The notes under the pieces are model-generated. The model worked only from the letters and a program-made list of their open reading frames with translations, was not told where the DNA came from and did not search any database. DNA of 36,558 nt, from assembly GCA_947494205.1 (NCBI GenBank), contig CANLUH010000032.1, positions 1 to 36,558 of the forward strand. The letters run 5' to 3'. The position numbers were made by a program, and so were the translations under genes. Shown here piece after piece: positions 1 through 36,558 of this stretch (the first letter of the stretch is position 1; each line of letters opens with the position of its first letter). This DNA comes from an uncultured Flavobacteriaceae bacterium. Its GTDB lineage: Bacteria; Bacteroidota; Bacteroidia; Flavobacteriales; Flavobacteriaceae.

Positions 1-1
1 A

Positions 2-1015
2 GATAATTTAACAGTAAATGCAGCAACAAGCTTTAATAATGGGAACATATCTATTAATAATACTGTCCCTCAAGTAAGCTTTAATAATGCACAAACATTT
101 TTTTCTCAAATTGTTGATTTTAGTGCTTTAGTGAACTTTAACAATTTTGAAACTAATTTTAATACAGGTACTCTAAATATTTTAAATAGTCCACAGGCTG
201 CAGGTTCTGTTTTAACAGATGTTAATGGAGATGGTAATGCGACATGGCAAGCTGCACCAGTTGCAACTATTGCCGATGGGTCTATAACAGAAGCAAAATT
301 AGCTTTTGATATAGGAACACAAGCTGAATTAATAGTTATAGAATCAGATGTAAATCAAGCCATATCTACAGCTCAAGATGCAGCTGATGAGGCAAGTAGT
401 GCATATAGCATTGCTCAGAGTGCATCTAATGATGCTCAAAGTGCAAATAATGATGCATATGATGCGCTTAGCGCAGCTAACAATGCGTCTAGCCAAGCCA
501 ATAGTGCATATTCTACTGCTCAGGACGCAGCTAATCAAGCTAGTTCGGCATCTGGTCAAGCCAATAGTGCATATAATCTTGCTCAGAGTGCAGCTAGTCA
601 AGCTAGTTTAGCACTTAATCAAGCAAGTAGTGCATCTAGTACAGCTCAAGGTGCAGCCAATCAAGCAAGTAGTGCATATGGTACTGCTCAAAGTGCATAT
701 GGCACTGCTCAGAACGCAGCTAATCAGGCAAGTAGTGCATTAAGTATTGCTCAGAGTGCATCTAATGAAGCAAGTAGCGCAAGTAGTATTGCTCAAAGTG
801 CTCTTACATTAGCTAATCAGAATGCATCGGATATAGCAGGTTTTCATAATGGATCGTTATTGAGTAATTCTCAAACAACAAATTTGAACGCAGTATTAAA
901 ATTATCACCTCAAAGTGTAGCTCCTATAAATGCAGAAAATGGTTCTATTTATTTTGATGGCACTAATTTAAAATTAAAAGTTGCTGGAGTATGGAAAGTA
1001 GTTCAACTTAATTAG
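2..1015 (+). CDS. Fibre-like protein with alanine-zipper stalk (5' partial)
   Basis: The frame is open from base 2, so the gene begins outside the window; a GTG at 131 is only an internal codon. It ends with TAG at 1013-1015. The visible part has an Asn/Thr/Phe-rich section, then a segment with LTDVNGDGNATW, then a long helical stalk (bases about 329-814) in which Ala occupies almost every a and d heptad position, and a C-terminal cap ending GSIYFDGTNLKLKVAGVWKV. The stalk plus a small C-terminal beta cap resembles trimeric phage tail fibres and adhesins, and similar C-termini occur in flavobacterial tail-fibre-like proteins. This is inference from architecture only; no enzymatic motif is seen. 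The function could equally be a secreted surface fibre. A terminator follows at about 1101-1130. Confidence 0.7.
   Translation, partial: DNLTVNAATSFNNGNISINNTVPQVSFNNAQTFFSQIVDFSALVNFNNFETNFNTGTLNILNSPQAAGSVLTDVNGDGNATWQAAPVATIADGSITEAKLAFDIGTQAELIVIESDVNQAISTAQDAADEASSAYSIAQSASNDAQSANNDAYDALSAANNASSQANSAYSTAQDAANQASSASGQANSAYNLAQSAASQASLALNQASSASSTAQGAANQASSAYGTAQSAYGTAQNAANQASSALSIAQSASNEASSASSIAQSALTLANQNASDIAGFHNGSLLSNSQTTNLNAVLKLSPQSVAPINAENGSIYFDGTNLKLKVAGVWKVVQLN
329..814 (+). repeat. 21-bp-periodic Ala heptad repeat (coiled-coil stalk)
   Basis: Translated in the frame of the fibre gene, positions a and d of successive heptads are L/I, V/A and then almost exclusively Ala for about 23 heptads, with typical units such as QASSAYGTAQSA and QANSAYSTAQDA. 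The intervening positions are Ser, Gln, Asn, Thr and Tyr, so the helix would be small-cored and uncharged. The DNA repeats with a 21-base period (gcaagtagtgcat-like words recur) but the units are diverged at third positions. Register breaks down near the NQNASDIAG segment. Confidence 0.85.
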
Positions 1016-1100
1016 TGAAAATGTTTAAATGAATTCAATATAAATAACATTCTTATTCTAAAAATGCACTCTTAAAAAGTAAGGGTTTTGTATAAATATA

Positions 1101-1130
1101 AAAAGTCACGATATACTCGTGGCTTTTTTA
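1101..1130 (+). terminator. Rho-independent terminator after fibre gene
   Basis: Stem agtcacga (1104-1111) pairs with tcgtggct (1117-1124) with one G-U pair around a 5-base loop, followed by a run of T. It lies 86 bases after the fibre stop codon. Confidence 0.8.
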
Positions 1131-1329
1131 TTTACTAATTTTAAGAATTAAAATGAGTGCTTTTTTACAAGAATGGTTTATTCAAAATAATAAATGGATG
1201 AGTTTTATAAGTAACTATTACTTCATTTTAAATCTAAGGTTAATAAAAATATTAGCTAAAATTTTAAACTGAATCACATAGAGATACAGTATCTTTTTAA
1301 TTATATTTACTACATAAATCGTTATATAA
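1131..1329. other. Intergenic region upstream of retron operon, no clear feature
   Basis: The whole gap between the fibre gene and the WGR gene is 314 bases; its first part is the terminator. The rest is very AT-rich. A 39-codon ATG frame at 1153-1272 has no recognisable features. Near-matches to the Bacteroidetes -7 element exist (for example tatctttt near 1290) but no -33 TTG at the right distance, so I do not call a promoter. The promoter of the retron operon is presumably here. Confidence 0.5.
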
Positions 1330-4300
1330 TTGAAAATACTACAGCAAAAAACATTATACTTTTCAGAAGGTAAATCAGATAAAGTCTATGAGGTTGATTT
1401 ATGCGAATCCGGACAAGACTTGTACATCGTTAATTTTAGATATGGTAGAAGAGGAGCTAGTTTAAGGGAAGGCACAAAAACTGTTTTTCCGGTTCCATAT
1501 GAGGAGGCTTTAAAAGTGTTTAATAGTCTTGTATTAAGTAAAGAGAAAAAAGGCTATACAGAAGATGCTACAGTAAAGCAACCCGAAATCAATCCGACGC
1601 CTAAAGAGGAAAAGGTAAATACAGCAAGAGAAGATACGATATTAAAATATTTAAAAGATGCTATTGCTGGTGTTTATGTTAGAGATTGGAAAGTCTCCAG
1701 AATAATATGGAGAGCATCGCATTTAAAAATATCTAAGGCAATTCCTTTAATAAAACATTTTATAGACTCTAAGGATGCTTTTGAGCAATATGCAGCAATT
1801 TATGCGTTAGCAGAGTTTAATGACCCTTCAGAAAAAGAAAAGATTTACAATATATTTAATGCTTTAGGCTTTAAAGATAAAGTAGGACGTATTGCAGCGG
1901 CTTACATTCTGAAATTTGGAAATGCAACAGAGCAAGCAAAAATTAGTAACGAGGCATCAAATCAGTTACCAGAAGAACTTCAAAACCTCACTAAGATAAG
2001 TCAAGAGTATTTTAATACACTAGCAGTTTATTTCTTAAAAGATAAAGGTATAGACGCTTCGGTGTTATATTACACCTATATCCTTTCATTAAATAATGAG
2101 GCATTTAGAAAACAACTCTATGCTTTTATAGAAAAGGCGCCCTTAAAAGTAAATACATTTAAATCGATACGCTATATATACAGAACGGCACATTTAATAG
2201 AAGATGTAACGTTCTCTGCATTGGTTTCCAAACGTATTGCGATAAGTAATCCAGGGTATTCTTCCAGTTATTTATATGTTGATAATGTTTGGTCTACTGT
2301 CGATAATGAAAAACAAAAAGCAAATCCGTCGATAGCTTTTTCAAAGAAAACAAAAAACTATTTTAATAAAACAACATACAAGCATGTTTACGAACTAAGC
2401 CAGCATAATACATCTAATTATATAATATTTGCCACGGCACTTTTAATAAGTCTTGATGATGCATTAGATAAACGTAAAGAAGACATTCAGTATTATTATA
2501 ACTATAATAATGATACGAGACGTTATGAAACCGAAAAACGATGTTTCCCAAAGTATCACGATTTTTTAGCGCTCATGTATATTGTTTATGGCCGTTCGGA
2601 AAGATTACAAAATCAGAATAATAAATGGTTTTATATAGAAGGCGATAATAAAAACGAGAGTAATTCTAGAGAAGAAGTTTTACAAGAATTATGGAATACG
2701 AAACCAGAACAAGTACTCTCTATATTAATTAATGCAAAAAGTGATATTGCTATTTCATTTGCGTTGAGAATAGTAAAAGAAAATACACACTTTTTAGAAA
2801 ATATAGATACGAATACGATAAGTCAATTAATAGCACATTATCACCCAAAAGTATTAGATGCTGTTATAGGTATTGTTGAAGAAAAATATGCATCAACTAA
2901 ACCAGAAGATACCATTGTATTAGCATTACTTAAATCGGGTAACGAAAAAGCCAATACATTAGGATTAAGATGGCTTACCGCTTATGAAGCAGATTATTTT
3001 TCTAATTCCGATTTTATAGCGGAGTTACTTTTAACAGGGAAAGCCGAAGTTATTCAGTTTATTAAAGCATTATATTCATACACTGTAAAGTACAATAAAC
3101 CATTACTAATAGATGACTTAGAACCGTTATTTATAATCCCTTCAGCTTATACTTTCGAGTATCTTGTTTTAGCGAATGACTTAATAGGTAATACTTACTT
3201 TGGTAAATTATTGAGTACCGTTTCCGAAGAAAAAATAAAACAATTGGCCAGTTCAAATACTTCAAATAAATTGTTTGCAGCGAACTTGGCAAAACACAAT
3301 GCGATACCAACGTATCGATTGTTTAAAGACTCTATAGATGCTTATATAAATTCTGAAGAAGCAGAATTAAGAAAGGTGGGTATTGAATTACTTTCTCATT
3401 TTCCTGAAAGTTTCTTATTAGAAAATCATCAGAAAATAAGTGGATTCTGTTTTTCTGAATATGATGAAGTACGAGAAGCTATTCAGCCAACAGTTGAAAA
3501 ACTCATGGCACTAGATAGCAACTTTAAAAATAATTTATTTAAAGCCTTATTAGGAGCCATAGAAGAAGCAGAAGCTTATGAAGGCTTACATAAAAACTGC
3601 TATGAACTTTTAACCAATAATTATAACCAGCATTTAAAAGATAGTACACAAGAGCATATTTTTGGTTTAGTATTATCTAAATACGAGTACGCTCAAAAAC
3701 TGGGATTACCTTTATTTGAAGACAAAATAAACCTAGAAAAATTATCCGTAAAAACGAATGTGCAATTGGCGCAAAGTGATGTACTTGCGATTAGAGAATA
3801 TTTGAAATCGTATTTTGAAAACAACATAGATACAATTAATAACACATTAGAAGACGCGTTATTAATTTTTAATTCTAGTTGGGAAGATATCATTACTTGG
3901 GGATGCACGTATTTTGAAAAGCATATAAAACCAGAACGTTGGACAGTAGACGTATTATTGTATGCTTGCGACCACACTAAAACCGAAGTACAGCATTTTG
4001 GGCGTAAAATGATAACGCAACATTTTAGTGAGGATAAAGGATTACCGTTGTTACTAAAACTACAAGAGCACCCAACGAAAACAATGCAGTTTTTTGTTAC
4101 TAATTATTTAGATAATTACGCGAAAGGAAATACAGCCGTTATTTTACAGTTAGAAACCTTTTTTAAAACAAGTTTGTTTAATATAAATACTAATAGAGTT
4201 ACAAAAACAAGGATTTATACGTTTTTGGAAGCAGAAGCAATAAAAGATAAAGCCGTAGCAGAAATGACAGTACGATTGGTTAATAGTATTTTAGGAACGA

Positions 4301-4398
4301 ACACACTATTAGATAATAGTAATAATATAGATTTACTATTAACTATAGCAGAAACCTTTCCAGAAATTGAAGTTCCACTATTAATAAAACAGAATTAA
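1330..4398 (+). CDS. WGR-domain, ARM/HEAT-like repeat protein of type XIII-like retron
   Basis: This is a 1022-residue protein. Residues 1-80 form a WGR domain (KVYEVDL ... FRYGRRGA ... EGTKT ... PYEEALKVFNSLV ... KKGY), a fold known from PARPs and MolR-type proteins where it contacts nucleic acid. The remaining 900 residues are almost all predicted alpha-helical, with repeated helical pairs of ARM/HEAT character and no visible catalytic motif. The start is TTG: an in-frame TAA sits directly in front (1327-1329), no ATG occurs in frame before the WGR domain, and the WGR domain begins at once, so TTG is the best start. The gene is 3 bases ahead of the SWIM gene, and the order ARM protein, WHSWIM protein, ncRNA, RT matches type XIII in retron classifications as I recall them. 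A role as sensor or effector in anti-phage defence is inferred. Confidence 0.8.
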   Translation: MKILQQKTLYFSEGKSDKVYEVDLCESGQDLYIVNFRYGRRGASLREGTKTVFPVPYEEALKVFNSLVLSKEKKGYTEDATVKQPEINPTPKEEKVNTAREDTILKYLKDAIAGVYVRDWKVSRIIWRASHLKISKAIPLIKHFIDSKDAFEQYAAIYALAEFNDPSEKEKIYNIFNALGFKDKVGRIAAAYILKFGNATEQAKISNEASNQLPEELQNLTKISQEYFNTLAVYFLKDKGIDASVLYYTYILSLNNEAFRKQLYAFIEKAPLKVNTFKSIRYIYRTAHLIEDVTFSALVSKRIAISNPGYSSSYLYVDNVWSTVDNEKQKANPSIAFSKKTKNYFNKTTYKHVYELSQHNTSNYIIFATALLISLDDALDKRKEDIQYYYNYNNDTRRYETEKRCFPKYHDFLALMYIVYGRSERLQNQNNKWFYIEGDNKNESNSREEVLQELWNTKPEQVLSILINAKSDIAISFALRIVKENTHFLENIDTNTISQLIAHYHPKVLDAVIGIVEEKYASTKPEDTIVLALLKSGNEKANTLGLRWLTAYEADYFSNSDFIAELLLTGKAEVIQFIKALYSYTVKYNKPLLIDDLEPLFIIPSAYTFEYLVLANDLIGNTYFGKLLSTVSEEKIKQLASSNTSNKLFAANLAKHNAIPTYRLFKDSIDAYINSEEAELRKVGIELLSHFPESFLLENHQKISGFCFSEYDEVREAIQPTVEKLMALDSNFKNNLFKALLGAIEEAEAYEGLHKNCYELLTNNYNQHLKDSTQEHIFGLVLSKYEYAQKLGLPLFEDKINLEKLSVKTNVQLAQSDVLAIREYLKSYFENNIDTINNTLEDALLIFNSSWEDIITWGCTYFEKHIKPERWTVDVLLYACDHTKTEVQHFGRKMITQHFSEDKGLPLLLKLQEHPTKTMQFFVTNYLDNYAKGNTAVILQLETFFKTSLFNINTNRVTKTRIYTFLEAEAIKDKAVAEMTVRLVNSILGTNTLLDNSNNIDLLLTIAETFPEIEVPLLIKQN

Positions 4399-4401
4399 TA
4401 T

Positions 4402-6030
4402 ATGCAGTTTAATTATAAGTATGGTGGTACAAGTGCCGTAAGTAACAGCGTGTCTGCAACCGATGTTAGTTTTGCTCCAGACGTTTTACGGGAACCTACG
4501 TTTTTTGTAGGCACATTAGATAAAAAAATACCATTTCGAGAAGCTATTTCTGCATTGCATCATGTGGTGGTTGCAGATTTTAATTTTCAGCCCAAAGATA
4601 ATTCAGAATACTTAGCATGGCTTAAAAGCCAGGAAGAACTATGGCTTAGTGAAGCCAGTTCGGATGCATCGAAATTACAAGCCGAAATACATAATGTACG
4701 TTCTAAACTAGAAGGCCTTCGTAAAGACAGAGATGTTATTATGAAGCCCTATTATAAAGCACAAAAAAAATATTTTAAATATTTATATACAAGAGATTAT
4801 GCTGCTTGGTTTGTTTTAGATCCCGTAATTACAGTACATCCCGACCAAGTGTTTTTTGAATGTTTTAGTAAAGACGAATCTGTCTACGGAAAACTTTCGT
4901 GCGGTTACGATGTGTTTAATAATATAAGCGACTTTAAATGTGGGACAACTAATATAGATTATTCGAAAGCGCTGTATGAAGAGTTTCAGAAAATAAGAAC
5001 CTATAAGGAAACCGATTTTAAAATTGATCCTAAAGGATTCGACGTTAAAACAACAGGAGAAGATAGTTACAGGGAGGTTAAAATAGATTTGCCAGACAGT
5101 TGGGTACGTGGGTTTTTACAGGTGAGTACAGCAATGACTTCAAATAAAGTGTCTTTTGAATTACAAGCAATAGACATTGCCAATTTTATAAGCGTATTAA
5201 AACGAAATAAAGAACGTAAAAGTCCACGTTCTATAAAATATAAATTAACACCAGGAGAACCTATTGTTGCTGTTTTCGAACCTTGGAATATAGAGGTGGT
5301 TTGTAAGCAGTCTATATATAAAGGAGACACCGCGCAAGAAATAAGAGTTTGGGGACGTAGACGTATTTTATTATTAGAGCGTTTATTGCCAATAACTAAT
5401 ACATTTACAGTTCACCTTTTAGGAACAGGAATGCCATCTTTCTATACAGCGCATTTAACAGACAACATGTATTTTACATTAGGCTTATCTGGTTGGACGG
5501 CAAACGATTGGACACAATCAAGTCAGTTAGATTTATTAGCGCCAAGAGGACAAGTACCAGCAACGACCATGCAAAGTGTGTATTTAGAATTGCGAAAACA
5601 TTGGTTTGCAAACGAGGCAGATATTGCTAAAACAATGGGTTTAGAGCAATCTGTTGTAAATAAATCATTAGAAACCTTTACCCAAGCAGGTAAAGTAATT
5701 TACGATTTAAAGAATAAAGTCTATCGTGTACGTGAATTAAAACGCGAAGGCATAGACATAGAATCGTTACGTTTTTCTAGCGAAACTGATAAAGAAGCAT
5801 ACCGATTAATGCAGCAAAATGCTGTAACCGATTTAAAAATAAAAGAACAAAAAGATACAATAGCTTTAACAAGTACAGTAAGTAACACGTATAAAACAGC
5901 AGTGACAATAGATAAAGACTTAAAAATCACTGATGCTAGTTGTACTTGCAGTTATTATTATATGAATAAAATGACAAAAGGACCTTGCGAACATATATTG
6001 GCAACAAGAATCACTTTTGATAAAAAATAA
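4402..6030 (+). CDS. Winged-helix SWIM zinc-finger protein (WHSWIM) of retron
   Basis: The 542-residue protein has a poorly characterised N-terminal two thirds with a helical segment at about 70-125, a predicted winged helix at about 388-445 (ELRKHWFANEADIAKTMGLE ... YRVREL), and a C-terminal SWIM zinc finger with C514, C516, C529 and H531 in the CxC-n-CxH pattern. SWIM fingers bind DNA or proteins in many bacterial accessory proteins. The ATG start follows the WGR gene stop by 3 bases, so the two are probably translationally coupled. Eighteen bases after its stop the a1 segment of the retron RNA begins. The pairing of an ARM-type and a WHSWIM-type protein with an RT is the signature of type XIII retrons. 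No nuclease or other catalytic motif is visible, so how it acts is unknown. Confidence 0.8.
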   Translation: MQFNYKYGGTSAVSNSVSATDVSFAPDVLREPTFFVGTLDKKIPFREAISALHHVVVADFNFQPKDNSEYLAWLKSQEELWLSEASSDASKLQAEIHNVRSKLEGLRKDRDVIMKPYYKAQKKYFKYLYTRDYAAWFVLDPVITVHPDQVFFECFSKDESVYGKLSCGYDVFNNISDFKCGTTNIDYSKALYEEFQKIRTYKETDFKIDPKGFDVKTTGEDSYREVKIDLPDSWVRGFLQVSTAMTSNKVSFELQAIDIANFISVLKRNKERKSPRSIKYKLTPGEPIVAVFEPWNIEVVCKQSIYKGDTAQEIRVWGRRRILLLERLLPITNTFTVHLLGTGMPSFYTAHLTDNMYFTLGLSGWTANDWTQSSQLDLLAPRGQVPATTMQSVYLELRKHWFANEADIAKTMGLEQSVVNKSLETFTQAGKVIYDLKNKVYRVRELKREGIDIESLRFSSETDKEAYRLMQQNAVTDLKIKEQKDTIALTSTVSNTYKTAVTIDKDLKITDASCTCSYYYMNKMTKGPCEHILATRITFDKK

Positions 6031-6033
6031 TAT

Positions 6034-6041
6034 TATATTTA
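6034..6041 (+). promoter_or_regulatory. Possible -7 element for the retron ncRNA
   Basis: TATATTTA differs by one base from the Bacteroidetes -7 consensus TAnnTTTG. A start 5-7 bases downstream would fall at the first bases of a1. The nearest upstream TTG (6017-6019) is only 14 bases away, shorter than usual, so this is tentative. Confidence 0.35.
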
Positions 6042-6048
6042 AACCCAT

Positions 6049-6279
6049 GGTAGTGATAAGATAAAAACCTTGCATTTTGATTGGTGGATCGCCAATCTTG
6101 CTAACAGATACCGAACGCGTCACTGACTCGAACTTAACTTGTGAAATAGGTACTAGCATACCATTTCCGGTTAGACTTCTGCGAAGTGAAATAGTATGCT
6201 AGTACCTATTTCACTGGAGTTGTTCAATTCAGTCTTGAGAATCGTACGAAGGGAATACAAAATACATCTTATCGCTACC
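6049..6279 (+). ncRNA. Retron msr-msd non-coding RNA
   Basis: The gap between the SWIM gene and the RT gene holds the hallmarks of a retron RNA. The ends pair: ggtagtgataagat (6049-6062, a1) with atcttatcgctacc (6266-6279, a2), 14 base pairs including one G-U. Inside, a short msr-type hairpin gattgg...ccaatc spans 6079-6097. A long msd-type hairpin follows: arms 6141-6161 and 6194-6214 are perfectly complementary over 21 bases (ggtactagcata against tatgctagtacc in the core), topped after one mismatch by a further 5 pairs (6163-6167 with 6188-6192) and an inner hairpin acttc-tgc-gaagt at 6175-6187. Pairs aact/agtt (6136-6139, 6218-6221) extend the base. No T-run follows the long hairpin, so it is not a simple terminator. 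The G at 6072 (ccttgc) is one candidate for the branching guanosine; this is not proven. A T6 run follows a2 (6280-6285), and the RT start codon is 11 bases after a2. Confidence 0.85.
6141..6214 (+). repeat. msd long inverted repeat (21-bp perfect arms)
   Basis: Arms 6141-6161 and 6194-6214 are exact reverse complements, separated by 32 bases that themselves fold. This is the part expected to be reverse transcribed into the hairpin of the multicopy single-stranded DNA. Confidence 0.95.
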
Positions 6280-6290
6280 TTTTTTATTAT

Positions 6291-7793
6291 ATGAGAAATT
6301 CTACAGAAAGAAGACAAGAAATTTATGATAAAATAAAAGAATCTTCTAAACAGGAATACATACTTTCTGAAATGAAACGTTTGGGCTTCTGGAAAGAAGG
6401 TGTCATAGATTTTGAAAGTGTTAATACCTTTTTTAAGGAAGAAGCTGAACTGTCTAAAAAACTTCAAGAACTTCTTAAAGAAAAACGAATTATTGAAAAT
6501 CCTGAAGCTTACATAGAAAAAAAGCATCAGGAGCGTAAATTAGCATCAAAGCAGTCTCAAAAAGAAACCAAAGCTAGACGAGAACAAGAACGTTTAGAAA
6601 AAGCCGAACGTTGGAAAGCATCGAAAGATAAAGACATTATTTATGTTGGTTCTGGGTATTCTAATAGTCTTAATAAACAAACCTCAAACGATTCAAAGTT
6701 AAAAGCTCAAAGCCTACCTGTATTACATAATGCAGAAGATTTAGCCAAAGCAATGCATATTCCTGTAGGTGAACTTCGATTTTTGTCATTTACGCGAAAG
6801 AACTCAAAAATTAGTCATTATAAGCGTTTTCAAATGGCTAAAAAATCTGGAGGCTATCGTTTAATTTCAGCGCCAATGCCTAAACTAAAAAAAGCACAGC
6901 ATTGGATTTTAGAACATATATTAAATAAGGTAACGGTACACGATAATGCACACGGTTGTGTTATTGGTAAGTCTATAAAAACAAATGCTATACCTCACAT
7001 TGGTAAGGCAGTCGTTATTAATCAAGATTTTCAAAACTTTTTTCCATCAGTAACTTATAATAGAATAAAAGGTGTCTTTTTATCTTTAGGTTATTCCCAT
7101 CAAATAGCAACTATACTATCGCTATTATGTTCAGAGCCTAAAATAGTAGATGTGTCTTTATTAGGAGAAGACTATTATGCACAGCGTGGTGAGCGTTTTT
7201 TACCGCAAGGATCGCCATGTAGTCCAGCTATAACTAATATTCTATGTAGAAAATTAGATTTTAGATTATCTGGTTTGGCTAAAAAGTATAATTTCGATTA
7301 TACTAGATATGTAGATGATATTACGTTTTCGGGTGATAAAAATAGCTTATCTAAAATTACACCATTGCTTAAATATTCGGGTAAAATAGTTAGAAGCGAA
7401 AATTTTAAACTGCATCCAGAAAAACTGCGTGTTATGAAACGTAATGCGAAACAAGAAGTTACAGGTGTTGTAGTTAACGAAAAAGCGAATATATCTAAAG
7501 CGTCTTTAAAACGATTTAGAGCCTTATTGTTTCAAATAGAAAAAGATGGTATAGAAGGGAAGTCATGGAATAATGGTGGCCCAGTTTTAGCACAAATAGA
7601 TGGTTATGCTAATTTTATTTATCAGATAGATGCAGAAAAAGGAGCGGTTTACAAACAACGTGTCGCTGCTATTTTAGAAAAATATAATTATATAGACAAT
7701 CATAGAAAACAATATGCACCTCATGCTAAACAAGGCGTTTCTGCTATGTTAAGTGGTTTTGCTAAAAAAATATCTTCGTTTTTTAAGAAGTAA
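6291..7793 (+). CDS. Retron reverse transcriptase
   Basis: The 500-residue RNA-directed DNA polymerase copies the msd portion of the adjacent RNA. Residues 1-130 are a charged, largely helical extension absent from minimal retron RTs. The RT core runs from about 165 to 460: HGCVIGKSIKTNAIPH includes the retron-type NAxxH motif (232-236), motif A is INQDFQNFFPS with D246, motif B is QGSPCSPA (306-313), motif C is YVDD (340-343) with both catalytic Asp present, and VTG at 390-392 is the second retron hallmark. A short C-terminal thumb/X region follows, with no maturase or integrase domain, which argues against group II introns; no template/variable repeat pair is evident, which argues against a diversity-generating retroelement. 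The ATG is 11 bases after the a2 segment of the ncRNA and in the same direction. Subtype assignment to XIII rests on the two upstream partners. Confidence 0.93.
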   Translation: MRNSTERRQEIYDKIKESSKQEYILSEMKRLGFWKEGVIDFESVNTFFKEEAELSKKLQELLKEKRIIENPEAYIEKKHQERKLASKQSQKETKARREQERLEKAERWKASKDKDIIYVGSGYSNSLNKQTSNDSKLKAQSLPVLHNAEDLAKAMHIPVGELRFLSFTRKNSKISHYKRFQMAKKSGGYRLISAPMPKLKKAQHWILEHILNKVTVHDNAHGCVIGKSIKTNAIPHIGKAVVINQDFQNFFPSVTYNRIKGVFLSLGYSHQIATILSLLCSEPKIVDVSLLGEDYYAQRGERFLPQGSPCSPAITNILCRKLDFRLSGLAKKYNFDYTRYVDDITFSGDKNSLSKITPLLKYSGKIVRSENFKLHPEKLRVMKRNAKQEVTGVVVNEKANISKASLKRFRALLFQIEKDGIEGKSWNNGGPVLAQIDGYANFIYQIDAEKGAVYKQRVAAILEKYNYIDNHRKQYAPHAKQGVSAMLSGFAKKISSFFKK

Positions 7794-7857
7794 ATAATAT
7801 AATCTATAAACGAGTTTAGGAATACTTGAAGTAATAGATTTAAATAAAAGATAAAAT

Positions 7858-8184
7858 ATGTTGAAAGTAGAGTTTTTTTCAGAGTTTGATGATAACGGAG
7901 AACCTATAATGAAAAGTTTAAGTATTGATATTGAAGAGAATATGTCAATAAGTAAACTAATTGCTAAAATTCATGAGCAATCAGGAATTCCTACTTTTGT
8001 AGAACTAAAATGGGGAGATAATACAGAGAAAGTAAGTTGTTCATATAATGTTAAAGAGGCTTCCGACTTAAATTCATTAAAAGCGATTGCAAATTTGGAT
8101 GAAAAAATTAGTGAGTTTCCTAAATCTGGGACTAATGGAGAATTGTGTTTATATTTTGATTTAGAAGTTGGACTTATTAACTAA
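7858..8184 (+). CDS. Unknown 108-residue protein downstream of retron RT
   Basis: The family is not recognised. The protein is small and acidic with the pattern strand-strand-helix-strand (LKVEFFSEF, KSLSIDIEENM, SISKLIAKIHEQSG, FVELKWGD, ELCLYFDLE), which could be a beta-grasp (ubiquitin-like) fold; that is a guess from pattern only. It starts with ATG 64 bases after the RT stop, and its last 17 bases overlap the next gene, so the two are probably co-translated. There is no signal peptide or membrane segment. It could be a partner or substrate of the oxygenase, or an accessory gene of the retron island. Confidence 0.6.
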   Translation: MLKVEFFSEFDDNGEPIMKSLSIDIEENMSISKLIAKIHEQSGIPTFVELKWGDNTEKVSCSYNVKEASDLNSLKAIANLDEKISEFPKSGTNGELCLYFDLEVGLIN

Positions 8185-8869
8185 TTATAATTATAGTGAC
8201 AAGTTAGATTATCCTGAGATTATTGAAAAATTAAGACTTGGAGACTCTATTATTCTTATAGAAAATGTCCCTTTATTAGATAAAGTGTTATCTGATTGTA
8301 TTAGTATTATAGGACATGCAATAAATGAAAATAGAAATAATAATGGGAAATCTATTTTTGATGTTAAAGTCACGAGGCAAAATTCCTTTTTTAAATCTAT
8401 AGCAAATTCTAATCTATCTTTTCCATTACATACAGATTGTTCCGATTTTGTTTCTATACCCAATTGTATTGGGTTATTATGTGTAAATCCAGCTTGTTTT
8501 AATCAAGGTGCAAATACTTTTGCTTATATAAAAGATATATTGAAACTTTTCTCTAAAGAGGAAATAGAACAATTGGTGACTAAAAAATGGAAACATAGAA
8601 AAGAAAAAAGAAGTATTTTAAGCTATGAAAAAAATAGCGTTAAAATATGCTATGATAGAATTACTATGGAATCTTTTTCTAAAATTAGTGATTCAGAAAA
8701 AGTTTTACTCTCTAAATTAGATGGTATTTATAAACAAGCATTATTTAAAATAAATTTAAAAAAAGGAGATTTAATTTTATTTAGAAATGATTTGTTTTTG
8801 CATGGACGAGAAGCCTTCGATTTAGAATCTGATAGATTGGTAAAACGAATTAGATTTAATGTAAAATAA
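8168..8869 (+). CDS. Fe(II)/2-oxoglutarate oxygenase-like protein (TauD/CAS-like)
   Basis: This is a 233-residue protein. The segment FPLHTDCSDF gives an HxD metal-binding pair (H88, D90). A distal histidine sits in LILFRNDLFLHGREAF (H212) and a basic cluster RLVKRIRF near the C-terminus could bind the 2-oxoglutarate carboxylate. This order and spacing fit the TauD/clavaminate-synthase-like superfamily (asparagine oxygenase and CsiD relatives). The substrate is unknown. The start is TTG at 8168, inside the end of the previous gene; an in-frame TAG at 8162-8164 closes the frame upstream and there is no ATG near the N-terminus. A strong hairpin follows at 8871-8904. It may modify the product of the small gene it overlaps, but this is inference. 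Confidence 0.65.
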   Translation: MDLLTNYNYSDKLDYPEIIEKLRLGDSIILIENVPLLDKVLSDCISIIGHAINENRNNNGKSIFDVKVTRQNSFFKSIANSNLSFPLHTDCSDFVSIPNCIGLLCVNPACFNQGANTFAYIKDILKLFSKEEIEQLVTKKWKHRKEKRSILSYEKNSVKICYDRITMESFSKISDSEKVLLSKLDGIYKQALFKINLKKGDLILFRNDLFLHGREAFDLESDRLVKRIRFNVK

Positions 8870-8870
8870 A

Positions 8871-8904
8871 ATTCCCATTTTCTATTTTAATAGAAAACGG
8901 GAAT
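8871..8904. terminator. Bidirectional terminator between convergent genes
   Basis: Arms 8871-8886 (attcccattttctatt) and 8889-8904 pair over 16 positions with one A-C mismatch. It lies between the convergent oxygenase-like and AAA+ ATPase genes, with A/T tracts on both sides. Confidence 0.75.
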
Positions 8905-8908
8905 ATGT

Positions 8909-11900
8909 TTAATTTTCAAAACCTTTCTTTAAAACCTCTTGTATCCCTTGTAAATGATCACTAAACGCCATCATTTGACTTAATACTTGCGCCATTTCGT
9001 TTTTATTACCAAAGCCTTTCAATTTATTGTTTTTAATAAAAAGGTCTTTAATAGTTGTCCAGCGGTCTAATTCTTCTGGAGAAAGTTTATCTATAAGTTC
9101 CTTGTATTTTAGTAAATTGGCTTCTGCGGAAGAGGTTAAGGTTTGCGACTCACTTTCATAATGAGATAATACCAAACGTTGTAATTCTTCATCATTCATA
9201 ATAGGAACAATCTTAGCAATTAATTTATTCATATCACGATAGGAGCCTTGTAACTTAAAAGAAGGTTCTATACGATATTGATCTTCCATTGCTGCCGATT
9301 GTATGTAGGTTTGATTTACCTTCATTATTGTATCTCTAACTATAATGGCTTTTTCTAGTACCGAAGTATAGTCTTGTATCTCTTGCTTTGTATGGTTTCC
9401 TTTTAAATCAACATCTGCTGTATTATTCTCTACTTTATCTATTAATGCATAGACATCTTCAAAATATTTACTACTTAATTGATGTAATACAGGATTAGAA
9501 GTTAAGGCATTTTCAATTAAACTTAGTTTAAATAAATGTGCCGTATCTCCAATGATATCTCCTAAATTATAAATATCTGCACGGTTTGCTAACATATCTG
9601 GAATTTGGAAACGGTCTCCGCTTTCTGTATAAGGGTTACCAGCCATTATTACACAGAATTTCTTGCCACGTAAATCATAGGTTTTTGATTTTCCTTTGAA
9701 AATACCTTCAATTTTACGAGTACCATCAGATAAGGAAATAAACTTTTGTAAAAATTCAGGATTACAGTGTTGAATATCGTCAAGATATAGCATCACATTA
9801 TCGCCCATCTCAAAAGCTAGATTTAATTTTTTTAATTCTTCTCTAGAGGCGGAGTTGTTTGCAGACATTGGGTCTACAGATGTAACTTCGTGCCCTATGG
9901 CTGGTCCGTTAATTTTCATAAATACCAATCCTAAACGGTTAGATATGTATTCCATTAAGGTTGTTTTACCATAACCAGGAGGAGAAATTAATAATAGCAT
10001 TCCCATTCTATCGGTACGTTTGTTGTCGCCAACGGTACCTAATTGTTTTGACAAGTTATCCCCAATTAAAGGGAAGTATACTTGGTCTATTAGTTTGTTT
10101 CTTACAAAAGAAGACAATACTCTAGGTTTAAATTCTTCAAGTTTTAACTCTTCTTTAAGTTGCTCGGTAATTTCTTGTTTTGCTTCTTTATAGCGTATAA
10201 AATTAGGCACTTCTATTGAAGCGAATTCATGTAAATTAGTCATGAATTCATGATAATTGAATGTTAAAACACCATCAATTACTGTGCTGTGATCTCCTTT
10301 TAAATCTTTTATAGCTTCAATTGGATGTACTGCTTTTATTACAGAGTTAGACTCGTGTTCAAATAATAAAATACATACAATTTCATCGGTATAGCTTTCA
10401 GTTGAAACGCCTTGAGTAGATAGAAAAGAGCTTACCCATTGTTTGGTTAAGTGTATCTTAGCTATATAGTCTTCGGTTTTTTCTATACCAGCTTTAAACT
10501 TATGAAAAGCGTCTTGCTTTTTTAATGTTTTTACTAAATCATCTTTTAAGCTAAAGGCATCTGTACTAATTTGAAAAGCATTATTTTCTTTAAGTTCTTT
10601 AAAAAGATAGTTTGCAATCTGTAAACTAATGTCTTCAGAAAATAAATTACTGTTTTTAGAAAACTCAGAGATTTTCGCTCCTAAGGTTTCAATTACAAAA
10701 GAAAAAGAATCGCTATCTGGAAATACACTTAATACTTCTCCTGACGCTTTAATGTTTGAATTCTGAAATAATTGTTCTGTTTCAGACAGTGAATTCCAGA
10801 AATATTGAGCGTAAGCTCTTAAAGTAGGAGAGTAGGTAAGTAGTCCTAATTCATGATGTTTATGTACTAATGTGTGCAATATTTTACTAGCATCTGTATC
10901 ATGAACGCCTTTTACATAACCTTCTGAATATAAATTACTACTTTCTTGCTGAACAATGGTTAATAGTTCTTCTTGTGTTTTATTAACCAGTTCTTCTTCT
11001 GGTAATGATTTAAATATTTTATAGGCTAAATAAGCAGAACGATAAACGTTTTTGTTTTCTGAAACTAATTCTTGATTCCAATATCTTTTAGATTGTAATA
11101 GGATATCGTTTTCAATAGTGTCGTAAAAGTCGGTTCCGGTTAAATGATAGTATAACTCTTCATTTTTATAAACAATAGTTAGGTCTAGTACTTGTTTGTT
11201 TACACCGAACTTATGTTTACCAAACTTAATAACGTTTTCACCGTCTTCGTATAATTCTTGTTTATCCTTTAATTTACGAAGTGCATCTTCTTTAGCTACT
11301 TTTAATTGTGTTTCTATAGCTTCTGCTTTACCAGCATCATCTAATTCACGTAATTGATTAATAATGTCTCTTACCTTATTAATCATTAAATCTGCAGCGA
11401 AATAGCCATTAATATCTTCAATCGTATCGAAGCTTTGTGCTTTTTTGCCTACACCTTTTAGTATACGTTCTGATGCTGTTTGTAAGGCTACAGCTTTTTT
11501 ATTTCGCTTTTCTATTAAATTATTTTTACGGGAATCGAAAGCAGCATGAATTTCTTCACGTTTTTCTATAATCTGAGTAATAAACTCTTCGAAATCGGCG
11601 AATTTACCTTCTAATTCTTCAAGCTGGATAGCCGTTTTAGTTAGGAACTCGTCGCATTTTTCAGGAGTCGTAGCCATATCAATATAGTTGATGATACTCT
11701 GGTCTATCAACTTTAATTGTGCAACAAAATCAGCTTTTGCTTCAGAGCTGCCAAGCTTTTTAATACTGTTCTTTATTCCTGCTTTTAATTGATTTAGTGT
11801 AGCAAAAATTAAAGAAATATTATCTATAATTTTTGTAGACTGTGACGTGTCTTCAATTTCAAGATTAGAAACAATATCAATTAATAGTTCTAAGTCTCCA

Positions 11901-13762
11901 GTAATCTCATTAACTTCTTTTTCTAACGCTTTTGCTTCTACTACCTTTTTTATTTCTGGTAAAGCAGTCTCTTTTTCGGCTACTCGTTTATGGTAAGGTG
12001 CTAAAGCTTTATCATTTAATAAAAATTGAACGCAACGTTTAGAAATTAATGTATTTTGTTCTGCAACTTGTGCTTCTAAAGCTTCTAGATGTTTTTTTTG
12101 AATGTAACGAACATCGTGTAAACTAATAACTTCCCCTCGTAAGGTTCGTAATTGATTTAATAAACCAACAAAATCATCTATGGATTTAAATGAAGTACTT
12201 TTTATTTTACTAAAAAGTTCATCAGATTTTACATTGATTTCTTTAGTCGATTTCTCGGCTTGTTTTTTTAATTGAACTACTTTTTCAAATTCTTCTATAG
12301 CCGCATTGGCTGCTTCGTTAATTTGAAGTACGGGTTCATTTAATAGATATGTATCTGTTTCTGGAAGCCAATAATAGGTGTCGTTTATGTCTTTAGATAT
12401 TTTAGCAATATCGTTGTATAACCCCGTATAATTATCTTCTTTGTTTAACAGATTAATTAATTCATGACACTCCGCCATAGCACGAACAATATCTTTATTT
12501 CCTATTTTAAATAGTAAACTATCGGTGTGCTGAGATGGCATAAAATCGCCTTTTAAATATGGTGTTTGCCATATTTGTACCACATGGTGTTTGGTTTGTT
12601 CGTCTTCTGTTTTAAAGTAACATAATTCGCCATTTTCAAGTAGTGTAAACCCATTACATATAATAGGAGTTTTTACTTCTTGTTCAATGATATTATAAGA
12701 CATTAAAATGTATAGACCGCGAATTGTAGCGTAGAAAACATATAAAAAATCTTCACCATTTGGTGAGCTTATTTTCTTTTGGAATTTAACTTCTTTAACA
12801 TCACTTTCAAATATTTTATATTCTCCAGTTTGTAGGTAGTATCCGTTAGGAAAAATAATACCATGTTCGTCTGGTAATTGAACTGTAGTATCTTTTATAC
12901 TTTCTATACGTTGTACTTCTTGTAACTTATGGTTATAAACAAAATAACGTGGTGCTTCCTGGAATGGTTTTATCTCTATAGTGATTAGGTTACCCAAGTC
13001 GCCAAAACGAAACTGACCATCGTCTAAGGTTTGATCTATATGTTCTACAGGTTCTGAAAGGATACCTTTTCCGTCCTCCGTATTATCTTCAATTTTAATG
13101 GTTAAATCTCCGCCTATAGTTTCAACAAATACTTTGTCTAGAATTGAAATGTGCGAATGTGTTCCGTAGCGATGCATATCGCGAGTAACTTCTTGCCATT
13201 TAAATTCGTGTTGCGTAGGAAATTGGTATTCGTGTTCGCTACGATTATCTATATATTGAAGCTCATTTTCTTTAATTAACCATTTAAATGTTTTAATGTC
13301 TTTTGTGCTTTCGCTTAATTGAAAAACCATGTGTAAATAGTTTCCAATGACGGCAAATTTTGAGAATATGGTATTTCGGTAGTACTTATAGAGATTGGTG
13401 AAATCGTTGATGAAAATGTCATCGTTAATTAAGTCTAAAGATTGTAAGTGAAAGTGATTTTCTTTAAACTTATAAATACTAAAAACATCGGTAAGTTTTA
13501 TATCTGTTCGTAAACCAAAGTGCACGTTGTAACCAAAGATGGACGTGTTTCCAAAAGAAATAATGTCTCTGGCGATACAATTATTCTCTGTGTTTATTCT
13601 ATCGTTAGCAATTAATTTGGTTTCTATATTTCCAAAAACATGTTTTCTAGCATCATTTAATTTATGCAATCTTCCTTGTAGTTCTTGCTTTTGTTTTTGC
13701 AATCTACCCTGAATGATTTCATAAGTTCCACCGTCTAATTGTTGATTGTTTTGGTTTTCCAT
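8909..13762 (-). CDS. Giant AAA+ ATPase of DUF3686 'DNA repair ATPase' type
   Basis: The 1617-residue protein opens with a conserved segment rich in beta strands (GGTYEIIQGRL ... IFGYNVHFGLRTDIKLTDVFSIY) typical of proteins annotated as DNA repair ATPase. A long coiled-coil middle section spans about 500-850, and a C-terminal AAA+ module has Walker A PPGYGKTT (1261-1268, K1266), Walker B LYLDD (D1328, D1329), a sensor-1 region VIMAGNP near 1373 and an arginine-containing segment following. The name DNA repair is historical annotation. Here the gene is last in an operon with YbjN-like, PspA, NfeD-like and flotillin genes, which suggests remodelling of a membrane-associated PspA or flotillin assembly instead. 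ATG start; convergent with the oxygenase gene. A 10-bp inverted repeat precedes it within the operon. Confidence 0.8.
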   Translation of the reverse strand: MENQNNQQLDGGTYEIIQGRLQKQKQELQGRLHKLNDARKHVFGNIETKLIANDRINTENNCIARDIISFGNTSIFGYNVHFGLRTDIKLTDVFSIYKFKENHFHLQSLDLINDDIFINDFTNLYKYYRNTIFSKFAVIGNYLHMVFQLSESTKDIKTFKWLIKENELQYIDNRSEHEYQFPTQHEFKWQEVTRDMHRYGTHSHISILDKVFVETIGGDLTIKIEDNTEDGKGILSEPVEHIDQTLDDGQFRFGDLGNLITIEIKPFQEAPRYFVYNHKLQEVQRIESIKDTTVQLPDEHGIIFPNGYYLQTGEYKIFESDVKEVKFQKKISSPNGEDFLYVFYATIRGLYILMSYNIIEQEVKTPIICNGFTLLENGELCYFKTEDEQTKHHVVQIWQTPYLKGDFMPSQHTDSLLFKIGNKDIVRAMAECHELINLLNKEDNYTGLYNDIAKISKDINDTYYWLPETDTYLLNEPVLQINEAANAAIEEFEKVVQLKKQAEKSTKEINVKSDELFSKIKSTSFKSIDDFVGLLNQLRTLRGEVISLHDVRYIQKKHLEALEAQVAEQNTLISKRCVQFLLNDKALAPYHKRVAEKETALPEIKKVVEAKALEKEVNEITGDLELLIDIVSNLEIEDTSQSTKIIDNISLIFATLNQLKAGIKNSIKKLGSSEAKADFVAQLKLIDQSIINYIDMATTPEKCDEFLTKTAIQLEELEGKFADFEEFITQIIEKREEIHAAFDSRKNNLIEKRNKKAVALQTASERILKGVGKKAQSFDTIEDINGYFAADLMINKVRDIINQLRELDDAGKAEAIETQLKVAKEDALRKLKDKQELYEDGENVIKFGKHKFGVNKQVLDLTIVYKNEELYYHLTGTDFYDTIENDILLQSKRYWNQELVSENKNVYRSAYLAYKIFKSLPEEELVNKTQEELLTIVQQESSNLYSEGYVKGVHDTDASKILHTLVHKHHELGLLTYSPTLRAYAQYFWNSLSETEQLFQNSNIKASGEVLSVFPDSDSFSFVIETLGAKISEFSKNSNLFSEDISLQIANYLFKELKENNAFQISTDAFSLKDDLVKTLKKQDAFHKFKAGIEKTEDYIAKIHLTKQWVSSFLSTQGVSTESYTDEIVCILLFEHESNSVIKAVHPIEAIKDLKGDHSTVIDGVLTFNYHEFMTNLHEFASIEVPNFIRYKEAKQEITEQLKEELKLEEFKPRVLSSFVRNKLIDQVYFPLIGDNLSKQLGTVGDNKRTDRMGMLLLISPPGYGKTTLMEYISNRLGLVFMKINGPAIGHEVTSVDPMSANNSASREELKKLNLAFEMGDNVMLYLDDIQHCNPEFLQKFISLSDGTRKIEGIFKGKSKTYDLRGKKFCVIMAGNPYTESGDRFQIPDMLANRADIYNLGDIIGDTAHLFKLSLIENALTSNPVLHQLSSKYFEDVYALIDKVENNTADVDLKGNHTKQEIQDYTSVLEKAIIVRDTIMKVNQTYIQSAAMEDQYRIEPSFKLQGSYRDMNKLIAKIVPIMNDEELQRLVLSHYESESQTLTSSAEANLLKYKELIDKLSPEELDRWTTIKDLFIKNNKLKGFGNKNEMAQVLSQMMAFSDHLQGIQEVLKKGFEN

Positions 13763-13842
13763 TTATTTTTTTTAATCAAGATGGTTTAGAAGAAAGAGAC
13801 ACTACATTATTAAATAATGAATGGCATCTAAGTAAGAAAAGT

Positions 13843-13872
13843 AAGAGTCTAGTTTTTGTTCGCTAGACTCTT
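13843..13872 (-). terminator. Intra-operon hairpin between flotillin and ATPase genes
   Basis: Arms aagagtctag (13843-13852) and ctagactctt (13863-13872) are a perfect 10-bp inverted repeat with a 10-base loop. On the minus strand the hairpin is followed by a T-rich but interrupted tract, so it may act as a partial terminator or processing site between flotillin and the ATPase, about 81 bases before the ATPase start. Confidence 0.5.
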
Positions 13873-13883
13873 AGTTTTTGTTT

Positions 13884-15950
13884 TTAAGATAATTTCTTAT
13901 CTGATAATCCTAATCCTTTAGCAAGGTTAAATAGATTACTAAATAGACTTTGTTCGTCTTTATTATTTGTTTTGTCTTTTAAGTCCATTAAAAGATTAGC
14001 TATTGTCAAGTTTTTAATGTCTTCGGAAGAAATACCATACTTAGTAGCAAAATCTTTTACTTTTTCAAGTAAGTTTCCTTTTACATCATCGCTACCTAAA
14101 ATAGCGTCTTTTACTTCTTGAATGTTATCACTATGTTGTACTAATCTATCAATACCTTTAGCTTTAGTAATTTGCCCGATGATTTGATCGAAGAACATAG
14201 TTTCACCTCCAACAATATCAATATTAGCAGCTCTTAATGCATCTCCAATAACAAGTGCTTGCGCGTCTGCTATATCTTTTTGGATGTTTATTTCGGCTAA
14301 GTCCACTTGTAATTCCTTCTCTAAACGTAATTTGAATTCTTCGTGCTCTTTACCAACACCATCTAACTTCTTCATCGCTTCAGCTTTTTCTTCTATTCCA
14401 GCTGCATCAGCAATGGCTTTTTCTTTAATAACTTCAGCTTCGGCTAATCCTTCTTCTTTAATAGCTTCTGCTTTCGCTAAAATACCAGCTGCTTCTGCTT
14501 TCGCTTTTTTCTCAATAATTGTAGCCTCTACTATTCCTTGACGCTCATTTGCATCTGCTTTAGCATGCATTACTTGCGCTTCAGACATACCAATTGTTGC
14601 TTCTTCTTTAGCTTTAGCTTCTGCTAATGTTTTACGAGCTTCCGCTTCTTTTTCACTAGCTTCTTTTTGAGCTTGTGCTTCGATATTAATTTCTTCAGCT
14701 TTTTGTTTTGCTGCTTCTTTTTGTGCTTCAGCTGCTTTAATAGTTGTAATTAATGCTTCTTGAGCATTTGCTTCAGCAATAGTAATTTTTACTTGTTTAT
14801 CACGGTCGGCAGTTTTAAAAGCTTCAATATCTTTCATGTTTTCTTGCTCTTCAACTACACCTTTTTCTAAGACAACACGGTCGCGAATAACATCTTGAAT
14901 GTTTTTCTTTTCAACTTCTAAAACTTTTTCCTTTTCTATTTGTGCTAATGTTACAATACGTTCTCTTTCTGTAGCTTCTAACATTCTGTCTTTTTCAACA
15001 CGTTCTGTTTCTACAGCATCAGTTCTTAACTTATTTTTTTCTGCTACTATAACTTGACGTTGTTTGTTTTCTTCGGCTACTTGAACTTTTTCTTCTGTAG
15101 CGATACGTGCTGTTTCAGATTTTAAACGTTCTTCTTCAGCAACCTTTAGTGTTTCTGCTTCTTCACGCGCTTTAATATTCGCGATTTCACGTTTTTGTTG
15201 TTCTTCTTTTTCAGCTAATTGCTTATCTAATTCTAAAATAGCTTCACGTGCTTCAACATCTTGTTTACGAATTATTTTTTCTTCGTCACGTTTAATTAAA
15301 TTCGCTTTTACATTTTGATTAGCTGTTAATTCTGTAATCTTTTTAATTCCTTCTGCATCTAAAATATTATCCGCTTTTAAGAAACTTACTGGTGTTTGCT
15401 CTAAATAATCAATAGCACAATCTTCTAGAGTATAACCGTTTAAATCTGTACCAATAATATCTACAATTTCGTCTCTAAACTCTCTTCGAGCTTCATATAA
15501 TTCCGTGAATTGGAACTTTTTACCTACTGTTTTTAGGGCTTCAGAAAATTTAGCTTCAAATAATTCTTCCAATGTAGTATGGTCTGATGCTCTTTCACAA
15601 CCAATGGTTTGCGCTACTTTCTTAATATATTCTACTTCGTTATTTACGCGAACAAAAAAGGCTACTTTAATGTCTGCTCGCATATTATCTTTACAAACTA
15701 ATCCATCATTACCTAATCGTTCTATTTGAATCTTTTTCACAGAAATATCCATTATTTCTACGCGGTGAAATACAGGTACGACATACATTCCTCGGTCCGT
15801 TGCGACCTTGGTTCCTTTAAATCCTGTTCTTACTAAGGCTTCACCTTGCGGTACCTTTTTGTAGAACATAGCAATGATTGCAAAATAGACAATAACTAAG
15901 AATAGTAAGAGTCCAAGACCTATTCCTAAAATTTGTGGTAAGTTATCCAT
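13884..15950 (-). CDS. Flotillin / SPFH-domain membrane scaffold (YqiK-like)
   Basis: The 688-residue protein has one N-terminal membrane segment (about 7-30, GIGLGLLLFLVIVYFAIIAMF), then an SPFH/PHB domain at about 33-200 (VPQGEALVRTGFKG ... RGMYVVPVFHRVEIMDISVKKIQIE ... ELFEAKFSEALKTVGKKF), and a very long Glu/Ala/Lys coiled coil at about 200-560 containing the EA-repeat stretches typical of flotillins. The tail of about 110 residues includes a FSNLFNLAKGLGL segment. It is longer than FloT-type flotillins and closer to YqiK. Flotillins scaffold ordered membrane domains. The gene lies between the NfeD/YqiJ-like gene and the AAA+ ATPase; flotillin-NfeD adjacency is a known conserved pair. ATG start. 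Confidence 0.92.
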   Translation of the reverse strand: MDNLPQILGIGLGLLLFLVIVYFAIIAMFYKKVPQGEALVRTGFKGTKVATDRGMYVVPVFHRVEIMDISVKKIQIERLGNDGLVCKDNMRADIKVAFFVRVNNEVEYIKKVAQTIGCERASDHTTLEELFEAKFSEALKTVGKKFQFTELYEARREFRDEIVDIIGTDLNGYTLEDCAIDYLEQTPVSFLKADNILDAEGIKKITELTANQNVKANLIKRDEEKIIRKQDVEAREAILELDKQLAEKEEQQKREIANIKAREEAETLKVAEEERLKSETARIATEEKVQVAEENKQRQVIVAEKNKLRTDAVETERVEKDRMLEATERERIVTLAQIEKEKVLEVEKKNIQDVIRDRVVLEKGVVEEQENMKDIEAFKTADRDKQVKITIAEANAQEALITTIKAAEAQKEAAKQKAEEINIEAQAQKEASEKEAEARKTLAEAKAKEEATIGMSEAQVMHAKADANERQGIVEATIIEKKAKAEAAGILAKAEAIKEEGLAEAEVIKEKAIADAAGIEEKAEAMKKLDGVGKEHEEFKLRLEKELQVDLAEINIQKDIADAQALVIGDALRAANIDIVGGETMFFDQIIGQITKAKGIDRLVQHSDNIQEVKDAILGSDDVKGNLLEKVKDFATKYGISSEDIKNLTIANLLMDLKDKTNNKDEQSLFSNLFNLAKGLGLSDKKLS

Positions 15951-16035
15951 AGTTTTAATTCGTGTGTTTAATTTAGTTTTTAGTTAATAATTTATATAGA
16001 AGTGTTTTTTCTCTTTAAGTAAACCATATTAAGCT

Positions 16036-16770
16036 CTAAAAATAGACTTCTTGAGTATATTTTTGTACATAATAAAATGATTTATCATCACTTGGTTTAA
16101 TAATTAATATAGAATCTCTAAATGCTATAGGGAAACCTTCTAGAGATTTTATGTTTATAGATAGCGTGTCACCGTCTACAATAACTTCAGCCGAGCCTAG
16201 TTTATTATCTTTAATATTAGATAAGCAAGTACCTCGCCTACCAATAAAATCTATTGGTGCATCGCCATCTTGATTTAAATTTTTAAAGAAACCTTTAAAA
16301 GGTGTAGTGACTATTTTTGTTACTATAAGCGATGGTAAAATAGCTGCCAGCATAAGTATAAAGCCAAATGAGGTGTCGAAGCTATGAGTTATAGATGTAC
16401 TTACTGCAGTACAAATCCACCAGATAAAAATCCAACACGTAAAGGTGAACATAAAAGGTAAGCCAACAAAATTGAAATAGATTAATACAACTTGCCACCA
16501 TTTTAGTGGTTTACGGCGTTTACCAATAACGTCTTCTTTATTGACTTCGGTGTTAGCAATGTCATGAAAATCTACATTGCCGCCTTCTATACCAGAATCG
16601 ATATCTACATCGGCGTCGATGTCTACATCCATGTCTACGTCTACATCGACATCGAGGTCGAAATCTAGGCCGGAAATCATGGTTATTAACCAATATACGA
16701 TGAGTAGAATGACTAATAGCGTTAATGTAATATTTACACTAGAAAATAATATGTCGGTTAGTGATGTCAA
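16036..16770 (-). CDS. NfeD/YqiJ-like membrane protein with OB-fold tail and Asp-alternating tract
   Basis: This is a 244-residue protein. The membrane segment at about 10-34 is followed by a striking tract (36-58) where Asp alternates strictly with hydrophobic residues (DFDLDVDVDVDMDVDIDADV). Two or more membrane helices follow at about 93-165 (WWQVVLIYFNFVGLPFMFTF and later), then a C-terminal beta-rich domain (170-244; IDFIGRRGTCLSNIKDNKLGSAEV) of the OB-fold type found in NfeD/YqiJ proteins. These proteins partner flotillins, and flotillin is the next gene. The gene starts 4 bases after the PspA stop, so they are co-transcribed. The Asp tract is likely extracytoplasmic or loop-located and might bind divalent cations; that part is inference. 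Confidence 0.8.
   Translation of the reverse strand: MTSLTDILFSSVNITLTLLVILLIVYWLITMISGLDFDLDVDVDVDMDVDIDADVDIDSGIEGGNVDFHDIANTEVNKEDVIGKRRKPLKWWQVVLIYFNFVGLPFMFTFTCWIFIWWICTAVSTSITHSFDTSFGFILMLAAILPSLIVTKIVTTPFKGFFKNLNQDGDAPIDFIGRRGTCLSNIKDNKLGSAEVIVDGDTLSINIKSLEGFPIAFRDSILIIKPSDDKSFYYVQKYTQEVYF
16597..16665 (-). repeat. Alternating Asp codon tract
   Basis: Twelve Asp residues occupy every second position from residue 36 to 58 of the NfeD-like protein. At DNA level it reads as repeats of gtc/atc-type words on the plus strand (gacgtagac-like six-base units on the coding strand), so it can expand or contract by slippage. Confidence 0.85.
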
Positions 16771-16774
16771 TATA

Positions 16775-17494
16775 TTATGCTTGTTTATTGGTTTTATTTA
16801 GTTTTAATTGTTCTTTAAGCTTTGCTAAATCGCTTTCAGCAGTACTTTCAACGTTATTAATAACCTTGTCTATTTCGTCGTCTGCACTAACATTATTATT
16901 AGCGATATCTCCATACGCTTCGGACAAAGCTTCTTCTTGAGTTACTTTATCTTTCATACGTTCAAGCATAGCAACCGTACCTGTACTATCTAATTCTGCC
17001 ATTTGCTTGTTTAAGTTTTTTGTTGCTTTAGATACTTTAACGCGGGCTTTTAATGTTTTTAGCTCATTTTCCCATTTTTTAATATTGGTTTTAATGTCTT
17101 TAACATTGTTTTCTAATTGCGATACCGAAGTGCTAAATTTAGTAACTTCATCTTTATGTAAATGAGACTGTTTATTTGCTTCTTCTTTTTTTATTAAAGC
17201 TTCTTTGGCTAATCTGTCTGCTTCTGTAGCATCTAATTTGCCATCACCAGCTTTTTGCAAAATAAGCATTGCTTTTTGTTGGTAATCGTCTGCTTTAGCA
17301 GTCGTGTTTTCCATATCGTTTTTAGCACGTATGGCTAAGGCTTTTACTTGCGCTAAGGATTCTATGCTTTTTTCAAGATCGTTACGTAAATCTCTAATGC
17401 CTTGTTCGGTCATTTTAATAGGGTCTTCCATTTGGTCTATAGCAGAATTTGCTTCAGATTGTCCTATCTTGAATAGTCTTCTAAAAATATTCAT
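16775..17494 (-). CDS. pspA: PspA/IM30 (ESCRT-III-like) membrane-stress protein
   Basis: The 239-residue, almost wholly helical protein has an N-terminal amphipathic start (MNIFRRLFKIGQSEANSAID) followed by MEDPIKMTEQGIRDLRNDLE, the conserved opening of PspA/Vipp1. Long coiled-coil helices follow to about 190 and a charged tail ends in LNKTNKQA. PspA/IM30 proteins assemble on damaged or curved inner membrane and maintain its integrity. It lies 11 bases after the YbjN-like gene and 4 bases before the NfeD-like gene. Neither PspF nor PspBC is present, so regulation must differ from Escherichia coli; the divergent XRE gene is a candidate. ATG start. Confidence 0.93.
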   Translation of the reverse strand: MNIFRRLFKIGQSEANSAIDQMEDPIKMTEQGIRDLRNDLEKSIESLAQVKALAIRAKNDMENTTAKADDYQQKAMLILQKAGDGKLDATEADRLAKEALIKKEEANKQSHLHKDEVTKFSTSVSQLENNVKDIKTNIKKWENELKTLKARVKVSKATKNLNKQMAELDSTGTVAMLERMKDKVTQEEALSEAYGDIANNNVSADDEIDKVINNVESTAESDLAKLKEQLKLNKTNKQA

Positions 17495-17505
17495 AAGTGT
17501 TTTTT

Positions 17506-17901
17506 TTAATATTTTGAAAAATTAATTATTTGTTCTGAATATTCGCTTAACAATAAACTAAGCGAATTTAAACTGCCTTCTAATTCATTTAAATCTAAAT
17601 TTTCTAATTGTAAAGTGTCTCTAAAAATAACACGCTCAAAGGTTTCATCTAAAACAAAAGCTCCATGAATAATGTCGCGATTTTTTTTAAGTAAATGTTT
17701 GAAAATTTCTTCACTGGGTTGGTTTATTTTAAAAATAAACTGCTCCATAATTAATATGGGATACGAAATACCAATGATTAAATTTTTAATACCAAAACTT
17801 TCTTTCTCAATAACTATGATGCCTTCGTTAACATCTTCTTTTACAATATTTACATTTAATTCTAATAAAAAGTTTTTGGTCTTTAAATAGTGGTTATTCA
17901 T
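17506..17901 (-). CDS. YbjN-like small protein, first gene of PspA operon
   Basis: The 131-residue protein has alternating strands and helices (NVNIVKEDVNEGIIVIEKES ... NLIIGISYPILIMEQFIFKI ... LLKKNRDIIHGAFVLDETFERVIFRDTLQLENLD), fitting the YbjN/type III secretion chaperone-like fold. Small proteins of this type commonly precede PspA-family genes and may act as chaperone or adaptor. It has no signal peptide or membrane segment. The ATG is preceded by the 240-bp divergent regulatory region, so it is probably the first gene of the five-gene operon. Family assignment is by pattern, not search. Confidence 0.65.
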   Translation of the reverse strand: MNNHYLKTKNFLLELNVNIVKEDVNEGIIVIEKESFGIKNLIIGISYPILIMEQFIFKINQPSEEIFKHLLKKNRDIIHGAFVLDETFERVIFRDTLQLENLDLNELEGSLNSLSLLLSEYSEQIINFSKY

Positions 17902-18141
17902 TAATGATAAATTAATAGTTTTTACAGTTTTAAATTTAGACTAATATTACAAAAATGTTTGTAATAAAAAGCAAGATATATGTATTATAATTACTGTCAT
18001 AATTTTGATTTTTTTCTTGTGAGACGATTTGTTTTCTTATTGAATTATCTAAAATTATTAGCATAATTCAAAACTATTAGCTAATATTGTTAGTGTAAAG
18101 ATACAATTTATTTTTTAATTTGCAAATAAAATTAGCAATTC
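17902..18141. promoter_or_regulatory. Divergent control region between PspA operon and XRE regulator
   Basis: This 240-bp AT-rich region separates the YbjN-like start from the XRE gene start. It contains a long dyad at 17945-17966 and a cluster of TTAGC words near the XRE gene (18058-18062, 18077-18081, a near copy ttagt at 18090-18094, and 18132-18136), the central one within the palindrome attagctaat at 18076-18085. The positions fit operators for autoregulation by the XRE protein; binding is inferred. Confidence 0.5.
17945..17966. promoter_or_regulatory. Dyad TATTACAAA-N4-TTTGTAATA
   Basis: Perfect 9-bp arms are separated by aatg. It lies 44 bases upstream of the YbjN-like start on the minus strand, where an operator would overlap or flank the promoter of the PspA operon. 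Confidence 0.55.
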
Positions 18142-18897
18142 ATGTCTTTTTTTGGAAAAAACATAAAAAAAATCAGAGGAGTAAAAGGTTTAAGTCAGCA
18201 AGCGTTTGCTGAGGTTTTTGAGCTTAAACGTGCTACATTAGGGGCTTACGAGGAAGGCAGGAGTGAGCCTAAGATCGAAACAATTATAAAGATTGCTAAT
18301 TATTTTAGCATTTCTATAGATGCTATGCTAACGTCAGAGTTAACAGTAAATGATTTGTTGCGCTTTAAAGGAGATTTAACGATTACTAATGACACTTTAG
18401 TAAGCGAGAAATTTGCAACTATTCCCTGTATTACTGAACAAAACTCAAAAGATTACATAAAGTATTTTAATAAAGAGAATTTTATTAAAGATATGCCTAA
18501 AGTGCATTTGCCTATTAATACAGAAAAGACATTTAGGGCGTTTACTGTTCTTAATTTAGAGATGACGAGTCATGATAAAGGTTTTTTTCCTAAGGATATT
18601 GTTATTGGAGAACTTGTTCCTAAAAATGTAATTAAAAAGTTAAATAATGGGACTATTGTTTTAGCTTTAGTAAATAATGAATTGATATTGCGAAGCTTGT
18701 ATGTAACAAAAAACGAAATGGTTTTACGTGCGCATCATAAAAATATAGAAGATAAGATTTATGATTTAAAAGAAGTAGATGAGTTATGGCGTATACGTTA
18801 CACTTTTTTTAAGCGTTTACCTGAATTTAATGATTTACTAGAAGAAAAATTACTATTCTTGGAGCAAGAATTTATGAAATTAAAAAACCGTATGTAA
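18142..18897 (+). CDS. XRE-family regulator with degenerate S24-like domain
   Basis: The 251-residue protein has an N-terminal helix-turn-helix of the XRE type at about 5-62 (GKNIKKIRGVKGLSQQAFAEVFELKRATLGAYEEGRSEPKIETIIKIA abbreviated: LSQQAFAEVFELKRATLGAY is the core). The C-terminal half resembles the LexA/S24 fold (FRAFTVLNLEMTSHDKGFFPKDIVIGE ... GTIVLALVNNELILRSL). By my alignment the catalytic Ser position is Glu (E140) and the Lys position is Arg (R184), so self-cleavage is unlikely and the domain may serve dimerisation or ligand sensing. It is transcribed away from the PspA/flotillin operon, making it the candidate regulator. ATG start. Confidence 0.8.
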   Translation: MSFFGKNIKKIRGVKGLSQQAFAEVFELKRATLGAYEEGRSEPKIETIIKIANYFSISIDAMLTSELTVNDLLRFKGDLTITNDTLVSEKFATIPCITEQNSKDYIKYFNKENFIKDMPKVHLPINTEKTFRAFTVLNLEMTSHDKGFFPKDIVIGELVPKNVIKKLNNGTIVLALVNNELILRSLYVTKNEMVLRAHHKNIEDKIYDLKEVDELWRIRYTFFKRLPEFNDLLEEKLLFLEQEFMKLKNRM

Positions 18898-18995
18898 CGC
18901 TCTATTTAGTTCTCTCAATTTTTTTATTGAAAAATGGAGGGTTCTCAAAGTGTTTTTTTTATATTCATAGACTTACAAATGAAGTTATTTTTTGC

Positions 18996-21446
18996 ATGTC
19001 GGAAAACAAGGAATTAGAATTAGCCTGGAGTTTTATTAATAATACGGGAAGAAACGTGTTTTTAACAGGTAAAGCAGGTACAGGAAAAACCACCTTTTTA
19101 CATAAGTTAAAAATGGAATCCCTAAAGCGAATGGTCGTTGTTGCACCAACAGGAGTTGCAGCGATTAATGCAAAAGGCGTAACTATACATTCGTTTTTTC
19201 AGATGCCTTTCGGGCCTATTTTACCAAATGAAGACTTAGGAAACTCTAAAGGATTTAATAGAAAGTTTAATAAAACGAAAATTAATATTATTAAATCTTT
19301 AGACCTGCTAGTTATAGATGAGATTAGTATGGTACGTGCCGATTTATTAGACGGTATAGATAAAACACTGCGCAGGTTTAGAAATAAAAACAAAGTATTT
19401 GGTGGTATACAATTATTAATGATTGGAGATCTACAACAATTATCTCCAGTAATTAAAGAAGAAGAATGGCACTTATTAAAACCATTTTATAAAAACGCTT
19501 TCTTTTTTAGTAGTTTGGCATATCAAGAATGTAAAGCTATTACCGTAGAACTGAAACATATTTATAGACAAGACAATCCGAAGTTTATAAATATTTTAAA
19601 TGAAATTAGAAATAGCACCTTATCTGAAGCGTCTGCCAAAGAATTAAATAAACGATATGAACCCAATTTTGTGCCTAACGAAGAAGACGGCTATATATCA
19701 TTAACAACACATAACAATAGAGCTGAGCACACCAATAATGCAGAGTTAGAAAAACTAACATCTAAAGAACAAACTTATACGGCAAGTGTAGAAGGTAAGT
19801 TTCCAGAATACGCCTATCCTAACAAGGCTGAGCTAACGCTAAAAGTAGGTGCGCAAGTTATGTTTGTTAAAAACGATAGCTCCATAGAGAAACGTTACTT
19901 TAATGGAAAGATTGGTAAAGTTATTCTATTAGATAAGGATGAAGTGGTTGTAAAATGTCCAGACGATGATTTTAATATAATAACGACTCCAGAAGAATGG
20001 GAAAATATTAATTACACTGTAAACCCAGAAACCAAAGAAATTACAGAAGATAAAATAGGATCATACAAACAAATGCCATTGCGTTTGGCTTGGTCTATTA
20101 CTATACATAAAAGTCAAGGCTTAACCTTTGAAAAAGCAATTATAGATGCGCAAGGCGCTTTTGCACATGGACAGACCTATGTTGCATTAAGCCGATGCAA
20201 ATCGTTAGAAGGTTTAGTATTAAAAAGTAAAATAAACTCTAGCCATATTATTAGCGATAATAATGTATTATCGTTTACAAAACATGCAGAGGATAATCAG
20301 CCAGATGAAACAGATTTACAAAAGTCGGAAGCAGAATTTCAATTGAATTTAATAGCAGAGTTATTCGATTTTTTTAAATTTTTATACCCTGTAAGACGTT
20401 TATTGGATATCTATTATAAAAATAGGGGAAGTATAGAGGGGAATCTAGAAGCACCTCTAAATGCTATTAAGGACAGTGTAACTAACCTATTAAAAGTAGG
20501 CACTAATTTTAAATCTCAAATTAATAACTTAATTATTGAGACTGAAGAAGTGCCAGAATCTAGTATTGTTATTAATGAGCGATTTGTAAAAGCTATTACT
20601 TATTTTAAAACACAAACAGAACAACATATTAGTACATCTTTTAAAGCACTAAGTTTTACAACAGATAATAAGGCTATTGAAAAAGATATTACTAAACAAC
20701 TAGATGATTTTGAAGAACAGTTAGCTGCTAAAAATTTGTATTTTAATGGATTATCTACTAAATTTAAAACGAAAACATTTTTAGAATTACGTGCTAAAAC
20801 CGTTTTCTTAGCGAAAGAAAAGCCTAAGAAATCTAGAAAATCGGTGGTAGATGGTACTACTAATGTTGAGTTATTTGAATTACTGCGTGTATTAAGAAAT
20901 GAAATTGCTCAAGAAAAAGACTTAATACATTACCAAGTATTCACTCAAAAAGCCCTATATGAAATCTGCGAAACCTTACCGACTAACAAAAGTGAGTTGT
21001 TAGAAGTTAATGGTATGGGGAAAACACGTGTAGAAAAATACGGAAGTGCTATTTTAAAAGTGATTAGAGAATACTGTGATGAAAATGATATAGAAGTCTC
21101 CGAAGAAGTAGACTTATTTGAAAGTGATAAACCAAAACGTAAAAAAGGAGATACAAAAAATGAATCGTTACAATTATTTAAAGATGGAAAATCTATAGAA
21201 GAAATAGCTGATGTACGTGAATTAAATGTAAATACTATTATTGGTCATTTAGCTAGTTTTATGTCTAGTGGGGAAGTTAAAATAACCGATTTAATTTCCG
21301 AAGACCATTATAACGAATTAAAAGTATTGATACCAAAATATAAATTTGATAACCTATCGGATTTAAAACATCAAATAGATGATAAGTATACCTATGGGGA
21401 ATTACGTTTGGTTTTAGATGACATTAAAAACACCAAGACAAACTAA
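18996..21446 (+). CDS. Pif1-like helicase with HRDC and helix-turn-helix tail
   Basis: This is an 816-residue SF1B helicase. Walker A is GKAGTGKTT (25-33), Walker B is VIDEISM followed by GGIQLLMIGDLQQLSPV, and the C-terminal helicase motifs include LAWSITIHKSQGLTF and TYVALSRCKSLEGL. After the motor comes a helical linker, an HRDC domain (FELLRVLRNEIAQEKDLIHYQVF-type segment, with ELLEVNGMGKTRVEKYG), and a C-terminal HTH domain (SLQLFKDGKSIEEIADVREL). This RecQ-like tail on a Pif1-like motor is common in Bacteroidota. I chose ATG at 18996 because MSENKELELAWSFI matches the usual beginning; a TTG at 18927 would add 23 residues of no apparent value. It probably unwinds DNA in repair or replication restart. 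It is followed after 18 bases by a hypothetical gene. Confidence 0.9.
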   Translation: MSENKELELAWSFINNTGRNVFLTGKAGTGKTTFLHKLKMESLKRMVVVAPTGVAAINAKGVTIHSFFQMPFGPILPNEDLGNSKGFNRKFNKTKINIIKSLDLLVIDEISMVRADLLDGIDKTLRRFRNKNKVFGGIQLLMIGDLQQLSPVIKEEEWHLLKPFYKNAFFFSSLAYQECKAITVELKHIYRQDNPKFINILNEIRNSTLSEASAKELNKRYEPNFVPNEEDGYISLTTHNNRAEHTNNAELEKLTSKEQTYTASVEGKFPEYAYPNKAELTLKVGAQVMFVKNDSSIEKRYFNGKIGKVILLDKDEVVVKCPDDDFNIITTPEEWENINYTVNPETKEITEDKIGSYKQMPLRLAWSITIHKSQGLTFEKAIIDAQGAFAHGQTYVALSRCKSLEGLVLKSKINSSHIISDNNVLSFTKHAEDNQPDETDLQKSEAEFQLNLIAELFDFFKFLYPVRRLLDIYYKNRGSIEGNLEAPLNAIKDSVTNLLKVGTNFKSQINNLIIETEEVPESSIVINERFVKAITYFKTQTEQHISTSFKALSFTTDNKAIEKDITKQLDDFEEQLAAKNLYFNGLSTKFKTKTFLELRAKTVFLAKEKPKKSRKSVVDGTTNVELFELLRVLRNEIAQEKDLIHYQVFTQKALYEICETLPTNKSELLEVNGMGKTRVEKYGSAILKVIREYCDENDIEVSEEVDLFESDKPKRKKGDTKNESLQLFKDGKSIEEIADVRELNVNTIIGHLASFMSSGEVKITDLISEDHYNELKVLIPKYKFDNLSDLKHQIDDKYTYGELRLVLDDIKNTKTN

Positions 21447-21464
21447 CTTTAAAATAATAGAACA

Positions 21465-21962
21465 TTGACTAAGGCAGAAAGAAAGGTATTTAATTATGGA
21501 CAAATCTTAGGCCGATTAAATACTATAGCACGATTTAATGATAAAACAAATCATGTTTATGACTTTACAATAAGTAGACGCTCTAAAATTGGGAGTCTAG
21601 AACAAATACTAGAAAAGAGAACGACTTACATTAGCGAATCGTACAAACTGCACAAAATAGAAGACGCTAATTTGTTTAACTTCTTTTTTAAGCTATTGCA
21701 CGATAAATGGTTTTATGCTTATCAAAATAGTAATGAACACCATTTAAAAGATTTAGGTGATAACTTCTCTTTATACGATACCGAGTGGAAAAAGGAGTGG
21801 ATACAGGAATTTGTCGATTTTACTTTAAAAACACTAGAACCTAAAAACACTTATCAAATAGAATACGTGGACTTAAAAGGTTATTATGCTTCCGATTACG
21901 ATGAGTTTGTTTTTGAGTGTGGTGAAGATGTTTATTTTTTAAGTTTTACTGTTACGGATTAA
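21465..21962 (+). CDS. Hypothetical 165-residue protein behind helicase
   Basis: The family is not recognised. It is a soluble, charged and aromatic-rich protein (LLHDKWFYAYQNSNEHHLKD, WKKEWIQEFVDFTLKTLEP, YYASDYDEFVFECGEDVYFL) without signal peptide. The start is TTG, since no ATG occurs near the N-terminus and the frame is closed by TAA at 21450-21452. It begins 18 bases after the helicase stop and is likely co-transcribed. Confidence 0.6.
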   Translation: MTKAERKVFNYGQILGRLNTIARFNDKTNHVYDFTISRRSKIGSLEQILEKRTTYISESYKLHKIEDANLFNFFFKLLHDKWFYAYQNSNEHHLKDLGDNFSLYDTEWKKEWIQEFVDFTLKTLEPKNTYQIEYVDLKGYYASDYDEFVFECGEDVYFLSFTVTD

Positions 21963-22020
21963 AAATCCATAAAACTGTTAATGTTTTAACAATCAAAACT
22001 ATTTTTGTTTAATTTATTTG

Positions 22021-22028
22021 TAAGTTTG
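22021..22028 (+). promoter_or_regulatory. Possible -7 element for GLPGLI gene
   Basis: TAAGTTTG matches TAnnTTTG exactly, 27 bases before the chosen ATG. The closest TTG (22005-22007) is only 13 bases upstream, so the -33 element is not convincing. Confidence 0.4.
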
Positions 22029-22055
22029 ATAAACAAAACAATCAGCTATTGCGTT

Positions 22056-22874
22056 ATGAAATATTCTCTATCTAAAACAAGTTTAATTATAGCAGCCTTT
22101 TTAATAACATGTTCAGTCTTTGCACAAGATTTTCAAGGCAAAGCGTACTATTTTTCAAAATCGTCTATGGATTTAGGGCGTTGGGGTGCTAAAATGAGCG
22201 AAGCACAAAAGAAACAAGTTAAAGAACGATTAAAAAATAGATTAGAAAAAACCTATGTGTTAACTTTTAATAAAGCAGAATCTATTTTTATAGAAGAAGA
22301 AAAGCTAGATGCTATCTCTGGAGCAACAGATTCTTGGGGTAAAAACTTTACAGCAGGAGACCAATATAAAAATGTAAAAACAAATACTTTTGTGCAGAAT
22401 CAAGAGTTTTATGGTAAGCGATTTCTTGTAAAAGATAAATTACAAACCATAGAATGGAAATTAAGTACGGAAACTAAAAAAATAGGAGATTACGTTTGTA
22501 ACAAAGCAACAGCATCTATACCAACACAAAACCTAACATGGTATTCTTTTTCTTGGAGTGAATTAAGAAAGAAAACAGCTGAAACAGAAAATGGCGAAAC
22601 ACCAGAAGTAGAAATGACAGAAGTAGAAGCTTGGTTTTCTCCACAAATACCAGTAAGTCAGGGGCCAATGGAGTATTGGGGATTACCAGGATTAATTTTA
22701 GAAGTTAGTGCAGGAGATACAACTATGTTGTGTTATAAAATAACAATGAATCCAGAAGAGAAAATTAAAATTGAAGTACCAGAGAAAGGAAAAGAAATTG
22801 CTAAAATGGATTACAAAGAAGTTATTGTAGGCAAAATGCAAGAAATGAGAAATAATAGAGGAAGAAGCAGGTAG
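22056..22874 (+). CDS. GLPGLI family secreted protein
   Basis: This is a 272-residue protein. The signal peptide MKYSLSKTSLIIAAFLITCS...FAQ is cut about residue 24. The namesake GLPGLI motif stands at 209-214 within MEYWGLPGLILEVSAG, followed by the typical strand LCYKITMNP. This Bacteroidota family is exported to the periplasm or outer membrane and often occurs near TonB-dependent receptors; its biochemical function is unknown. I preferred ATG at 22056 over the TTG at 22005 because the signal peptide begins there. The C-terminus is basic (MRNNRGRSR). A candidate -7 element TAAGTTTG lies at 22021-22028. Confidence 0.88.
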   Translation: MKYSLSKTSLIIAAFLITCSVFAQDFQGKAYYFSKSSMDLGRWGAKMSEAQKKQVKERLKNRLEKTYVLTFNKAESIFIEEEKLDAISGATDSWGKNFTAGDQYKNVKTNTFVQNQEFYGKRFLVKDKLQTIEWKLSTETKKIGDYVCNKATASIPTQNLTWYSFSWSELRKKTAETENGETPEVEMTEVEAWFSPQIPVSQGPMEYWGLPGLILEVSAGDTTMLCYKITMNPEEKIKIEVPEKGKEIAKMDYKEVIVGKMQEMRNNRGRSR

Positions 22875-22900
22875 ACAACTCACCTTAAGTATTAAAATAG

Positions 22901-22937
22901 AAAAAGGCTTTAAAGTGTATATTTTAAAGCCTTTTTT
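22901..22937. terminator. Bidirectional terminator, GLPGLI gene / acyl-CoA dehydrogenase
   Basis: Arms aaaaaggctttaaa (22901-22914) and tttaaagccttttt (22923-22936) are perfectly paired over 14 bases with an 8-base loop, with A and T tracts suited to both directions of the convergent genes. Confidence 0.88.
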
Positions 22938-22957
22938 ATATCTTATAGTTTCTAAGA

Positions 22958-24100
22958 TTATCCTTTGATAACGCCTCTTGAAATTACAATTTTTTGAATC
23001 TCTGAAGTCCCTTCATAAATCTGAGTAATTTTAGCATCACGCATTAAACGTTCCACATGGTATTCTTTAACAAAACCATTACCACCATGAATTTGTACAG
23101 CTTCAACCGTTTGTTCCATAGCAACTTTAGAAGCATATAACTTAGCCATTGCACTAGACATATCATAGTTATTGCCTTGGTCTTTGTCCCAAGCAGATTT
23201 CATAACTAGCATACGAGCCGCTTCAATTTCAGTATACATATCTGCTAATTTAAAAGCAATCGCTTGGTGATTACAAATCTCTGTACCAAATGCTTTACGT
23301 TCTTTAGAATATTTAAGAGCTAATTCGTAAGCACCTGCAGCAATACCCAAAGCTTGTGCGGCAATACCAATACGTCCACCAGATAATGTTTTCATAGCGA
23401 ATTTAAAACCAAATCCATCTTCACCAATTCTATTTTCTTTAGGTACTTTTACATCGTTAAATTGTAAAGTATGCGTATCACTACCTCTAATACCTAATTT
23501 ATCTTCTTTTGGTCCGATATCGAAACCTTCCATGCCTTTTTCAACAATAAAAGCATTAATTCCTCTATGTCCTTTTTCTCTATCTGTTTGTGCGATTACT
23601 AAATACACATCACTACGTCCACCGTTAGTAATCCAGTTTTTAGTTCCATTTATAACATAATGGTCACCTTTATCTATAGCAGTCGTTTTTTGCGAAGTTG
23701 CATCACTACCAGCTTCTGGTTCACTTAAACAAAAAGCACCAATAGACTCTCCTGTTGCTAATTTAGTAAGGTATTTTTGTTTTTGTTCTTCTGTACCATA
23801 AGCTTCTAAACCATAACATACTAAAGAGTTATTTACAGAAACCATTACAGAAGCAGAAGCATCAATTTTAGATAACTCTTCCATAATAAGAACATAAGAA
23901 ATAGCATCCATACCGCTTCCGCCGTATTTTGGGTCTACCATAATGCCCATAAAACCTAAATCTCCCATCTTGCGAACTAATTCTTGTGGAAACTCCTGTT
24001 TGTTATCACGTTCTATAACGCCAGGTAATAATTCAGTTTGTGCAAAATCGCGAGCAGCGTCGCGTATCATTAAATGTTCTTCAGTAAGGCTAAAATCCAT
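22958..24100 (-). CDS. Acyl-CoA dehydrogenase
   Basis: This 380-residue FAD-dependent flavoenzyme oxidises acyl-CoA to 2-enoyl-CoA in fatty-acid or branched-chain amino-acid catabolism. The full three-domain pattern is present: N-terminal helices (LTEEHLMIRDAARDFAQTEL), the middle beta domain with FCLSEPEAGSDATSQKT and the NGTKNWITNGG strand, and the C-terminal helical domain with ERKAFGTEICNHQAIAFKLADM. The catalytic base is probably E363 in QIYEGTSEIQK, the position used by short/medium-chain enzymes. Length is typical. Chain-length preference (butyryl-type likely) cannot be fixed from the sequence. It has its own promoter and is convergent with the GLPGLI gene. Confidence 0.93.
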   Translation of the reverse strand: MDFSLTEEHLMIRDAARDFAQTELLPGVIERDNKQEFPQELVRKMGDLGFMGIMVDPKYGGSGMDAISYVLIMEELSKIDASASVMVSVNNSLVCYGLEAYGTEEQKQKYLTKLATGESIGAFCLSEPEAGSDATSQKTTAIDKGDHYVINGTKNWITNGGRSDVYLVIAQTDREKGHRGINAFIVEKGMEGFDIGPKEDKLGIRGSDTHTLQFNDVKVPKENRIGEDGFGFKFAMKTLSGGRIGIAAQALGIAAGAYELALKYSKERKAFGTEICNHQAIAFKLADMYTEIEAARMLVMKSAWDKDQGNNYDMSSAMAKLYASKVAMEQTVEAVQIHGGNGFVKEYHVERLMRDAKITQIYEGTSEIQKIVISRGVIKG

Positions 24101-24138
24101 AATCGTAAAATAATTGTTGATTTGATAAAATAAGAGTG

Positions 24139-24169
24139 CAAAGATAGCCTTTTATTGGCGTTTATTCAA
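24139..24169 (-). promoter_or_regulatory. Bacteroidetes-type promoter of acyl-CoA dehydrogenase
   Basis: On the minus strand TTG (24169-24167) is followed after 20 bases by TATCTTTG (24146-24139), an exact TAnnTTTG -7 box. This lies 38 bases before the ATG. Confidence 0.7.
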
Positions 24170-24193
24170 TAGATATTCCTATTTTTACTTTAT

Positions 24194-25264
24194 ATGATAA
24201 AAAATGAATACAAAGTAATAGGCGTTATGTCGGGAACATCTTTAGATGGAATTGATTTAGCGTTAGTTACTTTTAATTACAATACAAATTGGACCTTTAA
24301 AATTGATAAAGCTGAAACCATTGCGTACCCAGAAAAATGGATAACAGCATTAAAAAGTTTAGTCGATTACACTAAAATAGAACTACAAGATTTAGACAGA
24401 GACTATACATTATATCTGGCAGAGATAATACAACATTTTATAACAAAAAACGATATAAAAACTATAGATGCTGTATGCTCTCATGGTCATACGGCATTAC
24501 ACAGACCAGATGAGGGGCTAACTTATCAAATAGGGAATTTAGACATTTTGGCAACGCAGCTACAACAGACAGTAGTATGCGATTTTAGAGTGCAAGATGT
24601 TGCATTTGGAGGACAAGGTGCGCCGTTAGTGCCTATTGGAGATGAATTATTGTTTAATAATTATGATTATTGCGTTAATCTAGGCGGTTTTGCAAATGTA
24701 TCTACCATAATAAATTCTAAACGGATTGCTTTCGATATTTGTCCCGTTAATATTGTATTGAATGCCTATGTTTCAAAATTAGGATTGGCTTACGATGATG
24801 AAGGCGCGTTAGCTTCAAAAGGTACTATAAACAAAGAGCTATTAAATGTGTTGAATACACTTCAATTTTATAAAGAAACCTATCCAAAATCATTAGGCTT
24901 AGAATGGGTTAAATATGAAGTGTTTCCGCTAATAAATGAATATAACCTTTCTGTAGAAGATACATTAAGAACTGTTGTAGAACATATTGCTATTCAAATT
25001 TCTAAAGTTATTAATATAACAACTAATAATTCAGTGTTAATAACAGGTGGAGGTGTGTTTAATACCTTCCTAATACATAGAATAAAAACATTAAGTAATA
25101 ATACGATTGTAATACCTTCAAAAGACATTATAGAATATAAAGAAGCTTTAATATTTGCTTTTTTAGGTGTTTTAAAACTAAGAAACGAAACTAACTGTCT
25201 ATCAAGTGTTACAGGTGCCAATAAAGATCATTCTTCTGGTAAAATATTTGGTTTTAAGCCGTAA
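24194..25264 (+). CDS. anmK: Anhydro-N-acetylmuramic acid kinase
   Basis: The 356-residue kinase opens the 1,6-anhydro ring of recycled anhydro-MurNAc and phosphorylates it to MurNAc-6-phosphate in peptidoglycan recycling. The N-terminal phosphate-binding loop GVMSGTSLDGID (10-21) is diagnostic. CSHGHTALHRPDEGLTYQIG, VVCDFRVQDVAFGGQGAPLVP and LITGGGVFNTFLI are also conserved in AnmK of the ASKHA superfamily. Length is typical of Bacteroidota AnmK. It is divergent from the acyl-CoA dehydrogenase across 93 bases. ATG start. Confidence 0.95.
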   Translation: MIKNEYKVIGVMSGTSLDGIDLALVTFNYNTNWTFKIDKAETIAYPEKWITALKSLVDYTKIELQDLDRDYTLYLAEIIQHFITKNDIKTIDAVCSHGHTALHRPDEGLTYQIGNLDILATQLQQTVVCDFRVQDVAFGGQGAPLVPIGDELLFNNYDYCVNLGGFANVSTIINSKRIAFDICPVNIVLNAYVSKLGLAYDDEGALASKGTINKELLNVLNTLQFYKETYPKSLGLEWVKYEVFPLINEYNLSVEDTLRTVVEHIAIQISKVINITTNNSVLITGGGVFNTFLIHRIKTLSNNTIVIPSKDIIEYKEALIFAFLGVLKLRNETNCLSSVTGANKDHSSGKIFGFKP

Positions 25265-25351
25265 AAAGAAGTAATTTGAGTATTATGGGTAATGTATATA
25301 GGTATAACTACCATAATAATAGGATATTAATAACTTAAAATAATAAATATA

Positions 25352-25999
25352 ATGAAGCATTTAATACTAGTATTAGCATTATTAACATCAACATTAGGGA
25401 TCGCTCAAATAGATGATAACTGGGAAGATGTATCAGAAAGATTACCAGGCTATATTATTACTAAAAAAGGAGAGAAAGTTGAGGGCTATTTAAAACGCTT
25501 TTTAAAAATTAAAAGTCAACGAAAAGTAAAGTTTTTTAAAACACTAGATGCTAAACCAGTTGTTTATAGAGCTAAAGATTTAAAAGCATACCAAATTGCA
25601 GAAGATTATTACGAAGTACATCCTTATGAAGGACTTACTGGAAAAACAAAAGTGTTTTTATTAAGAACAGTAGATGGAAAAATTGATCTTTTTGAATACT
25701 ATATTAGAGTAGAAGATGATCAAGGCAAAGAATTAACACTATCTAAAAAGGGAAATAAGGAAATCAGTCTGGATTTTGATGGCTCTAAAATACAAACAGA
25801 AGTACTAGCTGTTAAAGACGATAAAGACTATTTAAAATTTGCTTCTACAAAGCTATTATTTAGCTTTAAAAAAGTAATGAGTAAATACGTAGCAGACTAC
25901 CCAGAATTAGCAAAAAAAATTAAAGACAAGAAAAAAGGCTATAAGGTTTTAAGTATTTTAAAAATTGTAGACGAGTACAATGCACATTTCGCAGAATAG
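25352..25999 (+). CDS. Secreted hypothetical protein, 215 residues
   Basis: The signal peptide MKHLILVLALLTSTLGIAQ is evident. The mature part is Lys-rich and beta-strand-like (GYIITKKGEKVEGYLKRFL, VKFFKTLDAKPVVYRAKDL), with a form often seen in flavobacterial periplasmic proteins, but I do not recognise a named family. Its stop is separated from the next ATG by one base, so the two are likely co-transcribed. Confidence 0.7.
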   Translation: MKHLILVLALLTSTLGIAQIDDNWEDVSERLPGYIITKKGEKVEGYLKRFLKIKSQRKVKFFKTLDAKPVVYRAKDLKAYQIAEDYYEVHPYEGLTGKTKVFLLRTVDGKIDLFEYYIRVEDDQGKELTLSKKGNKEISLDFDGSKIQTEVLAVKDDKDYLKFASTKLLFSFKKVMSKYVADYPELAKKIKDKKKGYKVLSILKIVDEYNAHFAE

Positions 26000-26000
26000 T

Positions 26001-27509
26001 ATGAAGTATCTATACATACTAATATTAAGTGTATTTTGTTTTACTATTACACAAGCGCAAACAGCTACATTTGAATGGGAAAAAGCATCGAAATGGGTTA
26101 ATACTAATATAAATGGTGTACAAAACCCTAAATATGTGTTTCCTACCCAAGATGGGTTTACCGTATATAGCGTAGAAGAGATTGGTACTAGAGCTTTTGC
26201 GCCTAAAAAAATCTATATTTCTAAGTTTGATAATACAGGAAAATATGCGTCATCTGTTGAAGTTTTGTTACCAAAACGACAATTAAAAGACGCAACACTA
26301 TTAAAGATTATAGAAGGAGACGGTAAATTATATATCTTCTCTAACGTGGCCGTTAAAAAAGATAAGAAAAATGTATTGTATGCCCAAGTATACGATAATG
26401 CAACAGCAACAATAAGCGATACATACGAATTGTATACCTTACCAATAGCAAAAGTAAATAATTCAGGTTTTTTTGATGTTGAACTATCTCAAGATGCAAA
26501 GACGTTTGCAGTACTTGTAAATAAACCATTTGTAAAAAAGACAAAAGAAGCAATAGACGTTTTAATTTTAGATGCCAATTTAGAGTTGGTTTCTAATGTA
26601 GAACAAGAATTGTCTTTTGACAGTAAACGCTCGTCTAGAGAAACATTGTTTGTAGAAAACGATGCAACTGTAACATTGGTAAAAAAGACAAACCTTAATA
26701 AAAAATCGCCAATTACAACAGTAATAACTATTAAAGGAGAGACGCTTAAAGAGCAACAAGTATCCGCAGATAAATTTTATATTTCAGACTGTAAAGTTAT
26801 TACGGTTAATAGTAAGCAATATCTTTTAGGTTTTGCAACAGACAATGCCAAACCTGCTGTTTCTATGGGAGGCGCAAAAGATAAAAGCTATTTTATCTAT
26901 AATATTTCGGAGAGTAAACTAGTGAAAAATCAAAATTGGAAGCCCGAAATTTTAAAGAAAGTTTTAGGAAAAGGATTTATAGACTTAAAAGTGAAAACAG
27001 TTTTATTAGATGGTAATGATATCTATTTAATAGGAGACCGTTTCTCTAAAGATAGCGAACCTATACCAGGGCAAAATTTTGAGTATAACTATACATACAA
27101 TTTTGGTCCAGGTGTTGTTATCAAATTAAATACAACAGGAGATGTTGCTTACGAAAGTTACATTAAGTATGGAGAAGAGTATAAAAATAATATGGAACGA
27201 TTAGGTTCATTTTACCCCTTTATAAGTAATGGAACATTACATGTTCTAGCTAATGAAAAGGAATCTGTACTTAAAAAGAAGAAAATAGTCATGGGGTACA
27301 ATAAAATAAACGCTAAGGCTATTGTGTTAAAAACGTATAATGCATCTGGAGAGGTAACCACAGTGCCGTTTTGGAACAGTACAGTCGGAGGAGAACGAAG
27401 TTCGGTAGCATTTGCACCAGCGCAAACCATACAATTAACAGACAAAGTCTTTTACATTTATGCATATGGAGGAGATAAACAAGCCTTTGGAAGAATGACA
27501 CTTGAATAA
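26001..27509 (+). CDS. Secreted hypothetical protein, 502 residues
   Basis: The signal peptide MKYLYILILSVFCFTITQAQ is clear, so I start at ATG 26001 and not at the TTG at 25980, which lies within the previous gene. The mature part is a succession of beta strands with repeated features (KIYISKFDNTGKYASSVEV, LYIFSNVAVKKDKKNVLYAQ, IYLIGDRFSKDSEPIPGQ, FYIYAYGGDKQAFGRM), which suggests a beta-propeller-like structure. The family is not recognised. Probably periplasmic or surface-associated. A terminator follows 27 bases after its stop. Confidence 0.7.
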   Translation: MKYLYILILSVFCFTITQAQTATFEWEKASKWVNTNINGVQNPKYVFPTQDGFTVYSVEEIGTRAFAPKKIYISKFDNTGKYASSVEVLLPKRQLKDATLLKIIEGDGKLYIFSNVAVKKDKKNVLYAQVYDNATATISDTYELYTLPIAKVNNSGFFDVELSQDAKTFAVLVNKPFVKKTKEAIDVLILDANLELVSNVEQELSFDSKRSSRETLFVENDATVTLVKKTNLNKKSPITTVITIKGETLKEQQVSADKFYISDCKVITVNSKQYLLGFATDNAKPAVSMGGAKDKSYFIYNISESKLVKNQNWKPEILKKVLGKGFIDLKVKTVLLDGNDIYLIGDRFSKDSEPIPGQNFEYNYTYNFGPGVVIKLNTTGDVAYESYIKYGEEYKNNMERLGSFYPFISNGTLHVLANEKESVLKKKKIVMGYNKINAKAIVLKTYNASGEVTTVPFWNSTVGGERSSVAFAPAQTIQLTDKVFYIYAYGGDKQAFGRMTLE

Positions 27510-27535
27510 AAAATGATAACATAAAAATAATAATA

Positions 27536-27572
27536 AAAAATGGCTTTACTTTTTAAAGCCATTTTTAGTTTT
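27536..27572 (+). terminator. Rho-independent terminator after 26001-27509
   Basis: Arms aaaaatggcttt (27536-27547) and aaagccattttt (27555-27566) form 12 perfect pairs with a 7-base loop, followed by agtttttt. Confidence 0.88.
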
Positions 27573-27573
27573 T

Positions 27574-27581
27574 TATATTTG
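27574..27581 (+). promoter_or_regulatory. -7 element of amino-acid dehydrogenase promoter
   Basis: TATATTTG is an exact match to TAnnTTTG, directly behind the preceding terminator and 112 bases before the ATG. No good TTG is seen at the -33 position, so confidence is moderate. Confidence 0.45.
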
Positions 27582-27693
27582 TTGCTACTAATCTGAAAAA
27601 ACTTTCACAATATGAATCAGCTTTAGCTAAACTTTAATAAATATAAACAGGAAATAAATTATTAAAGTTAAAGACGAATCAATTACACAATAC

Positions 27694-28920
27694 ATGAAAG
27701 CATTACTTAAAAAGTACGAAAATAAAGAACCAGAAATTATATTTAATTGGAAAGACTCTGAAACGGAAGCAGAAGGCTGGACAGTAATAAACTCCCTAAG
27801 AGGTGGAGCTGCCGGAGGTGGAACGCGAATGAGAAAAGGATTAGATGTAAACGAAGTATTATCGCTAGCCAAAACAATGGAAGTGAAGTTTACCGTTTCT
27901 GGTCCAGCAATTGGAGGCGCAAAATCTGGAATAAATTTCGATCCTAAAGATCCAAGAAAGAAAGGCGTTTTAGAACGTTGGTATAAAGCCGTTTCTCCAC
28001 TATTAAAAAGTTATTACGGTACAGGAGGCGATTTAAATGTAGATGAAATACATGAAGTTATTCCAATTACAGAAGAATCTGGAGTTTGGCACCCGCAAGA
28101 AGGTGTTTTTAATGGACATTTTAAGCCAACCGAAGCAGACAAAATTAATAGAATAGGACAATTACGTCAAGGCGTAATAAAAGTTATCGAAAACCCAGGT
28201 TTCTCACCAGACGTTGCTAGGAAATATACAATAGCAGATATGATTACAGGTTATGGCGTTGCCGAAGCTGTAAAAAGTTATTACGAAATTTATGATGGTA
28301 GTGTTGTTGGAAAACGAGCTATTGTGCAAGGATTTGGAAACGTAGGATCTGCAGCGGCATATTATTTGGCGCAAATGGGAGCTAAAATTGTTGGTATAAT
28401 AGATATCTCTGGAGGTGTTATTAATGAAAACGGATTCTCTTTCGAGGAAATCACTAAATTCTTTTTAACTAAAAACGGAAACACATTAGCTGCAGAGAAT
28501 ATGATTCCTTTTGCAGAAATGAATGAAAAAATATGGTCTCTAGAAACTGAGATTTTTGCACCATGTGCAGCCTCAAGGCTAATAACACAAGATCAGATAG
28601 ATCAAATGATCAGTACAGGATTAGAAGTTATTTCTTGTGGAGCAAATGTGCCATTTGCAGATAAAGAAATTTTCTTCGGCCCAATAATGGAACATACAGA
28701 CGAGCGTGTAAGTTTAATTCCAGACTTTATTTCTAACTGCGGTATGGCTAGAGTATTTGCCTACTTTATGGAACGTAAAGTACAAATGACGGACGAAGCC
28801 ATTTTTCAAGACACATCGAATATTATAAAACAAGCTATACAAAACGTTTACGATAGAAGTTCTAGTAAAACAGAAATAAGTAAAACCGCTTTTGAAATTG
28901 CATTAAAACAATTGGTATAA
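27694..28920 (+). CDS. Glu/Leu/Phe/Val dehydrogenase family enzyme
   Basis: This is a 408-residue NAD(P)-dependent amino-acid dehydrogenase catalysing reversible oxidative deamination to a 2-oxo acid and ammonia. The N-terminal catalytic domain has the glycine-rich GGAAGGGTRMRKGLD stretch, K65 in EVKFTVSGP and the catalytic Lys in GPAIGGAKSGI (K77), with GTGGDLNVDEI about 109-119. The Rossmann domain has VQGFGNVGSAAAYYL (from 211). C-terminal segments include CGANVPFADKEI. The substrate cannot be decided; it differs enough from hexameric glutamate dehydrogenases that Leu/Val-type activity is possible. It is 9 bases ahead of nhaD. Confidence 0.9.
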   Translation: MKALLKKYENKEPEIIFNWKDSETEAEGWTVINSLRGGAAGGGTRMRKGLDVNEVLSLAKTMEVKFTVSGPAIGGAKSGINFDPKDPRKKGVLERWYKAVSPLLKSYYGTGGDLNVDEIHEVIPITEESGVWHPQEGVFNGHFKPTEADKINRIGQLRQGVIKVIENPGFSPDVARKYTIADMITGYGVAEAVKSYYEIYDGSVVGKRAIVQGFGNVGSAAAYYLAQMGAKIVGIIDISGGVINENGFSFEEITKFFLTKNGNTLAAENMIPFAEMNEKIWSLETEIFAPCAASRLITQDQIDQMISTGLEVISCGANVPFADKEIFFGPIMEHTDERVSLIPDFISNCGMARVFAYFMERKVQMTDEAIFQDTSNIIKQAIQNVYDRSSSKTEISKTAFEIALKQLV

Positions 28921-28929
28921 AATAATTTT

Positions 28930-30318
28930 ATGGAAACAGTTATAATTTTAGTATTTGTATTTGGTTATTTAGCCATTACTTTAGAGCATAACATAAAAAT
29001 AGATAAGCTTATCCCTGCCTTAGTAATGATGGCAATAAGTTGGGCTTTAATTTCATTAGGTATTGATTCCTTTACACAATGGTTCGATTCTGCAAATCAT
29101 GGTCTAGTAGAAGGCTTTGCAGCAAAAGATCACGATAGTAAAATGCATTTAATGGAAGAAACATTATTGCATCACTTGGGGAAGACTGCTGAGATATTAG
29201 TGTTTTTATTAGGAGCAATGACCATTGTTGAAATTATAGATTATTTCGATGGGTTTTCTACAATAAAAAGCTTTATACGTACCAAAAAGAAATCTAAAAT
29301 ATTATGGATTTTCTGTGGATTAGCATTTGTATTATCTGCAATTATAGATAACCTTACAGCAACCATTGTTTTAATATCCATACTTCAAAAAATAGTAAAA
29401 GATAGAAGTGTACGTATTTGGTATGCAGGATTAATAATTATAGCAGCCAATGCAGGAGGGGCATTCTCACCAATAGGAGATGTAACAACAACAATGCTTT
29501 GGATTGGAGATAAAGTATCTACAGGATATTTATTTGGCTATTTATTTTTACCATCATTAATATGTATGGTTGTTCCTGCAACAATCGCTTCTTTTTTACC
29601 AGCCTTTAAAGGAGAGTTAGAAGTAGAAGAAACAGAAGACAAACCAAAAAGTAGATTTAGTGGTACTATGTTATATTTAGGATTAGGAGCTATTATATTT
29701 GTGCCAATTTTTAAAGTAGTAACACATTTACCGCCTTATGTTGGGATGATGTTATCTTTAGGAATAGTAGCTATTTTTGCTGAGATATATAGTTCTTCAA
29801 AATTCAGTTTAACAGAAATTGAAGGCGATAGCGATGCACATGCTCACCATAGTCCAGTACACCATTCGTTATCTAAAATAGAATTACCGAGTATACTATT
29901 CTTCTTAGGAATATTAATGGCAGTAGCAGCTTTAGAATCTTTAGGAACATTATTTGGTTTTGCATCCACATTAAAAACATCTATACCAATGATGAATACA
30001 GAGATGGCAGGAACACAAGTATCAGACTTAGTAGTTATATTATTAGGTATAGGTTCTGCAGTAATCGACAATGTGCCATTAGTAGCAGCCAGTTTAGGAA
30101 TGTTTACAGAACCATTAGATGATCAATTATGGCACTTTATAGCCTATTCTGCAGGAACAGGAGGAAGTATGTTAATAATAGGTTCGGCGGCAGGAGTTGT
30201 TGCTATGGGAATGGAAAAAATTGATTTTTTCTGGTACCTTAAAAAAATCTCTTGGCTAGCACTAGCAGGATTTTTAGCAGGCGCATTATGCTTCTTATTC
30301 ACAAGAACTTTGTTTTAA
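28930..30318 (+). CDS. nhaD: NhaD-type sodium/proton antiporter
   Basis: This 462-residue inner-membrane antiporter of the ion-transporter superfamily exchanges Na+ (or Li+) for H+. It has about 12 predicted membrane helices, with conserved segments ILVFLLGAMTIVEIIDYFDG, AIIDNLTATIVLISIL, IIAANAGGAFSPIGDVTTTM and the C-terminal VIDNVPLVAASLG and AGTGGSMLIIGSAAG, which are hallmarks of NhaD. A cytoplasmic or periplasmic loop near residues 295-315 is His-rich (HAHHSPVHH). Sodium extrusion fits a marine lifestyle. It follows the dehydrogenase with 9 bases. Confidence 0.95.
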   Translation: METVIILVFVFGYLAITLEHNIKIDKLIPALVMMAISWALISLGIDSFTQWFDSANHGLVEGFAAKDHDSKMHLMEETLLHHLGKTAEILVFLLGAMTIVEIIDYFDGFSTIKSFIRTKKKSKILWIFCGLAFVLSAIIDNLTATIVLISILQKIVKDRSVRIWYAGLIIIAANAGGAFSPIGDVTTTMLWIGDKVSTGYLFGYLFLPSLICMVVPATIASFLPAFKGELEVEETEDKPKSRFSGTMLYLGLGAIIFVPIFKVVTHLPPYVGMMLSLGIVAIFAEIYSSSKFSLTEIEGDSDAHAHHSPVHHSLSKIELPSILFFLGILMAVAALESLGTLFGFASTLKTSIPMMNTEMAGTQVSDLVVILLGIGSAVIDNVPLVAASLGMFTEPLDDQLWHFIAYSAGTGGSMLIIGSAAGVVAMGMEKIDFFWYLKKISWLALAGFLAGALCFLFTRTLF

Positions 30319-30339
30319 TTATACGGAACACAAAAAACT

Positions 30340-31211
30340 AACGTTATACCATTATCAAAACATAAAATATGTTAAACACATTATTACAAGAAACTGCACA
30401 AGATGCAGAAGCATTAGTAGATGGCGAACCAGTTGAGAAAACGCTATCCATAATAGAACTAATTACAAGTAGTGGTACAGCAGGAATCGTCATTATAGCG
30501 GTACTGTTTTTACTTCTAATAATGGCAACGTACATTTATTTTGAACGTTTATTTGCTGTAAAGGAAGCCTCTAAAGTAGATGCTAATTTTATGAATCAAA
30601 TAAAAGATTACGTTAGTAATGGTAAAATTGATTCTGCACAAAATTTATGTGCACAAGCCAATTCACCGGTATCTAGATTAATAAGTAAAGGGATTTCTAG
30701 AATAGGGAAACCATTAGAAGATATTAATACAGCCATAGAAAATGCTGGACGTTTAGAAGTGTATAGCTTAGAAAAAAACGTAAGTGTACTAGCAACAATA
30801 TCTGGAGCAGCACCAATGATAGGATTCTTAGGAACTGTAATCGGGATGATTATTTCCATCTTCGAAATTGCTAATTCAGGAGGGTCTATAGATATTAAAA
30901 CATTAGCCGACGGACTATATACAGCCATGACTACTACCGTAGGAGGATTAGTTGTTGGTATTGTAGCTTACATAGCATACAACCATTTAGTAGTAAAAAC
31001 CGATAAGGTAGTATACCAAATGGAAGCGAATTCATTAGACTTTTTAGACTTATTAAACGAACCTGTATAGTATGAATTTAAGAGGAAGAAATAAAGTGAC
31101 ACCAGAATTCAATATGTCTTCTATGACAGATATTGTATTCCTGCTACTTATCTTTTTTATGATTGCGTCTACATTGGTTTCCGCCGAAGCGATAGATTTA
31201 TTATTACCAAA
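30340..31211 (+). repeat. Direct repeat copy 1 (ExbB with start of ExbD)
   Basis: This stretch corresponds at a constant offset of 2362 bases to 32702-33573: the 29-base leader before the ATG (aacgttatacc...), the whole ExbB gene and about the first 46 codons of ExbD. Identity is in the mid-90s percent by eye in the segments I compared. Confidence 0.85.
30369..31070 (+). CDS. exbB: ExbB/TolQ proton channel protein, copy 1
   Basis: The 233-residue inner-membrane protein forms the pentameric proton channel that, with ExbD, energises TonB. Three membrane segments are visible at about 37-58, 138-165 and 188-206, with the MotA/TolQ/ExbB signature in ISGAAPMIGFLGTVIGMIIS and the polar-faced MTTTVGGLVVGIVAYIAYN. 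It differs from the second copy at only five residues (52, 80, 84, 92, 95), all in the N-terminal half. The stop is separated by one base from the ExbD start. ATG start. Confidence 0.95.
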   Translation: MLNTLLQETAQDAEALVDGEPVEKTLSIIELITSSGTAGIVIIAVLFLLLIMATYIYFERLFAVKEASKVDANFMNQIKDYVSNGKIDSAQNLCAQANSPVSRLISKGISRIGKPLEDINTAIENAGRLEVYSLEKNVSVLATISGAAPMIGFLGTVIGMIISIFEIANSGGSIDIKTLADGLYTAMTTTVGGLVVGIVAYIAYNHLVVKTDKVVYQMEANSLDFLDLLNEPV

Positions 31212-31464
31212 ATCGTCTAGTAAAACCACGCAAACAAAAAGTGTATCTGTAAGTGTAAATGATAAAAACCAATACTTTGTTAATATGAAACAAGTATCAA
31301 AAAATCAATTAGAAGCAGAAGTGTTAGCAAAAGTAGGAGAATCAACTAATCCAACAATAACGATTAGATCGCATGAAGATGTAGAAATGAAGAATGTCGT
31401 TTTTATAATGGATATAGCGAATAGAAATAAGATAAAATCTTCACTAGCAGTAAAATCTCAATAA
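31072..31464 (+). CDS. exbD: ExbD/TolR biopolymer transport protein, copy 1
   Basis: This 130-residue protein has a single N-terminal membrane helix starting after MNLRGRNKVTPEFNMSSMTD, with the essential protonatable Asp at D20 (SSMTDIVFLLLIFFMIAST), and a periplasmic domain ending in VEMKNVVFIMDIANRNKIKS. It works with ExbB. It is identical to copy 2 over its first 47 residues, while the middle periplasmic part has diverged. Confidence 0.95.
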   Translation: MNLRGRNKVTPEFNMSSMTDIVFLLLIFFMIASTLVSAEAIDLLLPKSSSKTTQTKSVSVSVNDKNQYFVNMKQVSKNQLEAEVLAKVGESTNPTITIRSHEDVEMKNVVFIMDIANRNKIKSSLAVKSQ

Positions 31465-31473
31465 ACAGTTCCA

Positions 31474-32640
31474 ATGAAATATTTAGAGACCAAACACGAA
31501 CGTAATTCAGCAAAAATAACAGGGTTATTATTAATAATACTAACACTTTTGCTATTCGTAGTTGGACCTCCATATATGGATCCACCAGAAGAATATGGTG
31601 TAGCCATTAATTTTGGAACACCAAGTGTTGCAGACGATGTGCAACCAGACGCACCATCGAGTCCGGAAGATGCTAACGAAAATGATATAGCAGAAGAAGC
31701 ACCTGCAGAAACAGATGAGGTTGTAGAAGAAGATGCTGCGGAAGAAATTATAGAAGAAGATGTAGCTGAAGAGGTTGCAGAAGAAACTGTAGAAGAAGAG
31801 TCCGTTGAAGAAACGGTAGAGGAAGTAGAAGAAGTAGTTGAAGAAACTGTAGATGAAACAGCAAAACAGCAAGCAGAGGAAGATTTATTAACACAACAAG
31901 CAGAAGAAGCTTTAAAAATAAAAGAAGCCAAAGAGGCAGAAGAACGCGCAGAACAAGAAGCCAAAGATAAGGCCGAAAAAGAAGCGAAAGAACAAGCTGA
32001 GAAGGAAGCAAAAGAACAAGCAGACAGAGAAGCTAAAGAAGCAAAGGAGGCTAAAGAAAAAGCAGATAGAGACGCCAAAGCAAAAGCACAAAAACAGGCA
32101 GCAGAAGCTAAAAAGAAAGCCGATAGAATAGCTGCAGAAAAAGCCGCGAAAGCTAAAGCGGATGCCGATGCTAAAGCCAAAGCCGCAGCAGAAGCCAAAG
32201 CCGCTGCAGACCGTGCTGCTAAGAAAAAAGCCGCTGCCGCAGCTGCAGCAGCCAAAGCTAAAGAAGGCGGGAGCGGAAGTGATGAGGTTTCTTTTAATGC
32301 TATAGAAAATGTGCCTATTTATCCAGGATGTGAAAGCGGAAATAATGCTGCTAGAAAAAAATGCATGAGTGATAAAATAAAACAATTTGTAGGCGGTAAG
32401 TTCGATAAGGAATTAGCAGGAGATTTGGGACTAACTGGCGTACAAAATATTGTTATTACTTTCAAAATAAATAACAAAGGTCAAGTCGTTAGTATTAGAG
32501 CAAAAGCAAAGCACCCCAAATTTGAGGAAGAAGCAAAACGTGTTACTAAATTATTACCTAAAATGAAGCCCGGTAAACAAAACGGAAGAGCAGTAACCGT
32601 GCCTTATCGTTTACCACTTAGAATTCAAACAGGAAACTAA
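31474..32640 (+). CDS. tonB: TonB-like energy transducer, copy 1
   Basis: This 388-residue protein transmits proton-motive force to outer-membrane receptors. The cytoplasmic start MKYLETKHERNSAKITG is followed by a membrane helix at about 16-31, GPPYMDPPEEYGVA, and a very long linker of Glu/Val then Ala/Lys/Glu repeats (about 60-265) predicted to be extended or helical. The C-terminal TonB domain at about 270-388 begins at FNAIENVPIYPGC, with two Cys (CESGNNAARKKC) and a final strand FKINNKGQVVSI. The linker is long enough to span the periplasm. A strong AT-poor stretch within the linker accounts for many open antisense frames. Confidence 0.9.
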   Translation: MKYLETKHERNSAKITGLLLIILTLLLFVVGPPYMDPPEEYGVAINFGTPSVADDVQPDAPSSPEDANENDIAEEAPAETDEVVEEDAAEEIIEEDVAEEVAEETVEEESVEETVEEVEEVVEETVDETAKQQAEEDLLTQQAEEALKIKEAKEAEERAEQEAKDKAEKEAKEQAEKEAKEQADREAKEAKEAKEKADRDAKAKAQKQAAEAKKKADRIAAEKAAKAKADADAKAKAAAEAKAAADRAAKKKAAAAAAAAKAKEGGSGSDEVSFNAIENVPIYPGCESGNNAARKKCMSDKIKQFVGGKFDKELAGDLGLTGVQNIVITFKINNKGQVVSIRAKAKHPKFEEEAKRVTKLLPKMKPGKQNGRAVTVPYRLPLRIQTGN

Positions 32641-32701
32641 ATCGAGTTTAAGTAATCTTACACGACAGAATTTGATGTTTTTTAATAGAATTTAATAAAG
32701 G

Positions 32702-33573
32702 AACGTTATACCATTACCAAAACATAAAATATGTTAAACACATTATTACAAGAAACAGCACAAGATGCAGAAGCATTAGTAGACGGCGAGCCAGTAGAGA
32801 AAACGCTATCCATAATAGAACTAATTACTAGTAGTGGTACAGCAGGAATTGTCATTATAGCAGTCTTGTTTTTACTTCTAATCATTGCAACGTACATCTA
32901 TTTCGAACGTTTATTTGCTGTAAAAGAAGCCTCTAAAGTAGATGCTAATTTTATGAATCAGATAAAAAATTATGTTAGTGATGGTAAAATAGATTCAGCA
33001 CAAGATTTATGTATGCAAGCCAATTCACCAGTGTCTAGATTGATAAGCAAAGGGATTTCTAGAATAGGGAAACCATTAGAAGATATTAATACGGCCATAG
33101 AAAACGCAGGACGATTAGAAGTATACAGTTTAGAGAAAAACGTAAGTGTACTAGCAACAATATCTGGAGCAGCACCTATGATAGGATTCTTAGGAACAGT
33201 AATCGGGATGATTATTTCCATTTTCGAAATTGCTAATTCAGGAGGGTCTATAGATATTAAAACATTAGCCGACGGATTATACACAGCCATGACTACTACC
33301 GTAGGAGGATTAGTTGTTGGTATTGTAGCCTATATAGCATACAACCATTTAGTAGTAAAAACCGACAAGGTAGTATACCAAATGGAAGCGAATTCATTAG
33401 ACTTTTTAGACTTATTAAACGAACCTGTATAGTATGAACTTAAGAGGAAGAAATAAAGTAACACCAGAATTCAATATGTCTTCTATGACAGATATTGTAT
33501 TCCTGCTACTTATCTTTTTTATGATTGCGTCTACATTGGTGTCCGCCGAAGCAATAGATTTATTATTGCCAAA
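32702..33573 (+). repeat. Direct repeat copy 2 (ExbB with start of ExbD)
   Basis: Second member of the 872-base repeat described for 30340-31211; differences are mostly synonymous and few in the last 330 bases of ExbB. Confidence 0.85.
32731..33432 (+). CDS. exbB: ExbB/TolQ proton channel protein, copy 2
   Basis: The 233 residues match copy 1 except for M52I, D80N, N84D, N92D and A95M; residues 96-233 are identical. It carries the same three membrane segments and the same spacing of one base to the ExbD gene. The near-identity, against stronger divergence in the flanking TonB genes, points to a recent duplication or to gene conversion between copies. Confidence 0.95.
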   Translation: MLNTLLQETAQDAEALVDGEPVEKTLSIIELITSSGTAGIVIIAVLFLLLIIATYIYFERLFAVKEASKVDANFMNQIKNYVSDGKIDSAQDLCMQANSPVSRLISKGISRIGKPLEDINTAIENAGRLEVYSLEKNVSVLATISGAAPMIGFLGTVIGMIISIFEIANSGGSIDIKTLADGLYTAMTTTVGGLVVGIVAYIAYNHLVVKTDKVVYQMEANSLDFLDLLNEPV

Positions 33574-33826
33574 AGCATCGAATAGTGTATCGCAAGCAAA
33601 AAATGTGTCCGTTAGAGTTAATAAAAAACAGCAATACTTTGTAAACAATAAACAAGTATCAAAAAATAAATTAGAAGCAGAAGTGTTATCTAAAGTAAAT
33701 GCTTCTGGGTCATCGTCTGTATCTATAGGATTTGACCAAGGTGTAGAAATGAAACATGTCGTTTATATTATGGATATTGCTAATAGAAATAAAATAAAAT
33801 CGTCCTTAGCGGTAAAATCACAGTAG
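33434..33826 (+). CDS. exbD: ExbD/TolR protein, copy 2
   Basis: The 130-residue protein retains D20 in the membrane helix and the same N-terminal 47 residues as copy 1. The middle periplasmic region differs (ASNSVSQAKNVSVRVNKKQQ against SSSKTTQTKSVSVSVNDKNQ) and the end is again the same (IMDIANRNKIKSSLAVKSQ). Followed after 17 bases by a third, atypical ExbD-like gene. Confidence 0.93.
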   Translation: MNLRGRNKVTPEFNMSSMTDIVFLLLIFFMIASTLVSAEAIDLLLPKASNSVSQAKNVSVRVNKKQQYFVNNKQVSKNKLEAEVLSKVNASGSSSVSIGFDQGVEMKHVVYIMDIANRNKIKSSLAVKSQ

Positions 33827-33843
33827 GTGAGTTTATAATATAA

Positions 33844-34224
33844 ATGAAAAAGCGATTACCCATTTATCTGTTAGTATTAGCAATAGCTGTTGTGTTAATG
33901 TTGGCTTTAAAATGGTATGATTATGACTCAAAATATAATAATGGCATAGATTTGGTATTACCAGAAGTAAAGCAATCAAATCCAAAAGAAAAACGTTCTA
34001 TAGAAGTTTATGTTAAAGGTCAAGGAGAGTATTTAATAGAAGGCAATCCAGTAGAACAGGACAGTTTAGAAATAAAAATAATTAATTATATAAAACTGGA
34101 AGGTTATAGTGGTTTAAGAATTAAATCTGATGAAGCTGTAGAAATGAGGCATATAGTTTATATTATGGATATAGCCAATAGAAATAAAATAAAATCTACT
34201 TTAGCAGTTAAAAGTCAAGAGTAA
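33844..34224 (+). CDS. ExbD-like protein lacking the membrane Asp
   Basis: The 126-residue protein ends in the same periplasmic signature as the two ExbD proteins (VEMRHIVYIMDIANRNKIKS), so it is an ExbD paralogue. Its N-terminus is different: MKKRLPIYLLVLAIAVVLML followed by ALKWYDYD is a membrane segment with no acidic residue inside, so the protonatable Asp that ExbD uses for coupling is missing. It may be an auxiliary periplasmic domain anchored by a simple helix, possibly modulating the adjacent ExbB/ExbD channel. It lies between exbD copy 2 and the second tonB, 11 bases before the latter. Confidence 0.8.
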   Translation: MKKRLPIYLLVLAIAVVLMLALKWYDYDSKYNNGIDLVLPEVKQSNPKEKRSIEVYVKGQGEYLIEGNPVEQDSLEIKIINYIKLEGYSGLRIKSDEAVEMRHIVYIMDIANRNKIKSTLAVKSQE

Positions 34225-34235
34225 AAGAAAGCGAA

Positions 34236-35126
34236 ATGAAGTATTTAGAAACCAAACACGAACGTAATTCGGCAAAAATAACAACGCTATTGTTGTTAAT
34301 TTTGTTGCTATTATTATTTGTAGTTGGTCCACCTTATATGGATCCACCAGAAGAATACGGAGTCGCTGTTAATTTTGGGAATTCTAATGTAGGAAGTGGA
34401 GACGTACAACCAGATAAACCAGTTAAATCTCAAAATAATAATATAAATAAACCGCCAGAGGAAGCACAGTCGCAACCAGAACAGGTGGAAACAAAACCAG
34501 AAGAAGCCGCTGCCTCTAACGCGCAATCTCAAGATGTATTGACACAAGATTCCGAAGAAGCGATAGCCATAAAGAAAAAAGAGGACGAAGCGAAAGCAAA
34601 AGCGCAGGAAGAAGCTGATGCTAAAGCAGAAGCCGATAGAATAGCAAAAGCAAAAGCTGCTGCAGAGGCTAAAAAGAAACAAGAGGAAGCCGATAAAAAA
34701 GCAAAATTAGATGCTTTAATGGGCGGACTTAATAACTCCGATGGAGAATCGTCTGGAAGTGAAGGAGACGATAATCAAGCAGGAGATAAAGGACAATTAA
34801 ATGGTAATCCGTATGCGCCAAGCTATTTTGGAGACCCAGGAACTGGTAATGGAGGTGTAGGCTATGGTTTAAACGGTAGAGGTAGACCTTCTAAAAAGAA
34901 AACAGTACCAGATTGTCAAGAAGAAGGACGTGTGGTTGTAGAAATACATGTGGATCGCTCAGGAAAAGTAGTAAAAGCAATTCCTGGAAAAAAAGGTACT
35001 ACAGGGGATTCTTGTTTGTTCGAAGCCGCTAAAAAAACGGCACTATCTCATAAATGGCCAGCGGATTCAAAAGCGCCAGCAAAACAAATAGGTTTTGTGA
35101 AAATAGATTTTACTGTAGGACAATAA
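34236..35126 (+). CDS. tonB: TonB-like energy transducer, copy 2
   Basis: The 296-residue protein shares the first 48 residues almost fully with copy 1 (MKYLETKHERNSAKITTLLL ... GPPYMDPPEEYGVAVNFG) including the membrane helix. It then diverges: the linker is Pro/Gln/Glu then Ala/Lys, with a Gly/Ser/Asn-rich spacer (GNPYAPSYFGDPGTGNGGVG), and the C-terminal domain (about 215-296, EEGRVVVEIHVDRSGKVVKA ... QIGFVKIDFTVGQ) belongs to a different TonB-like type. Copy 1 and copy 2 would therefore address different receptors. The stop is 3 bases before folC. Confidence 0.88.
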   Translation: MKYLETKHERNSAKITTLLLLILLLLLFVVGPPYMDPPEEYGVAVNFGNSNVGSGDVQPDKPVKSQNNNINKPPEEAQSQPEQVETKPEEAAASNAQSQDVLTQDSEEAIAIKKKEDEAKAKAQEEADAKAEADRIAKAKAAAEAKKKQEEADKKAKLDALMGGLNNSDGESSGSEGDDNQAGDKGQLNGNPYAPSYFGDPGTGNGGVGYGLNGRGRPSKKKTVPDCQEEGRVVVEIHVDRSGKVVKAIPGKKGTTGDSCLFEAAKKTALSHKWPADSKAPAKQIGFVKIDFTVGQ

Positions 35127-35129
35127 GTA

Positions 35130-36347
35130 ATGACATATCAAGACACGCTACATTGGATGTTTGCACAATTACCTATGTATCAAAAACAAGGTAAAACAGC
35201 ATTTAAAAAGGATTTATCTAATACTTTAGCTTTAGCGAAACACTTACAACACCCAGAACACAAATTTAAATCTATTCATGTAGCTGGAACTAATGGTAAA
35301 GGTTCTACAAGTCACATGTTAGCTTCTGTATTGCAAGAAGCAGGTTATAAAGTTGGTTTATATACCTCTCCACATTTAAAAGATTTTAGAGAGCGTATAA
35401 AAATAAATGGAGTAGAAGTAAGTAAACAATTTGTTATGGGCTTTATAAAACGAAATAAATCGTTTTTAGAAGCTCAGGGACTGTCTTTTTTTGAAATGAC
35501 TGTTGGTGTGGCTTTCGATTACTTCGCCAAGCAGAAGGTCGATATCGCTATTATAGAAGTCGGTCTTGGTGGTCGTTTAGATTCAACAAACATTATAACT
35601 CCAGAAGTTTCGGTAATTACAAATATAGGTTTAGATCATACACAGTTTTTAGGGAATACATTACCCGCAATAGCTTCAGAAAAAGGAGGAATTATCAAAC
35701 CAAATGTGCCAGTAATTGTTGGAGAAACTCAAAAAGAAACAACACCCGTTTTTAATACTTTAGCAAAACAGAATAATGCAGCTATTGTTTATGCAGACCA
35801 GGAAGAAATAGAATCCTATTCAAGTGATTTATTAGGAAGCTATCAATCTAAAAATAGTAGAACGGTAGCAAAAACCATAGAAGTATTACAATCTAAAGGC
35901 TATAACATTTCAAAAGAACACTTAAAAAAAGGCCTACTTCAAGTGGTGAAAAACACCAAATTACTAGGACGTTGGCAGGTATTACAAGAACAGCCAAAAG
36001 TTATTTGCGATACAGCACATAATAAAGAAGGCTTAACATATACCATGCAACAATTATTGCAGGAATCGTATCATCAATTACATATTGTTTTTGGAGTGGT
36101 TAGTGACAAAGATTTAGAGTCTATTTTTAGTGTATTACCAAAAGACGCTAGATATTATTTTTGCAAACCTAATGTGCAAAGAGGTATGGCTATTTTGGAG
36201 TTGCAACGTCAATTTTTAGAAAAAGGATTTAAAGGAGATACCTATAATTCTGTAGAAGAAGCGTACAAAGCAGCATTGCAATCCTCAAACGATAACGATG
36301 TTATTTATATTGGAGGCAGTACCTTTGTTGTTGCAGAAATTGTCTAA
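35130..36347 (+). CDS. folC: Dihydrofolate synthase / folylpolyglutamate synthase
   Basis: This 405-residue Mur-ligase-family enzyme adds glutamate to dihydropteroate and to folates. The P-loop is in HVAGTNGKGSTSHMLASVL (53-60), followed by GYKVGLYTSPHLKDFRERI, the conserved FEMTVGVAFDYFAKQKVDIAIIEVGLGGRLDSTN, NIGLDHTQFLG and the C-terminal ICDTAHNKEGL. Length fits single-polypeptide FolC. It is the last gene of the transcriptional run, before the tRNA. ATG start. Confidence 0.95.
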   Translation: MTYQDTLHWMFAQLPMYQKQGKTAFKKDLSNTLALAKHLQHPEHKFKSIHVAGTNGKGSTSHMLASVLQEAGYKVGLYTSPHLKDFRERIKINGVEVSKQFVMGFIKRNKSFLEAQGLSFFEMTVGVAFDYFAKQKVDIAIIEVGLGGRLDSTNIITPEVSVITNIGLDHTQFLGNTLPAIASEKGGIIKPNVPVIVGETQKETTPVFNTLAKQNNAAIVYADQEEIESYSSDLLGSYQSKNSRTVAKTIEVLQSKGYNISKEHLKKGLLQVVKNTKLLGRWQVLQEQPKVICDTAHNKEGLTYTMQQLLQESYHQLHIVFGVVSDKDLESIFSVLPKDARYYFCKPNVQRGMAILELQRQFLEKGFKGDTYNSVEEAYKAALQSSNDNDVIYIGGSTFVVAEIV

Positions 36348-36435
36348 ACACTTGATAAAGAATACTTACCATGATTAAGCAATTTTTACTCATAAAATAA
36401 GTGCAAATAAATTTAAAAAAATGTCTGAAAATATT

Positions 36436-36464
36436 TTGAATGGTTAAACTTTCCCTTATATTTG
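36436..36464 (+). promoter_or_regulatory. Bacteroidetes-type promoter of tRNA-Val
   Basis: TTG at 36436-36438 is followed after 18 bases by TATATTTG (36457-36464), an exact -7 box. The tRNA begins 20 bases after the box, giving a short 5' leader. Confidence 0.85.
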
Positions 36465-36483
36465 CACCCGCAATCAGGAAAAA

Positions 36484-36558
36484 GGGCGCGTAGCTCAGTT
36501 GGTTCAGAGCACTTGGTTTACACCCAAGGGGTCAGGGGTTCGAATCCCTTCGCGCCCA
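36484..36558 (+). tRNA. tRNA-Val (anticodon UAC)
   Basis: This 75-base cloverleaf has the 7-bp acceptor gggcgcg/cgcgccc, D arm gctc...gagc, anticodon stem cttgg/ccaag around loop tttacac with anticodon TAC, T arm with ttcgaat, and discriminator A. The CCA end is not included before the window closes. Confidence 0.95.

Follow-up and report, generated by a model that had tools for sequence, protein, structure and literature searches.

The segment at 6049-6279 of the window (the whole 36,558-nt stretch analysed here, from an uncultured Flavobacteriaceae bacterium) is, with a probability of roughly 0.87, the msr-msd RNA of a type XIII retron with the order WGR - SWIM - msr-msd - RT; this figure includes the proposed sensing through its msDNA. 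The RNA lies in the 260-nt gap between the end of the SWIM ORF at 6030 and the start of the RT ORF at 6291, and its 3' end is 11 nt upstream of the RT start codon. The ORF coordinates thus bear out the earlier note, which had placed a retron RNA in a 260-base gap directly upstream of, and co-oriented with, a reverse transcriptase (RT). The genes of the operon are:

1330..4398, + strand, WGR and HEAT/ARM-repeat protein (WGR_XIII), 1022 aa; PADLOC WGR_XIII 1025 bits and HEAT-ARM_XIII 66 bits; Pfam WGR
4402..6030, + strand, SWIM zinc-finger protein (SWIM_XIII), 542 aa; PADLOC SWIM_XIII 743 bits; Pfam SWIM at residues 501-534
6291..7793, + strand, retron reverse transcriptase (RT_XIII), 500 aa; PADLOC RT_XIII 591 bits; Pfam RVT_1

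Because the neighbours of the RNA match the PADLOC models WGR_XIII, SWIM_XIII and RT_XIII, the retron is assigned to type XIII, the gene content of which (WGR/HEAT-ARM, SWIM and RT_XIII together in one operon) is present in full. All three ORFs are open and cover their PADLOC models almost completely. In the PDB, the WGR protein has weak matches to alpha-helical repeat proteins, the SWIM protein has no match up to E 0.1, and the nearest sequence to the RT is that of the Retron Ec86 RT (E 7e-42). The RT is of the retron type, with the motifs YVDD, VTG and N-A-x-x-H, the last of these being a retron RT motif; V390, T391 and G392, N232, A233 and H236, and D342 and D343 are invariant in the seven RTs compared. 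VTG is likewise a retron RT motif in the available part of PMC6868368. The window's genome holds a single match each to RT_XIII and to RNA model R2 (described below). A promoter scan gave 4 promoter-like sites against 2.1 in shuffles, and these were not used as evidence.

Elsewhere in the window, an ExbB/ExbD pair is duplicated (30369-31464 and 32731-33826), with the two ExbB copies 98% identical. Beside the retron, on the minus strand, 8909-17901 contains a cluster with a 1617-aa DUF3686/AAA ATPase and PspA-like and CesT_Tir_1-like proteins, and 131-1015 is a repetitive alanine-zipper ORF of 294 aa that looks fibre-like by eye.

The RNA consists of the following elements:

6049..6279, + strand, msr-msd RNA, whole, single copy; identified by fold z score, covariation and the R2 match
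6049..6062, + strand, a1, 5' arm of the outer helix, pairs with 6266-6279
6266..6279, + strand, a2, 3' arm of the outer helix, pairs with 6049-6062
6068..6071, + strand, 5' arm of helix P2, CCTT, pairs with 6249-6252
6249..6252, + strand, 3' arm of helix P2, AAGG, pairs with 6068-6071
6079..6097, + strand, msr hairpin of 8 bp (6079-6086/6090-6097) with a 3-nt loop GAT; 100% of cells paired in the 18-row alignment
6122..6233, + strand, msd stem-loop of 45 pairs, with a lower constant part, a distal variable part and a tip
6148..6162, + strand, fast-changing distal msd stem, 5' arm (alignment columns 101-115)
6193..6207, + strand, fast-changing distal msd stem, 3' arm (alignment columns 146-160)

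The dimensions are those of a retron RNA. The a1/a2 helix has 14 pairs, 13 Watson-Crick and one T-G, within the expected 8-30 bases; the single 8-bp hairpin falls within the one to three hairpins of 7-10 bp of an msr, and the msd is a long hairpin of the expected 10-50 bp. Its 45 pairs, one of them G-U, are distributed over six paired segments: the exact 21-bp stem at 6141-6161/6194-6214, the tip ACTTC-TGC-GAAGT at 6175-6187, and four further segments at 6122-6126/6229-6233, 6130-6133/6222-6225, 6136-6140/6217-6221 and 6163-6167/6188-6192. The earlier note had described the 14-bp a1/a2 complementarity, an msr-type hairpin, a perfect 21-bp msd stem and this folded tip, all of which were recovered here. 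The stem of about 21-26 bp that it predicted for the msDNA is too short for an msd of 45 pairs, and it overlooked the second helix, CCTT/AAGG, which lies next to G6072.

The minimum free energy of the region is -85.2 kcal/mol, compared with -49.5 +/- 4.4 in 200 dinucleotide shuffles (z -8.2; 0/200 as good). A chance or unrelated hairpin, such as a terminator or a miRNA-like fold, might be suspected from the best sub-threshold Rfam matches, which are microRNA hairpin models; these came from a permissive search and were judged to be chance. No Rfam 15 model matches the RNA region at gathering score and a terminator scan found no terminator-like site there. Together with the z score, and with conservation and covariation in two clades, by which it is already refuted, this leaves such a hairpin with a negligible probability.

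Conservation was examined at loci obtained by scanning genome contigs for relatives, of which the best 80 of 381 were used. The RNA is present upstream of the RT in 73 of these 80 loci, comprising all 17 of the closest (L023-L039, one copy each) and 56 of the 63 more distant. In the alignment of the window with L023-L039 (18 rows), the structure named above pairs in 98.5% of 1294 cells. Both-sided changes occur in 47 cells in 16 pairs, against a shuffled mean of 12.4 (0/500 as high); they comprise 9 cells in a1/a2, where 4 of the 14 pairs change on both sides, and 38 in the msd stem. Sliding the structure along the alignment gave 0-4 such cells, a control over which the named structure is favoured by construction, as it was partly taken from the window. 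The msr hairpin has two one-sided and no both-sided changes, hence little covariation of its own, and the letters of P2 are invariant, with one gap in each of two of its four pairs. A second clade, with the gene order RT-WGR-SWIM, was aligned separately (13 rows); using a structure derived by RNAalifold from the same 13 rows, with one doubtful helix omitted, it has 55 both-sided cells against 15.2 when shuffled. The compensatory changes that the earlier note had proposed to look for in a1/a2 and the msd are thus present in the 18 rows, and those in the msd are found again in the second clade. The identification of the RNA as a retron msr-msd is therefore supported by the gene set, by covariation and by the family models described next.

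Model R1, an RNA family model built from the 18 close rows, found the RNA in 56 of the 63 more distant loci, with a best E per locus of at most 1.3e-7. It found none at 15 loci whose RTs are more remote, with an identity of 30-38% and no WGR/SWIM match in the 4 kb covered. The reverse search used R2, built from 57 copies from 48 distant loci with the window and L023-L039 excluded; it finds the window RNA at 199.5 bits (E 7e-43). R2 matches the same 56 of 63 loci as R1, 48 of which supplied its rows, and in the 15 remoter-RT loci plus L103 it gave one match up to E 1, at 0.17. A de novo scan for long hairpins found at least one in 60 of 81 stretches upstream of RTs, compared with 5 hairpins in 73 downstream controls; none was found at threshold in the other 21, though most of these have model-found RNA. 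The family models match in hosts of seven phyla as recorded, several of them metagenome-assembled genomes (MAGs), so that the labels may mislead. In plasmids there was no DNA match to the RNA and one RT (43.8% identity over 92% of the query), and in viral contigs one distant RT (34%, L103) and no RNA.

Seven of the best 80 loci lack a recognised RNA (L048, L049, L100, L101, L096, L057 and L041). In the first four the contig begins 10-241 nt upstream of the RT, and L057 has a transposase-like ORF, identified by eye, upstream of its RT. At L096:983-2389 a deletion has fused the SWIM N-terminus in frame to the RT, and at L041:5155-6654 a type XIII-like RT lies beside a 499-aa ORF that is WGR-like by eye, with no SWIM match. 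The gene order is RT-WGR(-SWIM), with the RNA still 5' of the RT, in L002, L003, L004, L058, L062, L068, L069, L070, L074, L076, L078, L079, L080, L083, L085, L088-L092 and L095. In L024 a 232-aa ORF (6044-6742), lipoprotein-like by eye, is inserted between SWIM and the RNA, with RNA and RT remaining together.

The predicted points of initiation are:

6072, + strand, predicted priming (branch) guanosine in CTTGC; invariant in 18 rows and adjoining the a1/a2 stem as in known retrons
6247, + strand, predicted first templated base, C; from the geometry C-G-[AAGG helix], with copying toward about 6112-6122

In the proposed reaction a1 would pair with a2, and the short helix CCTT/AAGG would set G6072 beside the start of the template, a geometry at 6247 that we take to be like that of Retron-Eco1. 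The RT would then start at about C6247, primed by the 2'-OH of G6072, and copy the msd as far as about 6112-6122; once RNase H had removed the template, the product would be a branched msDNA, about 126-136 nt long and containing a duplex of 45 pairs. Both the priming site and the stop are predictions, and the length follows from a start at C6247 and an assumed stop at 6112-6122. It lies at or above the upper end of the range of about 80-130 nt given in the earlier note. In known retrons, according to the available part of PMC6868368, the guanosine that primes lies where the a1/a2 stem ends on its inner side, with TAGC as its commonest context. Here the sequence downstream of a1 is CTTGC, which is invariant in the 18 rows. 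In two overlapping sets of model-aligned copies, TTG[CA] occurs near the 5' end in 63/64 and 53/57, and CGAA[GA] near the 3' end in 60/64 and 52/57. Several of the misses are matches truncated before the part concerned, at least three of the five TTG[CA] misses starting inside the RNA, and three are one shared array slot reading AAGAAG.

A retron RNA could be genuine and yet decayed, with the operon inactive in the window's genome. The C-A mismatch at 6162/6193, directly adjoining the 21-bp stem, could be read in this way. However, at least one of the two junction pairs is unpaired in 15 of the 18 rows, so the mismatch is a shared trait and not decay. The three open, near-complete genes also argue against it, as does the comparison with L023, in which eight of nine RNA differences fall in the distal stem (30 of 231 positions) and are largely paired changes; the binomial p for this clustering is 6e-7, for a region chosen post hoc. 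Decay is thus improbable.

The distal stem is the fastest-changing paired part of the RNA. Its mean pairwise difference is 0.24 in the 5' arm and 0.22 in the 3' arm, compared with 0.03 and 0.02, respectively, in the lower stem; the unpaired P2-a2 joint changes just as fast (0.23). Among the changed cells of the 18 rows, those of the msd are 38 both-sided and 0 one-sided, against 9 and 8 in a1/a2 plus msr (Fisher p 2e-5 by cell, the cells being non-independent events); a further 18 msd cells are unpaired, and a two-column junction accounts for 16 of these. One array slot found in four genomes has 14 both-sided and 0 one-sided changes in the msd, and 7 of each in a1/a2. The second clade has 54 and 10 in the msd, with RNA-only helices that are nearly unchanged and offer little to compare. 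Since a G-U pair of the RNA is copied into DNA as an A-C mismatch, the both-sided pattern fits selection of the msd duplex as DNA, which it may be said to support rather than prove. G-U pairs make up 5.1% of the distal msd, 5.5% of the lower msd, 7.2% of a1/a2 and 11.8% of the msr in 103 folded copies (MFE folds, crude classes). Their depletion was considered as a general proof of selection at the DNA level and was demoted to support, because the pooled effect is modest and the second clade contains exceptions.

These observations also bear on whether the structure acts as RNA only, as a leader for RT translation or an RNA cofactor, without serving as a template. Such a role would agree with a 3' end only 11 nt away from the RT start codon and with the G-U pairs seen in the msd of the second clade. 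It is nevertheless a touch less probable still than decay: changes in the msd are mostly both-sided while a1/a2 tolerates G-U, and the RT, with its VTG and N-A-x-x-H, is nearest to that of Ec86 among solved sequences. The order a1-G-msr-msd-a2 is, moreover, the retron order as set out in the available part of PMC6868368.

In the distal stems of 46 non-redundant copies, the words GGTA (26 vs 7.7), ATAG (24 vs 7.3), ACTA (22 vs 7.8) and GTAC (13 vs 3.8) are enriched, with z up to 6.5, and GATC is absent (0 vs 3.8 expected, z -2.1). When 75 a1/a2 arms were tested likewise, other four-letter words reached z values of up to 4.6, the shuffles keeping single letters only. A vocabulary rich in GTA, CTA, GTAC and ATAG is therefore a lead, possibly to a signature of recognition or flexibility. 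Self-palindromic distal arms (GTAC...GTAC) were considered as a rule, which was dropped because L039 and L035 break it (by eye, uncounted).

We propose that the RT, the msr and the lower stem form a constant holder and that the distal duplex is the exposed part of the msDNA. On the model of other retrons, which act against phages, the msDNA-RT complex would hold back the WGR and SWIM proteins as putative effectors; these would be set free when a phage activity binds to the msDNA, modifies it or cuts it, and the infected cell would then be stopped. Fast divergence of the distal stem by mostly paired changes is what would be expected if selection sees duplex DNA, and it suggests where on the msDNA contact with phages may take place.

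The window carries one copy and is an ordinary single-copy member of the family. Among the 63 more distant of the best 80 of 381 relatives, eight loci have more than one copy, and the total after adding fetched regions (Saprospiraceae and Acidobacteriota groups) is 24 array loci with 60 copies:

L061:5910-6890, tandem msr-msd array, four copies
L075:685-1423, tandem msr-msd array, three copies
L064:6195-6939, tandem msr-msd array, three copies
L052:135-911, tandem msr-msd array, three copies
L050:1616-2701, tandem msr-msd array, three copies
L073:5937-6457, tandem msr-msd array, two copies
L056:5820-6632, tandem msr-msd array, two copies
L082:6489-6884, tandem msr-msd array, two copies
L148-L163, tandem msr-msd arrays

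On every contig that includes both SWIM and RT, the copies are located between the two genes, on the same strand. Of 248 genomes of L064's family (recorded as Saprospiraceae), 24 have a match and 18 have at least two on one contig, or 14 of 20 after removal of the four genomes that had suggested arrays. In 297 genomes of L061's phylum (recorded as Acidobacteriota) arrays occur in three of the four with a match, one being the suggesting genome, and in 395 genomes of the window's phylum the five with a match are all single-copy. Copies may have escaped these scans, in which strict filters were applied and only 5-9 candidates were scored in each genome. In an Aureispira genome, three copies adjoin the RT, and a fourth lies on a different contig, at its end and next to SWIM. 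In a quick tree of 72 RTs, which included 23 RTs of array loci and one (L102) with a row partly out of frame, the array state changes nine times, at least four of these by well-supported branches.

Within arrays (51 copy pairs, identities computed on a model-fitted alignment), the msr hairpin and the lower msd arms are alike (0.82 and 0.83/0.87), and the distal arms (0.43/0.45) and a1/a2 (0.29/0.25) differ. Each a1 nevertheless keeps its partner: own a1/a2 duplexes have a mean of -20.3 kcal/mol, compared with -9.8 for crosses, and 56 of 60 a1 pair best with the a2 of their own copy (the exceptions are in L061, twice in L148, and in L159). One slot (L050:2458, L073:6217, L150:2585) retains its distal stem across genomes, with an identity of 0.80-0.94 compared with 0.25-0.29 between the copies within L050; its a1/a2 is not kept (0.36-0.69). 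In the array slot common to different genomes, 18 pairs have both-sided changes. The constant parts of L061 and L149 are 0.91-0.97 alike within the locus, and in L148 (0.90), L154 (0.84) and L152 (0.82) two neighbouring copies are alike in the distal part too; to judge by these identities, the five arrays present a younger picture than the shared-slot loci. Neighbouring matches in five arrays are 2-6 nt apart, which leaves no room for separate promoters, so the copies of closely spaced arrays are likely to be on a common transcript. The 213-353 nt gaps of some arrays contain no hidden copies in a full-model search of six loci.

It is possible that the copies are dead duplicates or assembly artefacts, given that the eight array loci with named records are all MAGs, that some copies score low (58-80 bits), and that the distally similar neighbours of L148, L154 and L152 are as recent duplicates would be. 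We regard this as unlikely, in view of the matching of a1 to its own a2, the divergence of distal stems within most loci, the slot common to different genomes with its both-sided changes, and the occurrence of arrays in 24 loci. Two to four tandem RNAs with mostly different distal stems would then probably yield several msDNAs from one RT. More tentatively, at slightly less than even odds, type XIII may be a multi-sensor in which up to four RNAs share a single RT and a single WGR/SWIM pair. Each RNA would have a private a1/a2 address that holds its own ends together, a constant msr and lower stem to fit the common RT, and a rapidly diversifying distal duplex as bait for a different phage activity; arrays would widen the detection range of one defence operon, and single-copy operons would diversify their bait by paired changes. 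If arrays do make several msDNAs, sensing by one retron would be naturally multiplexed, and the arrays would supply orthogonal a1/a2 pairs with which a single RT could be made to produce several DNAs.

Compared with known systems, the window has the three genes of the type XIII retrons of PADLOC-DB (WGR_XIII, SWIM_XIII, RT_XIII) with the RNA 5' of the RT and without any difference in gene content. Mestre et al. 2020 is reportedly the defining paper for this type, and Khan et al. 2024 is said to be a retron census. PADLOC has msr-msd models, as stated in the accessible portion of PMC9252829. In the open literature on type XIII with retron or WGR, we found one passing mention, in a Variovorax study that lists the type from PADLOC (PMC11953036, in the portion available). 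A defined template with a predicted priming site and msDNA, for a retron type nearly absent from the open literature, is open to immediate testing. Searches of the open literature for retron RNAs in tandem or in several copies gave no relevant report. The window RNA is a new member of the family, and the tandem arrays are new as far as checked, so that the novelty rests on the relatives.

Retron-Eco1 (Ec86), the nearest in RT sequence among solved structures, presumably has a similar template-start geometry. The window differs from it in having CTTGC rather than TAGC, an a1/a2 in two parts with an internal loop, a 45-pair msd, and WGR and SWIM in place of the Eco1 effector. All experimentally validated retrons have msr and msd in a single cassette, and Retron-Sen1 (Se72) has a possible alternative msr, according to the available part of PMC6868368; unlike the arrays described here, Retron-Sen1 is not a tandem array of complete msr-msd units. 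In Ec86, Ec83 and Eco8 the effector is engaged by the msDNA-RT complex until a phage acts on the msDNA, by modification (a Dcm-like methylase), degradation or binding (SSB), respectively (PMC13158370, as far as its accessible text goes). An adenine methylase triggers Squ1 and helps to trigger Asa1 (PMC12548924, likewise from its accessible text). The window retron would, like these five, use its msDNA as the sensor, and a constant holder with a variable distal duplex as bait would fit such msDNA-sensing retrons.
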